Shown in pieces: positions 1 through 64,000 of a stretch of DNA of 64,000 nucleotides (positions are counted from its first letter, which is position 1; each line of letters begins with the position of its first letter). The translations under genes were made by a program, and so were the position numbers. Below the pieces are notes generated by a model, which saw nothing but the letters and a program-made list of their open reading frames with translations, was not told the DNA's origin and searched no databases. This DNA is from Streptomyces sp. Q6. Lineage in GTDB: Bacteria; Actinomycetota; Actinomycetes; Streptomycetales; Streptomycetaceae. The stretch covers positions 1,550,001 to 1,614,000 of the forward strand of contig NZ_CP146022.1 in assembly GCF_036967205.1 (NCBI RefSeq), read 5' to 3'.

Positions 1-351
1 GAGCCGGGGCGGCAGCGGGCGCAGGAGGACGGACTGCGCGGCGCCCGCGACGGCCCGGATCTCCCGGAGCTCGCGCATCAGCTTCTGCCGTACGCGGAGT
101 ATCAGCCCGGTTCCCACGGCGAAGAACACGGCGCTGGTCATGATCCGCGCCCCCATCCCGTTCTGCTGGGCCAGGGGGCAGATCAGCTTGTACGTGATGG
201 CCACCGCGCCCCACATCGTGGGCAGGCCGAGCATCAACGCGCGCCGGACGCCGCCGGGTTCGGCCCGCGGAGCGCGGGCGGCACACGGGAGCAGTGCGCG
301 CAGGGAAGGGGGGAGGATTCGGGTGGGCGCCCTGGACTTCGATCGCATCAT
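1..351 (-). CDS. N-terminal part of a membrane-linked PP2C/SpoIIE-type phosphatase (cut by window edge)
   Basis: Only the first 117 codons are in the window and the frame is still open at base 1. The visible part has a basic N terminus, two hydrophobic stretches (about residues 39-60 and 67-85) and then the juxtamembrane sequence RQKLMRELREIR followed by AQSVLLRPLPPR. In Streptomyces that AQ.vLLrPlP linker typically leads into a PP2C-family SpoIIE phosphatase domain, which would act on anti-sigma-factor antagonists. The phosphatase domain itself lies outside, so the assignment is inferred from the linker. The ATG at 349-351 is preceded by another in-frame ATG-like context, so the start is approximate. 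Confidence 0.55.
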   Translation of the reverse strand, partial: MMRSKSRAPTRILPPSLRALLPCAARAPRAEPGGVRRALMLGLPTMWGAVAITYKLICPLAQQNGMGARIMTSAVFFAVGTGLILRVRQKLMRELREIRAVAGAAQSVLLRPLPPRL

Positions 352-468
352 GCCGACGGCTCCCTAGGCCCTGTTCAGCGAGCGCACCGGTCGGCCCGGC
401 GGCCGCACTGATTCTGTCGACCGTCTGTACCGATCGGACCAGATCGGCGAAATTCCTCACCCGAACGA

Positions 469-506
469 GTGAGGGGCGCACCCGGTGGTCCGGATGCGCC
501 CCTCAC
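469..506 (-). terminator. Stem-loop terminator after pheT
   Basis: A 12-bp perfect stem (GTGAGGGGCGCA with its complement) closes a 14-nt loop, 30 nt downstream of the pheT stop. There is no U-tract, which is usual for Streptomyces terminators. Together with the end of the phosphatase gene it fills the 184-nt gap. Confidence 0.7.
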
Positions 507-535
507 CTGGGACTACGTGCGACGTGGTGCGCCGG

Positions 536-3049
536 TCACGCGCCGCGCAGCACCGCGCCCGTGCGCTCGGCGGCGAGTGCCACCGCGGCGTCGCGGGCGG
601 CGGACGCCTCGTCGACGGTCAGCGTGCGGTCGCCGGCCCGGAAGCGCAGCGCGTACGCGAGCGACTTCTTGTCGGCGCCGAGCTGCTCGGCGTTCTCGTA
701 CACGTCGAACAGGCGCAGCGACTCCAGGAGTTCACCGGCGCCCTCGCGCAGCACCTTCTCGACGTCGGCGGCCGGGACCGTCTTGTCGACGACGAGCGCG
801 ACGTCCTGCGTGGCCACCGGGTAGGTGGAGATCCGCGGCGCCTGGAGCGGACCGGTACCGGCGCGCTCCAGGACGTCGAGGTCCAGCTCCATCGCGCAGG
901 TGCGCTCGGGCAGGTTCAGCGCCTTGACGACGCGCGGGTGCAGCTCACCGGCGTGACCGGCCAGGGTCCGCGTCCCGTCGATGTCGACATGGAGCGCGGC
1001 GCAGCGGCCCGGGTGCCACGGCTCGTGCCGGTCACCGCTGACGGTCAGCTCGATCCCGGCCTCACGGGCGAGGAGGCGGGCGGCCTCGACGGCGTCGGCC
1101 CAGTCGGCCGGGCGGCCCTTGCCCCACCAGCCGGCCTGCTCGCGGGCGCCCGCGAGGACGACGGCGGCGCGGCGCGGCTGCGCGGGCAGCGACGCGTCGA
1201 GTCCGGCGATCTCCTCGTCGGTCGGGCGGCGGTCGACGGGCAGCCGGGCCGGCACGCTCTCCTGGCCGGTGGGCCGGAAGACCAGGCCGGTCTCGAAGAG
1301 CGCCAGGTCGTGGCTGCCGCGGCCGTCGTTGCGGCGCAGCGCGGCGAGGAGGCCGGGCAGCAGCGTCGTACGGAGCGCGGGCTCCTCGTCGCTCAGCGGG
1401 TTGATCAGCTTGACCACGCGGCGGCGCGCGTCGTCGGCCGGCAGGCCGAGCTGGTCGAAGACGCCCTCGCTGAGGAACGGGTAGGTGAGCGCCTCGACGT
1501 AACCGGCGCCGGCGAGCGCGCGACCGGCACGGCGGTGCAGCCGCTGCCGCTCGGTCAGACCGCGGCCGGCCGGGGGCCGGGGCAGCGTGGAGGGCAGGTT
1601 CTCGTAGCCCTCCAGCCGGATGACCTCTTCGGCCAGGTCGTTGGCGTCGGTGAGGTCGGGGCGCCAGGACGGCACGGACACGGTCAGGGTGTCCTGGCCG
1701 TACGCGTCGCAGCCGACCTCCTGGAGGCGGCGCACGACGGTCTCGCGGCCGTACGCGACACCCGCCACCTTGTCCGGGTGGTCCGCCGGGATGGTGATGG
1801 TGTGCGGCGCGGACGGCGCGATGACCTCGGTGACGCCCGGCTCCGCGGTGCCACCGGCGAGCAGGACCAGCAGGTCGACGGCGCGCTGGGCGGCGGCGGA
1901 GGTGGCCTGCGGGTCGACGCCGCGCTCGAAGCGCTTGGACGCCTCGGAGGACAGCTTGTGGCGGCGCGCGGTCCGGGCGATGGAGACGGCGTCGAAGTGC
2001 GCGGCCTCGATGACGACGTCGGTGGTACCGGCCGTCTCCTCGTGGTCGGCGATCTCCGTGTCGGCGCCGCCCATGACACCGGCGAGCGCGATGGCGCCGC
2101 GGTCGTCGGTGATGACGAGATCACCGGCGTCGAGGACGCGCTGGGCGCCGTCGAGGGTGGTGAGCTTCTCGCCCTGCTCGGCCCGGCGCACGCCGATCGA
2201 GCCCTGGACCAGGGAACGGTCGTACGCGTGCAGGGGCTGGCCGAGCTCCATCATCACGTAGTTGGTGACGTCGACGGCGAGCGAGATCGGACGCATGCCG
2301 ACCTTCTGGAGGCGGCGCTGGAGCCAGATCGGGGAGCGCGCCTCGGGGCTCAGACCGGTGACGGTGCGCGCGGTGAAGCGGTCGCAGCCCATCGGGTCGG
2401 AGATCCGCACCGGGTACCCGTCCGCGTTCGGCGCGGGCACGTCGAGCAGCGCCGGGTCGCGCAGCGGCAGGCCGTAGGCGATGGCGGTCTCGCGGGCGAC
2501 GCCACGCAGCGACAGGCAGTCGCCGCGGTTGGCGGTGACGGCGATGTCCAGGACCTCGTCGACGAGTTCGAGCAGCTCGATGGCGTCGGTGCCGGCCTCG
2601 TGCTCGGGCGGCAGCACGATGATGCCGTGCGTGCCGTCGTCGCCCATGCCGAGCTCGTCGGTCGAGCAGATCATGCCGTGCGAGGTCCTGCCGTACGTCT
2701 TGCGCGCGGCGATCGCGAAGTCGCCGGGCAGCACGGCGCCCGGCAGGACCACGACGACCTTGTCGCCGACGGCGAAGTTCCGGGCGCCGCAGACGATCTC
2801 CTGCGGCTCACCGGTGCCGTTGGCCTGACCGACGTCGACGGTGCAGAAGCGGATGGGCTTCTTGAAGCCCTCCAGCTCCTCGATGGTCAGCACCTGACCG
2901 ACGACGAGGGGGCCCTTGAGGCCGGCGCCGAGCTGCTCGACGGTCTCGACCTCCAGGCCCGCGGAGACGAGCTTGGCCTGCACGTCGCGGCCGGTCTCTG
3001 AGGCGGGGAGGTCGACGTACTCCCGCAGCCAGGAAAGCGGGATACGCAT
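536..3049 (-). CDS. pheT: Phenylalanine--tRNA ligase beta subunit
   Basis: Beta subunit of the alpha2-beta2 phenylalanyl-tRNA synthetase, which charges tRNA-Phe in the cytoplasm. The 837-residue length is normal for bacterial PheT. It begins [15 protein letters not shown], followed by the tRNA-binding EMAP-like domain (about 40-150), the B3/B4 editing region (about 210-400), the B5 domain, the synthetase core-like domain, and a C-terminal FDX anticodon-binding domain ([20 protein letters not shown] near 790). Its ATG overlaps the pheS stop as TGATG, so the two subunits are probably translationally coupled. Confidence 0.97.
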
Positions 3050-4173
3050 CAGATCTCCATCCCGAACGGCCGGGTGAAGCGGACGTCACCCTCGACCATG
3101 TCTCGCATGTCTTCGACGTTGTGGCGGAACATCAGCATCCGTTCGATGCCGAACCCGAAGGCGAATCCGCTGTACTTCTCGGGGTCCACACCGGCGGCGA
3201 CGAGCACCTTCGGGTTGACCATGCCGCAGCCGCCGAGCTCGATCCAGCCCTCGGAGGAGCAGGTGCGGCAGGGGCGGTCCGGATTGCCGACGGACTCGCC
3301 GCGGCAGACGTAGCAGACCATGTCCATCTCGGCGGACGGCTCGGTGAACGGGAAGAAGTTCGGACGCAGCCGCGTCTTCATGTCCTTGCCGAACAGCGCC
3401 TGGACCATGTGGTCCAGGGTGCCCTTGAGGTCCGCCATGGTCAGGCCCTCGTCGATGGCGAGCAGCTCGACCTGGTTGAACACGGGGGTGTGCGTGGCGT
3501 CCAGCTCGTCGGCGCGGTACACGCGGCCCGGACAGATCACGTAGACCGGCGGCTCGCGGTCGAGCATGGAGCGGACCTGCACGGGAGAGGTGTGCGTGCG
3601 CAGCACGACACCGGACTCCCGGTCACCACCGTCGGGGCCCTGGACGAAGAAGGTGTCCTGGGTGCCGCGGGCGGGGTGGTCGGGGCCGATGTTCAGGGCG
3701 TCGAAGTTGAACCACTCCGTCTCGATCTCCGGGCCCTCGGCGACCTCGTAGCCCATGGCGACGAAGACGTCCTCGATGCGCTCGGAGAGCGTGGTCAGCG
3801 GGTGGCGGGCGCCGGCCTGGACACGGTCGTGGGGCAGCGTGACGTCCACGGCCTCCTCGACCAGGACGCGCGCGTCGCGCTCGGCCTCCAGCTCGGCCTG
3901 GCGGGCGGCGAGGCCCCGGCCGACGGCGGCGCGGGCCTGGCCGACGCGCTTGCCGGCCTCGGCCTTGGCCTGCGGCGGCAGCGCGCCGATCTCGCGGTTG
4001 GCGAGCGACAGCGGCGACGTGCCGCCGGCGTGCGCGACCTTGGCGGCCTGAAGCGCGTCGAGCGAGTCCGCGGCGGCGAAGGCGGCGAGCGCCTCGTCCC
4101 GCATGCGCTCGATCTCTTCCGGTTTCAGTGCCTCGACCTCGACAGGGTCGTACGACTTGTTCGGTGCCGACAT
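3049..4173 (-). CDS. pheS: Phenylalanine--tRNA ligase alpha subunit
   Basis: Catalytic alpha subunit of phenylalanyl-tRNA synthetase, 374 residues. An N-terminal coiled-coil arm (about 10-95) precedes the class II catalytic core. Visible core signatures are [41 protein letters not shown] (motif 2 region), [12 protein letters not shown] and [13 protein letters not shown] (motif 3). The start at [17 protein letters not shown] was chosen because the in-frame extension upstream is low-complexity and includes a repeat element. It forms an operon with pheT. Confidence 0.96.
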
Positions 4174-4194
4174 CTCTTCCCGTGCTTCCGGTTG

Positions 4195-4223
4195 TCCCCC
4201 AGCTAACGCTGGGAGGTGCCCCC
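4195..4223. repeat. Streptomyces palindromic intergenic element in the pheS leader
   Basis: The core is CCCAGC-TAAC-GCTGGG (6-bp stem, 4-nt loop) flanked by C-runs, TCCCCCAGC on one side and GGTGCCCCC on the other. It closely resembles a short hairpin element seen in many copies across Streptomyces genomes (from memory). It sits about 22 nt upstream of the pheS start, so in the mRNA it would form a hairpin next to the ribosome-binding region. Confidence 0.6.
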
Positions 4224-4408
4224 TGCGGATGGCCCCGTCTACGACTCGTCCCGAATCCGACGACGAACCGTCCCTGACGTGGAGACGCAATGTGCCAAAG
4301 GACGAGTCTAACGGGGGGGTGACGTGTGCGATTACGCGCACCTGTCGCCCGCCACCGCCCTGCTCGCGATCCTTCGGATCACTCTTCTTGCCCGTGGGGC
4401 CCTGGCAC

Positions 4409-5539
4409 TCAGCTGGTGAGATACGCGGGCGTGGCCACGGGCAACGTAAATCGGAACTCGGCGCCGCCGCCCGGCGCCCGTCCCACCGTGATGGTGCCGC
4501 CGTGGGCCTCGACGATGCCCTTGACGATATAGAGGCCCAGGCCCGTGCCGCCGCGCTTGCTGCCCCGCCAGAAGCGGGTGAAGACGCGGTTCATGGACTC
4601 CTCCGGGATGCCGGGGCCTTCGTCGCTCACGGTGACGGACGTGCCGAGGTGCTCGGCCCGCTCGATGTCAATCGTGACGGTTCCCTCGCCGTGGCGCACC
4701 GCGTTTTCCAGGAGGTTGCTCAGGATCTGGTCGACCTTGTCGGGGTCGGCCCACAGATCGGGCAGCGGCTGCGTGACGCGCAGCAGGAACCGGTCGGCGG
4801 ACTGGCCCGCGGCGACGTGCGCCTGGATGTGCCGGGAGACGGCGGCGGCGATGTCGACGGGCTGGCGGCGCACTTCGAGGCGGCCGGAGTCGATGCGGGA
4901 GATGTCGAGCAGTTCGGTGATCAGTCGCGTCACGCGGTTGGCGTCCGCGTCGACGGTCTCCAGCATCAGCCGCTTCTGCTCGTCCGTGAATCGCTCCCAC
5001 TTCGCGAGCAGGGTCGCGGTGAAGCCCTTCACGGAGGTCAGCGGGGAGCGCAGTTCGTGGGCGACGGTGGCGATCAGCTCGGCGTGGCTGCGCTCGGTGC
5101 GGCGCCGGGCCTCGGTGTCGCGGATCTGCACGACGACACGGCGCACGGGCCCGGTGGGGCGGCTGCGTACGTAGCGCGCGGTGACCAGGACCTCGCGGCC
5201 GCCGGGCAGGAGCAGGTTCCGCTCGGGCTGTCCGACGCGGGTGGCGAGTCCGCCGTACGGGTCGGTCAGCTGCCACCAGCGGCGGCCTTCGAGGTCCTCC
5301 AGGGGCAGCGCCCGCTCCAGCGGGGCGCCCAGGGCGCGGGGGGCGGGGACGGCGGTGATGCGCTCGGCCGCGCGGTTGAAACAGACGACGCGGCCGCTCT
5401 CGTCGGCGACGACCAGTCCGTCGGGGAGGTCGTCGGGGTGCACGCCGAGCCCCGCGAGATCGTCGGTTCCGCACCGGGGCGCGGCAGGGACGGACCGCCC
5501 CTGCGCACCACGCGAGCTGCTCGTGCCGACGACGCTCAT
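4409..5539 (-). CDS. PAS-domain sensor histidine kinase
   Basis: Two-component sensor kinase of 376 residues. An N-terminal PAS-like domain (about 25-130) contains PDGLVVADESGRVVCFN. It is followed by a HisKA domain with the H-box IATVAHELRSPLTSVKGF, an N-box (LSNLLENAVRHG), a G1 box (VSDEGPGIP), an F region and a G2 box (GGTGLGLYIVKGIVEAHGG). There are no transmembrane segments, so it is probably a cytoplasmic sensor. No response regulator is adjacent, making it an orphan. The ATG of MSVVGTSSS was preferred because AGAGGTGGG lies about 10 nt upstream; a GTG five codons earlier is possible. Confidence 0.88.
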   Translation of the reverse strand: MSVVGTSSSRGAQGRSVPAAPRCGTDDLAGLGVHPDDLPDGLVVADESGRVVCFNRAAERITAVPAPRALGAPLERALPLEDLEGRRWWQLTDPYGGLATRVGQPERNLLLPGGREVLVTARYVRSRPTGPVRRVVVQIRDTEARRRTERSHAELIATVAHELRSPLTSVKGFTATLLAKWERFTDEQKRLMLETVDADANRVTRLITELLDISRIDSGRLEVRRQPVDIAAAVSRHIQAHVAAGQSADRFLLRVTQPLPDLWADPDKVDQILSNLLENAVRHGEGTVTIDIERAEHLGTSVTVSDEGPGIPEESMNRVFTRFWRGSKRGGTGLGLYIVKGIVEAHGGTITVGRAPGGGAEFRFTLPVATPAYLTS

Positions 5540-5587
5540 CTCCCCGTATCCCACCTCTCGGCCCGTGGACCCGAGGTCGTCACCCTA

Positions 5588-6430
5588 CTAGCTGGGCGTG
5601 ACGGAACGGCACCCTCCGGGGGCGCGCTGGGCTCGGGCGGAGGCGTACAGGCACACGGCGGCCGCCGTCGCGAGGTTGAGGCTCTCGGCCTTGCCGTGGA
5701 TGGGGACGCGCACGACGGCGTCCGCGAGCGCGCGGGTCTCCTCGGGCAGTCCCCACGCCTCGTTGCCGAAGACCCAGGCGGTCGGGGTGCCCATGGTGCC
5801 CTTGTCGAGCTCGTCGTCGAGGTCGTCGTCCCCCGCGCCGTCGGCGGCGAGGATGCGTACGCCGGCGTCCTTGAGCCCGGCGACGGCCTGCTCGACCGGG
5901 ACGCCCACGGCGACGGGCAGATGGAACAGGGAGCCCACCGAGGCGCGGACCGCCTTCGGGTTGTACAGGTCCACGGAGGCGTCGGTCAGCACCACGGCCT
6001 CGGCGCCGGCGGCGTCCGCGCACCGCAGTACGGTCCCCGCGTTCCCGGGGTCGCGCACATGGGCCAGGACGGCGACGAGCCGGGGCCGCGCGGCGAGGAC
6101 CTCGTCGAAGGACACGTCGAGGAACCGGCAGACGCCGACCACGCCCTGCGGGGTCACGGTCGTGGAGATCTCGGCGATGACGCTCTCGTCGGCGAGGTGC
6201 ACCCGGGCACCGGCCTCCCGCGCCTCGCCGACGATCTCGGCGTAGCGCTCGGCGGCCTCGACGGTCGCGAACATCTCCACGAGTCCGCCGTGCGCGGCGG
6301 CCTCCCGCACGGCCTGCGGCCCCTCGGCGAGGAACAGCCGCTCCTTCCCCCGGAAGTTCCGCTTCCCGAGCCGCCGGGCGGCGGAGACGCGGGAGGACTT
6401 GGGGGAGATCAGTTCGGGGGCAGCAACCAT
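5588..6430 (-). CDS. SpoU/TrmH-family RNA 2'-O-methyltransferase
   Basis: SAM-dependent RNA ribose methyltransferase of the SPOUT fold, 280 residues. An N-terminal substrate-binding domain (about 15-100, with FLAEGPQAVREA) precedes the catalytic knot. Motif 1 is HVRDPGNAGTVLR, motif 2 is WVFGNEAWGLP, and motif 3 is SLNLATAAAVCLYA. The target nucleotide cannot be deduced, although the position beside rplT and infC fits 23S rRNA or tRNA. The start at MVAAPELIS was chosen because AGGTGAG lies 5 nt upstream. Confidence 0.9.
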   Translation of the reverse strand: MVAAPELISPKSSRVSAARRLGKRNFRGKERLFLAEGPQAVREAAAHGGLVEMFATVEAAERYAEIVGEAREAGARVHLADESVIAEISTTVTPQGVVGVCRFLDVSFDEVLAARPRLVAVLAHVRDPGNAGTVLRCADAAGAEAVVLTDASVDLYNPKAVRASVGSLFHLPVAVGVPVEQAVAGLKDAGVRILAADGAGDDDLDDELDKGTMGTPTAWVFGNEAWGLPEETRALADAVVRVPIHGKAESLNLATAAAVCLYASARAQRAPGGCRSVTPS

Positions 6431-6567
6431 GCGACTCACCTAGGGGAAGCGCCCCGAAGGGGCGTGGAACTGTGTCTGTCAGCGGCTGCGCCGCGGGGCG
6501 CGACCAGAGTCGGCCGGTCCGCACACGGCGCACGACAGACGATGGCAGATGCGACGCCGAACGCACT

Positions 6568-6598
6568 CGGACCCGCAAGCGACAAGCTTGCGGGTCCG
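6568..6598 (-). terminator. Terminator of the infC-rpmI-rplT operon
   Basis: A perfect 13-bp stem (CGGACCCGCAAGC with its complement) and a 5-nt loop, 27 nt downstream of the rplT stop. It separates the ribosomal-protein operon from the methyltransferase gene. Confidence 0.85.
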
Positions 6599-6624
6599 AC
6601 ATCACATCCGGCTCAGCGGAGCGA

Positions 6625-7011
6625 TCAGGCGGCAGCCTTGGGCGCGTTGACGTCCGCCGGCAGCGCCTTCTGCGCGACCTCGACCAGCGCGGCGAACGCG
6701 TTGGAGTCGTTGACGGCGAGCTCCGCCAGGATCTTGCGGTCCACCTCGATGTTGGCGGCCTTCAGACCCTGGATGAAGCGGTTGTAGGTGATGCCGTTGG
6801 CGCGGGCAGCGGCGTTGATGCGCTGGATCCACAGCTGACGGAAGTCGCCCTTGCGCTTCTTGCGGTCGTTGTAGTTGTAGACCAGGGAGTGGGTGACCTG
6901 CTCCTTGGCCTTGCGGTACAGACGCGAACGCTGACCGCGGTAGCCGCTGGCCTGCTCGAGGATCGCCCGACGCTTCTTGTGCGCGTTGACTGCGCGCTTG
7001 ACGCGTGCCAC
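6625..7011 (-). CDS. rplT: 50S ribosomal protein L20
   Basis: L20 binds 23S rRNA early in 50S assembly. It is 128 residues, with the characteristic N terminus [18 protein letters not shown] and the signature [19 protein letters not shown]. In several bacteria L20 also represses its own operon by binding the infC leader. Here it is the last gene of infC-rpmI-rplT, 101 nt after rpmI and followed by a strong hairpin. Confidence 0.98.
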
Positions 7012-7112
7012 TTGTTAACTCCTTGTAGCGGGGCCGGGGATGACGTCACCCGACCCGAGTTCGTATAGGTCCCGGTCTAGCCGACGTAACGGGGCGCAGG
7101 AGCGCCCGTACG

Positions 7113-7307
7113 TCACTTGCCGAGAAGCTTCTTGATCTTCTTGGCGTCGCCCGGGGCCATCTCGGCGTTGCCGGTGAGGCGGCGCGTCAGGCGCGACGAC
7201 TTGTGCTCGAGCAGGTGGCGCTTGCCGGCGCGCTCGCGGAGCACCTTGCCGGAGCCGGTGACCTTGAAGCGCTTGCTGGCACCGCTGTGCGACTTGTTCT
7301 TCGGCAT
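7113..7307 (-). CDS. rpmI: 50S ribosomal protein L35
   Basis: A small basic ribosomal protein of 64 residues with the family signature [18 protein letters not shown] at the N terminus and the conserved [14 protein letters not shown] segment. It is the middle gene of the infC-rpmI-rplT operon, 124 nt downstream of infC. Confidence 0.98.
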
Positions 7308-7431
7308 AGCGCCGTTCTCTCCTCGTCAGTGGCGTTCCCGGCCGGTCCGTGCCATGGGCGCGAACCGGCCGCGAGGGAACGTCAGTTGTGTCGGTTGGTT
7401 ATCCGTGGCGTACAGGCTGCACGCCGGCGGA

Positions 7432-8106
7432 TCATGCCTCGGCCGGAGCCTCGGCGGGGGTTTCGACCTCGGCCTCGACCTCGGTCTCGACGTCGTCGTC
7501 CGACTCAGCCACGTTCTGCGACTTGCCGGGGTTGGCCTTCGCGTCGGCCTTACGGGCGGCCTGCGCCTCCCGGGCCTCGGCCATGGCCTCGGTCTTCTTC
7601 TTGTGCGGACCGAGAACCATGATCATGTTTCGGCCGTCCTGCTTCGGGTTCGACTCGATGAACCCGAGGTCTTCGACGTCGTTCGCGAGACGCTGAAGCA
7701 GTCGGTAGCCGAGCTCCGGCCGGGACTGCTCGCGACCACGGAACATGATCGTGATCTTGACCTTGTCGCCCTGCTTGAGGAACCGAACGACGTGACCCTT
7801 CTTGGTGTCATAGTCGTGCGGGTCGATCTTCGGCCGGAGCTTCATCTCCTTGATGACCGTGTGCGCCTGGTTCTTGCGCGCCTCACGGGCCTTCATGGCC
7901 GACTCGTACTTGAACTTCCCGTAGTCCATGAGCTTGCAGACGGGCGGACGGGCGTTCGCCGCCACCTCGACCAGGTCGAGGTCGTACTCCTGAGCAAGCT
8001 CAAGGGCCTTGGCAAGCGGAACAATCCCGACCTGCTCGCCGCTGGGACCGACAAGTCGCACTTCGGGAACGCGAATCCGGTCGTTGATGCGGGGCTCGGC
8101 GCTGAT
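7432..8106 (-). CDS. infC: Translation initiation factor IF-3 with an AUC start codon
   Basis: IF-3 binds the 30S subunit, keeps 50S off and proofreads the start codon. The predicted 224-residue protein has the N-terminal domain (about 1-75, ending in [20 protein letters not shown]), a linker, the C-terminal domain ([18 protein letters not shown] to about 175), and an acidic Ala/Glu-rich tail typical of actinomycetes. The start is set at ATC, giving [16 protein letters not shown], because a strong GAGGAGG lies 4-5 nt before it and IF-3 homology begins there; no ATG or GTG fits. infC is classically started by a rare codon (AUU in E. coli), which lets IF-3 limit its own synthesis. Confidence 0.93.
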
Positions 8107-8413
8107 GGATCCTCCTCGGTAGCACCACACGACGGCCTGGCGGGCCGCCGCGTAACGTCTCGTTACGTAGTACCAACCGCTCCAGCGCACAAAAAATGCC
8201 CCGGACGGTACACATCGCGGGACTCCGAGAACTACCGGAGCACCGCCACGGTGAACCGCGGGGCGCAACTCGGACGGTTCCATCGTCCGTACGGAACGAT
8301 GGGGACCGTCTGACCGGTGACCCGCCGCCCTAGCCGGGCGGTCAGGTGGGAGATCGGAGCCTCCACTTGTGGGCCGGTCGCCATGTCGAAGACAGGGGCG
8401 TCCGGCCGGTCGT
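8107..8413 (-). promoter_or_regulatory. infC: Long structured infC mRNA leader
   Basis: About 300 nt of untranslated leader lie between the predicted promoter and the AUC start. It contains a long hairpin (8273-8310, GACGGTCCCCATCGT with a partly complementary arm), a run of six U (8191-8196) after the G/C-rich CCGUCCGGGGC, and a perfect CGTAACG-AGA-CGTTACG hairpin (8151-8167) about 34 nt before the Shine-Dalgarno sequence. This resembles the autogenously controlled IF3-L35-L20 leaders of other bacteria. Homology to a known L20 leader could not be tested. An ATG at 8213-8215 opens a frame that overlaps infC, but I see no good reason to call it a gene. Confidence 0.5.
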
Positions 8414-8419
8414 TACACA

Positions 8420-8449
8420 AGGTTAGCAGCATTTGGGGGGTGCGCCCAA
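8420..8449 (-). promoter_or_regulatory. Predicted infC operon promoter
   Basis: On the minus strand, TTGGGC (8449-8444) and TAACCT (8425-8420) are separated by 18 nt. This resembles a housekeeping sigma-factor promoter. It lies in the divergent gap shared with the DUF1844 gene. Confidence 0.5.
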
Positions 8450-8488
8450 CCGAGTGGGCTGTTGTCCGTCGGGCTTATCGTGGGGCCC

Positions 8489-8851
8489 ATGAGTGACGCG
8501 ACCCCCGCAACCGAAACCCCTGACTACGACGCGCTGACCCGCGACATCGCCGAGGTGCCCGCCGTCGAGGTCATCGTGACGGTCGCGGTGAACCTGATGA
8601 GCGCGGCCGCGGTGAAGCTGGGCCTCACCGAGGAGGGCGACGCCCACAAGGACCTCGACGAGGCCCGCAAGCTGATCCACGCCCTGGCCGGTCTGCTCGA
8701 CGGCAGCGCCACGGAGATCTCGTCCTTCCACGCGGCACCGCTGCGGGACGGTCTGAAGTCCTTGCAGCTCGCGTTCCGCGAGGCCTCGATCGTGCCGGAC
8801 GAGCCGGGCCAGGGCCCGGGCGAGAAGTACACGGGCGCCATCTACGGCTGA
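8489..8851 (+). CDS. DUF1844 family protein
   Basis: A 120-residue cytoplasmic protein with no membrane segment. The region PAVEVIVTVAVNLMSAAAVKLGL followed by HKDLDEARKLIHALAGLLDG matches the DUF1844 family in outline. The family is common in actinomycetes directly next to infC, and its function is not known. It is transcribed away from infC. The start MSDATPATETPDYDALT was chosen over an upstream frame extension that runs into the shared promoter region. Confidence 0.8.
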   Translation: MSDATPATETPDYDALTRDIAEVPAVEVIVTVAVNLMSAAAVKLGLTEEGDAHKDLDEARKLIHALAGLLDGSATEISSFHAAPLRDGLKSLQLAFREASIVPDEPGQGPGEKYTGAIYG

Positions 8852-8860
8852 CCTCGGGTT

Positions 8861-9598
8861 TCAGTCACGTACGTACAAGGGCTCGCCGGGAGGCGTGGCG
8901 TCGGCCGGCAGGAGTGCCAGGTCGAGGCCGCGCACCAGGCGGGCCCTCAGTGTGGTGTCGGCCGCGATGCGGCGGGCGAGCGAGCCGGCCGTGGCCGAGG
9001 GGTCGGCGGCCGGGTCGAGGACCAGGGCGATGACGCCGTCCGCCTGGCCGGGGCCCAGGTAGGCGCGGACCACCGAGGGCTCCGCGGCGACGGCCGTGCG
9101 CACCGCGTCGGTGACGGCGGGGTCGGCGAGCGGGTCGGTGCTGGTGCGGCCCTCCGCGAGGGCGTACAGGGCGGCGCCCGTGAGCTCGTACGGGACCGGG
9201 CCCGCGAGGTCGAGGACGACGGTGTCGGCCTTCTCGTGGGCGGCGGCCTGAAGCGCCTGGTGCAGCGGGACGGCGACCGGGCGGGCCTCGGGGTCCCACA
9301 GGGCGAGGGACGCGGTCGACGTGAAGGCGGGAAGGGCCTTCCGGTCGCCCGCCTTCAGGGTCGGGACCGCCATGTCGGACGTCTTCTCGCGGCGCAGGCC
9401 GTTCTCGTCCTCCTCGACCTCGCCCAGGACGGCGACGACGGGGACGAGGAGCCGGGCGTCCTTCAGGGCCGCAAGGACCGGTCCATGGGCCGTGCGGTCG
9501 GCCGACCACGCGGCCAGGGCCTCGGCGAGGCGGGGGTCCGCGGTGCCGTCGTCGTCGGAGAAGCCGGGGTCGGGAATGTTCTTGTTCGCCACGTTCAC
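8861..9598 (-). CDS. SseB-domain protein
   Basis: A 245-residue cytoplasmic protein with the SseB N-terminal fold in the middle: LLVPVVAVLGEVEEDENGL, then AVPTLKAGDRKALPAFTS and LALWDPEARPVAVPLHQAL. This is followed by an Ala-rich C-terminal domain. Family members in actinomycetes have no established role. It starts at GTG (MNVANKNIPDPGFSDDD), although a second GTG two codons later is equally plausible. It converges on the DUF1844 gene with a 9-nt gap. Confidence 0.8.
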   Translation of the reverse strand: MNVANKNIPDPGFSDDDGTADPRLAEALAAWSADRTAHGPVLAALKDARLLVPVVAVLGEVEEDENGLRREKTSDMAVPTLKAGDRKALPAFTSTASLALWDPEARPVAVPLHQALQAAAHEKADTVVLDLAGPVPYELTGAALYALAEGRTSTDPLADPAVTDAVRTAVAAEPSVVRAYLGPGQADGVIALVLDPAADPSATAGSLARRIAADTTLRARLVRGLDLALLPADATPPGEPLYVRD

Positions 9599-9687
9599 CG
9601 ACCCTACCGAGCGGAGGCGTCGACGTTCTCAGCGGACCCTGAGGTCCTGCTCATGGCGCGCACAGGGCCGGGACCGAGCATCGCGGC

Positions 9688-10623
9688 ATGCCTCCCCAGT
9701 CCCGTCGCCGGCGTCGGCGCGATCAGCGCCGACGCCCCGTCCTGTACGCGGCCGTCGCCTCCGCGGTGCTCCTCTCCGCCACCGCCGCCACTACGGTCTA
9801 CGTGAAGGCGCGGGCGCACGACGCGACGGCGCTGGTGTCGCACATCACCTCGTCCGGGGAGGATCCGTCCGTGTCGCCCTCTCCCTCGCCGACCGTGGAC
9901 CTCGACGCGCTGCTCGCGAAGGCCGTGCGGTCCGCCGCCGCCGGGCACGACGGTGACGTGTCGGTGTCCGTGCTCGACATGGACACCGGGACGCGTGCCT
10001 CGTACGCGTCGGGCGACAGGACGTACGACACCGCGAGCATCGTGAAGGTCGACATCCTGGCCGCGCTGCTGTTGCGGGCGCGGGACGAGGGGCGGTCGCT
10101 GACCGCGCGGGAGAAGACGTACGCGACCGCGATGATCGAGCACAGCGACAACGCGTCGACGACACAGTTGTGGGACACCATCGGGCGGGCCGACGGGCTC
10201 GACGCGGCGAACGAGCGGCTCGGGCTGAGCGGGACAACCGGCGGAAACGGGCCGCTGTGGGGGCTCACCCAGACCACCGCGGACGATCAACTCACCCTGT
10301 TGAAGCAGGTGTTCGGCGTCGGGGACGACCTCGCGCTCGACGCGGACGCGCGGGCGTACGTGCAGGAGCTGATGGGGAACGTCGAGAGCGACCAGGCCTG
10401 GGGGGTCTCGGCGGCGGGTGACGACACCGCGCTGAAGAACGGGTGGTTGCAGCGGAGCACCACCGGGCTGTGGGACATCAACAGTGTGGGGCGCGTGAGC
10501 GGGGCAGGGAAGCGGTACCTCGTGGCCGTCGTCTCGAACGGGAGCGCCACCAAGGACGCGGGGATCGCTCTCGTGGAGGACGTGGCGCGGGCCGCCGTGC
10601 CGGTGCTCAGCGCCGGCGGCTGA
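9688..10623 (+). CDS. Exported class-A beta-lactamase-fold serine hydrolase
   Basis: A membrane-anchored or secreted serine hydrolase of the class A beta-lactamase/PBP fold, 311 residues. An Arg-rich N terminus and one hydrophobic segment (about 17-40) are followed by a Ser/Pro linker. The catalytic motifs are SIVK (nucleophile Ser and Lys, YDTASIVKVDIL), SDN (EHSDNASTT) and KNG (ALKNGW) in place of the usual KTG. The Glu166 region of true class A enzymes is not obvious, so beta-lactamase activity is doubtful; a cell-wall or esterase role is as likely. Its 3' end overlaps the convergent protease gene by 17 bp. Confidence 0.85.
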   Translation: MPPQSRRRRRRDQRRRPVLYAAVASAVLLSATAATTVYVKARAHDATALVSHITSSGEDPSVSPSPSPTVDLDALLAKAVRSAAAGHDGDVSVSVLDMDTGTRASYASGDRTYDTASIVKVDILAALLLRARDEGRSLTAREKTYATAMIEHSDNASTTQLWDTIGRADGLDAANERLGLSGTTGGNGPLWGLTQTTADDQLTLLKQVFGVGDDLALDADARAYVQELMGNVESDQAWGVSAAGDDTALKNGWLQRSTTGLWDINSVGRVSGAGKRYLVAVVSNGSATKDAGIALVEDVARAAVPVLSAGG

Positions 10624-11767
10624 GCCGGTGGCCGCGCCACAGGTGGACGGCGGCGCCGAGGAGCAGGACGCCGAGGCCGCCCGCGACCGGGCCGACCCAG
10701 GCGGCGGGGCCCTCGTCCCGCGGGGCGTCCGGGCCCGTACCGAAGTACTTCTTGCCGTACGCGGTCGGGGTCAGCTCCCGCGGCTTCAGCTTCGCGGCGG
10801 CGGCGATCGCGGCGGCCGGGTCGACCAGGCCGTAGCCGCGTGAGTCGTCGCGGCCGCCGGAGGGCGGGTCCTGGGCGGTGTCCTCGACGAGTTTCTTGAT
10901 CTGGGCGGGGCTCAGGCCGGGGTGCGCGGCGCGGATCAGGGCGACCGCGCCGGAGACGAACGCGGAGGCGGCGCTGGTGCCCCACGCCGAGTAGTACTTG
11001 CGGTCGGGGTCGGCGGTGACGATGCCGCGGCCGGGCGCGGCGACGGTGGCGTACCAGCGGCGGGTGGAGAAGGGGGCGCGGGTGCCCGCCGCGTCGACGG
11101 CGGTGGCGGTGATGACGCCGGGGTAGGCGGCCGGGTAGGAGATGTGGTCGCCCTTCTCGCCGCCGTTGCCCGCGGAGGCGACGACGGAGACGCCGTGCTT
11201 CAGCGCGTACTGGACTGCCGCGTCCTCGCTCGCCTCGGGGTGGGCGGTGTCGGAGTCGTCGCCCAGGGAGAGGTTGATGACGTCGGCGCCGTGGTCGGTG
11301 GCCCAGCGGATGCCCTCCGCCAGGGCGTTGCCCCGGGTCTCGCGGGCCTTGGCGCGGGCCGGATCGCCGTCCTCCAGGATCACGCGGACGGGGAGGATCT
11401 CCGCTTCGGGGGCGACGCCCATGACGCCGTCGCTGTCGTCCTGTCCGTGTCCGTGGCCCGCGATGATGCCGGCGATGGCGGTGCCGTGGCGGGCCCAGGG
11501 CCGGTCGCCGCGCCCGGCGCCGAAGCCGATGAGGTCCTTGCCGGTGAGGACGTTGCCCTTCAGGTCGGGGTGCTGGTCGTCGACGCCGGTGTCCAGGACG
11601 GCGACTCTGATGCCCTTGCCCTTCGTGGTGCGCCAGGCCTCCTGGGTGTGCATCGCGGTGAGGCCCCATTGCTGGGCGCGGACCGAGTCCGCGTGGGCGG
11701 CGGTGGACGGGAGCAGGGCGAGGGCCGCGGCGGCCGCGCACACGGCGGCGGTGTGGTGGCGCTTCAT
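10607..11767 (-). CDS. Mycosin-like subtilisin-family membrane serine protease
   Basis: A secreted, membrane-anchored S8 protease of 386 residues. A signal peptide (MKRHHTAAVCAAAAALALLP, cleavage near AHA-DS) is followed by the catalytic Asp (VAVLDTGVDDQHPD), His (RHGTAIAGIIAGH), Asn (ASAGNGGEKGD) and Ser (GTSAASAFVSGAVALI). A C-terminal transmembrane segment (about 355-375) ends in WRGHRLSRRR. This layout matches type VII secretion mycosins (MycP). The start overlaps the upstream gene as ATGA. No ESX core genes lie in the window, so it may act independently. Confidence 0.88.
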   Translation of the reverse strand: MKRHHTAAVCAAAAALALLPSTAAHADSVRAQQWGLTAMHTQEAWRTTKGKGIRVAVLDTGVDDQHPDLKGNVLTGKDLIGFGAGRGDRPWARHGTAIAGIIAGHGHGQDDSDGVMGVAPEAEILPVRVILEDGDPARAKARETRGNALAEGIRWATDHGADVINLSLGDDSDTAHPEASEDAAVQYALKHGVSVVASAGNGGEKGDHISYPAAYPGVITATAVDAAGTRAPFSTRRWYATVAAPGRGIVTADPDRKYYSAWGTSAASAFVSGAVALIRAAHPGLSPAQIKKLVEDTAQDPPSGGRDDSRGYGLVDPAAAIAAAAKLKPRELTPTAYGKKYFGTGPDAPRDEGPAAWVGPVAGGLGVLLLGAAVHLWRGHRLSRRR

Positions 11768-12933
11768 GACGGCTGCTCCGTGGACTTCTGGACGGCCTTG
11801 CGCAGGCTCCGCTCGACGCGGTCGGCGATGCCCCGCGCCTCGTGGCCGAGTCCGGCCTGGGCGGGGGCGCTCGTGGCGCCCGCCTTCATCGCGTCGGCGG
11901 CGGGCTCGGGGTCGGCGACGGTGCGGCCGTCGGCGAAGCCGGAGACCGCGTAGACGACGACCGGGGCGTCGGTCAGGACGTCGATCGTCCAGGACGCGCG
12001 CTGGGCGTCGCCGAACCGCGCTGCGGCGGTGCCCCGGGCGGCGTACGGGCGCGGCATGAGATCGGTGCGCCGGTCGAGGCCCTGCTCGGCGAAGCGGCCG
12101 CGCAGCGCCTGGCCGGCCTCGGCGTCGGCGCGCGTGAACATCAGGCCGACGGTGGTGACGTTGCTCTGGGTGGCGTCGGTGTACGTGGCGCGCAGCAGGC
12201 GCAGGCAGCCGGCCGGGCGCAGCGCCTTGTGGAGCAGCGGGTCGAACGCGTCCTTGCAGTCGCTGTCGGGGGCGACGGCGATCCGGGTCCAGGTGCGGTC
12301 GGCGCCGCCGGGGCCGGCGCCCTCGCCCTTGAGGGTGCGCGGGAAGAGCCGGTCGACGGGGATGCCGTGCCAGAGCTCGCCGGCCGCGTGGTAGGCGCTG
12401 CCGGCGGAGACGGTGTCGTCGCCGCTCTCGCCGGTGAGCAGGGAGCCGGTGGCGGCGCCGCCGATGAGGCCGAGGCCGAGCACGAGGCAGGCCACGGCGG
12501 CCGCGGCGCGGGGCTTCAGGCGGGCGCCGACGGGGCGCAGCCGGGTGGTGCTGTCGTCGTAGTGCTCGGGGCGGGCGAACGTGACGAAGGGGCGGCCGGC
12601 GGTGTCCGGGCGGGGGTGAGGTCGACCGTGCCCGGCTGTCTGCGCGGGGCGGGGGCCGCGTGGGCGCCGGGGGCACCGGGCGCAGCCGGGTGGTGGTCTC
12701 GGCGGGTGCCACCTCCGGCGGGAGCGCCGCCGGGATCCTCGGCGGGGTCGTCGGCGCGGGGGCGGCGGCTCGGTGGTGCCGCGCTGCGGCGGTGTGTCCG
12801 GGAACCGCGAGGACGGGACCGGCGGCGGGGGCGTCGGGGGCAACGGAGGCACGCCGTCCGGGAGTTGAGGGCTCGGCTCGACCTCGGGGGCATGGGCGGG
12901 GCGCGGCGGGACACGTCGGGCTTCCGTGCTCAT
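11764..12933 (-). CDS. Membrane protein paired with the mycosin; N-terminal part shows three compensating frameshifts
   Basis: The annotated frame gives 389 residues: a Pro-rich N terminus, one transmembrane segment (about 142-162, VACLVLGLGLIGGAATGSL) and an extracellular domain of unknown function. Between about 12600 and 12780 this frame turns Arg/Pro-rich with rare codons (CGA, AGA, CCA), while the other two frames in turn show normal third-position GC. They read APAETTTRLRPVPPAP and then RRQPGTVDLTPAR, before the first frame resumes at DTAGRPFVTFARPEHYDDS. Three one-base losses would explain this and restore the frame overall. The stop overlaps the mycosin start (ATGA), so the two probably work together. 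The start is ATG at MSTEARRVPPRP. Confidence 0.65.
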   Translation of the reverse strand: MSTEARRVPPRPAHAPEVEPSPQLPDGVPPLPPTPPPPVPSSRFPDTPPQRGTTEPPPPRRRPRRGSRRRSRRRWHPPRPPPGCARCPRRPRGPRPAQTAGHGRPHPRPDTAGRPFVTFARPEHYDDSTTRLRPVGARLKPRAAAAVACLVLGLGLIGGAATGSLLTGESGDDTVSAGSAYHAAGELWHGIPVDRLFPRTLKGEGAGPGGADRTWTRIAVAPDSDCKDAFDPLLHKALRPAGCLRLLRATYTDATQSNVTTVGLMFTRADAEAGQALRGRFAEQGLDRRTDLMPRPYAARGTAAARFGDAQRASWTIDVLTDAPVVVYAVSGFADGRTVADPEPAADAMKAGATSAPAQAGLGHEARGIADRVERSLRKAVQKSTEQPS

Positions 12934-13072
12934 GCCTCCCCGTTTCCTCGAGCCTGCGTCGCGTCACTCTAACGGGCCCACCCGGGAACCGGGGGAACGA
13001 GCCCGCGCCCTCGGCCGATCTGCCCGTATCGTCCCTCTACCCTGCGGTAATCGGGTCTGGCAGGCTTCGGAC

Positions 13073-14275
13073 ATGACACCGCGCGCCGCCGACCGTGCCC
13101 GCTACGACCGGGCCACCGCACACCTCGACGCTCCCCTGGCGATCGTCGACCTGGACGCCTTCGACGCGAACGCCGACGATCTCGTGCGCCGGGCCGCGGG
13201 GAAGCCGATCCGGGTGGCCAGCAAGTCGGTGCGGTGCCGGGCCTTGTTGGAGCGGGTGCTCGCCCGTGACGGGTTCGCCGGGATCATGTCGTTCACGCTG
13301 GCGGAGTCGATCTGGCTGGCGCGGTCCGGGTTCGAGGACGTCCTGCTGGCGTACCCGTCGGCCGACCGGGCCGGTTTCGCCGAGCTGGCGCACGATCCGA
13401 AGCTGGCCGCCGCCGTGACGGTGATGGTCGACGACCCGGCGCAGCTGCGGCTCATCGACGACGCGCGGGACGGCGGCACCGAGGAGATCCGGGTCTGCCT
13501 GGAGCTGGACACGTCGTGGCAGGTGCTCGGCGGGCGGGTCAGGATCGGCGCGCTGCGCTCCCCGCTGCGCACCCCGGCCCAACTCGCCGACCTGGCGCGG
13601 ACCGTGGCCCGCACGCCGGGCTTCCGGCTCGTGGGGATCATGGCGTACGAGGGTCATGTGGCCGGGGTCGGCGACGCGCTCGCGGGGCGCCCGGTGCGCT
13701 CGCGGGCGATCCGGCTGATGCAGGCCGCGGCGCGCAAGGAGCTGGCCGTGCGGCGCGGCGAGGCGGTGCGGGCCGTGCGGGCGGTGGCGCCGGACCTGGA
13801 GTTCGTGAACGGCGGCGGCACGGGCAGCGTGCAGCACACGGCCGCGGAGGACGCGGTGACGGAGATCGCCGCCGGGTCGGGGCTGTACGTCCCGCGGCTC
13901 TTCGACAACTACACGTCGTTCAGCGGGCGTCCGGCCGCGCTGTTCGCCCAGCCGGTGGTGCGCCGCCCCGGGGTGGGCGTGGTGACCGTGCTCGGTGGCG
14001 GGTATCCGGCGTCGGGCGCGGCGGGCGCGGACCGGCTGCCGGTGCCGTACCTGCCCGAGGGGCTGCGCTACGACGCCCAGGAGGGGCCGGGCGAGGTGCA
14101 GACGCCGCTGCTCGGGGCGGCCGCCGACGATCTGCTCATCGGCGACAAGGTGTGGTTCCGGCACGCGAAGGCCGGCGAACTGTGCGAGCGGTTCGAGGTG
14201 TTGCACCTGGTCGAGGGCGACGCGGTGACCCGGACGGCACCGACGTACCGGGGCGAGGGCTACACCTTCCTCTAG
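13073..14275 (+). CDS. D-threonine-aldolase/D-amino-acid-deaminase-like PLP enzyme
   Basis: A 400-residue PLP-dependent fold-type III enzyme. An alanine-racemase-like barrel begins at APLAIVDLDAFDANADDLVRR, with the PLP-lysine region PIRVASKSVRCRALLE. It continues through GIMAYEGHVAG and FVNGGGTGS to a C-terminal metal-binding domain with LLIGDKVWFRHAKAGELCERF and LHLVEGD. The HAKAGE.CERF region is typical of D-threonine aldolase/D-serine dehydratase C-terminal domains, where His and Cys bind a metal. The exact substrate is unknown. The start MTPRAADRARYD was chosen over a long upstream extension with no homology. It stands alone, divergent from the mycosin pair. Confidence 0.82.
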   Translation: MTPRAADRARYDRATAHLDAPLAIVDLDAFDANADDLVRRAAGKPIRVASKSVRCRALLERVLARDGFAGIMSFTLAESIWLARSGFEDVLLAYPSADRAGFAELAHDPKLAAAVTVMVDDPAQLRLIDDARDGGTEEIRVCLELDTSWQVLGGRVRIGALRSPLRTPAQLADLARTVARTPGFRLVGIMAYEGHVAGVGDALAGRPVRSRAIRLMQAAARKELAVRRGEAVRAVRAVAPDLEFVNGGGTGSVQHTAAEDAVTEIAAGSGLYVPRLFDNYTSFSGRPAALFAQPVVRRPGVGVVTVLGGGYPASGAAGADRLPVPYLPEGLRYDAQEGPGEVQTPLLGAAADDLLIGDKVWFRHAKAGELCERFEVLHLVEGDAVTRTAPTYRGEGYTFL

Positions 14276-14306
14276 CCCTGATCGGCTCCCGATCAGCGGC
14301 CCCGGA

Positions 14307-15215
14307 TCAGCCCTCGCTCGGGCCGATGCTGCTGCCCACTCCCCCGCCACCCGTGCCGCCCACCGGGCGGATCCCCTTGACGATCGTGTCGAGGTCGGTG
14401 AGCGGGGGCGACGCCTCGCTCGCGTCGAGGGTGCAGCGCACGGCGACCAGCGCCTCGGTGCCGAGGCTGGAGGGGAACACCACCGACTGCACATAGCCGC
14501 CGGGGCCCTCGGCCGTCGTGACCTTCCAGCGCACGAGGTACCCGGCCCGGCCCGCGACCGCCAACTGCCGTGCGGCGACGACCTTGTGGGCGGTGATACC
14601 GCCGAAGGGCCGCTCCCCGATCGCGTTCTTGTCGTAGGCGAGGTCGGCGGCGTCGGAGACGTCCTGCTTCGCGAGGACCTCGGGGTCGGTCTCGTCGGTG
14701 TTCGTGACGGTGTGCGTGGAGACGGTGCCGCGCCGGCACAGGCCGTCGTCGTACGGGCAGGTGTAGGTGCGCGGGGTGGTGATCAGGGTGTACTCGTCGG
14801 CGACGTTCTCGGCCTTCTGCCAGCCGTCGACGACGGGCAGGGTGATGCCGTTGAGCGGATCGGTGACGCGGCGGGCGTCCTCGGTCGGGGACGGCTCGGG
14901 GGCGGGGGCCGAGCCGGCGGCCGCGGACGACGGGGGCGCCTCGGAGGGCTGTCCGGTGCGGGCCTCGGGCCCGCCGGAGTCGCCGTCGACGACGAGGACG
15001 ACGCCGGTGACGACGGCCGCGACGAGCGCGATGCCCGCGGCGGCGAGGGCGACGATCCTGCCGGTGCCGCCGGACCGCCGGGGCACGGGGGCCGCCGGCG
15101 CGGCCTGGGGATACCTGCGGTGCGGGGTCCACGAGGCCCCGTCCCACCAGCGTTCGGCGGGCGGGGCCTCGGGGTCCGGGTACCAGCCGGGCGGCGGTGC
15201 CGAGGGACTGCTCAT
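14307..15215 (-). CDS. DUF2510-domain membrane-anchored exported protein
   Basis: A 302-residue protein. The N-terminal DUF2510 motif (PPGWYPDPEAPPAERWWDG) faces the cytoplasm. A single transmembrane helix follows (about 53-76, IVALAAAGIALVAAVVTGVV), then a Ser/Pro/Glu linker and an extracellular domain (about 115-290) with paired Cys in YTCPYDDGLCRRG. The function of the extracellular domain is not recognised. It converges on the PLP enzyme with a 31-nt gap. Confidence 0.75.
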   Translation of the reverse strand: MSSPSAPPPGWYPDPEAPPAERWWDGASWTPHRRYPQAAPAAPVPRRSGGTGRIVALAAAGIALVAAVVTGVVLVVDGDSGGPEARTGQPSEAPPSSAAAGSAPAPEPSPTEDARRVTDPLNGITLPVVDGWQKAENVADEYTLITTPRTYTCPYDDGLCRRGTVSTHTVTNTDETDPEVLAKQDVSDAADLAYDKNAIGERPFGGITAHKVVAARQLAVAGRAGYLVRWKVTTAEGPGGYVQSVVFPSSLGTEALVAVRCTLDASEASPPLTDLDTIVKGIRPVGGTGGGGVGSSIGPSEG

Positions 15216-15243
15216 GCGGGCACTGTAGGCCGCGGCGGGAGGG

Positions 15244-16524
15244 TCAGTACACGGCGTCCGTCTGATCGGGCACGACCGAACCGTCGTCCCTCAGAAGCGG
15301 TCCGAAGCCGCCCTCGGGCCGGTTGTAGGCGGCCGTCGAGCACGGATAGGTGCCCGCCTTGCGCGGCAGCGGCTCGATGAACATCGGGTTGGCGACCCAG
15401 CGTCCGTCGGCGTTGTCGTAGGCGCGGCACATGATCTCGTTCTTGTTCCGGTTGAGGACGAGGTGGGCGCCGGTCGCGTCGCCGACGAACGTCACGTCGG
15501 TGTCGGCGTCACCGCCGCCGAGCGCGATCCGCTTGCTCCACCGCTGCTTCTCCCAGGCCGCCTCGCCCTTGACGTGGAAGATGTCCTGGTTGATCCAGCA
15601 GCGCTTGCCGTCGATGTACGGGATGGCCTCGCCCTGGTTGCGGCCGACTCCGCCGCAGCCCTCGTTGTACGTCGTGATGCGGCCCTCGGCGTCCAGGACG
15701 GAGCGGATCGCGATGGTGTGCCCGCGGTCGATGCCGACGCCGCGCGACCACACCTCGGTCACGGGCTCGGACCCGGCCGACACGATGTAGACGTCGAAGC
15801 CGGCCTTCCGCAACGTACGGATGAGGTCGCGCTGTTGGTCGTAGTAGCGGACGTAGCCGGGGATGGTGTGCGTGCCCAGTTTCTGGGTCGCGCCGATCGG
15901 CGCGGCGAGGGCCTCGGTGCGGGCGGCGGCCGCGTACGACTCCAGCTCGGGGACGGTGTGGCCCGCGAACAGCTGGGGCACCCAGGCGTACTGGGGCACG
16001 GTGCGGCGGTGGTTCCAGTCGCCCGCGAAGGCGGCGGCGCCGCTCATCGTCTTCCCGGACTCGCGGATGTTGAAGATCTCGTCCGTGCAGTCGGTGTCGG
16101 TGGAGGTGGGCAGCGGGGATCCGACGGGAACGGCGGTGCCGCAGGCGGCGGTGAGTGCCTTGTCGGCGTCGTCGGTCATCCACGCGCTGGTCTTCTTCCA
16201 GCTCGCGGGCCGCAGGATCTTGTCGTGCTTCAGCGACCAGGCGATGGTCGCGTCGGTGACGTCGTTCTTGGAGACGGTGTTGTCCCAGTCGAACGCGGCG
16301 ACGGGACGCGGGCCGTGGTGACCGTCGCAGGTCCCGCGTTCGTCGATCATGCGTTGGAGCTTGGCCCGGTTCTGCCCGTACCAGGGCAGCTCCGTGGAGA
16401 GCTGCGGGCACTTTCCGGACGTGGGGGACGCGGACGTGGCGGCGGCCGCAGGAGAGACGAGAGCCGCGGTCACCAGGACGGTGACCACGGCTGAGGTCCA
16501 CGCGGCAACATCTCTGTTACGCAT
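15244..16524 (-). CDS. Secreted HAD-superfamily phosphatase-like protein
   Basis: An exported haloacid-dehalogenase-fold protein of 426 residues with a signal peptide (about 1-29, ending SPAAAA). HAD motif I is AAFDWDNTVSKNDVTD, with both catalytic aspartates and the Thr present. Motif II is in YIVSAGSEPVTEVW, and a motif IV-like acidic stretch is ADTDVTFVGDATGAHL. Four Cys in the mature part may form disulfides. The resemblance is to secreted phosphoserine-phosphatase-like HADs of Streptomyces; the substrate is unknown. It lies 28 nt upstream of the DUF2510 gene and is probably co-transcribed. Confidence 0.8.
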   Translation of the reverse strand: MRNRDVAAWTSAVVTVLVTAALVSPAAAATSASPTSGKCPQLSTELPWYGQNRAKLQRMIDERGTCDGHHGPRPVAAFDWDNTVSKNDVTDATIAWSLKHDKILRPASWKKTSAWMTDDADKALTAACGTAVPVGSPLPTSTDTDCTDEIFNIRESGKTMSGAAAFAGDWNHRRTVPQYAWVPQLFAGHTVPELESYAAAARTEALAAPIGATQKLGTHTIPGYVRYYDQQRDLIRTLRKAGFDVYIVSAGSEPVTEVWSRGVGIDRGHTIAIRSVLDAEGRITTYNEGCGGVGRNQGEAIPYIDGKRCWINQDIFHVKGEAAWEKQRWSKRIALGGGDADTDVTFVGDATGAHLVLNRNKNEIMCRAYDNADGRWVANPMFIEPLPRKAGTYPCSTAAYNRPEGGFGPLLRDDGSVVPDQTDAVY

Positions 16525-16557
16525 GTGAAGGGACCGTACACCCGGTTGTCGCGTCCC

Positions 16558-17340
16558 CTACAGAGGCGTGACGTAGGCGCCCGAGATCCCGCCGTCCACA
16601 AGGAAGTCGGTGGCGTTGACGAAGGAGGAGTCGTCGCTGGCCAGGAAGGCGACGGCGGCCGCGATCTCGTCGGCCTCGGCGAACCGGCCGACCGGAATGT
16701 GCACGAGGCGGCGCGCCGCCCGCTCCGGGTCCTTGGCGAACAGCTCCTGGAGGAGCGGGGTGTTGACGGGTCCGGGGCACAGGGCGTTGACGCGGATGCC
16801 CTCGCGGGCGAACTGCACGCCCAGCTCGCGGGACATGGCGAGGACACCGCCCTTGGACGCGGTGTACGAGATCTGCGAGGTCGCCGCGCCCATCCGGGCC
16901 ACGAACGACGCCGTGTTGATGATGGAGCCCTTGCCCTGCCGCCGCATGTAGGGGATCGCGGCCTTGCAACACAGGTACACGGAGGTGAGGTTGACCTCCT
17001 GGACGCGCTTCCACGCCTCCAGGCCCGTGTCGAGGATGGAGTCGTCGTCGGGCGGCGAGATGCCCGCGTTGTTGAAGGCGATGTCGACCGAGCCGTAGGT
17101 GTCGTGGGCGGTCTTGAAGAGGGCGTCGACCTGTTCGGCGTCGGTGACGTCGACCTGGACGAAGGTGCCGCCGACCTCCTCGGCCGTCTTCTTGCCCGCC
17201 ACCTCGTCGATGTCGCCGCAGACGACGTGGGCGCCCTCGGCGGCGAGCCGGCGCGCGGTGGCGAGGCCGATGCCGCTGCCGGCGCCGGTGATGACGGCGG
17301 TGCGGCCGACGAGACGGCGGCAGATGATGTCCTGAGTCAC
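16558..17340 (-). CDS. Short-chain dehydrogenase/reductase of the gamma-glutamyl-amine operon
   Basis: A classical SDR oxidoreductase, 260 residues. It has the cofactor motif TGAGSGIG, the NNAG motif (IAFNNAGISPP), the catalytic Ser region (IINTASFVA) and Tyr-x-x-x-Lys (YTASK). Asp at the end of beta-2 (VVCGDIDE) favours NAD(H). It is the third gene of an operon and its GTG overlaps the aldehyde dehydrogenase stop (GTGA). In this context it may act on an aldehyde or alcohol intermediate of amine breakdown, but the specific reaction is not shown by the sequence. Confidence 0.87.
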   Translation of the reverse strand: MTQDIICRRLVGRTAVITGAGSGIGLATARRLAAEGAHVVCGDIDEVAGKKTAEEVGGTFVQVDVTDAEQVDALFKTAHDTYGSVDIAFNNAGISPPDDDSILDTGLEAWKRVQEVNLTSVYLCCKAAIPYMRRQGKGSIINTASFVARMGAATSQISYTASKGGVLAMSRELGVQFAREGIRVNALCPGPVNTPLLQELFAKDPERAARRLVHIPVGRFAEADEIAAAVAFLASDDSSFVNATDFLVDGGISGAYVTPL

Positions 17341-18751
17341 AGGGAAGGGCCCTCCGTGCTGATGAAGACGTTCTTGGTTTCGGTGAAGGCGGTGAGGGCG
17401 TCGGGGCCCAGTTCGCGGCCGAGCCCGGACTGTTTGTAGCCGCCGAAGGGGGTCCAGTAGCGCACGCTGGAGTGCGAGTTGACGGACAGGTTCCCGGCGC
17501 GGACCGCTCCGGACACGCGCAGGGCGCGGCTCAGGTCGCGGGTCCAGACGGAGCCGGAGAGGCCGTACGGGGTGCCGTTGGCGAGACGGATGGCGTCGGC
17601 CTCGTCGGTGAACGGCAGGAGGACGGCGACGGGGCCGAAGATCTCCTCGACGGCCGCGTCCGCGTCCTCGGCCTCCCCGGTCAGGACGGTCGGCGGGAAC
17701 CAGAAGCCGGGCCCGGTCGGGGCGCTGCCGCGGATCGCGGGGGCGTCGTCGGCGACGAAGTGACGTACCCGGTCCAGCTGCTGACGGGAGATCAGTGGGC
17801 CCATCCGGGTCTTCTCGTCGAGGGGGTCACCGACCACGACGGCGCCGATCGCGTCCGTGAGCAGTGCGACGGCCTCCTCGTACACGGACGCGTGGACGAG
17901 GACGCGGGTGCGGGCGCAGCAGTCCTGGCCGGAGTTGTCGAGGAAGGAGAACGGGTCGAGGGCGCGGGGCAGGTCGGCGTCCGGGAAGACGATGTTGGGG
18001 CTCTTGCCGCCCAGTTCGAGGGTGACGGGCTTGGCCTGCTCGGCGCAGCGGCGCATGACCTCGCGGCCGGTACGGGTCGAGCCGGTGAAGACGATCTTCG
18101 CGACGTCCGGGTGGTCGACGAGGGCGCGGCCCGCGGTGGTGCCGTATCCGGGCAGGACCTGGAGAAGGCCCTCGGGAAGGCCCGCCTCCAGGGCGAGTTC
18201 GGCCAGGCGCAGGGCGGTGAGCGGGGTCGTCTCGGCGGGCTTGAGGACGACCGCGTTGCCCGCGGCGAGGGCGGGGGCCGCGCCCCAGGCGGCGATCGGC
18301 ATCGGGAAGTTCCAGGGGGCGATGACGCCGACGACGCCGAGCGGCTCGTGGAAGGTGACGTTCCAGCCGCCGGGGGCGGGGATCTGCGCGCCGTTGAGAC
18401 GTTCGGCGCCGCCGGCCGCGTACAGCAGCAGGTCCCGTACGTTGCCCGCTTCCCAGCGCGCGTTGCCGAGCAGGTGTCCGGCCTCGCGGACCTCCGACCG
18501 GGCCAGTTCCTCCACGTGTCGGTCGACGGTGTCGGCGAAGCGGCGGAGCAGTCGGGCGCGGTCGGCGGGGCCGCGGCGGCCCAACCGCGCTGTGCCTGGA
18601 CGGCGCGGCGCACGGCGCGGTCGACGTCGCCCGCGTCGGCGGCGGGGACGGTGGCGACGACCTCCTCGGTGGCCGGGTTGAGGACGGTGAGGGTGTTCGG
18701 TTCGGTGCTCGGGTCGGTGCTCAGGTCGATCTCCCGGTCGGGCAAGGTCAC
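17337..18751 (-). pseudogene. Aldehyde dehydrogenase with one frameshift (single-base loss or sequence error)
   Basis: NAD(P)+-dependent aldehyde dehydrogenase, probably oxidising a gamma-glutamyl-aminoaldehyde. The N terminus (from GTG at 18751, VTLPDREIDLSTDPS to AVQAQRGWAA) and the rest (GPADRARLLRRFADTVD onward) are in different frames. The switch falls between 18560 and 18581, next to GGGG and GC repeats, and one added base would give about 471 residues, normal for the family. The catalytic core is intact: VTLELGGKSPNIVF (general base Glu) and NSGQDCCARTRV (nucleophile Cys), with C-terminal PFGGYKQSGLGRE. The start overlaps the upstream stop as GTGA. The downstream SDR also overlaps, so the operon structure survives. 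Confidence 0.85.
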
Positions 18752-20106
18752 AGCCTTTCGAATCCTCGGCGAAGCTCCCAGTCGGTGACGGCGGCGTCGA
18801 ACGCGTCGAGTTCGACCCGCGCCAGGTTGCGGTAGTGGGCGACGACCTCGTCCCCGAACGCGGCCCGTGCGATGGGGCTGTTCTCCCAGAGCTCGGCGGC
18901 CTCGCGCAGGGTGGAGGGGACGTGCTCGTACCCGGCGGTGTAGGCGTTCCCGGCGCAGGGCTCGGGGAGTTCGAGCTTGTGCTCCACGCCGTACAGGCCC
19001 GCCGCGACGAGACCGGCGACGGCCAGGTGCGGGTTGACGTCGCCGCCGGGGAGCCGGTTCTCGAAGCGGAGCGAGCGGCCGTGGCCGACGACGCGCAGCG
19101 CGCAGGTGCGGTTGTCGTGGCCCCACGCGACGGCGGTCGGCGCGAAGGAGCCCGGCTGGAACCGCTTGTACGAGTTGATGTTCGGCGCGTAGAGGAGGGA
19201 GAAGTCGCGCAGGGCGGCGAGCTGGCCGGCAAGGAAGTGCCGCATCAGCTCGGTCATCCCGTCGGGCCCCGCCATCGCGCTGGCGCCGTCGGCGTCGGTG
19301 AGCGAGAGGTGGATGTGGCAGGAGTTGCCCTCGCGCTCGTTGTACTTCGCCATGAAGGTGAGCGAGACGCCGTCCTGCGCGGCGATCTCCTTGGCTCCCG
19401 TCTTGTAGATGGCGTGCTGGTCGCAGGTGACGAGCGCCTCGTCGTAGCGGAAGACGATCTCGTGCTGGCCGGGATTGCACTCACCCTTGGCGGACTCGAC
19501 GGTGAGGCCCGCGCCCGCCATGTCGTTGCGGATGCGGCGCAGGAGCGGCTCGATGCGGCCGGTGCCGAGGACGGAGTAGTCGATGTTGTACTGGTTCGCC
19601 GGGGTGAGCCCCCGGTAGTTGGCGTCCCAGGCCTGTTCGTACGTGTCCTTGAAGACGATGAACTCCAGCTCGGTGCCGACCTGGGCGCTCAGGCCGAGTT
19701 CGGCGAGCCGGTCGAGCTGGCGGCGCAGGATCTGGCGGGGCGCGGCGACGACGGGCGAGCCGTCCTCCCAGGCGAGGTCGGCGACGAGCATCGCGGTACC
19801 CGCGTTCCAGGGGACGCGGCGCAGGGTGCTCAGGTCGGGGTGCATGGCGAAGTCGCCGTAGCCGCGGTCCCAGGAGGACATCGCGTACCCCTCGACCGTG
19901 TTCATCTCGGTGTCGACGGCGAGGAGGTAGTTGCAGCCCTCGGTGCCGTGGTGCAGGACCTCGTCGAGGAAGAACCGGGCGGCGAAGCGCTTGCCCTGGA
20001 GGCGGCCTTGCATGTCGGGGAAGGCCAGGACGACAGTGTCGATCTCTCCGCTCGCGACGAGGGCGTGCAACTCCTCGACGGCGAGCGGGGGTGTGCGGTC
20101 TGCCAC
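18748..20106 (-). CDS. Glutamine-synthetase-like gamma-glutamyl-amine ligase (GlnA4/PuuA type)
   Basis: An ATP-dependent ligase joining glutamate to an amine; relatives act on polyamines or ethanolamine rather than ammonia. It is 452 residues with the GS N-terminal beta-grasp and catalytic domains. Motifs are TELEFIVFKD (metal site), CNPGQHEIVFRYDEAL, KYNEREGNSCHIHLSL, ARG-loop-equivalent RFENRLPGGDVNPHLA and NINSYKRF. The NLYDLPP adenylylation motif of true GlnA is absent; the tail reads PCAGNAYTAGYEHVP. AAGGAGG lies 7-8 nt before the GTG start. Neighbouring ALDH, SDR, GntR and PuuD-like genes support amine catabolism. From gene order it corresponds to S. coelicolor GlnA4 (gamma-glutamylethanolamide synthetase), unverified. 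Confidence 0.88.
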   Translation of the reverse strand: MADRTPPLAVEELHALVASGEIDTVVLAFPDMQGRLQGKRFAARFFLDEVLHHGTEGCNYLLAVDTEMNTVEGYAMSSWDRGYGDFAMHPDLSTLRRVPWNAGTAMLVADLAWEDGSPVVAAPRQILRRQLDRLAELGLSAQVGTELEFIVFKDTYEQAWDANYRGLTPANQYNIDYSVLGTGRIEPLLRRIRNDMAGAGLTVESAKGECNPGQHEIVFRYDEALVTCDQHAIYKTGAKEIAAQDGVSLTFMAKYNEREGNSCHIHLSLTDADGASAMAGPDGMTELMRHFLAGQLAALRDFSLLYAPNINSYKRFQPGSFAPTAVAWGHDNRTCALRVVGHGRSLRFENRLPGGDVNPHLAVAGLVAAGLYGVEHKLELPEPCAGNAYTAGYEHVPSTLREAAELWENSPIARAAFGDEVVAHYRNLARVELDAFDAAVTDWELRRGFERL

Positions 20107-20155
20107 GGGAAATCCTCCTTGGGCCCTGGGGTCCCTTGGGTCAGCCGAGAGCCAT

Positions 20156-20175
20156 AAGGTATTGCCGAGAACCTT
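20156..20175. promoter_or_regulatory. Inverted repeat in the ligase/GntR divergent promoter
   Basis: AAGGT and ACCTT are separated by 10 nt within the 93-nt gap between the two divergent starts. GntR/FadR regulators usually bind short palindromes in such gaps. This is only a candidate because the half-sites are short. Confidence 0.3.
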
Positions 20176-20199
20176 TGCTTGGGAAGGGGGTTGGGCCAG

Positions 20200-21000
20200 A
20201 TGTCGCACAGAGGGCACGCCGAGGATGCCGGGAGCGCCGAGTCGGTGGCGGACGCCGAGGACGCCTCGCGCACGGGACAGGCGGACACCGACGGGGGCAC
20301 CTTGGCGACGGTGCTGCGTCCCGTCCGGGCCGGCAACGGCTTCGAGGAGGCCCTGGAGCAGATCCTCCAGGTGGTCAGGCTCGGCCTGGTGCCGGAAGGT
20401 GAACGGCTGCCGTCGGAGCGGGAGTTGGCGGACCGGCTCGGGATCAGCCGGGTCACCCTGCGCGAGGTGCTCAAGGTGCTCCAGGACCAGGGCCTGGTGG
20501 CGTCGCGGCGCGGCCGGTACGGGGGCACGTTCGTGGTGCCGCGCACGGCGGCGCCCGGCGAGGACGAACTGCGCCGGCGCCTGAAGGGCGTGGACGTGGA
20601 GGACGCGCTGCGGTTCCGCGAGGTCCTGGAGGTGGGGGCGGCGGGGCTGTGCGCGACGCACGGGCTCGACGCGGCGCGGGCCGGGCGGCTGCGCGCGGCG
20701 CTCGCCGACACCCATGACGCCCCGCTCGGCGACTACCGCCGCCGGGACACCCGGCTGCACCTCGTCCTCGCGGAGCTGTCCGGCTCGCCGTCGCTCGCGG
20801 CGCAGTACGCGGCGGTGCGCGCGACCGTGAACGAACTCCTGGACTGCATACCGCTGTTGGTGCGGAACCTGGAGCACTCCCAGCGCCAGCACACGGCCCT
20901 GGTGGACGCGGTGCTCGACGGGGACGCGGACGGCGCGCGGGAGATCATGCGCGAGCACTGCGCGGGCACCGCGGCGCTGCTGCGCGGGTTCCTCACATAA
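20200..21000 (+). CDS. GntR (FadR subfamily) transcriptional regulator
   Basis: A 266-residue DNA-binding regulator. After an acidic N-terminal extension of about 45 residues, the winged helix covers about 50-115 (LPSERELADRLGISRVTLREVLKVLQ, then GLVASRRGRYGGTFV). The C-terminal FCD helical domain (about 130-260) has metal/ligand-site residues in RFREVLEVGAAG, RRDTRLHLVLAE and NLEHSQRQHTALVDAV. Divergent from the gamma-glutamyl ligase, it probably represses that operon until an amine or acid inducer binds. The start MSHRGHAEDAG was chosen with AAGGGGG about 10 nt upstream. Confidence 0.88.
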   Translation: MSHRGHAEDAGSAESVADAEDASRTGQADTDGGTLATVLRPVRAGNGFEEALEQILQVVRLGLVPEGERLPSERELADRLGISRVTLREVLKVLQDQGLVASRRGRYGGTFVVPRTAAPGEDELRRRLKGVDVEDALRFREVLEVGAAGLCATHGLDAARAGRLRAALADTHDAPLGDYRRRDTRLHLVLAELSGSPSLAAQYAAVRATVNELLDCIPLLVRNLEHSQRQHTALVDAVLDGDADGAREIMREHCAGTAALLRGFLT

Positions 21001-21107
21001 AAGGTCTGGTTCTGCTCCATTGATCCGTGCCCACATGCTGAACCGCTCGGCGTGCGGTGCGGCGGTCTCGTAGGCTCGTGATCTCCCTGACCGAGAAGGA
21101 TCACGAC

Positions 21108-21806
21108 ATGGTGAGCAGGCCGCTGATCGGCATCAGCACCTATCTGGAGGAACACGCCAGTTGGGGCGTGTGGCAGTTGCCCGCGGCCCTCCTCCCGGCC
21201 GGCTATCCGCAGCTCGTGCAGTCCTCCGGCGGGCTGGCCGCGATGGTGCCGCCGGACGACCCGAAGCACGCGCCGTCGGTGGTGGCGCGGCTCGACGGGG
21301 TGATCATCGCGGGCGGTCCCGACGTGGAGCCCGCGCGGTACGGGGCCGAGCGCGACCCGCGTACGGGGCCCGCGGCCACGGAGCGCGACACATGGGAACT
21401 CGCCCTGATCCGGGCCGCGTTGATGTCGGGGACGCCGCTGCTCGGCATCTGCCGCGGCATGCAGCTCCTGAACGTGGCGCTGGGCGGCACGCTCACGCAG
21501 CACATCGAGGGCCATGTGAAGGAGATCGGGACGTTCGGCCGCCACACCGTCACGTCGGTGCCCGGCACCCGGTACGGGGACCTCGTCCCGGAGCCGTCGG
21601 ACGTCCCGACCTACCACCACCAGGCGGTGGACCGCCTCGGCAAGGGCCTCGTGGCCTCGGCGCACGCGGCGGACGGCACCGTCGAGGCGGTGGAACTGCC
21701 CGGCATGTCCTGGGTGATCGGCGTCCAGTGGCACCCCGAGATGGGCGACGACGCACGCGTCACGCAGGGTCTGGTCCGAGCGGCTTCGGACCCGCACGGC
21801 TTCTAG
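21108..21806 (+). CDS. Gamma-glutamyl-gamma-aminobutyrate hydrolase family (PuuD-like, class I amidotransferase fold)
   Basis: A cysteine hydrolase that removes glutamate from gamma-glutamylated amino acids, closing the gamma-glutamyl pathway. It is 232 residues. Peptidase C26 features are IGISTYLEEHA at the start, DGVIIAGGPDVEPARYG (oxyanion loop), LLGICRGMQLLNVALGG (nucleophile Cys), TYHHQAVDRLG, and VIGVQWHPEM (catalytic His and Glu). The start MVSRPLIGI was chosen because GAGAAGGA lies 9 nt upstream. It follows the GntR gene on the same strand by 107 nt. Confidence 0.9.
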   Translation: MVSRPLIGISTYLEEHASWGVWQLPAALLPAGYPQLVQSSGGLAAMVPPDDPKHAPSVVARLDGVIIAGGPDVEPARYGAERDPRTGPAATERDTWELALIRAALMSGTPLLGICRGMQLLNVALGGTLTQHIEGHVKEIGTFGRHTVTSVPGTRYGDLVPEPSDVPTYHHQAVDRLGKGLVASAHAADGTVEAVELPGMSWVIGVQWHPEMGDDARVTQGLVRAASDPHGF

Positions 21807-21905
21807 CCGCGGGCCCGCGACGTCGAGCTCGGTCAAACCCCTGCGGCGACTGAGCAGCGGGGTCCGGGCGGAGCCGGGAGCCCCGGGGCATCGGCGGGAC
21901 GCCGC

Positions 21906-22847
21906 TCAGCCCGACCGGGTCAGCGACAGCAGATCGCGCGCGGGCCCGGTCGGCCGATGCCCCGTCGGCCACACCGCCCGCAGGTCCCGGCTGAGGATCG
22001 CGCCCTCCAGCGGAATCTGGACCAGCCGCCGAGAGGCCAGCTCCTCCCCGACCGCCAGCTCACTGAGTACCGAGGGCCCCGCCCCACTGACCGCCGACGC
22101 CTTCACCGCGGTCGTCGACGACAGCTCGATCAGCGGACGCGCGAGCCCCCCGAGCGCCGCCTCCAGCACCTGCCGCGTGCCCGAGCCCTCCTCCCGCAGG
22201 ATCAGCGGGGTCGCCGCCAGTTCGTCCGCGAGCAGCGGCCGCCGGCGCCGCGACCAGGGGTGGCCCGGTGCGGCCACCACGATCAGGCTGTCCTGCGCGA
22301 TGACCGCGGAGTCCAGGCCGGCCGGCACGGAGACGCCCTCGACGAACCCCAGGTCCGCCTCGCCGGAGAGCAGTCGCTCGCCGACCGTCGCCGAGTTCCC
22401 GGCGAGCAGCGACACCGCGGTGTCCGGGCGCTCGGCGCGCAGGGCGATGAGCCAGCGCGGCAGCAGGTACTCGGCGATCGTCATGCTCGCCGCGACCCGG
22501 AGCCGGGAGTCCCGCCGGTCGCGCAGCGCCTGCGCGCCCGCGTCGAACTCCTCCGCCGCGTCGACGATCCGCCGCGCCCAGTCCGTGACGAGCGCGCCGG
22601 TGCCGGTGAGCCGCGAGCCGCGCGGTGAGCGGTCGACCAGGGCCAGGCCCAGCTGCCGCTCCATGGAACGGATGCGGCTGCTGGCCGCGGGCTGCGTGAT
22701 GCCGAGTTCGCGGGCGGCGGCGCCGAGGCTGCCCAGACGGGCGACAGCGAGCAGCAGTTCCAGCGCGCCGAGGTCGGGGACCCGGTGCGCGAGCAGGCCC
22801 GGTGGGTGCTGATCCGTGTCCGTACGCTCCCCGCGCTCCTTGCTCAT
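21906..22847 (-). CDS. LysR-family transcriptional regulator
   Basis: A 313-residue regulator. The N-terminal winged HTH (about 27-88) reads LELLLAVARLGSLGAAARELGITQPAASSRI. The C-terminal periplasmic-binding-like effector domain (about 115-305) includes LRVAASMTIAEYLLPRWL and LILREEGSGTRQVLE. The latter motif resembles CysB/CbbR-like anion-binding LysR proteins. It is divergent from the TDT transporter (70-nt gap) and probably controls it. Confidence 0.88.
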   Translation of the reverse strand: MSKERGERTDTDQHPPGLLAHRVPDLGALELLLAVARLGSLGAAARELGITQPAASSRIRSMERQLGLALVDRSPRGSRLTGTGALVTDWARRIVDAAEEFDAGAQALRDRRDSRLRVAASMTIAEYLLPRWLIALRAERPDTAVSLLAGNSATVGERLLSGEADLGFVEGVSVPAGLDSAVIAQDSLIVVAAPGHPWSRRRRPLLADELAATPLILREEGSGTRQVLEAALGGLARPLIELSSTTAVKASAVSGAGPSVLSELAVGEELASRRLVQIPLEGAILSRDLRAVWPTGHRPTGPARDLLSLTRSG

Positions 22848-22917
22848 AAATCCAGCTTATGCCCTCATAGCGACAACGTCCCTGGTGGGGGCCGCGCGCC
22901 CGCGGGAGCGTGAGGAC

Positions 22918-24063
22918 ATGGTCACCGTCGCCCACCCCGCATCCCTCGCCGTGCGCACCCCGCGCGTGCCGGCCGTCCGCCACCTCGGCCCTAACTGGTA
23001 CGCGTCCGTCATGGGCACGGCGATCGTCGCCAACGCGGGCGCCACGCTGCCCGTGCAGGTCACCGGGGTGCGCACGGCGTGCACGATCGTGTGGGCGCTG
23101 TCCTTCGTGCTGCTGCTGGTGCTGCTCGGCGCGCGGGCCGCGCACTGGGCGCACCACCGCGACCAGGCGCGGGCGCACCTCCTGGACCCGGCGGTGGCCC
23201 CCTTCTACGGCTGTCTGTCGATGGCGCTGCTCGCGGTGGGTGCGGGGACGCTGCTCGTGGGGCGGGACTGGATCGGGCTCGGCGCGGCCGTCGCCGTCGA
23301 CACGGTCCTGTTCGTCGTGGGCACGCTCGTCGGTCTCGTCGCCGCGGTGGCGATCCCGTATCTGATGGTGGTCCGGCACCGCGTCGGGCCGGGGCAGGCG
23401 TCGCCGGTGTGGCTGCTGCCGCTCGTCGCGCCGATGGTGTCGGCGGCCGTGGGCCCGCTCCTGGTGCCGCATCTCCCGGCCGGGCAGGCGCGCCGGACCC
23501 TGCTGCTCGCGTGCGACGGCCTGTTCGGGCTGAGTCTTCTCGCGACCCTGGTGATGCTGCCGATGATCTTCTCGCGGCTCGTCACGGCCGGTCCGCTGCC
23601 GCTCGCGCTGACGCCGACGCTGTTCCTGGTGCTCGGTCCGCTGGGCCAGTCGACGACCGCCGCCAACAAGTTCGCGGATGTCGCGGGCGGCGTGCTGCCC
23701 GAGGCGTACGCGCACGGCTTCACCGTGTTCGCCGTTCTCTACGGCGTTCCGGTGATGGGCTTCGCGCTGCTGTGGCTGGCGCTCGCCGTGGCGATGGTGG
23801 TGCGGGCGCGCCGCGGGGGCATGGGGTTCGCGATGACGTGGTGGGCGTTCACGTTCCCCGTCGGCACGTGCGTGACCGGCGCGGAGGGCCTCGGCAAGCA
23901 CACCGGCCTCGTCGCGTTCGACGCCCTCGCGATCGTCCTGTACGTGGCGCTGGTGGCGGCCTGGGCGGTGGCCGCGGTGCACACGGCACGCGGTCTGCGC
24001 GGCGGCCGACTGCTCGCACCGCCGCCCGCCCGGGTCACCGCTTCAGTGCCCGGTACCGCTTGA
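22918..24063 (+). CDS. TDT-family (TehA/SLAC1-type) membrane transporter
   Basis: An integral membrane protein of 381 residues with about ten hydrophobic segments. The N-terminal LGPNWYASVMGTAIVANAG is the start signature of the tellurite-resistance/dicarboxylate transporter family, and GQSTTAANKFADVAG and WWAFTFPVGTCVTGAEGLGKHT match conserved later helices. Family members move sulfite, C4-dicarboxylates or other anions. The divergent LysR with a CysB-like effector motif fits a small-anion substrate such as sulfite, but this is inference. The start ATG follows GTGAGGA. Confidence 0.85.
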   Translation: MVTVAHPASLAVRTPRVPAVRHLGPNWYASVMGTAIVANAGATLPVQVTGVRTACTIVWALSFVLLLVLLGARAAHWAHHRDQARAHLLDPAVAPFYGCLSMALLAVGAGTLLVGRDWIGLGAAVAVDTVLFVVGTLVGLVAAVAIPYLMVVRHRVGPGQASPVWLLPLVAPMVSAAVGPLLVPHLPAGQARRTLLLACDGLFGLSLLATLVMLPMIFSRLVTAGPLPLALTPTLFLVLGPLGQSTTAANKFADVAGGVLPEAYAHGFTVFAVLYGVPVMGFALLWLALAVAMVVRARRGGMGFAMTWWAFTFPVGTCVTGAEGLGKHTGLVAFDALAIVLYVALVAAWAVAAVHTARGLRGGRLLAPPPARVTASVPGTA

Positions 24064-24223
24064 GCAGGATGGTGATCCGCGCCGGGTCCGCCGCGCCGTT
24101 CAGCTCGGTCAGCAGGTCGTCGGGGCAGAGTTCGTAGTGGTCGCCCCACCAGCGGCGGCCCGCGGTGTCCCAGATCCGGTACCCGCCGGGCACGCCCCGG
24201 GCGACATAGCGCCGTCGGCTCAC
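24035..24223 (-). CDS. Small conserved-looking protein, function unknown
   Basis: A 62-residue basic protein beginning (GTG) SRRRYVARGVPGGYRIWD, with WWGDHYELCPDDLLTELNG in the middle. It is Trp/Tyr-rich, has no membrane helix, and has normal codon GC pattern. Its GTG overlaps the stop of the metal-receptor-like gene (GTGA), suggesting translational coupling. Its 3' end runs 29 bp into the convergent TDT gene. The product is not recognised. Confidence 0.6.
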   Translation of the reverse strand: MSRRRYVARGVPGGYRIWDTAGRRWWGDHYELCPDDLLTELNGAADPARITILLKRYRALKR

Positions 24224-24942
24224 CGCTCCCCCGCTCCTCCGCGCAGCGCGGCCCCGAGGATGTGCGGGGCCGTGACCAACGACGGCCCGTACCAGGTGAG
24301 ATGACGCCCGCTGACCAGGGCCGACGGGGTGGTGAACGCCTCGGGACCGTCCTCGGCGGTGAAAGGGTAGGGCTCGTCGGGCAGCACCACCAAGTCCTTT
24401 TCCGTGGCGCGCAGTTCGTCGAGCGTCACCCGGGGATAGCGGTCGGGGTGCGTCGCGTACGCGTTGTCGACGCCGAGCCGGGACAGCAGGTCGCCGGCGA
24501 AGGTGTCCCGGCCGAGCACCATCCAGGGCCGCCGCCAGATCGGCACGATCGCCGTCGACCGGGGCCCGCCGGGCGGCGGTGCGGACCAGGCCGCCTCCGC
24601 CTCGTCCAGCCAGCGCGGTCGCGACGCCGCCCCGCAGGCCCGCAGGACCCGGTCCAGTTCCCGTACGGCGTCCGGGAGTCGGCGTACCTCGGTGACGAGG
24701 ACCTCGACACCGGCCGCGCGCAGGGCGGCGAGGTCGGGCGCCCGGTTCTCCTCCTCGTTGGCGACGACGAGATCGGGGCGGAGCGCGACGATCGCCGGGA
24801 CGTCCGGGTTCTTGGTGCCGCCGATCCGGGGGACGCCGAGGTCCGCGGGGTGCGTGCACCAGTCGGTCGCGCCGGCCAGGACGCCGGGCAGCGTCACGGC
24901 GACGGCCTCGGTCAGCGACGGGACCAGGGAGACGACCCGCAC
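24220..24942 (-). CDS. Helical-backbone metal-receptor-like (BtuF/FecB fold) protein without a signal peptide
   Basis: A 240-residue protein with the substrate-binding fold of cobalamin/heme/siderophore receptors. Its first half reads VRVVSLVPSLTEAVAVTLP, ATDWCTHPADLG, IGGTKNPDVPAIVALRPDLVVANEEENR. The second lobe contains WRRPWMVLGRDTFAGDLLSRLG and DLVVLPDEPYPF. No signal peptide or lipobox precedes it, and the start (GTG at 24942) lies 11 nt after the upstream stop. No permease or ATPase is adjacent. It therefore looks like a cytoplasmic member or one whose export is not classical. Confidence 0.75.
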   Translation of the reverse strand: MRVVSLVPSLTEAVAVTLPGVLAGATDWCTHPADLGVPRIGGTKNPDVPAIVALRPDLVVANEEENRAPDLAALRAAGVEVLVTEVRRLPDAVRELDRVLRACGAASRPRWLDEAEAAWSAPPPGGPRSTAIVPIWRRPWMVLGRDTFAGDLLSRLGVDNAYATHPDRYPRVTLDELRATEKDLVVLPDEPYPFTAEDGPEAFTTPSALVSGRHLTWYGPSLVTAPHILGAALRGGAGER

Positions 24943-24953
24943 GTCCGCCGCCG

Positions 24954-25532
24954 CTACTTCGGGCCCGGCTCGTCGACCGCTTCGATGTGCTCGGCGACCG
25001 CCACGACGAGGACCCGCGCGTCCGGCACGGTCGCCCGCCACCGGTGCCGTACGCCACCGGTCAGGTACAGCGTGTCACCGCGCACCAGGCGGTACGCGCG
25101 TCCCTCGGCCTCGACCTCGACGGCGCCCTCGGTGACGTACATGAGCACGTCGTTGCGCAGCTGGAACTCGCGGCCCGGGTCGTGGTCCCCCACGAACTCC
25201 TGGGCGTGCATCTGATGGTGGCCGCGGACGAGGGACCGTACGACGGATTCGGTGCCGTCCCCTTCCTCCACGGAGGTGTCGTCGGCACGCACCAGGTCCA
25301 CGGTGCGGGCGGGGTCGGCGGCGGCGAGGAGTTCGACGGCGGTGGTGCCGAGGGCGTCGGCGACCTTCTCCAGGGAGCGGTGGCTGGGCCGGGCCCGCTC
25401 GTTCTCGACCTGGCTGAGGAACGGCACGGACAGGCCGCTGCGCTCGGCGACGGCGGAGAGGGTCAGTTCGAGCGTGCGGCGACGGCGCCGCACGGCCGCG
25501 CCCACGCGAAGTGTCTCCTTGTGTTCGTCCAC
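24954..25532 (-). CDS. XRE-family regulator with C-terminal cupin domain
   Basis: A 192-residue regulator. The N-terminal HTH (about 8-65) has LELTLSAVAERSGLSVPFLSQVENERARPS. The C-terminal cupin (about 105-185) has REFQLRNDVLMYVTEGAVEVEAEG and RGDTLYLTGGVRHRWR. Such proteins bind a small ligand in the cupin barrel and control nearby metabolism or uptake genes. The GTG start (VDEHKETLRVG) follows GGGAGG. It is the first gene of a likely three-gene unit with the metal-receptor-like protein and the 62-residue protein. Confidence 0.87.
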   Translation of the reverse strand: MDEHKETLRVGAAVRRRRRTLELTLSAVAERSGLSVPFLSQVENERARPSHRSLEKVADALGTTAVELLAAADPARTVDLVRADDTSVEEGDGTESVVRSLVRGHHQMHAQEFVGDHDPGREFQLRNDVLMYVTEGAVEVEAEGRAYRLVRGDTLYLTGGVRHRWRATVPDARVLVVAVAEHIEAVDEPGPK

Positions 25533-25653
25533 GACTTCCGCTCCCTCCCGCCGGATCCCACCGTTGTGCTGTTCGTTTCTCTGCACCCTACGCATGTTCG
25601 CCAGACGGTTTCATGCGAGCGGAGGAAGCCGTGGGTCGGTATCGCGTCGTGTG

Positions 25654-26628
25654 CTAGAGCTCCCGCCAGTACACGAGCTGTCCGGCCTCGCCGGTCGCGG
25701 CCCCCTCCGCGGGGATGAACAGGCTTACCAGGAGAGCGGGCCGGCCACCAGGGTCCGTGATCAGGGTCGCCGACGGATTCGCGAAGGACGTGGAGCCGCC
25801 GTGGGTGCGCAGCGGGACGCGGTCGGCCCGGCCGGAGGCGGGGTCGTAGGCGTACGTGGACCAGCTGCCGAAGTCGTCGCGCCACCGCTGGCCCTCGATG
25901 AGGACCATCGGCTGTCCGGCCAGTTCGAGGGGGGCGCGGTCGCCGATGTTGCCGGTGGCGCCGTGCGCCTCGATGGCGCGGTCGAGGCGGTGCGCGGGTG
26001 CGGCGTGCCAGTCGGTGAAGTCGCGCAGGGTGGCGGTGAGCTGCCGGTCCGTGTCGCAGTCCGCGCGGTAGTGGCCGGTCAGCCGGATCGTGCCGCCGTG
26101 CGCGGTCGTGATCGCGGGGGTGCCCTCGGAGCAGCGGGAGAGGGTGCGGGGCGCGTCGAAGGCGTGGGCGGCGCGGCCGGTCAGGAGCGCGTCGAGGTCC
26201 TCGTAGCCGCGCACCGCGATGTGGTTGGCGGGGTCCTTCTCGTACGCGAGGACATAGCCGCCGCGGCCGTCGGCGGCGAGCGTCGGCTGGCTGGATCCCG
26301 CTCCGAAGTCGTGGCGCCGCTGCCAGTGCGCGAGGTCGTCGGAGGTGGCGACGGCCGAGTGGAAGCGGCCGTCGGCGAGCATCGTGTGGTAGACGGCGAG
26401 ATACGTGCCGTCGGGGGCCTGCGCGATCTGGGCGGCGTCCATGGTGCGCCCGGTGTCGTCGGCGGTGGCGTAGTGGTAGCCGTCCGCCTCCCCGACATTC
26501 GCGGCAAGCTCCGCAAAACGGGCGGTGGCGGTCGAAGCCGCCGCGGCGCTGGCGGCGGGCAGCTGCGCGAACAGCAGGACGGCGGCGAGCGCGGCGGCGG
26601 CGAAGGCGCTGAGCCGGGCGGCGGACAC
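25654..26628 (-). CDS. Secreted beta-propeller-like protein, function unknown
   Basis: Exported, 324 residues, with a signal peptide ending near LPAASA-AA. The mature part has repeated blade-like segments (DGTYLAVYHTMLADGRFHSA, SDDLAHWQRRHDF, GGYVLAYEKDP, WSTYAYDPASGRAD) reminiscent of five-bladed propeller glycosidase folds such as GH43. No catalytic triad could be assigned. The GTG start at VSAARLSAF was chosen because it directly precedes the signal peptide; no strong Shine-Dalgarno sequence is visible. It follows the terminator of the betaine operon. Confidence 0.65.
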   Translation of the reverse strand: MSAARLSAFAAAALAAVLLFAQLPAASAAAASTATARFAELAANVGEADGYHYATADDTGRTMDAAQIAQAPDGTYLAVYHTMLADGRFHSAVATSDDLAHWQRRHDFGAGSSQPTLAADGRGGYVLAYEKDPANHIAVRGYEDLDALLTGRAAHAFDAPRTLSRCSEGTPAITTAHGGTIRLTGHYRADCDTDRQLTATLRDFTDWHAAPAHRLDRAIEAHGATGNIGDRAPLELAGQPMVLIEGQRWRDDFGSWSTYAYDPASGRADRVPLRTHGGSTSFANPSATLITDPGGRPALLVSLFIPAEGAATGEAGQLVYWREL

Positions 26629-26673
26629 GGTGCTGTCGAGCGTACGAACGCGGACCGTGCCACCGGAACGGCG

Positions 26674-26707
26674 GCGAGGGTGGGCTGTCTCACAGCCCAC
26701 CCCTCGC
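26674..26707. terminator. Terminator after the glycine-betaine operon
   Basis: A 15-bp stem (GCGAGGG-TGGGCTGT against ACAGCCCACCCCTCGC, one bulged base) with a 3-nt CTC loop. It begins 16 nt downstream of the permease/binding-protein stop. Confidence 0.8.
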
Positions 26708-26722
26708 GTCACACGGCGGGAA

Positions 26723-29335
26723 TCAGGAAGCGGTCATCCGCTTCTCGACGTCCGCGTGCTCCTTCAGCCATGCGGTGACGGCCTCTTCCTCGTGGCCCTG
26801 ACCGCGGTCCTTGATCTCGGCCTCCAGACTGCCCAGCTCGTCCTCGCTCATCCTGAAGTTCTTGAACCACTTCGTGAGCTGCGGGTACTTGCCCGGGAAG
26901 TCCTTGTTGGAGATCGTGCGGATCGTGTTGCCCTCACCGAACGTCTTCTTCGGGTCGGCCAGCTTGTTCAGCTTGTACTCGCTGTACGCCCAGTGCGGCG
27001 ACCAGAGCACGACCGCGATCGGCTCCTTCTTGGCGTACGACCGCTTGAGCTCGGCCAGCATCGCCGGCGTGGAGCCGTCGACGACCTTGTACTCCTTGTC
27101 CAGGCCGTAGCCGGGGAGCACCTTCTTCTTGAGGAGGTTCATCTCGCCGGTGCCCGGCTCGATGCCGATGATCTTCCCGTCGAAGGTCTTCGACTTGCCC
27201 TTGAGGTCCGCGAGGGACTTGACGCCCTTCACGTACGACGGGACGGCCAGCTCCAGGGAGGTCGGGCTGTACCAGCTGCCCAGGTCCTTCAGGTCGTCCT
27301 TGTGCTGGTCCCAGTAGTTCTTCTGCGCGTACGGCAGCCAGGCGTCGAAGTTGACGTCCAGGTCACCACTGGCGAGGCCGGTGTAGACCGGGCCCACGTC
27401 CATCTGCTTGAGGTTGAGCCGGTAGCCGCGCTTCTCCAGGACGTTCTTCCAGAGGTACGTGACCGCGATGTCCTCGTCCCACGGGAACCAGGCGACGTTC
27501 ACCGGGTCCTTGGAGTCGGACGCCGAACCGGACGGCTTCTTGACCGGGGCGAGCTTGTCGACGACGCCGGGGTGGGACTTCAGCCACGTCTTGACGGCGT
27601 CCTGCTGCCGGCCCTTGCCCGCCTTGTTGATCTCGGCCTCAAGACTCGTGAGCTGCTTCTCGGTCATCTTGAAGTTCTTGAGCCACTTGGCGACCTCGGG
27701 GTTCTCGTCACCGAAGCCCTTGCGGGACAGCGTGTGCACGCCGTCGCCCTTGCCCCAGACCCCCTTCGGGTCCTTGAGCTTCTTCAGCTTGTAGTCGTTG
27801 TACGCCCAGTGCGGCGACCACAGCGGAACCACGATCGGCTGCTTCTTGGCGTACGCGCGCTTCAGCTCGGCCAGCATCGCGGGCGTCGAGCTGTCGACGA
27901 CCTTGTACTCCTTGTCGAGCCCGTACGCCTTGAGCACCTTGCTCTTGAGCAGGGCGGTCTCACCGGCGCTCGCCTCGATGCCGGTGATCTTGCCGCCGAA
28001 CTTGGCGCCCTGGCCCTTGAGGTCCGCGAGCGAGTCGATGCCCTTCATGTAGGCGGGCACCGTGAGCTCCAGGGACGTCTCGCCGTACCAGGCGCCCAGG
28101 TCGTCGAGCTGCTTGCCGTACTTCTTCCAGTACTGGGCGTGCGTGGTCGGCAGCCAGGAGTCGGTCTCGAAGTCGATGTTGCCCTGGGCGAGCGAGGTGT
28201 AGAGCGGCCCCGCGTCCATCTGCTTGGCCTCGACGTCGAAGCCGCGCTGTTCCAGGATCTCCTTCCACAGGAACGTGGAGGCGACGCCCTCGTCCCAGGG
28301 GATGTAGCCGATGGAGATCTTCTTGCCCTTGCCGACGTTCGAGGTGTCGGCCGCGGCGGTCGTGGCCGGCGAGTTGCCGAACATGCCCATGCCGCCCGCG
28401 ACGAGCGCGAGGATGACGACGCCGACGACGGCGACAGCCGGGCGGGGACGGTACGACCAGATCTTCAGGCCCTGCGCGGAGCGCGCCTTGGCGAGCATCC
28501 GGCGGCCGAGCGGCGAGACCTGCTGGCCGAGCGAGCTCGTCATGCGGTCGAGGTAGATCGCCAGGATGACGATGGAGATGCCGGCCTCGGCGCCGAGACC
28601 CACGTTCAGCTGGCCGATGGCCTCGTTGACGGCGCCACCGAGACCGCCGGTGCCGACCATGCCCGCGATGGCGGCCATGGACAGACCCAGCATGATGACC
28701 TGGTTGACACCGGCCATGATCGTCGGCAGGGCGAGCGGCAGCTGCACGCGCCACAGGGTGCTGCTCGGCTTCGTACCGAACGCGTCGGCGGCCTCGACCA
28801 GTTCCTTGTCGACCTGCCGGATGCCGAGCTCGGTCATGCGCACGCCCGGGGGCAGCGCGAAGATCAGGGTCGCGACGATGCCGGCGGGCGCGCCGGAGCC
28901 GAAGAACAGGATGGCCGGGATCAGGTAGACCATCGCCGGCAGCGTCTGCATCAGGTCGAGGACCGGCCGGAACAGGTTGCTGACCCGGTTGGAGCGCGCC
29001 GCCCAGATGCCGAGCGGCACCGAGATGACCAGCGCGATGATCGTCGACACGAGGACAAGCGACAGCGTGAGCATCGCGTCGTCCCACAGTTCCAGGTTGT
29101 CGATGAACCAGAACCCGACGAAGGTCAGGACGCCCGCGAGCGTGCCGCGCAGCCAGAAGGCGATGACGGCGAAGATACCCGCGAGGATGAGCGGTTCCGG
29201 CGCCTGGAGGACATCGCTGATGCCGTCGTAGATGCCGTTGAAGCAGGTCTTGAAGAAGTCGAAGAGCCACGACATGTGGTTGAGCAGCCACTCGACCACA
29301 TCGTTGACCCAGTCACCGAACGGAATCCTAGGCAC
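26723..29335 (-). CDS. Glycine betaine/proline ABC permease fused to two tandem substrate-binding domains
   Basis: Osmoprotectant uptake component, 870 residues. The N-terminal permease (about 1-300) has several membrane helices and the EAA-like loop ELVEAADAFGTKPSSTLWRVQLPLA split across a conserved core. A membrane anchor follows near 305-325. Two OpuAC-type binding domains come next, one from about 337 (ISIGYIPWDEGVASTFLW) and one from about 610 (VNVAWFPWDEDIAVTYLW). Each has the Trp-rich betaine site (LWSPHWAYNDYKL and LWSPHWAYSEYKL). The duplicated domains are closely similar. The start is GTG, overlapping the ATPase stop by 8 nt. Confidence 0.93.
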   Translation of the reverse strand: MPRIPFGDWVNDVVEWLLNHMSWLFDFFKTCFNGIYDGISDVLQAPEPLILAGIFAVIAFWLRGTLAGVLTFVGFWFIDNLELWDDAMLTLSLVLVSTIIALVISVPLGIWAARSNRVSNLFRPVLDLMQTLPAMVYLIPAILFFGSGAPAGIVATLIFALPPGVRMTELGIRQVDKELVEAADAFGTKPSSTLWRVQLPLALPTIMAGVNQVIMLGLSMAAIAGMVGTGGLGGAVNEAIGQLNVGLGAEAGISIVILAIYLDRMTSSLGQQVSPLGRRMLAKARSAQGLKIWSYRPRPAVAVVGVVILALVAGGMGMFGNSPATTAAADTSNVGKGKKISIGYIPWDEGVASTFLWKEILEQRGFDVEAKQMDAGPLYTSLAQGNIDFETDSWLPTTHAQYWKKYGKQLDDLGAWYGETSLELTVPAYMKGIDSLADLKGQGAKFGGKITGIEASAGETALLKSKVLKAYGLDKEYKVVDSSTPAMLAELKRAYAKKQPIVVPLWSPHWAYNDYKLKKLKDPKGVWGKGDGVHTLSRKGFGDENPEVAKWLKNFKMTEKQLTSLEAEINKAGKGRQQDAVKTWLKSHPGVVDKLAPVKKPSGSASDSKDPVNVAWFPWDEDIAVTYLWKNVLEKRGYRLNLKQMDVGPVYTGLASGDLDVNFDAWLPYAQKNYWDQHKDDLKDLGSWYSPTSLELAVPSYVKGVKSLADLKGKSKTFDGKIIGIEPGTGEMNLLKKKVLPGYGLDKEYKVVDGSTPAMLAELKRSYAKKEPIAVVLWSPHWAYSEYKLNKLADPKKTFGEGNTIRTISNKDFPGKYPQLTKWFKNFRMSEDELGSLEAEIKDRGQGHEEEAVTAWLKEHADVEKRMTAS

Positions 29336-30461
29336 CGGCGTTCACCTTCTCCACCGGCTCGTCGCCCTCGCCGCGCGGCGTGGGGACGGCGTCCTTCGGC
29401 GTCTCCACGAGGCCGTTGTCCCCGGCGCTCTCCACGGACTTCATCGGCTCGCCCAGCACGGCGAGCAGCCGCTCGCGCGGTACGACGCCGACGAGTTCGC
29501 CGCCCTCACCGGTGACGGCGACGGGTGTCTCGCTGGTCGCGCACGGCGTGAACAGGTCGATGATCGGGGTGTCCTCGGTGACCGTCGCCGGGGCGTCGGA
29601 GGCCGCGTACCCCTTCTCGGGGGTGGCCATGATCGCGCCCGCGGTCAGCACGCGGGAGCGGTCGACGTCCTGGGTGAAGGACGCGACGTAGTCGTTGGCC
29701 GGGGTGACGAGGATGTCCTCGGCGGAGCCGATCTGGACGATGCGGCCGTCACGCATGACGGCGATGCGGTCGCCCAGGCGCATGGCCTCGTTCAGGTCGT
29801 GCGTGATGAAGACGATGGTCTTCTTCAGCGTCTTCTGGAGGTCGAGGAGCTGGTCCTGCATGTCGCGCCGGATCAGCGGGTCGAGCGCGCTGAAGGACTC
29901 GTCCATGAGGAGCAGGTCGGCGTCGGTGGCGAGCGCGCGGGCCAGGCCCACACGCTGCTGCATACCGCCGGACAGCTCGTCGGGGAAGGACTTCTCCCAG
30001 CCCTTGAGCCCGGCGAGTTCCAGCGCCTCGTGGGCGCGCTTGTCGCGTTCGGCGCGCGGGACGCCCTGCACCTCGAGTCCGTAGCCCGCGTTCTCCAGGA
30101 CGGAGCGGTGCGGGAACAGCGCGAAGTGCTGGAAGACCATGCTGATCTTCTTGGACCGCACCTCGCGCAGCTCCCGTGCGGAGAGCTGCGTCAGGTCCTG
30201 GCCGTCGAAGCGGACGTGTCCCGCGGTGGGCTCCAAAAGTCCGTTCAGCATGCGCAGAAGGGTGGACTTGCCGGATCCCGACAGACCCATGACGACGAAG
30301 ATCTGGCCGGGCTCGACGGTGAAGGAGGCGTCGATCACGGCGGCGGTGGTGCCGTCGGCGCGCAATTCCTCACGGTCTGCTCCGCGGCGGAGATTCTCCA
30401 CCGCCTCATCGGGTCGTCTGCCGAACACCTTGTACAGGTCTTCGGCTTCAAGCCTGGACAC
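29328..30461 (-). CDS. proV: Glycine betaine/proline ABC transporter ATP-binding protein
   Basis: ATPase of the OpuAA/ProV type, 377 residues. It begins VSRLEAEDLYKVFGRRP. It has Walker A GLSGSGKST, Q-loop SMVFQHFALFPH, signature LSGGMQQRVGLARAL, Walker B DLLLMDESFSALDP and H-loop VFITHDLNEA. A C-terminal tandem CBS region (about 255-350, including VVPRERLLAVLG) could sense ionic strength or a nucleotide such as c-di-AMP. The GTG start at 30461 has GAGAGG 5 nt upstream. It is transcribed first in the operon, followed by the permease/binding-protein fusion. Confidence 0.93.
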   Translation of the reverse strand: MSRLEAEDLYKVFGRRPDEAVENLRRGADREELRADGTTAAVIDASFTVEPGQIFVVMGLSGSGKSTLLRMLNGLLEPTAGHVRFDGQDLTQLSARELREVRSKKISMVFQHFALFPHRSVLENAGYGLEVQGVPRAERDKRAHEALELAGLKGWEKSFPDELSGGMQQRVGLARALATDADLLLMDESFSALDPLIRRDMQDQLLDLQKTLKKTIVFITHDLNEAMRLGDRIAVMRDGRIVQIGSAEDILVTPANDYVASFTQDVDRSRVLTAGAIMATPEKGYAASDAPATVTEDTPIIDLFTPCATSETPVAVTGEGGELVGVVPRERLLAVLGEPMKSVESAGDNGLVETPKDAVPTPRGEGDEPVEKVNAGA

Positions 30462-30762
30462 ATACACCTCTCGGGTCGAACCAAGACGGCCCGCCTCCCC
30501 CGCCGGCGGGCCGTGGAGCGGTGCGGAGTCTGCCCGCGTGAAACCGGCCAACCATTCAATAGTTGAACGTGTGACCGGCTCCGCTCCGGCTCGGCGCCTG
30601 CCCGGCCTTATGCCGATCAAACAGAAGAGTGGTCCAGTTCACATTGCGTTCATGGTTGACGACGTTTCGCACACGAACGGAGCGCCGTGCGGGAGTTCGG
30701 CCGCGCGGATCCGCGGCCGTGGCCGACTGCGGGTGTCGGTGGGCTGCGGCATGATGCGAGGC
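30462..30762. promoter_or_regulatory. Divergent control region between betaine operon and exonuclease gene
   Basis: Three hundred bases without a gene. A 10-bp hairpin (ACGGCCCGCC and its complement, 30486-30514) lies about 25 nt before the proV start in the operon leader. A perfect short palindrome TTCAA-TAG-TTGAA (30555-30567) resembles MarR-type operators. The stretch around 30600-30680 is unusually AT-rich for this genome and probably holds promoters. No riboswitch was recognised. Confidence 0.45.
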
Positions 30763-31713
30763 GTGACCCAAGGATCCGAAGCCCCCACCGTGAACCAGCG
30801 CCTGATGCTGCTCGACACCGCGTCCCTGTACTTCCGGGCCTACTTCGGGGTGCCGGACTCCGTGAAGGCCCCGGACGGCACACCGGTGAACGCGGTGCGC
30901 GGGCTGCTCGAATTCATCACCCGGCTCGTCCACGACCACCACCCCACGCACCTGGTGGCGTGCATGGACGCGGACTGGCGCCCGCAGTGGCGCGTCGACC
31001 TGATCCCCTCGTACAAGGCGCACCGCGTCGCCGAGGAGACGGCGGCCGGCACCCCGGACGAGGAGGAGGTCCCCGACACCCTCTCGCCGCAGGTCCCGAT
31101 CATCGAGGCTGTGCTCGACGCGCTCGGCATCGCGCGCGTGGGCGTCGAGGGGTACGAGGCGGACGACGTGATCGGCACGTTCACCGGCCGTGCGAGCGGC
31201 CCGGTCGACATCGTCACCGGCGACCGCGACCTCTTCCAGCTCGTCGACGACAAGCTGGAGCGGCGCGTCCTCTACCCGCTCAAGGGCGTCGGCACCCTCC
31301 AGATGACCGACGAGGACCTGCTGCGCGAGAAGTACGGCGTGGACGGCTCCGGTTACGTGGACATGGCCCTGCTGCGCGGCGACCCGAGCGACGGGCTGCC
31401 GGGCGTGCCCGGCATCGGCGAGAAGACGGCCGCGAAGCTGCTCGCCCAGTTCGGCGATCTCGCCGGGATCATGGCGGCCGTCGACGACCCGGCGTCCAGG
31501 CTGACGCCGACCCAGCGCAAGCGGCTCGACGAGGCGCGGCCGTACATCGCGGTGGCGCCCGCGGTGGTGCGCGTCGCGAGCGACGTACCCCTGCCGGACG
31601 TGGACACGGCGCTGCCGCGCGAGCCCCGGGACCCCATGGCCCTGGACGAGTTGGCGGCCCGCTGGGGCTTGGGCGGATCTTTGCACCGGCTCCTCGCCAC
31701 CCTCGCGGAGTGA
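30763..31713 (+). CDS. 5'-3' exonuclease (FEN/Pol I-N-like)
   Basis: A stand-alone homologue of the polymerase I 5' nuclease domain, about 316 residues; it removes RNA primers or flaps. Metal-binding acidic residues are visible in MLLDTASLYFRAYFG, CMDADWRPQWR, VEGYEADDVIGTF and IVTGDRDLFQLVDD. The helix-hairpin-helix DNA-binding motif is GLPGVPGIGEKTAAKLL. No polymerase domain follows. GTG at 30763 (VTQGSEAPTVNQ) is the preferred start; ATG codons at 30751 and 30754 are alternatives because no clear ribosome-binding site decides. Confidence 0.88.
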   Translation: MTQGSEAPTVNQRLMLLDTASLYFRAYFGVPDSVKAPDGTPVNAVRGLLEFITRLVHDHHPTHLVACMDADWRPQWRVDLIPSYKAHRVAEETAAGTPDEEEVPDTLSPQVPIIEAVLDALGIARVGVEGYEADDVIGTFTGRASGPVDIVTGDRDLFQLVDDKLERRVLYPLKGVGTLQMTDEDLLREKYGVDGSGYVDMALLRGDPSDGLPGVPGIGEKTAAKLLAQFGDLAGIMAAVDDPASRLTPTQRKRLDEARPYIAVAPAVVRVASDVPLPDVDTALPREPRDPMALDELAARWGLGGSLHRLLATLAE

Positions 31714-31717
31714 GGTG

Positions 31718-31736
31718 TTAGCTTAGGTAAACCTAA
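31718..31736. promoter_or_regulatory. Iron box (IdeR/DmdR-type operator)
   Basis: TTAGCTTAGGTAAACCTAA closely matches the 19-bp actinobacterial iron box (TTAGGTTAGGCTAACCTAA, from memory), differing at three positions. It sits 27 nt upstream of the siderophore-interacting protein start, where an iron-loaded DmdR1/IdeR-type repressor would block transcription. Confidence 0.85.
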
Positions 31737-31762
31737 GTAGTGGTGATCGAGGGAGACCGCAC

Positions 31763-32602
31763 ATGGCCGAGCGCCCCGCACGCAAGCCCCGCAAGGCCCG
31801 TTCCGCGCAGGTGGTACGGACGGAACGGCTGACGCCGCACATGCAGCGGGTGGTCATCGGCGGGGACGGGCTCGCGGACTTCCCTGCGGAGCTGGAGTAC
31901 ACCGACCACTACGTGAAGCTCCTCTTCCCGCCGGCCGGTGTCACGTACGCGGAGCCCTTCGACGCGGAGCGCGTCCGCGAGGAACTGCCGCGCGAGCAGT
32001 GGCCCGTGACGCGCACCTACACGGTGCGCGCCTGGGACGCGGCCGCGCGGGAGCTCACCCTCGACTTCGTGGTCCACGGCGACGAGGGCCTCGCGGGTCC
32101 GTGGGCCGCGCGCGTGCAACCCGGCGAGACGATCCACTTCATGGGCCCCGGCGGCGCGTACCGTCCCGACACCGCGGCGGACTGGCATCTGTTCGCCGGT
32201 GACGAGAGCGCGCTGCCCGCCGTCGCCGCGGCGCTCGAAGCCCTCCCCGAGGGCACCCGGGCCCACGCCTTCCTGGAGGTCGAGGGGCCCGAGGAGGAGC
32301 AGAAGATCGACTCCCCGGTGGAGGTGACCTGGCTGCACCGCGCCGGGCGTCCCGTGGGCCAGGCCCTGGTCGCCGCGGTCACCGGACTGGACTTCCCCGA
32401 GGGCCGGTTGCACGCGTTCGTGCACGGCGAGGCGGGTTTCGTGAAGGAGCTCCGCCGCCATCTGCGGGTCGACCGGTCGGTCCCGCGCGAGGACCTCTCG
32501 ATCTCCGGCTACTGGCGCCTCGGCCACAACGAGGACGGCTGGCAGGCGTCGAAGCGCGACTGGAACGCGCAGGTGGAGGCGGAGCAGGAGACGGGCGCCT
32601 GA
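31763..32602 (+). CDS. Siderophore-interacting protein (FAD-dependent ferric-siderophore reductase)
   Basis: A ViuB/YqjH-type reductase of 279 residues that releases iron from imported ferric siderophores. The N-terminal FAD-binding barrel has HMQRVVIGGDGLADFP, YVKLLFPP and the FAD motif VTRTYTVRAWD. The NAD(P)H domain follows (HLFAGDESALPAVAAALEAL, then HAFVHGEAGFVKELRRHL). The C-terminal ISGYWRLGHNEDGW is a family signature. The upstream iron box implies induction in iron starvation. It stands alone. Confidence 0.94.
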   Translation: MAERPARKPRKARSAQVVRTERLTPHMQRVVIGGDGLADFPAELEYTDHYVKLLFPPAGVTYAEPFDAERVREELPREQWPVTRTYTVRAWDAAARELTLDFVVHGDEGLAGPWAARVQPGETIHFMGPGGAYRPDTAADWHLFAGDESALPAVAAALEALPEGTRAHAFLEVEGPEEEQKIDSPVEVTWLHRAGRPVGQALVAAVTGLDFPEGRLHAFVHGEAGFVKELRRHLRVDRSVPREDLSISGYWRLGHNEDGWQASKRDWNAQVEAEQETGA

Positions 32603-32632
32603 CAGCGCCCGCCCCAGCTCCTTCCTCCGGCC

Positions 32633-33424
32633 CTACACCTTGCGCTGGTACGCCCTGAAGGTGCGCGTCGACAGCCAGACCGCCGCCACCGCGAGGACCA
32701 GCAACCCCCCGCCCCTGAGCGCCACGTCCGGCCAGTCCGGGTCGGGGGACATCGCCGAACGCCCGGCGACCATCGCCCAGTCGAGCGGATTGACGTCGGC
32801 GGCGTGCCGGATCCAGGGCGGCATCCGGGACGGCGCCATGAACGCCGACGACACGAACGTGAGCGGCAGCAGCAGGAACGTGTTGATCCCGATGATCGAC
32901 TCCCGCTCCTGCACCAGCATCCCGAGCGCGTTGGACAGCGCCCCGAAGACCGTGCCGAGCAGCACCGAGGCGAGGACCAGGACGAGCACGCCGACGGCGC
33001 CGCCCGCGTAGTCCGCCCCGCCCAGCAGGCCGAGCAGCACGATGATCACCGACTGGAGCGCGGTGACCAGGCCGTTGTTGACGACGGTGCCGTTGGCCAG
33101 GGCGGTGCGGCTGACCGGTGTGGTCAGGAAGCGGTTGAGGGTGCCGCGCTGGATCTCGTCGAGCGTGGTCATGCCCGCCCACATGTTGGAGCTGAGGGCG
33201 CTCATCACGACGACGCCGGGCACCAGATAGTCGAGATACGAGGTGGTGCCGAAGCCGCCGAGTTCGACGACGTCCTTGAAGAGGCTGCCGAAGAGGAACA
33301 GCCAGACGACCGGCTGGATCAGCGTGATCAGCAGATACGCGGGCTGCCGCACGAACACCATGAGCTGACGCTGGGTCATGTACCAGGTCTGGGCGAGGGA
33401 GTTGGGCGGTGTGACGGTGCTCAT
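32633..33424 (-). CDS. ABC-2 type (DrrB-like) transporter permease
   Basis: Membrane part of a drug- or lipid-exporting ABC transporter, 263 residues with about six hydrophobic segments. Family features are WYMTQRQLMVFVRQPAYLL at the N terminus, FLFGSLFK, DYLVPGVVVMSALSSNMW and the FLLLPLTFVSSAFMAPSRMPPW region. Its ATG overlaps the ATPase stop (ATGA). The substrate is unknown. Confidence 0.9.
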   Translation of the reverse strand: MSTVTPPNSLAQTWYMTQRQLMVFVRQPAYLLITLIQPVVWLFLFGSLFKDVVELGGFGTTSYLDYLVPGVVVMSALSSNMWAGMTTLDEIQRGTLNRFLTTPVSRTALANGTVVNNGLVTALQSVIIVLLGLLGGADYAGGAVGVLVLVLASVLLGTVFGALSNALGMLVQERESIIGINTFLLLPLTFVSSAFMAPSRMPPWIRHAADVNPLDWAMVAGRSAMSPDPDWPDVALRGGGLLVLAVAAVWLSTRTFRAYQRKV

Positions 33425-34422
33425 CGGGCACCTCCCGTCAGGGCCGGGTCCGTGTCGGCCTCGGTGTAGCGGCGGCCGGCGTGGCGGAGGTAGACGTCGT
33501 CGAGGGAGGGGCGGGCGACCGTCGCCGAGGCGACCGCGAGGCCGGCCCGGTCGAGCGCGCCGAGCAGCAGCGGCACCGCCGCCGCGCCGTCGTCGGCGCG
33601 CACGCTGATCCGGCGGCCGTCGACGTGCGCCTCGTTGACCCCCGGCAGGCCGGTGAGCGCGCCGTTCAGGAGCGTGCGGCCGCTGTCACCGACCGGTTCG
33701 GGCAACGCCAAGTGGACGGCGTCGCCGCGCAGTTCACCCTTGAGGGCGTCGGGGGTGCCCGTCACGACGACCCGGCCGCGGTCGACGATCGCGATGCGCT
33801 CGGCGAGCCGGTCGGCCTCCTCCAAGTAGTGCGTGGTGAGCAGGATCGTGAGGCCCTCGTCCCCGGCGAGCCGGGCGATCTCGTCCCACATGGCGGTGCG
33901 CGCCTCGGGGTCGAGCCCGGTCGTGGGTTCGTCGAGGAAGAGCACCTCGGGGCGGTGGACGAGACCGAGCGCGACGTCGAGGCGGCGCTGCATACCCCCC
34001 GAGTAGCCCTTGACGGGCCGGTCGGCGGCGTCGGCGAGCGCGAACCGGTCGAGCAGGTCGGCGACCCGGGCCTTGAGGCCCGCGCCCCGCAACCCGTAGA
34101 GCCTGCCCTGGAGCAGGAGGTTCTCGCGGCCGGTGGCGACGGGGTCGGCGCCGGACTTCTGCGCGACGACGCCGATCGCCCCGCGCACCCGGTCGGGGTG
34201 GCGCAGGACGTCGTGTCCCGCGACCTCGGCGGTGCCCGAGTCGGGCCGCGCGAGGGTCGTGAGGATCTTGACGGTGGTGGACTTGCCCGCCCCGTTCGGC
34301 CCGAGGAGGCCGAAGACGGTGCCGGGTTCGACGGTGATGTCCAGGGCGTCGAGGGCCGTGACATCGCCGGGGTAGGTCTTGACGAGGTGGCGCGCCCGTA
34401 CGGCGGGCGCGGTGCTGTTCAT
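33421..34422 (-). CDS. DrrA-like ABC transporter ATP-binding protein
   Basis: ATPase of the daunorubicin-resistance type, 333 residues. Walker A is GLLGPNGAGKSTTVK, the Q-loop is GVVAQKSGAD, the signature is YSGGMQRRLDVALGL, Walker B is VLFLDEPTTGLDP, and the H-loop is TTHYLEEAD. The C-terminal DUF4162-like domain (about 225-305) is typical of DrrA proteins. The start MNSTAPAVRARHLVKTY has GGGGAGAG upstream. It pairs with the permease, and the PadR gene upstream on the same strand probably regulates the pair. Confidence 0.92.
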   Translation of the reverse strand: MNSTAPAVRARHLVKTYPGDVTALDALDITVEPGTVFGLLGPNGAGKSTTVKILTTLARPDSGTAEVAGHDVLRHPDRVRGAIGVVAQKSGADPVATGRENLLLQGRLYGLRGAGLKARVADLLDRFALADAADRPVKGYSGGMQRRLDVALGLVHRPEVLFLDEPTTGLDPEARTAMWDEIARLAGDEGLTILLTTHYLEEADRLAERIAIVDRGRVVVTGTPDALKGELRGDAVHLALPEPVGDSGRTLLNGALTGLPGVNEAHVDGRRISVRADDGAAAVPLLLGALDRAGLAVASATVARPSLDDVYLRHAGRRYTEADTDPALTGGAR

Positions 34423-34575
34423 GACGGAGCTCTCCCCTGTGGGTGAGTCGGTTACGTGATCGCGCGTACGCGCGGGACGACTGATCCACGTGACGAGCTC
34501 CGGGCTACCCTGGGTGTGCCGCACCTCGGTGGCCCGGCCCGCTCCACGGTGGGTCGGTCCGGGGTTCGAGACCCT

Positions 34576-34601
34576 GGCGGGGCTGCTGCAACAGCTCCGC
34601 C
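34576..34601 (-). terminator. Stem-loop terminator after the PadR gene
   Basis: A 10-bp stem (GGCGGGGCTG with CAGCTCCGCC, one G-U pair) and loop CTGCAA, 30 nt beyond the PadR stop. The rest of the 209-nt gap to the ABC ATPase start holds its presumed promoter. Confidence 0.6.
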
Positions 34602-34631
34602 GGGGTCTGTTTCCGCATCGGTCGTGCGGTG

Positions 34632-35279
34632 TCAGCTGTCCGTGGGCGGCCCCTCCAAGTCCTGGAACTCCGGCGGGACTTCACCGGTCTCGTGGAACGA
34701 GCGCCACTGCGCGACGCCGTCCAGCGAGCCGCTCCGGACCTCCGCGAGGAAGGACCGGATCCACTCGGCCTGGGCCTGGAGCAGGTGCAGCTGGTACTCG
34801 GTCTCCACGAGGAAGATCCGCGGCAGCGTCTCGTACAGCTTGGCGAGCCCGCCGCGCGCGCTCGCCACCTGGACGTCGAGGCTCGCGAGCCGCTCCTCCA
34901 GGAGACGCGTCACCTCGTCGGGGTGCAGCACCCCCATCAGCGACAGCGCGGTCTCGAAGATCGGGTACTCGGTGGCCGGGACGGCCAGCAGGTCGGAGAG
35001 CCACTCGGCGGCCTCCTCGCGCCCCGCGTCGGTGATCCCGTACAGGGTGCGCTCCGGGCGGTTGCCCTGCCGCTGCACGCCCGCGACCTCGACGAATCCG
35101 TGCTTCTCCAGGTTCTGCACGACCGTGTAGAGCGAGCCGTAGTTGATCTTCGTGGTGGTGTCCTTGCCGCGCCGACGCAGCGTCTGCGCGATCTCGTACG
35201 GGTGCATGGACTTCTCCATGAGCAGCACCATCACGGCGAGCGCGAGCGGATTGGAGAGCCTGCGCCGCTTCGTCGCCAT
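34632..35279 (-). CDS. PadR-family transcriptional regulator
   Basis: A 215-residue regulator. The N-terminal winged helix (about 8-90) reads NPLALAVMVLLMEKSMHPYE, INYGSLYTVVQNLEKHGFV and RPERTLYGITDAGREEAAEW. A longer helical C-terminal domain (about 100-200) mediates dimerisation. PadR proteins commonly repress adjacent ABC exporters and respond to the exported compound; the DrrAB-like pair downstream fits that role. The ATG at MATKRRRLSNP is the clear start. Confidence 0.9.
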   Translation of the reverse strand: MATKRRRLSNPLALAVMVLLMEKSMHPYEIAQTLRRRGKDTTTKINYGSLYTVVQNLEKHGFVEVAGVQRQGNRPERTLYGITDAGREEAAEWLSDLLAVPATEYPIFETALSLMGVLHPDEVTRLLEERLASLDVQVASARGGLAKLYETLPRIFLVETEYQLHLLQAQAEWIRSFLAEVRSGSLDGVAQWRSFHETGEVPPEFQDLEGPPTDS

Positions 35280-35462
35280 CGGAACCACCTCGCCGCCACT
35301 CACTGACTCGTCTACGAATACTCGTGACCGAACATATCGCGAGCGTCCGGGACGGTCAATACGCGATGCATCGCGAATCAGCGCGGCCCTCCCCTGCCGG
35401 GTGAGCACTTGGGTGCGACGTCGACACGGTCATGTCATCCCGGCGAAACAGCGCGCCCCTAA

Positions 35463-35482
35463 TTTCTGTCGCCCGACAGGAA
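35463..35482. promoter_or_regulatory. Near-palindromic operator, copy 2 (APC permease)
   Basis: TTTCTGTCG-CC-CGACAGGAA, one mismatch from perfect dyad symmetry, 27 nt upstream of the permease start. The preceding CCCTAA is also shared, giving a 15-nt block identical to the copy before the guanidine/urea operon at 43676-43690. TAATTT at the left edge may be the -10 box, so a bound repressor would cover the promoter. Confidence 0.7.
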
Positions 35483-35509
35483 TCACGATTCCAGGCAGGT
35501 GCTGCGCCC

Positions 35510-37057
35510 GTGACCACCCTCGCCCCCTCCGACGACCACCCGTCCCGGTCCCTGCCCGACGACGCCTCGCTCACCGAGTTCGGCTACCGCCAGGAGCTGC
35601 ACCGCAGCCTCGGCCGGTACGCGTCGTTCGCCGCGGGCTTCTCCTTCATCTCGGTCCTGACGACCGTCTTCCAGTTCTTCGCCGTCGGCTACGCGTTCGG
35701 CGGCCCGGTCTTCTTCTGGACCTGGCCGGCCGTGCTCGTCGGGCAGTTGCTCGTCGCCGCGTGCTTCGCCGAACTCGCCGCGCGCTACCCGATCTCGGGC
35801 GCGATCTACCAGTGGTCGTCCCGGCTCTCCACGCCGTCCTTCGGCTGGTTCGCGGGCTGGATCATGGTGATCGGACAGATCGTGGTCGTGGCGGCGGCCG
35901 CGCTCGCGCTCCAGATGGTGATGCCGCCGCTGTGGTCGGGGTTCCAGTTCGTCGGCGGCGACCCCTCGCCCACGTCGGCGACGGGCGCGGCGAACGCGGC
36001 GGTCCTCGGTGTGGTCCTGCTGGCGCTCACCACACTGGTGAACGTCGTCGACAACCGCGTGATGTCCCTGATCAACCGGGTCGGCGTGAGCGCCGAGATC
36101 ATCGGCGCGGTGCTCATCGTGGTGCTGCTGCTCACCCACTCCGAACGGTCCCCCGGCATCACCTTCCATCTGGGCACGGCCGGTCAATCGGGCCTCCTCG
36201 CCGCGCTGTTGACCGGCTCGCTCACCGCCGCGTACGTCCTGATCGGCTTCGACAGCGCCGGCGAGATGAGCGAGGAGACGCACCAGCCGCGCCGCACCTC
36301 GCCCCGGACGATCCTCACCGCGCTCGGCGCCGCGGGCCTGCTCGGCGGGCTGCTCGTGCTCGGCGGCCTCCTCGCGGCGCCCAGCCTCACCGACGGCGGC
36401 CTCGCCTCGGGCGGCCTGAGCTACGTCCTCACCAGCAGCCTCGGCGACGGCGTCGGCCGGGTCCTGCTCGCCGACGTGGTGATCGCCATCGCCGTGGCGA
36501 CGCTCGCCATCCAGACGGCGGCGTGCCGGATGCTCTTCTCGATGGCCCGCGACGGGGTGCTGCCCTGTTCCCGCGCCCTGTCCCGGGTCAGCCCGCGCAC
36601 CGGCATGCCGACGGGCCCGGCCCTGGTGGTCGGTGTCTTCGCGGCGGCCCTGCTCCTGCTGAACTTCGCGTCACCGGACGCCTTCCTCGCCATCGGCACG
36701 ACCTGCATCGTGCTGCTGTACCTGGCGTACGCGATGGTGACCGGCCCGATGCTGGTGCGCAGGCTGCGCGGCCACTACCGGGGCGCCGCCACGGACGGCA
36801 CCGACGAGACGGGCCGCCCCCTCTTCTCCCTGGGCCGCTGGGGCCTGCCGGTCAACGCCCTCGCCCTGCTCTACGGCCTCTTCATGACCGTCAACCTGGC
36901 GTGGCCCCGGGCCGCGGTGTACGACCCGACGGGCGGGCACTGGTACTTCCAGTGGTTCACGGTCCTGTTCCTGGGCGCGGCGGTGGGCGCGGGTGCCGCG
37001 TTCCGCTGGACCCGGAGGCAGCGCGGCCGGGCGCGGGCCGCGGTGGCCACCGCGTAA
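35510..37057 (+). CDS. APC-superfamily amino acid/amine permease
   Basis: A 515-residue secondary transporter with about twelve hydrophobic segments. Family signatures are SLGRYASFAAGFSFISVLTT near TM1, ARYPISGAIYQWSS, YVLIGFDSAGEMSEETHQPR (the GFD..ge.seE motif of TM6-7) and ACRMLFSMARDGVLP. Related transporters carry amino acids, choline or GABA-type amines. The operator shared with the carboxylase operon suggests its substrate is guanidine, urea or a parent compound, but this is inference. The GTG start has GGCAGGTG 8 nt upstream. Confidence 0.9.
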   Translation: MTTLAPSDDHPSRSLPDDASLTEFGYRQELHRSLGRYASFAAGFSFISVLTTVFQFFAVGYAFGGPVFFWTWPAVLVGQLLVAACFAELAARYPISGAIYQWSSRLSTPSFGWFAGWIMVIGQIVVVAAAALALQMVMPPLWSGFQFVGGDPSPTSATGAANAAVLGVVLLALTTLVNVVDNRVMSLINRVGVSAEIIGAVLIVVLLLTHSERSPGITFHLGTAGQSGLLAALLTGSLTAAYVLIGFDSAGEMSEETHQPRRTSPRTILTALGAAGLLGGLLVLGGLLAAPSLTDGGLASGGLSYVLTSSLGDGVGRVLLADVVIAIAVATLAIQTAACRMLFSMARDGVLPCSRALSRVSPRTGMPTGPALVVGVFAAALLLLNFASPDAFLAIGTTCIVLLYLAYAMVTGPMLVRRLRGHYRGAATDGTDETGRPLFSLGRWGLPVNALALLYGLFMTVNLAWPRAAVYDPTGGHWYFQWFTVLFLGAAVGAGAAFRWTRRQRGRARAAVATA

Positions 37058-37088
37058 GGAAGCCCCTCTTCCCTCGTACCCTTGCCCG

Positions 37089-38036
37089 GTGACCCGCCGC
37101 TCCCCCCGCACCCCGCCCTCCCCGCTCCCCCAGCGCGACGGGGTCGACCCCGTGCGGGTGCGGCTGCCGGTCGACGGGGAGTGGCGGACCGTACGGGACC
37201 ACCTCGTGGGGCGGCTGGCGGCGGGCGACGGGGTGATCGACGCGATGATCGGCGCGGGCCGGATCGTGCGGGCGGACGGGTCCGCCGTCACCGCCGACAC
37301 CCCGTACGAACCCGGCGGGCACGTCTGGTTCCACCGGGACCTCGCGCCCGAGACGCCCGTGCCGTTCGGCGTCGACCTCGTCTACCGCGACGAGCACATC
37401 GTCGTCGCGGACAAGCCGCACTTCCTGGCGACGACACCGCGCGGCAGCCATGTCGCGCAGACCCTGCTGGCGCGGCTGCGGCGGGAGACCGGCATCCCCT
37501 CGATCGGCCCCGCGCACCGGCTCGACCGGCTGACCGCGGGGCTCGTCCTGTTCGTCGTACGACCGGAGGAGCGCGGCCGGTACCAGACCCTGTTCCGGGA
37601 CCGGCTCGTCCGCAAGGAGTACGAGGCGGTCGCCGCGTACGACCCCGGCGTCGCGCTGCCCGTCACCGTGCGCAGCCGGATCGAGAAGGAGCGCGGGGTG
37701 CTCACCGCCCAGGAGATCCCGGGCGGCGAGGTCAACGCCGAGAGCCATGTCCGACTGGCCGCGCGCCGCGGCCCGTGGGGGCTGTACGCGCTCACGCCGC
37801 ACACCGGCCGCACCCATCAGCTGCGCGTCCACATGAACAGCCTCGGCCTGCCGATCCTCGGCGATCCGCTCTATCCGCGGATCGCCGAGCCGGTCGCCCC
37901 GGACGACTTCCGCAGGCCCCTCCAACTCCTGGCACGCACGCTGGAGTTCAGGGATCCGGTGACCGGGATCGAGCACCGGTTCACCAGCGGACGCGCCCTT
38001 GAGGCCTGGGAGTCGTACGACAGCTGGGATCAGTAG
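37089..38036 (+). CDS. RluA-family pseudouridine synthase
   Basis: An RNA pseudouridine synthase of 315 residues. The core begins VDLVYRDEHIVVADKPHFLA. The catalytic motif is GPAHRLDRLTAGLVLF, containing the RLD Asp, and ALTPHTGRTHQLRVHMNSLG and ILGDPLYP are later RluA motifs. The N terminus (about 1-90) may contain an S4-like region (VRDHLVGRLAAGDGVIDAMI). The RNA target is not deducible. It lies 31 nt after the permease on the same strand, and its end overlaps the convergent P450 by 7 bp. Confidence 0.92.
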   Translation: MTRRSPRTPPSPLPQRDGVDPVRVRLPVDGEWRTVRDHLVGRLAAGDGVIDAMIGAGRIVRADGSAVTADTPYEPGGHVWFHRDLAPETPVPFGVDLVYRDEHIVVADKPHFLATTPRGSHVAQTLLARLRRETGIPSIGPAHRLDRLTAGLVLFVVRPEERGRYQTLFRDRLVRKEYEAVAAYDPGVALPVTVRSRIEKERGVLTAQEIPGGEVNAESHVRLAARRGPWGLYALTPHTGRTHQLRVHMNSLGLPILGDPLYPRIAEPVAPDDFRRPLQLLARTLEFRDPVTGIEHRFTSGRALEAWESYDSWDQ

Positions 38037-39532
38037 CCGCGCCACCAGCGCAGGAAGCGCTGCCAGGCGCCGAGTTTGCGGTGCGGCCTCTCGGGCGCCG
38101 GGGCGGCCGGGGGCGGTGCCGGTGCCGCCGGTGCGGGCATGGCCTGTGCCTGGGCCGGTGGGGGCGTCGATACCTGCCAGTCCGTGCGCTGCTGCGCCGG
38201 GACCGTGCCCGGCTTGGTGACGACGTCCTGCTGCGCACGCGGGGTGAACTCCACCGGCAGGGCCACCAGATGGCGCGAGAGGATCGTCGAGCGCCACTTC
38301 AACTCGCTCTCCGGAACGGAGAGTTCGGCGTCGGGCAGCCGCATCAGGAACGCGTCGACGCCGATGTCGGCGATGGCGCGCCCGATGTCCTGACCGGGGC
38401 ACTCGTGCGGGCCGCCACCGAACGCGAGGTGCGAGCGGTTGCCCATCATGTGCGCGGTCGGGTCGGGCCGCACCGCCGGGTCCACGTTGCCCGGCTGGAT
38501 GCCGAAGATCAGGCCGTCGCCCGCGCGGATGTACTGCCCGCCGAGCTCGGTGTCGACCTTGGCGAAGTAGCCGACCATGGCGCTGAACGGCGGCTCGTCC
38601 CACAGCGACTGCTCGACGGCCTCGGGCACCGTCATCTGCCCGCCGTTGAGCTGGGCGCGGAAGCGGGGGTCGGTGAGGACGACCCGCAGCACGTTGGCGA
38701 TGAGGTTGGCCGTGGCCTCGTACGCGGCGATGAGGATGAGCCGCAGGTGCTGGCCGACCTCGTCGTCCGTGAGTCCGGCCGCGTCGGCGATGAGGCCGCT
38801 GGTGAAGTCGTCCTCGATGGGGTCGGCCCGGCGCCGCACGGCGAGGTCCATCAGGATGCTCATGATGAACTCGTTGCTGGCGATGGCCGTCTCGGTGCCC
38901 TTGAGCATGTCGCGTGCGGCCTGCACGAAGCGCTCGCTGTACGCCTCGGGCGCGCCGAGCACGTCCAGCATCACCATCATCGGCAGGTGCTCGGCGAACT
39001 CGCTGACGACCTCGCAGGTGCCGCGCTCGGAGAACCGGTTGATGATCTCCTGGGTGGCCTTGTTGATGCTGCGGCGCAGGGCGCGGTGCTGGATCGTCTC
39101 GACGGCGGCGGTGACCGCGCCGCGCAGCCGCAGGTGCTCGGCGCCCTCGGCCATCGAGCAGATGGGCTGCCAGCCGAACACCGGGGCGAGCGGGTGCGTG
39201 GGCTTGACGGTGCCGTTCTTCAGGGCGGTCCAGTTGCGGGCGTCGCGGTTGAACTGGGACGTGCCGCGCACCATCTGGAGGTTCTCGCTGTGGCCGAGCA
39301 CCGCCCACATGCGGACGTCGTCGTGGATCAGCACCGGGGCGACGGCGCCGTGTTCGGCGCGGAGTTTCTCGTAGACGGCCGCGAGGTCCTCGTCGGCCTC
39401 GGGCCCGTAGAGCCGGCGCAGTCCGTCCGGGCCGAGGGCGTGCGCGGGGCAGCCGGGCGGCGGGGCGGCCGAGGGGTCCCCGAAGGAGTCGAATCCGGTC
39501 GGTGACTGGGAGGGCTGGGAGGGAGGCGTCAC
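38030..39532 (-). CDS. Conservon cytochrome P450 (CYP157-type) lacking the EXXR motif
   Basis: A P450 of about 500 residues and last gene of the conservon. The heme-binding loop FGGGPHECPGQDIGRA supplies the Cys ligand. In the K helix, where E-x-x-R is normally invariant, the sequence is EQSLWDEPPF, so the Arg is missing; this is the known peculiarity of the CYP157 family. The I-helix reads LILIAAYEATANLIAN, without the usual acid-Thr pair. A long Pro/Ala tail ends in WQRFLRWWRGY, possibly a membrane-association element. The GTG start at 39532 has GGAG 8 nt before it; a TTG eleven codons earlier is an alternative. Confidence 0.9.
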   Translation of the reverse strand: MTPPSQPSQSPTGFDSFGDPSAAPPPGCPAHALGPDGLRRLYGPEADEDLAAVYEKLRAEHGAVAPVLIHDDVRMWAVLGHSENLQMVRGTSQFNRDARNWTALKNGTVKPTHPLAPVFGWQPICSMAEGAEHLRLRGAVTAAVETIQHRALRRSINKATQEIINRFSERGTCEVVSEFAEHLPMMVMLDVLGAPEAYSERFVQAARDMLKGTETAIASNEFIMSILMDLAVRRRADPIEDDFTSGLIADAAGLTDDEVGQHLRLILIAAYEATANLIANVLRVVLTDPRFRAQLNGGQMTVPEAVEQSLWDEPPFSAMVGYFAKVDTELGGQYIRAGDGLIFGIQPGNVDPAVRPDPTAHMMGNRSHLAFGGGPHECPGQDIGRAIADIGVDAFLMRLPDAELSVPESELKWRSTILSRHLVALPVEFTPRAQQDVVTKPGTVPAQQRTDWQVSTPPPAQAQAMPAPAAPAPPPAAPAPERPHRKLGAWQRFLRWWRGY

Positions 39533-39593
39533 GGTGATCGCTCCGGTCGTGTGGTCAACAGTCAACTGAGGGGTGGGAGTCGGGAGGTGCCGG

Positions 39594-40244
39594 TCAGCCC
39601 TGATGCAGGGCCATCTCGTGCAGATAGCGCATCAGGGTCATCAGGACGTCGCGGCTGGAGGCCCTGCGGCGGGCGTCGCACTCGATGATCGGGACGTGCT
39701 GGTCCAGATCGAGGGCCTTGCGCAGCTCCTCGGCGGGATAGCGCGGGCCGTCCGGGAACGCGTTGTTGGCGATGACGAACGGCACGCCGCGCTCCTCCAG
39801 ACGTCCGATCACGTCGAAGCTGACCTCCAGGCGGCGGGTGTCGATGAGCACGACGGCGCCCAGCGCCCCCTCGAACAGGCCGTTCCACAGGAACCAGAAG
39901 CGCTCCTGGCCGGGCGTCCCGAAGAGGTAGAGGACGAGTTCGTCGGTGATCCCGATCCGGCCGAAGTCCATGGCCACGGTCGTGGCGGTCTTCGTCTCCG
40001 AGCCGTAGTTGTCGTCGACGCCGATGCCCGCCTGCGTCATGGTCTCTTCGGTGGTGAGCGGGCGGATCTCGCTGACGGACCCCACCATCGTCGTCTTGCC
40101 GACGCCGAATCCGCCGACGATGACGATCTTCACGGCCGAGGTGACCGTCTCCGGCATCCGGTCCTCGGCGCGCGGTCCCGGGATGTGCACGCTGCCGACC
40201 ACCAGGTCGGCGGCGCCGGTCGCGTCAGAGCTTCTGTAGTCCAT
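39594..40244 (-). CDS. Conservon Ras-like GTP-binding protein (CvnD/RarD)
   Basis: A small GTPase-like signalling protein of 216 residues. The P-loop is VGGFGVGKTTMVGSVSE, the switch II/G3 region is LYLFGTPGQERFW, and ANNAFPDG occupies the NKxD position in a diverged form. The N terminus has a short extension. In conservons this protein assembles at the membrane with the A, B and C products, a system compared with G-protein signalling. It overlaps the DUF742 gene by 20 nt. Confidence 0.92.
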   Translation of the reverse strand: MDYRSSDATGAADLVVGSVHIPGPRAEDRMPETVTSAVKIVIVGGFGVGKTTMVGSVSEIRPLTTEETMTQAGIGVDDNYGSETKTATTVAMDFGRIGITDELVLYLFGTPGQERFWFLWNGLFEGALGAVVLIDTRRLEVSFDVIGRLEERGVPFVIANNAFPDGPRYPAEELRKALDLDQHVPIIECDARRRASSRDVLMTLMRYLHEMALHQG

Positions 40245-40632
40245 GCATCACCGCTTCGAGGAGGGAACGGTCGGCGGTCGCACCCCGGATCACCGGTGCG
40301 CGCGCCTGGACCAGTTCGGCCGCGAGGAGTTCGCCGAGCAGCACGGTGACCACGCTGAACGGCAGGCTCAGATAGGCCGAGATCTCGGCCGTGGACAGGG
40401 GCGTGTGGCACATCCGTAAGACGGCGACCTGTTCGGGGGTCGCCGAGCGGGGCGGGTCCGCGCGCGCCACGATCAGGGTGACCAGATCGAGCGTCGCGCG
40501 GTCCGCGCCCTCGGTGCCGCCCGTGATGACGTACAGGCGCTCGGGGTCGATCGCCTTTCCGTCCTGCGGGCCCCGCCGCTCGCGCTGCGGGGGCGGTTCC
40601 CGGAACGGTGGTTCGGGGGGACGGGGACTCAT
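40225..40632 (-). CDS. Conservon DUF742 protein (CvnC/RarC)
   Basis: A 135-residue protein with a Pro-rich N terminus and the DUF742 domain: RLYVITGGTEGADRATLDLV, LSTAEISAYLSLPFSVVTVL and LLEAVMHGLQKL at the C terminus. The middle segment looks like a winged helix, but DNA binding is not established. Its ATG overlaps the previous stop (ATGA). Confidence 0.93.
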   Translation of the reverse strand: MSPRPPEPPFREPPPQRERRGPQDGKAIDPERLYVITGGTEGADRATLDLVTLIVARADPPRSATPEQVAVLRMCHTPLSTAEISAYLSLPFSVVTVLLGELLAAELVQARAPVIRGATADRSLLEAVMHGLQKL

Positions 40633-41036
40633 ACGGTCTGGCCGTTGCGTCGCGGCGGGCTCGTCAGATGGGCTCCGATCCGGATGACGAGATCGCGCAT
40701 CTGGTGGCTGACGAGTCCGGCGTCCACGAACTGGTCCGCGAGGACCGCCAGATACGCGCCCTTGCCCGCGGCCATCAGATAGAAGAAGCCCCCGTTGACC
40801 TCGATGATGACCATGTTCATGGTGCCGTCGCTGTCCGGGATCTCGGTCGCGACGGCGGACGCCAGCGACTGAAGTCCCGCGCAGGCGGCGGCGATCCGGT
40901 CCGCCGCGTCCGGATCACCTCCGTAGCGGGCGATGCGCAGACCGTCCGAGGACAGCACCACCACCTGATGCACATTGGGCACGCACTCGGCGAGCTCCTT
41001 GAGCATCCAGTCGAAATTGGCGCGTTGCTGGATCAC
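40629..41036 (-). CDS. Conservon roadblock/LC7-domain protein (CvnB/RarB)
   Basis: A 135-residue roadblock-fold protein, probably regulating the small GTPase. The domain spans FDWMLKELAECVPNVHQVVV to GAYLAVLADQFVDAGLVSHQ. The GTG start (VIQQRANFDWML) overlaps the stop of the sensor-kinase-like gene as GTGA. Confidence 0.94.
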   Translation of the reverse strand: MIQQRANFDWMLKELAECVPNVHQVVVLSSDGLRIARYGGDPDAADRIAAACAGLQSLASAVATEIPDSDGTMNMVIIEVNGGFFYLMAAGKGAYLAVLADQFVDAGLVSHQMRDLVIRIGAHLTSPPRRNGQTV

Positions 41037-42640
41037 TGGCGGTCTCCCTCGTCGACCTGCTGGTTGTACGCGTCGTCGTGCGGCTTCTGCGCGCCGCCGC
41101 CGTCCGGGGCGTCCGGCTTCAGCCCGTTCATGAACGCCTCGACCCACAGGCCGGGCTCGGGCTGGGCCGGCTTCGCGTGCTCCGGCTCCGCGGCCGGTCC
41201 CGGCGCGGGCGGCGCGGCGGGCGGCGGCACGCTGAGGTCGGGGTGGCGGGGCGTCACGATGATCTGGTCCTCGATGATCTTCGTGTCGAACTTCCTGCGG
41301 CGCTGGGGCAGCCCGTTGGCCCGCCATTCGGTGACCACCGGGACGTCGTCCTCCATGGCGACGAGCGGCGCGGAGGGGCGCGGGCCCGTGGTGGGGCGCC
41401 GCGTCTTCTTCAGGCGCGGCTCTTCCTTGATCGGTACGCCGTTGTGGTCGACGCGGGGCACCGCAGTGGCGCCGATGCCGTGGGCGAGGCCGGGGGCGGG
41501 CTCCGTGCTCATCATCTCGCGCGGTACGACGAGGACGGCGCGGACGCCGCCGTAAGCGGACTGGCGCAGCGAGATCTGCATGTTGTAGACGGAGCAGAGC
41601 CGGCCGACGATCGCGAGGCCGAGGCGCGGGTTCTCGCCGAGGTCGTTGAGGTCGACGCCGGCCTTGGCCTTGTCCAGCATCCGCTCGACCTTGGCCTGGG
41701 CCTCCTCGCCGAGGCTGACGCCGCCGTCCTCGATCTCGATGGCGATGCCGGTCTGCACCTCGACGGCGGTGACGTGCACCCGGGTAGACGGGGGCGAGTA
41801 GCGGGTCGCGTTGTCGAGGAGTTCGGCGCAGGCGTGGATCAGGGGCTCGACGTAGATGCCCTTGATGGCCGTGTCGCAGATGGCGTGCAGGTCGATGCGC
41901 GGGTATTCGAGGATGCGCGACATGGCGCCGCGCAGCACGCTGTAGAGCTTGACGGGCCGCGGCCACTGGCGGCCGGGGCGGGCGCCGCCGAGGACGGTGA
42001 CGGAGTCGGCGAGGCGGCCGATCAGGGCGGTGCCGTGGTCGATGCGCAGGAGGTCGTCGAAGACCTCCGGGTTGCGGCCGTGGTCCTCCTCCATCTCGCG
42101 CAGTTCCTGGGCCTGCTTGTGCACGATGGCCTGGACGCGGCGGGCGACGGAGACGAACGCGCGCTGGGCGGCGTCGTTCTCGGCGGCCGACCGGTCGACC
42201 TCCTTGAGGCAGCGGCGCATCAGTTCGCGCTCGCCCGCGGTGACGTCACGGAAGGCGGGGTCGGAGTCGCAGGCGTACTGGACGGCGTCCTTGGGGCTCT
42301 CGCCGGCCCGCACCCGGTACACGGCGTGCGGGACGAGTTCCTTGGCGACGCGCAGTGTCCGCTGCTCCTGGCCGGCGATGCGGCTCTCGAGGTCGGCGAC
42401 GTGGTGCGCGTAGTGCGCGCGCTGGCCCCTGATGATGCGGCCGCGCCGGACCGCCTCGGCGGCGACGGCGACGACCAGGAGCGTGCCGAGGGCGCCGCAC
42501 AGGGCGACGGCGAGGCGGGCCGGCTGCGTGACGGTGGCGACGGCCGCTCCGGTGGCGGCGGCCATGACCATCGCGGGGAGCAACAGCACGCGTGTGTAGG
42601 GGACGTCTCGGCCACCGGGAGGCGATTGAACACTCACCAT
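41033..42640 (-). CDS. Conservon sensor-kinase-like membrane protein (CvnA/RarA)
   Basis: A 535-residue protein and first gene of the conservon. Two hydrophobic segments (about 17-37 and 41-60) anchor it. A helical middle region with many charged residues leads to a histidine-kinase-type ATPase domain with N-box ELLDNATRYSPPST and G2 LGLAIVGRLCSVYN. A clear phospho-acceptor His motif (H-box) is not visible, as in other conservon A proteins. The C-terminal third is Pro-rich. The ATG at MVSVQSPPGGRD follows GAGGG by 6 nt. Confidence 0.92.
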   Translation of the reverse strand: MVSVQSPPGGRDVPYTRVLLLPAMVMAAATGAAVATVTQPARLAVALCGALGTLLVVAVAAEAVRRGRIIRGQRAHYAHHVADLESRIAGQEQRTLRVAKELVPHAVYRVRAGESPKDAVQYACDSDPAFRDVTAGERELMRRCLKEVDRSAAENDAAQRAFVSVARRVQAIVHKQAQELREMEEDHGRNPEVFDDLLRIDHGTALIGRLADSVTVLGGARPGRQWPRPVKLYSVLRGAMSRILEYPRIDLHAICDTAIKGIYVEPLIHACAELLDNATRYSPPSTRVHVTAVEVQTGIAIEIEDGGVSLGEEAQAKVERMLDKAKAGVDLNDLGENPRLGLAIVGRLCSVYNMQISLRQSAYGGVRAVLVVPREMMSTEPAPGLAHGIGATAVPRVDHNGVPIKEEPRLKKTRRPTTGPRPSAPLVAMEDDVPVVTEWRANGLPQRRRKFDTKIIEDQIIVTPRHPDLSVPPPAAPPAPGPAAEPEHAKPAQPEPGLWVEAFMNGLKPDAPDGGGAQKPHDDAYNQQVDEGDRQ

Positions 42641-42953
42641 GTATGCCCTCTGAACGATCGGGTCGGGGAAGTTTGCGACGGCTCGCCATGTTTCGTTCCG
42701 GGGATCAATGCGAACCATCGGCACGCAGGGGAACAAGCGCCCGAATACATCTCAACTCGGTGCGCTGCGGGCGAGCTTAGTCCGGCCGGATCATCGCCGA
42801 GTCATATTCAGTAAGGCCCTGAAATAACCCCCGCGACAGGAATACACTCGCTCCCATTTACACGCTCAGCGTCGATTCGCACACATGGAGTGATGGCGTC
42901 CGGGCGTCCGAACACCGCGGCCCCGAAGGGGTGTCGAGCCAGGTGAGCGGGTG
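42641..42953. promoter_or_regulatory. Gene-free gap carrying the conservon promoter
   Basis: Three hundred and thirteen bases between the first conservon gene and the end of the TetR gene. The centre (about 42795-42865) is AT-rich for this genome and is the likely promoter region. TAAGCT on the minus strand (near 42775-42780) is a possible -10 box. I see no gene, repeat or recognised RNA. Confidence 0.4.
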
Positions 42954-43580
42954 TCAGCAGCCGGCGATGCGCAGCGCGGCGTCGGCCGTGGCGGCGGCGA
43001 AGACCGCCACGGAGCGTTCCGGGTCGGAGCGGTGGACGAGAATGACACCTTCGATCAGACCGAACAACAGATCGGTGCGGAGCGAGAGTTCACCCTTGGC
43101 GAGGGTGGAACCGGCGCCGGTGTCGGCGATCAACTGCCGGTACGCGTCCTTGAGTTCGGCCCGTACGGCGTGGAATCCGGCGAACCGCTCGCTGCGCACC
43201 TCGGGCAGCAGATAGAGGCCGCCCAGGTTGTGCGGGCCGCCGCACAGCAGCTCGACGTCGCGGCGGCACAGCTCCCACAGCCGGCCCTCGGCCGGGCGGT
43301 CCACGTCGGCGAGCAGCGCGCGGGCGAGGGTGAGCGAGGGCGTGACGGTCGACTCCAGGAGGTCGGCGAGCAGCTCCTCCTTGCCGGAGACGTAGTGGTA
43401 CATCGTCGCCTGCCGCATCCCGGCGCGCTCGGCGACGGCGCGGGTGGTGGTCGCCGCGTACCCCTTGGTGGTGAACAACTCCGCAGCGGCTTCCAGGAGT
43501 TCGGCACGCGGCGCGAGCCCGCTGTCCGGCCGCTGCGCGGCCCGCGGGCGTCCGACGCGACGCGCTCCCGATGTGCTCAT
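42954..43580 (-). CDS. TetR-family transcriptional regulator
   Basis: A 208-residue regulator. The HTH (about 24-70) reads RAELLEAAAELFTTKGYAAT, TTRAVAERAGMRQATMYHYV. The helical ligand domain covers about 80-208 with VHRSDPERSVAVFAAATADA. Divergent from the DUF1989-carboxylase operon, it is the obvious candidate to bind the palindrome at 43682-43701 and its copy before the APC permease. The ATG (MSTSGARRVGRPR) lacks a clear Shine-Dalgarno sequence and may be leaderless. Confidence 0.9.
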   Translation of the reverse strand: MSTSGARRVGRPRAAQRPDSGLAPRAELLEAAAELFTTKGYAATTTRAVAERAGMRQATMYHYVSGKEELLADLLESTVTPSLTLARALLADVDRPAEGRLWELCRRDVELLCGGPHNLGGLYLLPEVRSERFAGFHAVRAELKDAYRQLIADTGAGSTLAKGELSLRTDLLFGLIEGVILVHRSDPERSVAVFAAATADAALRIAGC

Positions 43581-43681
43581 ACGGTCGATCGTTGCACATC
43601 CGCCCGCACACACGGCGCGGTGAGGACTCGGTAACGGGCACGCAATGACCGGGCAACGCGGCAGTAGTCGCGGCTCCCTAA

Positions 43682-43701
43682 TTTCTGTCGAGCGACAGAA
43701 A
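43682..43701. promoter_or_regulatory. Perfect 20-bp palindromic operator, copy 1 (guanidine/urea operon)
   Basis: TTTCTGTCG-AG-CGACAGAAA is perfectly symmetric and lies 43 nt upstream of the first DUF1989 gene, in the gap divergent from the TetR gene. The left flank CCCTAA is shared with the second copy at 35463-35482. The length and symmetry fit a TetR dimer site. Confidence 0.75.
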
Positions 43702-43744
43702 CCGTCGCGCACGTCCCCCGACCGCCGAGCCGGAAGGTCCCGCC

Positions 43745-44572
43745 ATGGCGACAGCGACCACCTACGGAGCCCGCGACCACGCCCGCGCCCAAGCGGGCAC
43801 CCGCGCCGACGCCATGCCGGTGGTCCCGGCCCGCGACTGGGCCGAACCCCCGTGCGAGGCAGGTCACTTGGTGTGGGCGGAGACCGTCGCGGGCGGCAAC
43901 TACACGCACCGCGTCCTGGCCCGCGGCACCGAACTGCGCCTCACCGACCTCACCGGCTCCGCCTGCGCGCACCTGCTCCTCTTCGTCGACGGGCGCCCGT
44001 GGGAGCGGCTGAACGTGGCCGACACCGTGAAGGTGCAGTGGAACGCCCACCTCGGCGAGAACCGCCTGCTCCTGTCCGACCAGGGCCGGGTCCTCGCCTC
44101 GATCGTGGCCGACACGACGGGCGGCCGGCACGACGCGCTGTGCGGCACCTCCACCCTCGTACGGAACGTGCGACGGTACGGGGCCGGGACCGCCGAGTCG
44201 CCGTCGCCGGCCGGGCGGGAGCTGTTCAAGCTGGCCGCCGCCAAGAACGGTCTGACGCCGCGCGACCTGCCGCCCTCCCTCTCCTTCTTCCAGGGCGTGC
44301 GGATCAGCGAGGACGGAGACGTGCGGTTCCTCGGACCGGCGGGTCCGGGGGCGAGCGTGACCCTCCGCGCCGAGCAGGACGTGACGGTGCTGATCGCGAA
44401 CGCGCCGCACCCGTCCGACCCCCAAGACGCCTACGTCTGCGGCCCCTTGGAGGTGCTGGCGTGGCGGGCGGCGCCGACCGGCGCGAAGGACCCGCTCTGG
44501 GACGCCACGCCCGAGGGCCGCCGCGCCTTCCAGAACACCGCCGACTTTCTCGCCTCCAGGGGGATCCAGTGA
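43745..44572 (+). CDS. DUF1989 urea-amidolyase-associated protein, first (carboxyguanidine-deiminase-subunit-like)
   Basis: A 275-residue cytoplasmic protein of the DUF1989 family found beside urea/guanidine carboxylases. Conserved pieces are VAGGNYTHRVLARGTELRLT, CAHLLLFVDGRPWERLNVADT and ADTTGGRHDALCGTST, in which His, Asp and Cys could form a metal or active site. In Pseudomonas the paired DUF1989 proteins (CgdAB) deiminate carboxyguanidine to allophanate. The stop overlaps the next GTG (GTGA), suggesting a fixed ratio with its partner. Confidence 0.85.
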   Translation: MATATTYGARDHARAQAGTRADAMPVVPARDWAEPPCEAGHLVWAETVAGGNYTHRVLARGTELRLTDLTGSACAHLLLFVDGRPWERLNVADTVKVQWNAHLGENRLLLSDQGRVLASIVADTTGGRHDALCGTSTLVRNVRRYGAGTAESPSPAGRELFKLAAAKNGLTPRDLPPSLSFFQGVRISEDGDVRFLGPAGPGASVTLRAEQDVTVLIANAPHPSDPQDAYVCGPLEVLAWRAAPTGAKDPLWDATPEGRRAFQNTADFLASRGIQ

Positions 44573-45246
44573 CCACGTCGACCGCATCGGCCCCGCCCGC
44601 CGCACCGGCCGTCCCGGCCACGCCCGCCACGTTCACCGTCGCCGCACGCGCCGCCTGGTCGTCCGTCGTGCGGGCCGGCGAGACCCTCACCCTCACCGAT
44701 CTGCACGGCAATCAGGCCGTGGACTTCCTCGTGTACGACGCCGCGGACACGACCGTGCGCTACAGCGCGCCCGACACGATCCACGCGCAGGGCGGCATCT
44801 TCCTGACCACGGGCAGCGTGCTGCTGAGCAACGAGCACACCCCGCTGATGACGGTCGTCGCCGACGACGTGGGCCGCCACGACACGGTCGGCGGCGCCTG
44901 CTCCAAGGAGTCCAACACGCTGCGCTACGGCCACCACACCTGGTCGCAGCACGCCTGCGTCGACAACTTCCTCGCCGAGGGCGCCCGTTGGGGGCTCGAC
45001 AAGCGCGATCTCGTCTCGAACATCAACTGGTACATGAACGTCCCCGTGGAGGAGGACGGCACGCTCGGCATCGTCGACGGCCTGTCGGCGCCCGGCCTGA
45101 AGGTGACGCTGCGCGCGGAGCGCGACGTCCTCGTCCTCGTCTCCAACTGCCCGCAGATCAACAACCCGTGCAACGGCTTCGAGCCGACGCCGGTCGAGAT
45201 GACGATCACCGCCGCGCACGCCACTCACGAAGGCAGGGCCGCATGA
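44569..45246 (+). CDS. DUF1989 urea-amidolyase-associated protein, second
   Basis: A 225-residue DUF1989 paralogue of the preceding gene and its likely hetero-oligomer partner. Visible features are LHGNQAVDFLVYDAADTTVR, DDVGRHDTVGGACSKESN and VLVSNCPQINNPCNGFEPTP. His and Cys in GRHD...GGACS correspond to the GGRHDALCG site of the partner. It begins at GTG overlapping the previous stop and ends overlapping the carboxylase ATG (ATGA), so translation of all three is coupled. Confidence 0.87.
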   Translation: MTTSTASAPPAAPAVPATPATFTVAARAAWSSVVRAGETLTLTDLHGNQAVDFLVYDAADTTVRYSAPDTIHAQGGIFLTTGSVLLSNEHTPLMTVVADDVGRHDTVGGACSKESNTLRYGHHTWSQHACVDNFLAEGARWGLDKRDLVSNINWYMNVPVEEDGTLGIVDGLSAPGLKVTLRAERDVLVLVSNCPQINNPCNGFEPTPVEMTITAAHATHEGRAA

Positions 45247-48200
45247 CCTTCGACACGCTGCTCGTCGCCAACCGGGGCGAGATCGCGGCCCGGATCATCC
45301 GCAGCGCGCGCGAGGCGGGGCTGCGCACGGTCGCCGTCTTCTCCGACCCGGACCGCGGGGCGCCGCACGTCCGGCTCGCCGACGAGGCGGTCCGGCTCGG
45401 TCCCGCGCCCGCCAAGGAGTCGTATCTCGACGCGGACCTGATCCTGCGGGCGGCGAAGGACACGGGGGCCGGGGCGATCCACCCGGGCTACGGATTCCTG
45501 TCCGAGGACGCCGGGTTCGCCCGCCGCTGCGCCGACGCGGGCATCGTGTTCGTCGGCCCGACCCCGGACCAACTGGAACTGTTCGGGGCCAAGCACACCG
45601 CCCGCGCGGCGGCCGAGGCGGCCGGGGTGCCGCTCGCGCCCGGCACGGGCCTGCTGCCCGACGTGGACTCGGCGCTCGACGCGGCCGCCACGATCGGCTA
45701 CCCGGTCATGCTCAAGGCCACCGGCGGCGGGGGCGGCATCGGCATGTCGGCCTGCCGCACCCCGGACGAGCTGCGGGACGCGTGGGAGCGGGTGCAGCGC
45801 GTGGCGGCGGCGTCCTTCTCGTCGGCGGGCGTGTTCCTGGAACGGCTCGTCGAGAACGCCCGCCACGTCGAGGTGCAGGTCTTCGGCGACGGCGCGGGCC
45901 GGGTCGTCACGTTCGGCGACCGCGACTGCTCCTTGCAGCGCCGCAACCAGAAGGTGGTGGAGGAGGCCCCGGCGCCCGGCATCCCCGACCACGTACGCGC
46001 ACACCTCGCCACCGCGGCACGGGACTTGTGCGCGAGCGTCGACTACCGCTCCGCGGGGACCGTCGAGTTCGTCTACGACGCCGCTCGCGAGGAGGCGTAC
46101 TTCCTGGAGGTCAACACCCGCCTCCAGGTGGAGCATCCGGTCACCGAGGAGATCTACGGCGTCGACCTCGTCGCGTGGATGCTGCGCCTGGCCCGGGGCG
46201 AGTCGGACGTCGTCCGCGATCCGGGGGCGCCGCGCGGCCACGCCGTCGAGGCGCGGATCTACGCGGAGGACCCGAGCCGTGACCACCGGCCGAGCGCCGG
46301 TCTGCTGACGCGGGTGGAGTTCCCCGCGGGCGTGCGCGTGGACGGCTGGATCGAGACGGGGACCGAGGTCTCCACCGCGTACGACCCGATGCTGGCGAAG
46401 GTCGTCGCGTACGGCACCGACCGCGCGCACGCCCTCGCCCGCCTGGACGACGCGCTGGCCCGCGCCCGCGTCGACGGCATCGAGACGAACCTGGGGCTCG
46501 TCCGCACGGCCCTCGCCGACCCGGAGTTCACCGCGGGCACCCACTCGACGGCGACGCTGGCCCGGGTCACCGACCCGACGCCGCGCATCGAGGTGGTCGC
46601 GGGCGGCACGCTCACCACGGTGCAGGACTGGCCGGGGCGGATCGGGCACTGGCAGGTGGGGGTCCCGCCCTGCGGTCCGATGGACGACCTCTCCTTCCGG
46701 CTCGGCAACCGCGCGCTCGGCAACGACGAGGGAGCGCCGGGTCTCGAATGCACCCTCCAGGGGCCGGAGTTGAGGTTCACGCACCCGACCACGGTGTGTG
46801 TGACGGGCGCCCCGGCGCCGGTCACGGTCGACGGCAGGCCGGTGCCGCTGTGGGAGCCGGTGACCGTCCCGGCGGGCGGCGTCCTCGCCGTCGGCGCCCC
46901 GACCGGGCACGGCCTGCGCACGTACGTCCTGGTCGCGGGCGGCGGGCTCGACGTGCCGCCGTTCCTGGGCAGCGCCGCGACGTTCACGCTCGGCGGCTTC
47001 GGCGGTCACGGCGGCCGGACCCTGCGCACGGGCGACGTCCTGCACGGCGGCTCCTCGACCGAGGGGCCGGCCGTCCCGCCGGCCGAGCGCCCCGCGTTCA
47101 CCTCCTCGTGGACGGTCGGCGTGCTCGAAGGCCCGCACGCCGCACCGGAGTTCTTCACCGAGGACGACATCCACGCGTTCTACGCGGCCGACTGGAAGGT
47201 CCACTTCAACTCGGCCCGCACCGGTGTCCGCCTGGTCGGCCCCAAGCCCCGCTGGTCCCGAACCGACGGCGGCGAGGCGGGCCTGCACCCCTCCAACATC
47301 CACGACACCCCGTACTCGGTCGGCGCGGTCGACTACACCGGTGACATGCCGGTGCTGCTCGGCCCGGACGGCCCCTCGCTCGGCGGTTTCGTCTGCCCGG
47401 CGACGGTCGCCTCCGCCGAGCGCTGGAAGCTGGGCCAGCTGCGCCCCGGCGACACGGTCCGCTTCGCGCCGGTCACGGCGGACGGCGCGGCCCGCCCGGC
47501 CGTCGTCGACGGCGGTGTCCTGGCCCGCGACGGCGACATCACGTACCGGCGCAGCGGCGACGACAACCTGCTCGTCGAGTTCGGCCCGATGCAGCTCGAC
47601 CTGGCGCTGCGGATGCGGGTGCACGCGCTGATGGAGGCGGTGTCGGACGCGGCGCTCACCGGCGTACGGGATCTGACGCCCGGCATCCGCTCGCTCCAGA
47701 TCAAGGTCGACCCCGCCGTCCTGCCCCAGCCCGAACTCCTGCGCCAGGTACGGGACATAGCGTCCGAGCTCCCACCGACGGACGAGCTGACGGTGCCGTC
47801 CCGCACGGTCCACCTGCCGCTCTCCTGGGACGACCCGGCGACCCGCGAGGCCATCGCCCGCTACATGGCGGGGGTGCGCGACGACGCGCCGTGGTGCCCG
47901 TGGAACATCGAGTTCATCCGCCGCGTCAACGGTCTCACCTCGGTCGACGCCGTGTACGCCACGGTCTTCGACGCCGAGTACCTGGTCCTCGGCCTCGGCG
48001 ACGTCTACCTGGGCGCGCCGGTGGCCACCCCGCTCGACCCGCGCCACCGCCTGGTGACGACCAAGTACAACCCGGCCCGCACCTGGACCGCCGAGAACTC
48101 CGTCGGCATCGGCGGCGCGTACCTCTGCGTCTACGGGATGGAGGGCCCCGGCGGCTACCAGTTCGTGGGGCGTACGACGCAGGTCTGGTCGGGGTGGCAG

Positions 48201-48755
48201 CAGCGCGGGGCGTTCGAGCCGGGGGCGCCGTGGCTGCTGCGCTTCTTCGACCGGATCAAGTGGTACCCGGTGTCGCCCGAGGAACTGCTCGAACTCCGCG
48301 CGGACATCACGTCGGGCCGCTTCGTGCCGCGCATCGAGGAGGGCACCTTCTCGCTGCGCGACCACGAGGCGTTCCTGGCGCGCGAGGCGGACTCGATCGC
48401 GGAGTTCCGGGCCACGCAGGGCGCCGCGTTCTCGGCGGAGCGCGACGCGTGGGAGGCGGCCGGCGAGTTCGCCCGCGCCGAGGCGGCGAGCGAGCCCGCA
48501 CCACCCGCCGACGACCTCGCGATTCCGCCGGGCGGCACGGTCGTGGAGGCCGAGTTCGCCGCGAGCGTCTGGCAGGTGAACGTGGCCGAGGGCGACACCG
48601 TGGAGCCGGGAACCCTGCTCGTGTCCCTGGAGGCGATGAAGATGGAGGCCCCGGTGCGCGCGACCAGGTCGGCCCGCGTCCACCAGCTCCTCACCAAGCC
48701 GGGCGCCCAGGTGGAACCGGGCACGCCCTTGCTGATCCTGGCCCCGACCGCCTGA
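45243..48755 (+). CDS. Biotin-dependent guanidine/urea carboxylase
   Basis: ATP- and biotin-dependent carboxylase of 1170 residues. Biotin carboxylase spans about 1-445 (LLVANRGEIAARIIRSAREA, ATP loop ATGGGGGIGMS, active site EVNTRLQVEHPVTEEIYG). The AHS2/KipA domain (about 455-770, WPGRIGHWQVGVPPCGPMDD) and the AHS1/KipI domain (about 790-1005, GDDNLLVEFGPMQLDLALR) form the carboxyltransferase. The C-terminal biotinyl domain has the target Lys in SLEAMKMEAPV. Urea carboxylases share this layout, but the two upstream DUF1989 genes favour guanidine as substrate. The transferase pocket residues that decide this were not assigned. Confidence 0.93.
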   Translation: MTFDTLLVANRGEIAARIIRSAREAGLRTVAVFSDPDRGAPHVRLADEAVRLGPAPAKESYLDADLILRAAKDTGAGAIHPGYGFLSEDAGFARRCADAGIVFVGPTPDQLELFGAKHTARAAAEAAGVPLAPGTGLLPDVDSALDAAATIGYPVMLKATGGGGGIGMSACRTPDELRDAWERVQRVAAASFSSAGVFLERLVENARHVEVQVFGDGAGRVVTFGDRDCSLQRRNQKVVEEAPAPGIPDHVRAHLATAARDLCASVDYRSAGTVEFVYDAAREEAYFLEVNTRLQVEHPVTEEIYGVDLVAWMLRLARGESDVVRDPGAPRGHAVEARIYAEDPSRDHRPSAGLLTRVEFPAGVRVDGWIETGTEVSTAYDPMLAKVVAYGTDRAHALARLDDALARARVDGIETNLGLVRTALADPEFTAGTHSTATLARVTDPTPRIEVVAGGTLTTVQDWPGRIGHWQVGVPPCGPMDDLSFRLGNRALGNDEGAPGLECTLQGPELRFTHPTTVCVTGAPAPVTVDGRPVPLWEPVTVPAGGVLAVGAPTGHGLRTYVLVAGGGLDVPPFLGSAATFTLGGFGGHGGRTLRTGDVLHGGSSTEGPAVPPAERPAFTSSWTVGVLEGPHAAPEFFTEDDIHAFYAADWKVHFNSARTGVRLVGPKPRWSRTDGGEAGLHPSNIHDTPYSVGAVDYTGDMPVLLGPDGPSLGGFVCPATVASAERWKLGQLRPGDTVRFAPVTADGAARPAVVDGGVLARDGDITYRRSGDDNLLVEFGPMQLDLALRMRVHALMEAVSDAALTGVRDLTPGIRSLQIKVDPAVLPQPELLRQVRDIASELPPTDELTVPSRTVHLPLSWDDPATREAIARYMAGVRDDAPWCPWNIEFIRRVNGLTSVDAVYATVFDAEYLVLGLGDVYLGAPVATPLDPRHRLVTTKYNPARTWTAENSVGIGGAYLCVYGMEGPGGYQFVGRTTQVWSGWQQRGAFEPGAPWLLRFFDRIKWYPVSPEELLELRADITSGRFVPRIEEGTFSLRDHEAFLAREADSIAEFRATQGAAFSAERDAWEAAGEFARAEAASEPAPPADDLAIPPGGTVVEAEFAASVWQVNVAEGDTVEPGTLLVSLEAMKMEAPVRATRSARVHQLLTKPGAQVEPGTPLLILAPTA

Positions 48756-48808
48756 TGCGAGGAACCGCGCGACCCGCCACGACGAGAGCCACACCAGAGG
48801 GAGCCCCC

Positions 48809-50473
48809 ATGAACCGGGCAGTGACCAGAGTCCGCGCCGCCTACGCCCGCATCGCCGAGACGGACCGCCCCGAGATCTGGATCGACCTCCGCCCCCGGGC
48901 GGAGGTGGAGGCGGAGGCGGCGGCCGTCCCCGACTATCTCCCCCTGGCCGGAACCCTGTTGGCGGTCAAGGGCAACATCGACGTGGCGGGCCTGCCCACC
49001 ACCGCCGGATGCCCCTCGTACGCGTACCTCCCGGAGGCGGACGCCCCGGCGGTGGCCCGCCTCCGCGCGGCCGGCGCGATCGTCATCGGCACGACGAACC
49101 TCGACCAGTTCGCCACCGGCCTCGTCGGCACCCGCTCCCCGTACGGCGCGGTCAGGAACGCCCTCGACCCGGACCGCATCAGCGGCGGCTCCAGTTCGGG
49201 TTCGGCGGTCGCCGTGGCCCTGGGCATCGCCGACCTCGCCCTCGGCACGGACACGGCGGGCTCGGGCCGCGTCCCCGCCGCCCTGAACGGCATCGTCGGC
49301 CTCAAGCCCACGTACGGCGTCGTCCCGACGGACGGCGTGGTCCCGGCCTGCGCCTCGCTCGACTGCGTCTCCGTCTTCGCCCGTACGGTGGCGCAGGCCG
49401 AGCGCGCCCTGTCGTTCCTGGCGGACCCGGCGCCGGCGGCTCCCGCCCGCGTGCCGGGCCCCTGGCGCATCGCGGTCCCGCGCCCCGGGCAACTGGGCGA
49501 GCTGGCACCAGGATGGGAGGCCGCGTACGAGGATGCGACCCGCCAACTCGCCCTCTCCGGGGCAGAGTTGAAGGAGATCGACCTGACGCCGTTCACCGAG
49601 GCGGCCGCGATGCTCTATGAGGGAGCGTTCGTCGCGGAGCGCTATACGGCGGTGGGCGCCTTCCTCGACAAGGCGAACGGGGCGGACGAGACGCCGGCAC
49701 CCGGTGCGACCGGTGGCGATCTCGATCCCACGGTCGCCGGCATCATCACGCGGGCCCGCGACCTCCCGGCCCACCGGCTCTTCGCCGACCAGGCCCGCCT
49801 GTCCGCACTGCGCACCGCCGCACTCGCCCAACTGGCCGACGTGGACGCCCTGTTGCTGCCGACGACCACCGAACACCCCACCCTCGCCGACGTCGCGGCG
49901 GACCCGCTCGGGGTCAACGCCCGGCTGGGCCGCTTCACCAACTCCACGAACCTCTTCGGCCTGTGCGCCGCGGCCGTCCCCGCGGGCACGGTCCACGGCC
50001 TCCCGTTCGGCGTGATGCTGATCGGCGCCGCGCACACCGACGACCGCCTGGCCCGCATCGCGGAGACCGTCACGACGCCACCCACCCACGTCGCCGTGGT
50101 CGGCGCCCATCTGACCGGCCAGCCACTGAACGGCCAACTCCTGTCTCTGGGCGCCGAGTTCGACCGTACGACGACGACCTCACCCGCGTACCGGCTGCAC
50201 GCCCTGCCCACCGCACCGCCCAAGCCGGGCCTGGTCCACGTGGGCCCGGAGCGGGGCAGGCCGATCGAGGCGGAGGTCTGGCGCATCCCGGCCGCGGGCC
50301 TGGGGCAGCTCCTCACGGCACTCCCCCGGCCCATGACCCTGGGCCGCGTCACCCTCGCCGACGGCGCCGAGGTCCCCGGCTTCCTCTGCGCGCCCGAGGC
50401 GCTCCACGACGCCCCCGACATCACCCACCACGGCGGCTGGCGCGCCTACGTGGCGGCGCAAAGACGTGGTTGA
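48809..50473 (+). CDS. atzF: Allophanate hydrolase
   Basis: Amidase-signature hydrolase that splits allophanate to ammonia and CO2, 554 residues. The Ser-cisSer-Lys triad is present: Lys in LLAVKGNIDVAG, and Ser residues in RISGGSSSGSAVAVA and LGTDTAGSGRVPA. The C-terminal domain (about 425-554), starting at VAVVGAHLTGQPLNGQLLSL, is characteristic of AtzF/DUR1-type enzymes. AGAGGGAG precedes the ATG; another ATG at 48755 overlaps the carboxylase stop and would add 18 residues. It is the last step of the operon. Confidence 0.93.
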   Translation: MNRAVTRVRAAYARIAETDRPEIWIDLRPRAEVEAEAAAVPDYLPLAGTLLAVKGNIDVAGLPTTAGCPSYAYLPEADAPAVARLRAAGAIVIGTTNLDQFATGLVGTRSPYGAVRNALDPDRISGGSSSGSAVAVALGIADLALGTDTAGSGRVPAALNGIVGLKPTYGVVPTDGVVPACASLDCVSVFARTVAQAERALSFLADPAPAAPARVPGPWRIAVPRPGQLGELAPGWEAAYEDATRQLALSGAELKEIDLTPFTEAAAMLYEGAFVAERYTAVGAFLDKANGADETPAPGATGGDLDPTVAGIITRARDLPAHRLFADQARLSALRTAALAQLADVDALLLPTTTEHPTLADVAADPLGVNARLGRFTNSTNLFGLCAAAVPAGTVHGLPFGVMLIGAAHTDDRLARIAETVTTPPTHVAVVGAHLTGQPLNGQLLSLGAEFDRTTTTSPAYRLHALPTAPPKPGLVHVGPERGRPIEAEVWRIPAAGLGQLLTALPRPMTLGRVTLADGAEVPGFLCAPEALHDAPDITHHGGWRAYVAAQRRG

Positions 50474-50499
50474 CGTTTCACGCGTCCGCCTGGTCAACT
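50470..50499 (+). promoter_or_regulatory. Predicted promoter for the leader peptide and flavin monooxygenase
   Basis: TTGACG and TCAACT are separated by 18 nt. The expected start of transcription falls at or next to the A of the leader ATG at 50506, implying a leaderless first reading frame. The -35 box overlaps the allophanate hydrolase stop codon. Confidence 0.5.
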
Positions 50500-50505
50500 G
50501 ACGGC

Positions 50506-50583
50506 ATGCGCCCTCAGCTGCGGCTGGTCACCCGCGACCACATCGACTTCGGTCGTGTGTGGTCGGCGGCGTGTTGCGCCTGA
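50506..50583 (+). CDS. 25-residue putative leader peptide with Cys-Cys end
   Basis: Starts MRPQLRLVTRD and ends HIDFGRVWSAACCA before TGA. Short peptides with RRHVDLxRVxSAxC-like endings are a recurring type in Streptomyces in front of sulfur-assimilation genes. Tandem Cys codons near the stop would slow ribosomes when cysteine is short. Here it lies 60 nt upstream of an SsuD-like monooxygenase on the same strand, which fits sulfur-starvation control. Confidence 0.7.
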   Translation: MRPQLRLVTRDHIDFGRVWSAACCA

Positions 50584-50643
50584 CGACGATCCGACGTCCA
50601 GGCCAGCACATCCGACCCCGCACCGCAGAAGAGGCGTATCCCC

Positions 50644-51744
50644 ATGCCCGTAGAGTTCCTCGGCATTGCCGCGACCAACGAAGGCTCCGAAGTGACCGCC
50701 CGCTCGGGCCCGTCCTTCGACAAGGACTACACGCTCCGGCTCGCCCGCGCCCACGAGGAGTACGGCTGGGACCGCATCCTCTTCGCGTACGGCTCCGGCT
50801 CGCCCGACCCGTCGCCCGCCGCCGCCTACATCGCGGCCCGCACGGAGAAGATCCAGATCCTGGTCGCGCACCGGCCGAACGTCTCGTACCCGACGTTCGC
50901 GGCGAAGACGTTCGCCACGCTCGACCGCATCAGCGACGGCCGGCTCGCCGTCCACTTCATCACCGGCGGCAACGACCACGAGCAGCAGCGCGAGGGCGAC
51001 TTCCTCACGAAGGACGAGCGGTACGCCCGCACGCGCGAGGCCATCCAGATCATCAAGAAGGCGTGGACGTCGCACGAGCCGTTCGACCACGAGGGCGCGC
51101 ACTATCGCTTCCGTGACTTCGTGAGCGACACCTTCCCGGTCCAACTCCCGCACCCGCCGGTCTCGTTCGGCGGTTCGTCGCCCGCGGCGTACGCGGCGGG
51201 CGGCGCCGAGGCGGACATCTACTGCCTGTGGGGCGAGCCCCTCGCGCAGACCGCCGAGCAGATCGAGTCGGTCAGGGCGGCGGCGAAGGCGGCGGGCCGT
51301 ACGGACACCCCGCGCATCCAGGTCGCGTTCCGTCCGATCATCGCGCCCACGGAGGAGCTGGCCTGGGAGAAGGCCCACGCGACGCTGGCCCGCATCAAGG
51401 CGCGCAAGGCGGGCAGCCCGCTCTCCCGCCGCCATCCGGTCACGAACCCGCAGAACGCGGGCTCCCAGCGGCTCCTGGCGGCAGCGGCGCAGGGCGAGCG
51501 TCACGACCGCGCGCTGTGGACCCCCACGGCGGCGGAGACGGGCGGCGCGGGCAACTCCACCGCGCTGGTGGGCACACCGGAAACCGTGGCGCAGGCCCTC
51601 CTCGACTACTACGACCTGGGCGTCGACATCCTCTCGGCCCGCGGCTACGACCTGCTGGACGACGCGATCGACTTCGGCCGCCATGTGATCCCGATCGTCC
51701 GAGAAGAGGTCGCGAAGCGGGACGCGGAACGCGCGGCGGCCTAG
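50644..51744 (+). CDS. LLM-class flavin-dependent monooxygenase (alkanesulfonate monooxygenase SsuD-like)
   Basis: An FMNH2-dependent TIM-barrel monooxygenase of 366 residues, likely cleaving a sulfonate or sulfone to release sulfite. Family signatures are EFLGIAATNEGSE, HEEYGWDRILFAYGSGSPDP, LVAHRPNVSYPTFAAKTFAT and VHFITGGNDHEQQREGDFL, with VDILSARGYDLLDD near the end. No transporter or flavin reductase accompanies it. The Cys-rich leader peptide upstream supports regulation by sulfur supply. The exact substrate is uncertain. Confidence 0.88.
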   Translation: MPVEFLGIAATNEGSEVTARSGPSFDKDYTLRLARAHEEYGWDRILFAYGSGSPDPSPAAAYIAARTEKIQILVAHRPNVSYPTFAAKTFATLDRISDGRLAVHFITGGNDHEQQREGDFLTKDERYARTREAIQIIKKAWTSHEPFDHEGAHYRFRDFVSDTFPVQLPHPPVSFGGSSPAAYAAGGAEADIYCLWGEPLAQTAEQIESVRAAAKAAGRTDTPRIQVAFRPIIAPTEELAWEKAHATLARIKARKAGSPLSRRHPVTNPQNAGSQRLLAAAAQGERHDRALWTPTAAETGGAGNSTALVGTPETVAQALLDYYDLGVDILSARGYDLLDDAIDFGRHVIPIVREEVAKRDAERAAA

Positions 51745-51786
51745 CAACTCCCCCGCCCGCCCTGGCCCCGGCTTTGGCGCGGAAAA

Positions 51787-51821
51787 GCCGGGGGCGCCGT
51801 CCCATCGACGGCGCCCCCGGC
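51787..51821. terminator. Bidirectional terminator between monooxygenase and helicase
   Basis: A perfect 15-bp stem (GCCGGGGGCGCCGTC with its complement) and a 5-nt loop, between two convergent genes. It begins 43 nt after the monooxygenase stop and ends 14 nt before the helicase stop. Confidence 0.88.
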
Positions 51822-51835
51822 GAAAGCCCGCGCAC

Positions 51836-54640
51836 TCACCCCACGGACGAGTACGCCACGACTCCCCGCAGCAGACCGTCGACGGCCTTGCGTGCGTTGC
51901 GGCCCACGGTGGATCCCGGGGGCGACGCCGCGGCGATCTGCCCCAGCACGTCGATGACCTGCTTGCACCACCGCACGAAGTCACCGGCCGGCATCTCCGC
52001 CTCCCGCAGCACCTCGTCGAGCCCCTTGCCCGAGGCCCACTGGTACGCGGCCCAGGCGAAGCCGAGATCGGGCTCGCGCTGCCCGACACCCTCCGCCTGG
52101 TTGATACGGAAGTCCTCCTCCAGGGCTTCGAGCCGGCCCCAGATCCGCACCATCTCGCCGAGCGCGGCCTTGGCCTTGCCCGAGGGCACCTTCGGGGCGA
52201 GCGCGTCGTCGCTGACCCGTGCCTCGAACACCAACGCCGAGACACACGCGGCGAGTTCGGCCGGGTTCAGGCCCTCCCAGACACCGTCGCGCAGGCACTC
52301 ACTGGCCAGCAGGTCGAGCTCGCCGTACAGCCGCGCGAGCCGCTTGCCGTGCTCGGTGACCTCGTCGGCGCGCAGATAGTCCAGCTCCGTCAGAAGCTTG
52401 ACGATGCGGTCGAAGGTCCGCGCGATGGTGTTGGTGCGGCCCTCGATCCGCCGCTCCAGCTGCGCGGTGTCCCGCTTCAGCCGGTGGTAGCGCTCGGCCC
52501 ACCGCGCGTGGTCCTCCCGCTCGGAGCAGCCGTGGCAGGGATGCGCGCGCAGCTCGGTGCGCAGGCGCGCGATCTCGCGGTCGTCCGCGGCCGCCGCGCG
52601 CCCCTTCTTGTGCCGGTCGGGCACGATGTGCCCGGCCTTGGTGCGCAGCGCGGACGCGAGGTCGCGCCGCGACTGGGGCGAGCGCGGGTTGAACGACTTC
52701 GGGATCCGCATCCGCTCCAGCGCCTCCACGGGCACCGGGAAGTCGATGGACGCGAGCCGCTTGACCTGCCGCTCGGCGGTCAGGACCAGCGGGCGGGGTC
52801 CGTCGTGGTGCTCGAACCCGCGGTGCCCGTTGGACCGGCCGGCCGGCAGCCCGGGGTCGAGGACCAGCGCGAGCCCCGCGAACTTCCCCGTCGGCACGTG
52901 GATGACGTCGCCCGGCTTGAGCTTCTCCAGCGCGGCGGCCGCCTGGACGCGCCGCTGCACGGCGCCCTGCTTCGCCAACTCGGTCTCGCGGTCCTTCAGT
53001 TCGCGCCGCAGCCGCGCGTACTCCTCGAAGTCCCCGAGGTGGCAGGTCATGGACTCCTGGTAGCCCTCGAGCCCTTCCTCGTTCTTCTGCACCTGCCGGG
53101 AGATCCCGACGACGGACTTGTCCGCCTGGAACTGGGCGAAGGAGGTCTCGAGCAGCTCCCGGGAGCGGTGCCGCCCGAACTGCTCGACCAGGTTCACCGC
53201 CATGTTGTACGACGGCTTGAAGCTGGACTTGAGCGGATACGTGCGGGTGCCGGCGAGCCCGGCCAGGTGCTCGGGGCTGAAGCCGCGCTGCCACAGGACC
53301 ACGGCGTGGCCCTCGACGTCGATGCCACGCCGCCCCGCACGCCCGGTCAGCTGGGTGTACTCGCCCGGGGTGATGTCGGCGTGCTGCTCTCCGTTCCACT
53401 TGACGAGCTTCTCCAGGACCACGGATCTGGCCGGCATGTTGATGCCGAGCGCCAGCGTCTCCGTGGCGAAGACGGCCTTCACCAGGCCCCGCACGAACAG
53501 CTCCTCCACGACCTCCTTGAAGGTCGGCAGCATGCCCGCGTGGTGCGCGGCGATCCCGCGCTCCAGGCCTTCCAGCCACTCGTAGTACCCGAGGACGTGC
53601 AGATCCTCGTCCGGGATGGACGCGGTCCGCTCCTCGACGATCTCGCGGACCCGGGCCCGCGCGTCGTCGTCGTTCAGCCGCAGCCCCGCGAACAGGCACT
53701 GCTGCACGGCCGCCTCGCACGCGGCCCGGCTGAAGATGAACGTGATGGCGGGCAGCAGGCCTTCGCTGTCGAGCCGGTCGATGACCTCGGGCCGGCCAGG
53801 CGTCCAGATACGGGACCGCTGACGGCGCTCCCGCTCCCGGTCGGCCTCCCGCATGTTCCGCCCGCGCCGCCGGTCCTGGTAGGAGGGCCGGCTCGCTTCC
53901 ATGCGCGCCATGCGGGTCAGGTCGGGGTTGACGGCCTTCTTGCTGCCCTCACCCTCCTCGAAGAGGTCGTACATCCGGCGCCCGGCGAGGACGTGCTGGA
54001 ACAGCGGGACGGGCCGGTGCTCGGAGACGATCACCTCGGTGTCGCCGCGCACGGTGTCGAGCCAGTCGCCGAACTCCTCCGCGTTGGACACCGTCGCCGA
54101 CAGCGAGACGAGCGTGACGGACTCCTGGAGGTGGATGATCACCTCTTCCCACACGGCACCGCGGAAGCGGTCGGACAGGTAGTGCACCTCGTCCATGACC
54201 ACGTAGCCGAGATTGATCAGCGCCTGCGATCCGGCGTACAGCATGTTCCGCAGCACTTCGGTGGTCATGACGACCACGGGTGCGTCGCTGTTCACACTGT
54301 TGTCGCCGGTCAGCAGCCCGACCTTGTCGGCACCGTACCGCTTCGACAGGTCCTGGTACTTCTGGTTCGACAGCGCCTTGATGGGTGTCGTGTAGAAGCA
54401 CTTCTTGCCCTGGAGCAGGGCGAGGTGGACGGCGAACTCGCCGACGATCGTCTTGCCGGAGCCGGTGGGCGCCGCGACCAGGACGCCCTTGCCCGCCTCC
54501 AGCGCCTGGCACGCCTCGATCTGGAAGGGGTCGAGGCCGAAGTCGTACATCTCGCGGAAGGAAGCGAGCGCGGTGGCCTGCTCTGCGGCCCGCTGACGGG
54601 CTGCCGCATACCGCTCGGCCGGGGAGAGGTCCTCTGTCAT
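51836..54640 (-). CDS. helY: DEAD/DEAH-box RNA helicase, HelY/Mtr4-like
   Basis: A superfamily 2 helicase of 934 residues. RecA1 has Q-region DFGLDPFQIEACQAL, Walker A APTGSGKTIVGEF, DEVH (VVMDEVHYLSDRFRGA) and SAT (LVSLSATVSNAEEF). RecA2 has FSRAACEAAVQQC, HHAGMLPTFKEVVE and motif VI TQLTGRAGRRGID. The long C-terminal region (about 520-934) resembles Ski2/Mtr4-type arch and helical domains. It is syntenic with mycobacterial helY, next to tat and paf genes, so it may act in RNA processing or decay. The start is MTEDLSPAERYAAARQ. Confidence 0.93.
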   Translation of the reverse strand: MTEDLSPAERYAAARQRAAEQATALASFREMYDFGLDPFQIEACQALEAGKGVLVAAPTGSGKTIVGEFAVHLALLQGKKCFYTTPIKALSNQKYQDLSKRYGADKVGLLTGDNSVNSDAPVVVMTTEVLRNMLYAGSQALINLGYVVMDEVHYLSDRFRGAVWEEVIIHLQESVTLVSLSATVSNAEEFGDWLDTVRGDTEVIVSEHRPVPLFQHVLAGRRMYDLFEEGEGSKKAVNPDLTRMARMEASRPSYQDRRRGRNMREADRERERRQRSRIWTPGRPEVIDRLDSEGLLPAITFIFSRAACEAAVQQCLFAGLRLNDDDARARVREIVEERTASIPDEDLHVLGYYEWLEGLERGIAAHHAGMLPTFKEVVEELFVRGLVKAVFATETLALGINMPARSVVLEKLVKWNGEQHADITPGEYTQLTGRAGRRGIDVEGHAVVLWQRGFSPEHLAGLAGTRTYPLKSSFKPSYNMAVNLVEQFGRHRSRELLETSFAQFQADKSVVGISRQVQKNEEGLEGYQESMTCHLGDFEEYARLRRELKDRETELAKQGAVQRRVQAAAALEKLKPGDVIHVPTGKFAGLALVLDPGLPAGRSNGHRGFEHHDGPRPLVLTAERQVKRLASIDFPVPVEALERMRIPKSFNPRSPQSRRDLASALRTKAGHIVPDRHKKGRAAAADDREIARLRTELRAHPCHGCSEREDHARWAERYHRLKRDTAQLERRIEGRTNTIARTFDRIVKLLTELDYLRADEVTEHGKRLARLYGELDLLASECLRDGVWEGLNPAELAACVSALVFEARVSDDALAPKVPSGKAKAALGEMVRIWGRLEALEEDFRINQAEGVGQREPDLGFAWAAYQWASGKGLDEVLREAEMPAGDFVRWCKQVIDVLGQIAAASPPGSTVGRNARKAVDGLLRGVVAYSSVG

Positions 54641-54683
54641 CGTGCTTTCGAGCCTACCGGCCACCACCGACAACGGACGATCA

Positions 54684-55586
54684 TTATCCGGTAAGGCCTC
54701 CGGTGAGGACCCGCACCGCTCCCGGCACACACTCCGCCACCAGCGGCAACGCCCCGACGCGCTCCCCGTCCGCGTACCCCGTGATGTCGTCGGCGACGAG
54801 TTCGACCCGCGCCGCGCGGTACGTGCTGACGACGGGGTGGTCAAGATGCGTCCCCTTGTAGACCCGCGGGAACACCCGCAGCAGCGTCGCCCGCGAGCAC
54901 GCCCCCACCACGGTCACGTCGAACAGCCCGTCGCTCATGTCGGCACCGGCGCAGATGCGCATGCCGCCCCCGTACGAGGTCCCGTTCCCCACGGCGACGA
55001 GGGTCGCGGCGATCTCCCGTACGCCACCGTCCTCGAAGGTGATCCGGAAAGGCACGGGCTGGAAGGCGGCCAGTTCGAGGGCGATCGCCAGGTCGTACTT
55101 GAAGCGGCCGAGCGGCAGCCGCATCCGGTTGCCCCGGTCGTTGACACGGGAGTCGAACCCGGACGCGAGCACGGTCCCGAACCAGTGGTCGCCGATCCGC
55201 CCCAGGTCGATGTCGCGGACGAGCGAGCCCTTGAGCGCCCGCGCGACGAGCGCGCCGGCCCCGGCGGGGTCCCGTACGGGAAGGCCGAGAGCCCGCGCGA
55301 AGTCGTTGCCCGTGCCGACGGCGATCACGCCGAGCGGGGTGCGGGTCCCGGCGACGGCTTGCAGCGCGAGATTCACGAGCCCGTCCCCGCCGACCGCCAC
55401 CAGGGCCCCGGTCCCCTCCCGCACCGCGGCACGCGCGCGTGCCAGGGCGTCGGGGGCGTCCTCCCCGATGACGGTCCGCACGGAGAAGCCTGCCGCCCGC
55501 AACGCGGAAGCGGCCGGCTGCGCAGCACCTGCGCCCCGGCCGCGTCCCGCGGTGGGATTGACGAAGAGGGTGATCTCACTGCTCAC
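54684..55586 (-). CDS. Diacylglycerol/lipid kinase family protein
   Basis: A DAGK-catalytic-domain protein of 300 residues, probably phosphorylating diacylglycerol or a related lipid at the membrane. Visible motifs are LFVNPTAGRGRGA (nucleotide loop), ALVAVGGDGLVNLALQAVAG (GGDG) and LGVIAVGTGNDFARALGLP (GTGNDFA). The C-terminal beta-sandwich includes ICAGADMSDGLFDVTVVG and YADGERVGALP. It starts at GTG, 43 nt downstream of tatC, likely in the same transcript. Confidence 0.93.
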   Translation of the reverse strand: MSSEITLFVNPTAGRGRGAGAAQPAASALRAAGFSVRTVIGEDAPDALARARAAVREGTGALVAVGGDGLVNLALQAVAGTRTPLGVIAVGTGNDFARALGLPVRDPAGAGALVARALKGSLVRDIDLGRIGDHWFGTVLASGFDSRVNDRGNRMRLPLGRFKYDLAIALELAAFQPVPFRITFEDGGVREIAATLVAVGNGTSYGGGMRICAGADMSDGLFDVTVVGACSRATLLRVFPRVYKGTHLDHPVVSTYRAARVELVADDITGYADGERVGALPLVAECVPGAVRVLTGGLTG

Positions 55587-55628
55587 GGCCGGACCCTAAC
55601 AACTGGCCCGCCCAGAACAGGAGTTACC

Positions 55629-56579
55629 TCAGGTCACATCGTCGTAACCGTTGATCCGCTCCGCCGTCGTCTGCTCGGGCAGCGGCGTACGGCTCGCGCT
55701 CACGGGCTCGATCTCGCCGACCGCCTCGGGCTCCAGCTCGATCACGGACGCCTCGTCGTCGTCGAGGTCGGCGTCGGGGTTGTTACGGCGCCGGCGCTTG
55801 TCGTTGATCAGCGAGAAGAGCACGGCGGCGAAGTAGAGCACCCAGATCGGCGCCGCAAGGGCCAGCATCGACAGCGGGTCGGTGCTCGGGGTCGCCACGG
55901 CCGCGAACACCGTGATGCCCATGATCATCGCCCGCCACCAGCCCAGCATCCGCTTGCCGGTGATCGCCCCGATGAGGTTGAGGAACACGAGGAGCAGCGG
56001 CAGCTCGAACGAGAGGCCGAAGACGATCACCATGCGCGTCACGAGATCGAGCAGGTCGTCCAGCGGCAGCAGGTTCGACGCGTTGCCCGGCGTGAAGTCG
56101 ATCAGCACCTTCGCGGTGGTGGGCAGAATCGCGTACGCGAAGTAGGCGCCGCACAGGAACAGCGGGACGCCGGTGCCCACGAACCCGTAGGCGTACTTCT
56201 TCTCGTGCTTGTGCAGGCCGGGAGCGATGAAGCCCCACAGCTGGTAGAGCCAGACCGGCGAGGCGAACACGATGCCCGCCATCAGCGAAATCTTCAGGGC
56301 CAGCGTGAAGGGCGTCAGCAGACCATTGATGGTGATTTCCGCGCAGGGCTCGGACTTGACCTTCGACAGCTGCGAGAACGACTGGTCACAGCCGACCGAG
56401 TCCAGGATCGGCTTGGTGATCAGATCGACGATGTCCTTGTAGAAGAACGCCGCGACGATCGTGACCACGACGACGCCAAGAAGTGCCTTCGTCAGCCGAT
56501 TACGAAGCTCACGCAGGTGCTCCGCGAGCGGCATCCGCCCCTCGGGATCCCTCTCCTGCTTGCGGGCAGACTTGATCAA
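55629..56579 (-). CDS. tatC: Sec-independent protein translocase TatC
   Basis: Receptor of the Tat pathway, which exports folded proteins with twin-arginine signals. It is 316 residues with six transmembrane helices. The N-terminal signature MPLAEHLRELRNRL is present and continues to FKISLMAGIVFASPVWLYQLWGFIAPGL-type sequence (here ALKISLMAGIVFASPVWLYQ). The acidic C-terminal tail (about 255-316) is long, as in other actinomycetes. The start appears to be TTG (MIKSARKQERD) with GAGG 7 nt upstream; no ATG or GTG fits. It follows tatA by 51 nt. Confidence 0.95.
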   Translation of the reverse strand: MIKSARKQERDPEGRMPLAEHLRELRNRLTKALLGVVVVTIVAAFFYKDIVDLITKPILDSVGCDQSFSQLSKVKSEPCAEITINGLLTPFTLALKISLMAGIVFASPVWLYQLWGFIAPGLHKHEKKYAYGFVGTGVPLFLCGAYFAYAILPTTAKVLIDFTPGNASNLLPLDDLLDLVTRMVIVFGLSFELPLLLVFLNLIGAITGKRMLGWWRAMIMGITVFAAVATPSTDPLSMLALAAPIWVLYFAAVLFSLINDKRRRRNNPDADLDDDEASVIELEPEAVGEIEPVSASRTPLPEQTTAERINGYDDVT

Positions 56580-56630
56580 CCCACGTCCTCATCTCGTGCG
56601 ACAGGCCGCCATGACAGGGGCGGCCTTCGA

Positions 56631-56930
56631 TCAGCTCTGCGTCGTCTGGTTCGTCGGCTCGGTCACGGGACGCGAGCTGCTCACGTCACCGGGCGCGGCC
56701 TTGATGGTGCGCGGGGCCGGCGGCTGCTGGTCGGCCGGCTGCGGCGGGTCCGACGGGGCGGCATCCTGGTTGCCACCCTCGTTCTTCATCGCCTTGGCTT
56801 CACTCTTGAGGATGCGGGCCGACTTGCCGAGCGAGCGCGCCATGTCCGGGAGCTTCTTCGCGCCGAACAGGAGGAGGATGACCACGAGCAGAATGATGAA
56901 CTCGGGGGCGCCGATCTTTCCACCGAACAT
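56631..56930 (-). CDS. tatA: Sec-independent protein translocase TatA
   Basis: Pore-forming Tat subunit of 99 residues. A single membrane helix ([20 protein letters not shown]) is followed by the [16 protein letters not shown] hinge and amphipathic helix. A Pro/Gln-rich tail follows. It is upstream of tatC in the same direction. The preceding 248-nt gap up to 57178 has no gene and probably holds its promoter. Confidence 0.96.
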
Positions 56931-57178
56931 ATGCGTTTACCTTCTCACTGAGGCGGCAGGGGCGGGACTGCCGGTACCGATCGGACTTCGGACTGTTGTC
57001 CGACCACCGTGCTGGCAGCGATCGTATCCCGTGGGGGTGAACGCGGGGCAATCCCCGTGCGTACTCCCAGTTGCGACCCGCGCCTCACTTTCAGGCCGCG
57101 TAGAGGAGCGTACCCGCCGAACCTGGGCGCCGGACAGGTCACAGGGGTAAAGCGCTTTCCATCCTGCCCCGCGGAGCG

Positions 57179-57376
57179 TCAGACGACTTCGCCGCCGGCC
57201 TTCGCCACACTCACCGCGGCCCGCTCCAGATCCTCGGCGGCCCGGTTGATCTGCCGTGTGGTGTCGGCGACTTGGCGCCCCAGGCGCTCGGCCTCGACGA
57301 ACACCTTGATCGCGAGAACGGCGAGCACAGCAAGCCCGACGAACCCCACAGCCACCGCCAGCATCGCCCAGAACAT
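57179..57376 (-). CDS. Small single-span membrane protein
   Basis: A 65-residue protein. One hydrophobic helix (MLAVAVGFVGLAVLAVLAIK) is followed by an amphipathic, probably coiled-coil segment (VEAERLGRQVADTTRQINRA, AEDLERAAVSV). Function unknown. It lies between the pafBC genes and tatA, 9 nt after the zinc-ribbon gene on the same strand, so it is probably part of one transcript. Confidence 0.7.
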   Translation of the reverse strand: MFWAMLAVAVGFVGLAVLAVLAIKVFVEAERLGRQVADTTRQINRAAEDLERAAVSVAKAGGEVV

Positions 57377-57385
57377 GCGCCGAGC

Positions 57386-57676
57386 CTAGACGGTCTGGTG
57401 GAGGCGCAGGGTCCGCACCCCGCCACCGGTGAGGAGTTCGACGATGCGCTCGCCCGCGGGCTTGCGTACGGCGGTGTCGCACTCGGGGCAGGTGAAGGAG
57501 TAGAAGGTGGTGCGGCTGCTGGCGCCGATCGCCAACCGGATCGCGGCGGCGTCCAGTTCGAAGCGGGCGCGGCAGTCCGGGCAGGCGGCCTTGAAGACGA
57601 CGGGCGCCGGAGCGGCCACCACGGCAGACATTTCGGCGATACCGGAGAAACCGGTCACACCAGTGATTTCGCCCAC
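57386..57676 (-). CDS. Small zinc-ribbon protein
   Basis: A 96-residue protein with two CxxC pairs, KAACPDCRARFELD and FTCPECDTAVRKP, about 30 residues apart, forming a likely zinc ribbon. No membrane helix. The GTG start (VGEITGVTGFSG) has GAGAGG 6 nt upstream. It follows pafC by 41 nt. Function unknown; a role with the PafBC regulators is only suggested by position. Confidence 0.75.
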   Translation of the reverse strand: MGEITGVTGFSGIAEMSAVVAAPAPVVFKAACPDCRARFELDAAAIRLAIGASSRTTFYSFTCPECDTAVRKPAGERIVELLTGGGVRTLRLHQTV

Positions 57677-57717
57677 GTCACACCTCTCGTCCGTTCCTGA
57701 CCGCACACCCAACTCCC

Positions 57718-58674
57718 TCACGCCGCCCCGTCGTACGCGGCGAGCGCCTCCCGCGCCGCGTCGCGCGCGCTCTCGGCGAGCTGGGCGGGCGCCACGATGT
57801 GCCCGTCCCGGCCGAGCCGCAGCGCGAGCCGGCGCAGCGAGGAGGGGTCGGGCGTGCGCAGCGTGATCCGCAGCCCGCCGTCCACCAGTTCCTCGGCGCT
57901 GTCGTGCGGGTAGTACTCGGCGACCCAGCGCCCGCCGGGCCCGACCTCGATGACGACCTCGGGGTCCTCGGCGGCCGGCTGCACGAGCCCCTCGGAGAGG
58001 TCTCGCAGTTCCACCTCGGGCGGCGCGGACGCCTCGTCGAGGATGCGGATCTCGGCGACCCGGTCGAGCCGGAACGTGCGCCGCGCCTCGGACCGACGGC
58101 ACCACGCCTCCACGTAGGTGTGGCCGACGGAGACGAGGCGGATCGGGTCGATCTCCCGCTCGGTGACCTCGTCGCGCGCGGGCGAGTAGTAGCGGATCCA
58201 CAGACGGCGGCGCTCGGAGATCGCCCGGTCGACGTCGGCGAAGACGCCGCCCTCGGACTCGAAGGTGACCGACAGGCGCGCGCTCGCGCTCGCCGCCTCC
58301 CCCGCCGCGGTCTCCAGCTTGGCGGTCGCCCGCAGCAGCGCGAGCCGGTCGCTCTCGCGCAGCCCCGGCAGCGTCGCCACGGCCCGCGCGGCGACGAGCA
58401 GCGCGGTCGCCTCGTCGGCGGCGATCCGCAGCGGCTCGGCGACGTCGTCCGGGTTGTGCCACCAGATGCGGTCGCCGTCGGTGTCGATGTCGAGGAGGTC
58501 ACCGCCGCGGAAGCTCGTCCCGCACAGCGGCAGCACGTCGAGGTCGGAGATCAGCTCGTCCTCGGTGATGCCGAAGGCCCGCGCGACGTCGCTGACGTGC
58601 GCCCCGGGGCGCTCCCGCAGGTAGGTCACCAGGGACAGCATCCGCCGGGTCTGGTCGATGGCGTTGGAAGCCAT
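57718..58674 (-). CDS. pafC: WYL-domain regulator PafC
   Basis: A 318-residue partner of PafB. An N-terminal HTH (about 8-65, LRERPGAHVSDVARAFGITE) precedes the WYL domain (about 135-215, ISERRRLWIRYYSPARDEVT, VSVGHTYVEAWCRRSEARRT) and the C-terminal WCX extension. In mycobacteria PafBC is the main activator of the RecA/LexA-independent DNA-damage response. It lies 15 nt downstream of pafB. Confidence 0.9.
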   Translation of the reverse strand: MASNAIDQTRRMLSLVTYLRERPGAHVSDVARAFGITEDELISDLDVLPLCGTSFRGGDLLDIDTDGDRIWWHNPDDVAEPLRIAADEATALLVAARAVATLPGLRESDRLALLRATAKLETAAGEAASASARLSVTFESEGGVFADVDRAISERRRLWIRYYSPARDEVTEREIDPIRLVSVGHTYVEAWCRRSEARRTFRLDRVAEIRILDEASAPPEVELRDLSEGLVQPAAEDPEVVIEVGPGGRWVAEYYPHDSAEELVDGGLRITLRTPDPSSLRRLALRLGRDGHIVAPAQLAESARDAAREALAAYDGAA

Positions 58675-58689
58675 GCTCGTCCCTCTCCC

Positions 58690-59646
58690 TCAGCCCTTGG
58701 CCACGGCGCGCAGCCGGTCCACGACATCGGCCCGCAGCTCGGCGGGCTCCAGCACGACCACGTCGGGGCCGAACTCCACGAGCCAGGCGTCGAGCCCGTG
58801 CCCGTACGGAATCTCCAACTCGTCCCAGCCGTCGCCCAGTTCCCGTACGGAGACGGCCTTGGCGCGCAGCGGGTAGCCGGAGCCCGCGCGGAGTCTGATC
58901 AGCGCGGAGCGGTCGGCGGTCTCCCCGGCCCAGCCGGCGACGGTCTCCCGCACCGTCACGACATCGGGCACGGGCGCCTTGAACCGGCCCGCGCGGGAGC
59001 GCACCTTGCCGGTGATCCGGGAGAGCCGGAAGACCCGCTCGGCCTGCCGGTCGCGGTCCCAGCCGGCCAGGTACCAGTGGCCGCGCCAGCACTCCAGGGC
59101 CCACGGCTCGACGTGCCGCTGCTCGGGCCGGGCGGCGGTCGCCTTGCGGTAGTCGAAGACGACGGCGCGGCGGTCGCGACAGGCCAGCATCAGCGGTTCG
59201 AAGGACGCCTCGTGCACGGGGATGCGCGGTTCGAGCGCGCCGTGGTGCGCCTCGTACGGGTCCACGTCCTCGGGCATCCCGGCCGCGCGCAGCTTCTGCA
59301 GGGCGCCGCTCGCGGCGCCGGCGAGGCGGGCCTGCTGCCAGACCTTGGCGGCGAGGCCGAGGGCGGCCGCCTCCTCGCCGTCGAGCGTGACGGGCGGCAG
59401 CCGGTTGCTGTCGCGGCGGGCCAGGTAGCCGACGTCGCCGTCCAGGTTCTCCACGGTCTCGATGACCAGGCCGAGCTCGCGGAGATCGTCCTTGTCGCGC
59501 TCGAACATGCGGTTGAAGGAGTCGTCGTTGCCCGCTTCCAGGTAGGCCTCGATGGACCCCCGCAGCTCGCGCTTGCTGAGCGGACGCCGCGTCCCGAGCA
59601 GACACAGCGCCAGATTCATCAGCCGCTCGGCCTTGGCAATGGCCAT
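58690..59646 (-). CDS. pafB: WYL-domain regulator PafB
   Basis: A 318-residue transcriptional activator subunit. The HTH is near 1-70 (LLGTRRPLSKRELRGSIEAY). The WYL domain (about 150-225) has CRDRRAVVFDYRKATAARPE, then RHVEPWALECWRGHWYLAGW and FRLSRITGKVR. A C-terminal WCX domain follows (LDAWLVEFGPDVVVLEP). It acts with PafC. The start is MAIAKAERLMNLAL; upstream frame extension crosses the FKBP terminator and is rejected. Confidence 0.92.
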   Translation of the reverse strand: MAIAKAERLMNLALCLLGTRRPLSKRELRGSIEAYLEAGNDDSFNRMFERDKDDLRELGLVIETVENLDGDVGYLARRDSNRLPPVTLDGEEAAALGLAAKVWQQARLAGAASGALQKLRAAGMPEDVDPYEAHHGALEPRIPVHEASFEPLMLACRDRRAVVFDYRKATAARPEQRHVEPWALECWRGHWYLAGWDRDRQAERVFRLSRITGKVRSRAGRFKAPVPDVVTVRETVAGWAGETADRSALIRLRAGSGYPLRAKAVSVRELGDGWDELEIPYGHGLDAWLVEFGPDVVVLEPAELRADVVDRLRAVAKG

Positions 59647-59715
59647 CGACGCCCTTTCCTCAGGTAGCTCCCGACGGATGACCGTACCGCCCCGGGGTGT
59701 ACGGGCAAAAGCCGA

Positions 59716-59741
59716 GGGCCCATGCCAGCAGGCATGGGCCC
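59716..59741 (-). terminator. Terminator after the FKBP gene
   Basis: A perfect 11-bp stem (GGGCCCATGCC with its complement) and AGCA loop, 36 nt downstream of the FKBP stop and before pafB. Confidence 0.8.
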
Positions 59742-59776
59742 AGGGATGACCGCTTGCGGTCGATGTGTGACTGAAC

Positions 59777-60151
59777 TCAGACGGAGACCAGGTCACACAC
59801 GAAGATCAGCGTCTCGCCGGGGGCGATGCGGCCGCCGCCGGCGCCACGCTCGCCGTACGCGAGGTGCGAGGGGATGGTCAGCTGACGACGGCCGCCGACC
59901 TTCATGCCCTGCACGCCCTGGTCCCAGCCCTGGATGACCTGGCCGGCACCGAGCTGGAACTGAAGCGGGGTGCCGCGGTTCCAGGAGGCGTCGAACTCCT
60001 CGCCGGTGGAGAAGGCCACGCCCACGTAGTGCACGGAGACGGTGGCGCCCGCCTTCGCCTCGGGCCCGTCGCCGACCCAGATGTCCTTGATCTCGAGGTC
60101 CGCCGGGGGCTCGCCGCCCGGGAAGTCGATCTCGGGCTTGTCGATGCTCAC
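59777..60151 (-). CDS. FKBP-type peptidyl-prolyl isomerase, cytoplasmic
   Basis: A single-domain FKBP of 124 residues that catalyses proline cis-trans isomerisation. The active-site aromatic and polar residues are present: VHYVGVAFSTGEEFDASW, VIQGWDQGVQGMKVGG and HLAYGERGAG, with ETLIFVCDLVSV at the end. No signal sequence. The GTG start (VSIDKPEIDFPGG) has AGGAG 9 nt upstream. It follows the larger FKBP lipoprotein by 61 nt. Confidence 0.95.
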   Translation of the reverse strand: MSIDKPEIDFPGGEPPADLEIKDIWVGDGPEAKAGATVSVHYVGVAFSTGEEFDASWNRGTPLQFQLGAGQVIQGWDQGVQGMKVGGRRQLTIPSHLAYGERGAGGGRIAPGETLIFVCDLVSV

Positions 60152-60212
60152 GTGAATTGCTCCTGCTTGTTGACTGTTGGGCAACCGGGACAGTCTGCCA
60201 TCTGTCGGGCGG

Positions 60213-61229
60213 TCAGTGCGCGGCGAGCACGTCCACCACGAACACCAGTGTCGAGTTGGCCGGCAGGGTCTCGCCCTTGGCCTCCTTGCCGTACGCCTGG
60301 TCCGCGGGGATCACCAGGAGGACGCGGTCACCGACGTGCTTGCCGACGAGACCCTTGTCCCAGCCCGGGATGACCTGGCCCTTGCCGATGACGGTCGTGA
60401 ACGGCTGGCCCGTCTTCCAGGAGGAGTCGAACAGCTCGGCCTTCTTCTTGCCCTGGTTGAGCTTCCAGGCCGCACCGCTGTACTGCATGGTGACCGTCTG
60501 GCCGCTCTTGACCTCGGCGCCCTTGCCCTGGATGAGGACCTGGTCGGTGAGCTTCTTCGGCGGGTCGTTCTTCGGGATCGAGATCGTCGCCGGCTCTTCC
60601 TTGTCGGCCTGGATCTGCGGCAGGTTCGACGGGATCGCGGCCTGCGTGCCCTCGGCCTTCTTCGGGATGACCTTGCCGACGTCGATGGCGAAGACCAGGG
60701 TGTCCGTGCCGGTGATGCCGACCTGCTGGTTGCCCTGCGCGCCGAAGCCGGCGGCCGGCGGGGCCACCACGAGGACGCGGCTGCCCTCCTTCTGCCCGAT
60801 CACGGCCTGCGCGAACGCCGGGAGCTGGCCCTCGGCACCGGCCGTCACCAGCTGGTCACCGCCGCCCTGCGCCCCGTACGTGGTGCCGAGGTCCTTGGCG
60901 CCCTTCCAGACCTTGCCGGTGAAGTTCATCGCCACCAGGTCGTTCTTCTTCACCTCGGCGCCGTCGCCCTCGGTCAGGGTGTGCACGACGAACTTGCCGC
61001 TCGGGTCACCCTTGGGCACCGAGATCGTGGCCTTCTTGCCCGCGTCGCCGGAGACCTTCGGCATCGGGTTCGCGGTGTCGACCGCCTTGGGGACCTCGGC
61101 CGCCTTCGGTGACGCGGACGAGGAATCCGCCTTGTCCGCCGAGTCCTTCTTGCCGTCGTCACTGCCGCAGGCCGTCGCGGTCAGCGCCAGTGCCGGCACG
61201 ATCAGTAGAGCTGCAAGTCGGCGTCGCAC
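60213..61229 (-). CDS. Secreted lipoprotein with two tandem FKBP domains
   Basis: A 338-residue extracellular PPIase. The lipoprotein signal ends LALTATACGSDDG (lipid-modified Cys near 21), followed by a Ser/Asp/Lys linker. The first FKBP-like domain (about 85-190) lacks the usual FD and VIxGW residues (it reads LVAMNFTGKVWKG and LPAFAQAVIGQ), so it is probably inactive. The second (about 225-338) is complete: MQYSGAAWKLNQ, ELFDSSWKTG, VIPGWDKGLVGKHVGD and DQAYGKE. The start is GTG. Confidence 0.9.
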   Translation of the reverse strand: MRRRLAALLIVPALALTATACGSDDGKKDSADKADSSSASPKAAEVPKAVDTANPMPKVSGDAGKKATISVPKGDPSGKFVVHTLTEGDGAEVKKNDLVAMNFTGKVWKGAKDLGTTYGAQGGGDQLVTAGAEGQLPAFAQAVIGQKEGSRVLVVAPPAAGFGAQGNQQVGITGTDTLVFAIDVGKVIPKKAEGTQAAIPSNLPQIQADKEEPATISIPKNDPPKKLTDQVLIQGKGAEVKSGQTVTMQYSGAAWKLNQGKKKAELFDSSWKTGQPFTTVIGKGQVIPGWDKGLVGKHVGDRVLLVIPADQAYGKEAKGETLPANSTLVFVVDVLAAH

Positions 61230-61302
61230 AAGAATCCTCAGGTCGCTCGAATACGGTCCGGCCACTCTAGGCCCTCGCACAGCTTTGCCAAGGGCAGGCG
61301 AA

Positions 61303-61333
61303 GGGCCCCGTACGAATGATTCGCACGGGGCCC
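61303..61333 (-). terminator. Terminator after pafA
   Basis: A 14-bp stem (GGGCCCCGTGCGAA against TTCGTACGGGGCCC, one A-C mismatch) and a 3-nt loop, 34 nt downstream of the pafA stop. Confidence 0.8.
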
Positions 61334-61367
61334 CCGGCCGGATTGGTCGAACGTCTGCGCAGATCCC

Positions 61368-62729
61368 CTACATACCGGCGATCAGCTTCTCCACCCGGTC
61401 GTCCACGCTGCGGAACGGGTCCTTGCACAGCACGGTGCGCTGCGCCTGGTCGTTCAGCTTCAGGTGCACCCAGTCGACCGTGAAGTCACGGCGCTGCTCC
61501 TGGGCGCGGCGGATGAAGTCGCCGCGCAGCCGCGCGCGGGTGGTCTGCGGCGGCACGGACTTGCCCTCGAAGATCTTGAGGTCGTTGCAGATCCGGGCGG
61601 CCTGGCCCTTCTTCTCCAGGAGGTAGTAGAGGCCCCGGCGTCGGTGGATGTCGTGGTAGGCGAGGTCTATCTGCGCGACCCGCGGATGCGACATGGTCAT
61701 GTTGTGCTTGGCCCGGTACCGCTCGATGAGCTTGTACTTCATGACCCAGTCGATCTCGGTGCCGATACGGTCGAGATCCTCGGCCTCGATGGCGTCGAGC
61801 GTGCGGCCCCACAGCTCCAGGACCTGGTCGACGGTGCCGGTGCGCACGCCCCGGCGCTCCACGAAGTCGACGGCCTTCTCGTAGTACTCGCGCTGCACCT
61901 CGAGCGCGGAGGCCTCGCGGCCGCTGGCCAGGCGCACCTTGCGGCGGCCCGTGATGTCGTGGCTGACCTCGCGGATGGCCCGGATCGGGTTCTCCAGGGT
62001 CAGGTCGCGCATCACCGTGCCCGCCTCGATCATGCGCAGCACCAGGTCGGTCGCGCCGACCTTGAGCAGCATGGTCGTCTCGGACATGTTCGAGTCGCCG
62101 ACGATGACGTGCAGCCGCCGGTAGCGCTCGGCGTCGGCGTGCGGCTCGTCGCGGGTGTTGATGATCGGCCGGGAGCGGGTCGTCGCGGAGCTGACGCCCT
62201 CCCAGATGTGCTCGGCGCGCTGGCTCACGCAGTACACGGCGCCGCGCGGAGTCTGCAGCACCTTGCCCGCGCCGCACAGCAGCTGACGGGTGACCAGGAA
62301 GGGGATGAGGATGTCCGCGAGCCGCGAGAACTCCCCGTGCCGCGCCACCAGGTAATTCTCATGGCAGCCGTAGGAGTTTCCCGCCGAGTCGGTGTTGTTC
62401 TTGAAGAGATAGACGTCGCCTGCGATTCCCTCCTCGTGCAGGCGGCGTTCGGCGTCGACGAGCAGGCCTTCCAGAATGCGCTCGCCGGCCTTGTCGTGGG
62501 TGACCAGCTCGGTCACGTTGTCGCATTCCGGTGTTGCGTATTCCGGATGCGAACCCACGTCAAGATAAAGGCGGGCACCGTTCCGCAGAAAGACATTGCT
62601 GCTGCGGCCCCATGACACGACACGGCGGAAGAGGTACCGCGCCACCTCGTCAGGAGACAGGCGGCGCTGTCCCCTAAACGTGCATGTGACGCCGTACTCG
62701 TTCTCCAGCCCGAAAATGCGGCGGTCCAT
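61368..62729 (-). CDS. pafA: Pup--protein ligase
   Basis: Attaches the prokaryotic ubiquitin-like protein Pup to lysines of target proteins, using ATP. It is 453 residues of the carboxylate-amine/glutamine-synthetase-like ligase fold. The N-terminal [12 protein letters not shown] carries the metal-binding catalytic Glu. Further motifs are [38 protein letters not shown] and [15 protein letters not shown]. The proteasome and pup genes are outside the window, presumably further along past the MFS gene. The start is [13 protein letters not shown]. Confidence 0.97.
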
Positions 62730-62738
62730 GACTGAACA

Positions 62739-63998
62739 TTACGCCCGATCCCCCGAGCTGAAACGGGGTTCGACAGCACGGTTTGGATCATTTTCCGATG
62801 AGAGCGCGACACGCCCGGACGTGCGAGGCTCCGTCAGGACCCGCCCCGTGGCCAGGAGTACGAGCAGCGCGACCGCCCCCGTGGCGGCCGGGACGGCGAA
62901 CCCCCACCGGGTGCCGCCCCACTCGACGACCGGGCCCGCCACGGCCGTTCCGACGCTCGCGCCGACCGTGAACGTCGTCACGAGCCAGGAGAACGCCTCG
63001 GTCACCGTCCCCCGCGGCGCGTGCCGGTCGACGACGATGAACGCGCACGCGATGCACGGCGCGAGGAAGACCCCGGCGACCGCCGTGAGCGCCACCATGG
63101 CGACCGGCCCCGGCACGAGCGTCAACGGCACGTAGCACAGCGCCAGGAGGGCCACCAGCCACCGAAGTCGCGCCTCCGGGGCGCCGCTCCACTGCCGCGC
63201 CCCGTACACCGAGCCACCCACGAGCGCGCCGAGGCCGAGCGCCGCCATCATCCAGCCGTACGTCGCGTCGCCCCTGTTCCCGTCCGCGTACGAGACGCCC
63301 GCCACGGTGATGGAGCCCAGCGCCAGCCCGATGAACAGGAAGGCGGCGAGCAGCACGAGCAGTCCCGGCGAGCGCAGCGCGCCCAGCCAGTGCGCCTCGC
63401 GCGGGGCCGAACGCCACTGCCTCGACGGCTTCGACACGACGACCGAGAGCGCGCCGAGCACCCCGATCACGTTCAGGACGACGAGCGCCGCCTGCGCCGA
63501 CCAGAGCGAGACGCACACGGTCACCAGCAACGGCCCGACGGTGAACATGACCTCCTGCGCGATCGCGTCCATCGCGTACGCGGTGTGGACCTGCTCCTCG
63601 CGCGGCAGCACGTCGGGCCACAGGGCGCGCAGGCCGCCTTCGAGCGGTGGCGTGAACAGGCCCGCCGCCGCCACGGCGGCGTACGCCGGCGGCAACGAGC
63701 TCGTCCCCACCACGGCGAACACGGTCATGGCGAGTGCCGAGACGACCGCCGCGGGCAGTTGCACCCTCGGCTGCCCGCGCAGGTCGACGAGGCGGCCGAG
63801 CACCGGCTGCCCGATCGCGTTCGCCACCCCGTACACCGCCGCGAGCGCGCCCGCGAGGCTGTACGTGCCGCCCTCGTCCCGGATGAACAGCACGATGGCG
63901 ATCGCCGCCGTCGCGTTGGGCAGCCTGCCCACCAGCGTCCCCGTGAGCAGCCGCATCGCGTGCCGCGCCCTGAGGATCTCCGCATATCCCGCGGCCAT
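62739..63998 (-). CDS. MFS transporter
   Basis: A major-facilitator-superfamily membrane protein of 419 residues with about twelve hydrophobic segments, ending in a short polar tail. It has the MFS loop 2-3 region AIGQPVLGRLVDLRGQPRV and a later FLFIGLALGSITVAGVSYAD. It resembles drug or sugar exporters, but the substrate is unknown. The ATG is two bases from the window edge, so a start further upstream cannot be excluded. It ends 9 nt before pafA on the same strand. Confidence 0.85.
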   Translation of the reverse strand: MAAGYAEILRARHAMRLLTGTLVGRLPNATAAIAIVLFIRDEGGTYSLAGALAAVYGVANAIGQPVLGRLVDLRGQPRVQLPAAVVSALAMTVFAVVGTSSLPPAYAAVAAAGLFTPPLEGGLRALWPDVLPREEQVHTAYAMDAIAQEVMFTVGPLLVTVCVSLWSAQAALVVLNVIGVLGALSVVVSKPSRQWRSAPREAHWLGALRSPGLLVLLAAFLFIGLALGSITVAGVSYADGNRGDATYGWMMAALGLGALVGGSVYGARQWSGAPEARLRWLVALLALCYVPLTLVPGPVAMVALTAVAGVFLAPCIACAFIVVDRHAPRGTVTEAFSWLVTTFTVGASVGTAVAGPVVEWGGTRWGFAVPAATGAVALLVLLATGRVLTEPRTSGRVALSSENDPNRAVEPRFSSGDRA

Positions 63999-64000
63999 CG

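Follow-up and report, generated by a model that had tools for sequence, protein, structure and literature searches.

Two conserved palindromes predict an AmtR-type regulon joining a probable guanidine operon to a permease gene 8 kb away in Streptomyces sp. Q6

The window, a 64,000-nucleotide stretch of the Streptomyces sp. Q6 genome, carries on its forward strand a gene for an APC-superfamily permease (35510..37057) and, farther downstream, an operon encoding two DUF1989 proteins (43745..44572 and 44569..45246, the second start overlapping the preceding stop), a biotin-dependent carboxylase (45243..48755) and an allophanate hydrolase (48809..50473); a gene for a TetR-family repressor lies between them on the reverse strand (42954..43580). 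Both DUF1989 proteins (TIGR03425, 296 bits; TIGR03424, 327.8 bits) and the hydrolase (TIGR02713, 663.2 bits) score above the cut-offs of their families, and the carboxylase matches TIGR02712 at 1809 bits. For the permease the top family by far is TIGR03428, "permease, urea carboxylase system", at 636.8 bits (runner-up, 170.3 bits), which is below the curated cut-off of 740.45 and makes the protein TIGR03428-like. As the sequence-only reading had claimed, a perfect palindrome (TTTCTGTCGAGCGACAGAAA, 43682..43701, forward strand) is located between the TetR gene and the operon, 43 nt from the first DUF1989 start codon (ATG, 43745) and 101 nt from that of TetR (43580), and a second copy (TTTCTGTCGCCCGACAGGAA, 35463..35482, forward strand) ends 27 nt ahead of the permease GTG (35510). 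The right half of this second copy is one base off the palindrome, and the departure (GACAGGAA) is retained across relatives. The identical left block of 15 nt that had been reported for the two copies (CCCTAATTTCTGTCG) was found at 35457-35471 and 43676-43690. We predict both palindromes to be AmtR-type operators.

Within the window the two operators are the sole matches at up to 3 mismatches, and 100 shuffles gave none. Across the whole genome (8,951,745 bases) they are the only matches at up to 2 mismatches; allowing 3 brings the number to four, the operators themselves at 0 and 1 and two further sites at exactly 3, and the reversed control pattern returned 0 matches under the same limit. 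An independent-base model predicts about 0.007 matches at 1 mismatch or fewer in this genome at 50% G+C and 0.0007 at an assumed 71%, with a probability of 2.6e-5 or less for two or more. The two 3-mismatch sites compare with 2.9 expected (50% G+C) or 0.5 (71%) and are near chance level. A chance origin of the pair, already judged very unlikely from the letters alone, is ruled out by the shuffles, the genome search and the independent-base expectation; so is a motif scattered over the 8.95 Mb in many unrelated copies, the only other two being those at 3 mismatches.

The motif is present in all 47 Streptomyces genomes with a close operon versus 3 of the 152 others (199 in total; Fisher p 1.7e-42, from counts that are not independent because the genomes are related), and the operator stands 5' of the first DUF1989 gene in 47/47. 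Close permease genes (at least 73% identity) have a site within 3 mismatches in 45 of 46 cases, the exception being a broken copy in G097, and orthologues that differ in spacers and flanks still retain the permease operator. Operon-carrying relatives thus keep the motif at both promoters, the opposite of the loss that the sequence-only reading had named as counting against its proposal. Among the named genomes the operator occurs at 67 of 68 loci having the first DUF1989 gene and at 0 of 12 loci without it, two of which (L163 and L179) are contigs ending at TetR on the operon side. A site was assigned at 53 of the 61 named loci with a permease match; at 5 the permease start lies at or past the locus end, and at L183, L191 and L192 a site of permease type does not adjoin the permease match, being about 0.5 to 2 kb away on its upstream side. 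An identical core was also found 5' of the permease in the 5 one-operon Streptomyces loci. In the class-level set beyond the close group (31 loci), 14 have the exact core at most 400 nt upstream of the permease, DUF1989 or TetR gene (one of the 14, L128, is a Streptomyces) and 17 have none, with near-matches in L118 and L122. The operator is therefore not a universal feature of the operon.

Compared with solved structures, the TetR protein is closest to 5e57, "AmtR" (124.3 bits); 5mqq and 6gy3, both named AmtR, score 102 and 100 bits, and 5dxz, 5dy0 and 5dy1, named only "TetR family" and which we take to be C. glutamicum AmtR, score about 110 bits, after which the next solved protein falls to 48.8 bits. 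The recognition-helix stretch RQA(S/T)xY is common to the TetR protein and the fragments of 5e57 and 5dxz; in our TetR tree the reference AmtRs are fragments of two only. The gene co-occurs with a permease, two DUF1989 genes, a carboxylase and an amidase. The operator core, CTGTC-n4-GACAG, is that of the AmtR consensus TAtCTGTCa-n2-cGACAGATAT from work on S. avermitilis (Chen et al. 2013, as cited in the available part of PMC8864220). By sequence, the window's TetR protein is an AmtR. The palindromes could instead belong to a regulator encoded elsewhere with the adjacent TetR a mere neighbour, and the distance between TetR start and operator does range from 99 to 1011 nt in 46 fetched loci, a span that means the two are not invariably adjacent; we nevertheless consider such a regulator very unlikely, given the fit of the core to the published consensus, the joint occurrence of TetR, operon and motif, and the absence of any site from 14 fetched loci that have an AmtR-like TetR without the operon.

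At both promoters a putative -10 hexamer, TAATTT, overlaps the operator (35460..35465 for the permease and 43679..43684 for the operon, forward strand), and because this box sits on the operator's left edge, bound AmtR would be expected to block RNA polymerase at either promoter. On the same strand, 5' of each hexamer, half-sites of GlnR type succeed one another in 11-bp steps and in one register: GTGAG (35401), GGTGC (35412), GACAC (35423), GTCAT (35434) and GAAAC (35445) before the permease (35401..35449), and GTGAG (43620), GTAAC (43631), GCAAT (43642), GCAAC (43653) and GTAGT (43664) before the operon (43620..43668). They include boxes of the gTnAc-n6-GaAAc type found in GlnR promoters, GTCAT-n6-GAAAC for the permease and GTAAC-n6-GCAAT for the operon, both of them imperfect matches. 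Across relatives a GTnAC-n6-GnAAC pair is present in 37 of 47 operon promoters and 31 of 45 permease promoters, against maxima of 1 and 2 promoters, respectively, in 200 shuffles. We infer that these half-sites are targets of GlnR. Because the promoters have GlnR-type boxes as well, AmtR is probably not their sole regulator, and each promoter probably integrates the two proteins. The proposal of one TetR regulon is supported at the sequence level with amendments: the repressor is of AmtR type, and GlnR probably co-regulates.

Several genomes depart from the common arrangement. Two of them, G044 and G097, are each 99% complete and have no intact permease orthologue. In G044 neither a permease within 20 kb nor a second site at up to 3 mismatches is present. 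G097 carries behind the same promoter a sodium:solute symporter, from a family other than the permease's; elsewhere it has the permease broken in two frames, with a fragment of TetR and an allophanate hydrolase that is likewise broken, in a region with no site at up to 5 mismatches. G139 has the permease with its operator, but a search of its 1010 contigs turned up neither operon nor TetR. The relevant contig of G001, a genome 79% complete, is without the permease, L190 has the operon as fragments only, and a lone 2-mismatch site occurs in each of G050 and G054, with no query gene nearby. A third 2-mismatch site in G052 is unexplained. The two promoters of the window have CCCTAA, the left operator half and the half-site register in common, a likeness that a duplicated ancestral promoter might also leave behind, the TetR protein then having no present control of the permease. 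This we hold to be more improbable still than a regulator encoded elsewhere: the operator has survived in the permease orthologues, the broken one excepted, amid changing spacers and flanks, and in G097 a symporter of another family stands under the same promoter.

Asp697 of the carboxylase aligns with K. lactis position 1330, and a second aspartate, in GLGDVYLG, with position 1584; aspartate at these two positions is the criterion for guanidine carboxylases in the available part of PMC11410670. At four loci (L131 to L134) the diagnostic position holds Met instead, in carboxylases that match the window's at only 48-51% and are a different variant; it is Asp in all other loci where our patterns located it (35, and 6 further). 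L133 and L134 are actinomycete relatives with a guanidine-I riboswitch, which lends the window's operon little because their carboxylases are without the aspartate. The window's enzyme is a probable guanidine carboxylase and the first DUF1989 protein a probable carboxyguanidine deiminase subunit, and the operon has the further signatures of the guanidine pathway, a pair of DUF1989 proteins as predicted deiminase subunits and an allophanate hydrolase. The regulon is probably devoted to guanidine rather than urea; where the sequence-only reading had written "guanidine/urea", the carboxylase residue is of the former type and not the latter. In the reading of older annotation and of the papers on M. 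smegmatis, the same regulon would have urea as its substrate, by the urea amidolyase route. The NCBIfam names "urea carboxylase" and "permease, urea carboxylase system" speak for urea, as do the interpretation of the M. smegmatis pathway as urea metabolism and the lack of Asp in the riboswitch-bearing loci, but we think it unlikely in view of both aspartates (criteria from the same part of PMC11410670), the presence of the DUF1989 proteins as a pair, and a urease alpha subunit scoring above cut-off elsewhere in the genome. A guanidine riboswitch in the window was rejected, a gathering-threshold Rfam scan having found none there. With stricter filters, guanidine-I was found in 0 of the 199 Streptomyces genomes, a B. 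subtilis control being positive; for the other classes the search covered the window and 29 fetched loci, by Rfam scans at the gathering threshold.

AmtR control of a permease and "urea carboxylase" operon of this kind is already known. In the available part of PMC4222082, the genes under repression by M. smegmatis AmtR are those for a permease, "urea carboxylase" and an amidase, and two unknown reading frames; the protein bound upstream of the permease, loss of amtR raised expression, nitrogen control required GlnR, and neither urea nor amino acids released the repressor. The window has the same gene set together with GlnR-type boxes; unlike M. smegmatis as described there, where amtR is apart from its targets, its amtR diverges from the operon, and its permease forms a unit of its own, 8 kb off and with a separate operator. 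Within the genus, the AmtRsav system of S. avermitilis (sav6701, sav6709, sav6698 and sav6697, from the same part of PMC4222082) has gene numbers that imply the window's layout, the permease being about 8 genes off, and the same operator core; the window represents another species, and its outer arms are TTT/AAA. The homologous C. glutamicum AmtR also has a palindromic operator, but of the form CTAT-N6-ATAG, and it regulates more than 30 nitrogen genes and is released by GlnK. Guanidine operons run by riboswitches share with the window the carboxylase with Asp, the paired deiminase proteins and the allophanate hydrolase, and those described in the available parts of PMC12186494 and PMC11410670 are riboswitch-controlled, whereas the window is without such an element. 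In ammonia oxidizers, according to the same parts, an APC permease adjoins the guanidine genes and is the predicted importer.

We put at roughly 0.88 the probability that the locus is a two-unit AmtR regulon, in which the guanidine operon and the permease are transcribed separately and co-activated by GlnR. An AmtR dimer would bind one operator at each of the two promoters, and GlnR would activate both in nitrogen limitation, so that full opening of the circuit would require both scarce nitrogen and a signal that releases AmtR. The substrate would most likely enter by the separately transcribed permease, a role suggested by the shared control and by the symporter that takes its place in G097. 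The carboxylase would then carboxylate guanidine and the two DUF1989 proteins would deiminate carboxyguanidine to allophanate, which would be hydrolysed to ammonia.

As far as sequence can establish it, the two palindromes mark a real, conserved, two-promoter AmtR-type regulon. What is new is the set of conservation counts in 199 Streptomyces genomes with the retained one-base departure of the permease site, the 11-bp-phased GlnR-type half-sites that predict activation by GlnR and repression by AmtR at both promoters, the guanidine-type aspartate of the carboxylase, and the symporter behind the same promoter in one genome. More tentatively, and with the odds somewhat against it, AmtR of this type may be a repressor that responds to guanidine, sensing either guanidine or carboxyguanidine and forming with GlnR an AND gate for nitrogen hunger and substrate. 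No paper in the literature searched has "AmtR" and "guanidine" together. Guanidine is a candidate inducer, M. smegmatis AmtR having been released by neither urea nor amino acids. If this is true, the missing small-molecule inducer of AmtR would be named, the "urea" AmtR regulon would be recast as a guanidine regulon, and AmtR would be the actinobacterial protein counterpart to guanidine riboswitches.

Two palindromes, proposed by the sequence-only reading to join an APC-superfamily permease (35510-37057, plus strand) and a DUF1989-carboxylase operon (43745-50473, plus strand) into one TetR regulon, are read in the sequence where that reading had placed them: TTTCTGTCGCCCGACAGGAA at 35463-35482, 27 nt ahead of the GTG (35510) that starts the permease gene, and TTTCTGTCGAGCGACAGAAA at 43682-43701, 43 nt ahead of the first DUF1989 gene's ATG. 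With up to 3 mismatches allowed, the window contains no match besides these two operators (0 in 100 shuffles), and the whole genome holds four matches, the two operators at 0 and 1 mismatch and two others at exactly 3, with 0 matches for a reversed control pattern. The motif is thus not widespread, and the earlier judgement that a chance match is unlikely is borne out by a simple model that expects 0.007 or fewer matches in the genome at up to 1 mismatch. Extra sites in the same genome (locus L003 1501-1520, 3 mismatches) and in another Streptomyces genome (G052:C1:7848258-7848277, 2 mismatches) may be chance. Between permease and operon (38030-42736, minus strand) lie genes whose ORF translations resemble those of a Streptomyces conservon, with a kinase-like protein, a small GTPase and a P450. 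Elsewhere in the window are a luciferase-like monooxygenase downstream of the operon (50644-51744, plus strand; alkanesulfonate monooxygenases are nearest, under their cut-offs) and the Streptomyces sRNA Scr1601 (8191-8414, minus strand; Rfam match, 164.2 bits).

With up to 2 mismatches allowed, 50 of 199 Streptomyces genomes contain the motif and 3 contain its reversed control. The second DUF1989 gene is present in 52 genomes, as 47 close copies (at least 79%) and 5 divergent ones (61-63%), and the motif is found in 47/47 close-operon genomes vs 3/152 others (Fisher p 1.7e-42, kinship among genomes ignored). Conservation holds at both promoters, as a shared regulon would have it: the operator stands ahead of the first DUF1989 gene in 47/47 fetched loci, and 45/46 permease matches of at least 73% identity carry a site. 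These 45 permease sites (up to 3 mismatches) belong to 44 operon genomes and genome G139; the 46th match, in genome G097, is a broken copy with no operator found up to 5 mismatches (locus L228, 2882-4305 and 17427-18999: a second copy in which the permease is split between two frames, with a fragmentary TetR and an allophanate hydrolase that is broken as well). The right half of the operon site is GACAGAAA in 46/47, and that of the permease site is GACAGGAA in 43/45, a one-base departure kept in relatives that predicts weaker binding there. In another 80 named loci, some of them from species already in the first set, the operator is present in 67/68 loci having the first DUF1989 gene and the permease site in 53/61 having a permease hit; of the eight without an adjoining permease site, five stop at the locus end and in three the site is 0.5 to 2 kb off. 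No site was found in the 12 named loci without the first DUF1989 gene, two of which are cut off at a contig end. Three loci (L054, L055, L059) carry a second, degenerate operator in tandem, directly adjoining the permease operator upstream of the permease.

The best solved relative of the TetR protein (42954-43580, minus strand) is 5e57, named AmtR (124.3 bits) and presumably from M. smegmatis. Entries 5dxz, 5dy0 and 5dy1, named TetR family only and assumed here to be C. glutamicum AmtR, match at about 110, and 5mqq and 6gy3, both named AmtR, at 102 and 100; the next protein after the AmtR-type entries scores 48.8. In its recognition-helix region, the TetR protein has RQA(S/T)xY in common with the fragments of 5e57 and 5dxz. 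AmtR-like TetR genes (58-76% identical) also occur without the guanidine operon at 14 loci in 13 genomes (L085-L093, L099-L103), where a search for the operator found none; at L088 the genes nearby encode a pseudouridine synthase and a protein of the beta-lactamase family.

According to PMC4222082, M. smegmatis AmtR bound the upstream region of the permease msmeg_2184, whose signals were stronger in an amtR mutant and whose nitrogen control was lost in a glnR mutant; for ten actinobacteria the paper lists AmtR together with a permease, a carboxylase and an amidase, the S. avermitilis entries being sav6701, sav6709, sav6698 and sav6697. PMC8864220 quotes the 22-bp AmtR consensus TAtCTGTCa-n2-cGACAGATAT, crediting it to the AmtRsav work of Chen et al. 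2013. Regulator, regulon and operator type are therefore already known and, judged from sequence, the two palindromes are those of a true AmtR regulon, ordinary in kind and well conserved among those Streptomyces that have it.

The operon's DUF1989 proteins match TIGR03425 and TIGR03424, each over cut-off, and its other products are a biotin carboxylase (TIGR02712) and an allophanate hydrolase; genes 1-3 overlap through start and stop codons. Asp697 of the carboxylase aligns opposite K. lactis Asn1330, and a second Asp (position 1584) is also found. PMC11410670 calls guanidine carboxylases by Asp at both 1330 and 1584, and PMC12186494 assigns Asp to guanidine and Asn to urea carboxylases. A urease alpha subunit scoring over cut-off is also encoded in the genome, and the best family of the permease is 'permease, urea carboxylase system', at a score under that family's cut-off. 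A guanidine function of the AmtR regulon is probable; no link of AmtR with guanidine was found in open-licence PMC papers.

The five divergent Streptomyces loci hold permease and enzymes in a single gene run with TetR at the end, and a palindrome of the same core (ACCTGTC-n4-GACAGGT) precedes the permease. Of 31 class-level loci, 14 have the exact core at most 400 nt upstream of permease, DUF1989 or TetR. At the other G097 locus (L051), a sodium:solute symporter (PF00474; 2923-4671, minus strand) adjoins TetR in place of the relatives' APC permease, its ATG 30 nt past a 1-mismatch operator (4498-4517), with the GlnR-type box GTAAC-n6-GAAAC and CCCTAATTT upstream. At L190 (8572-10615), an AmtR-like TetR adjoins fragments of both a DUF1989 gene and allophanate hydrolase, apparently a decayed operon.

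When promoters are aligned on the first operator base, both show half-sites spaced 11 bp in a single register: GTGAG at -62 (42/47), GTAAC at -51 (44/47), GCAAC at -40 (34/47) and GCAAT at -29 (23/47) for the operon, and GACAC at -40 (23/45), GTGAC at -29 (17/45) and GAAAC at -18 (40/45) for the permease. In the window they start at 43620, 43631, 43642, 43653 and 43664, and at 35401, 35412, 35423, 35434 and 35445. GTnAC-n6-GnAAC is present in 37/47 operon and 31/45 permease promoters, vs maxima of 1 and 2 promoters in 200 dinucleotide shuffles, and the pattern agrees with the GlnR box given in PMC3087709 and PMC10704036. Downstream of the half-sites both promoters share CCTAATTT, within which TAATTT, overlapping the operator, can serve as -10. 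By this geometry the upstream half-sites would activate and the operator would repress through a blocked start region. A GlnR layer over the AmtR regulon is probable; GlnR with guanidine and carboxylase in the present sense was not found in open-licence PMC papers.

An Rfam scan of 29 loci (26 of the 31 class-level loci and three Streptomyces) matched guanidine-I riboswitches in two actinomycete loci with a related operon, at L134 7202-7308 (plus strand, directly ahead of the permease) and L133 10591-10693 (minus strand); neither a TetR match nor the exact core was found in either. Identity of their second DUF1989 proteins is only 56-58%, and their carboxylases, like those of L131 and L132, have Met, not Asp or Asn, at the diagnostic position, perhaps a third substrate class. 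The two loci show that a guanidine riboswitch can run a related operon and are no proof of the substrate of the window's operon. The real interest of the regulon is the inducer of AmtR.
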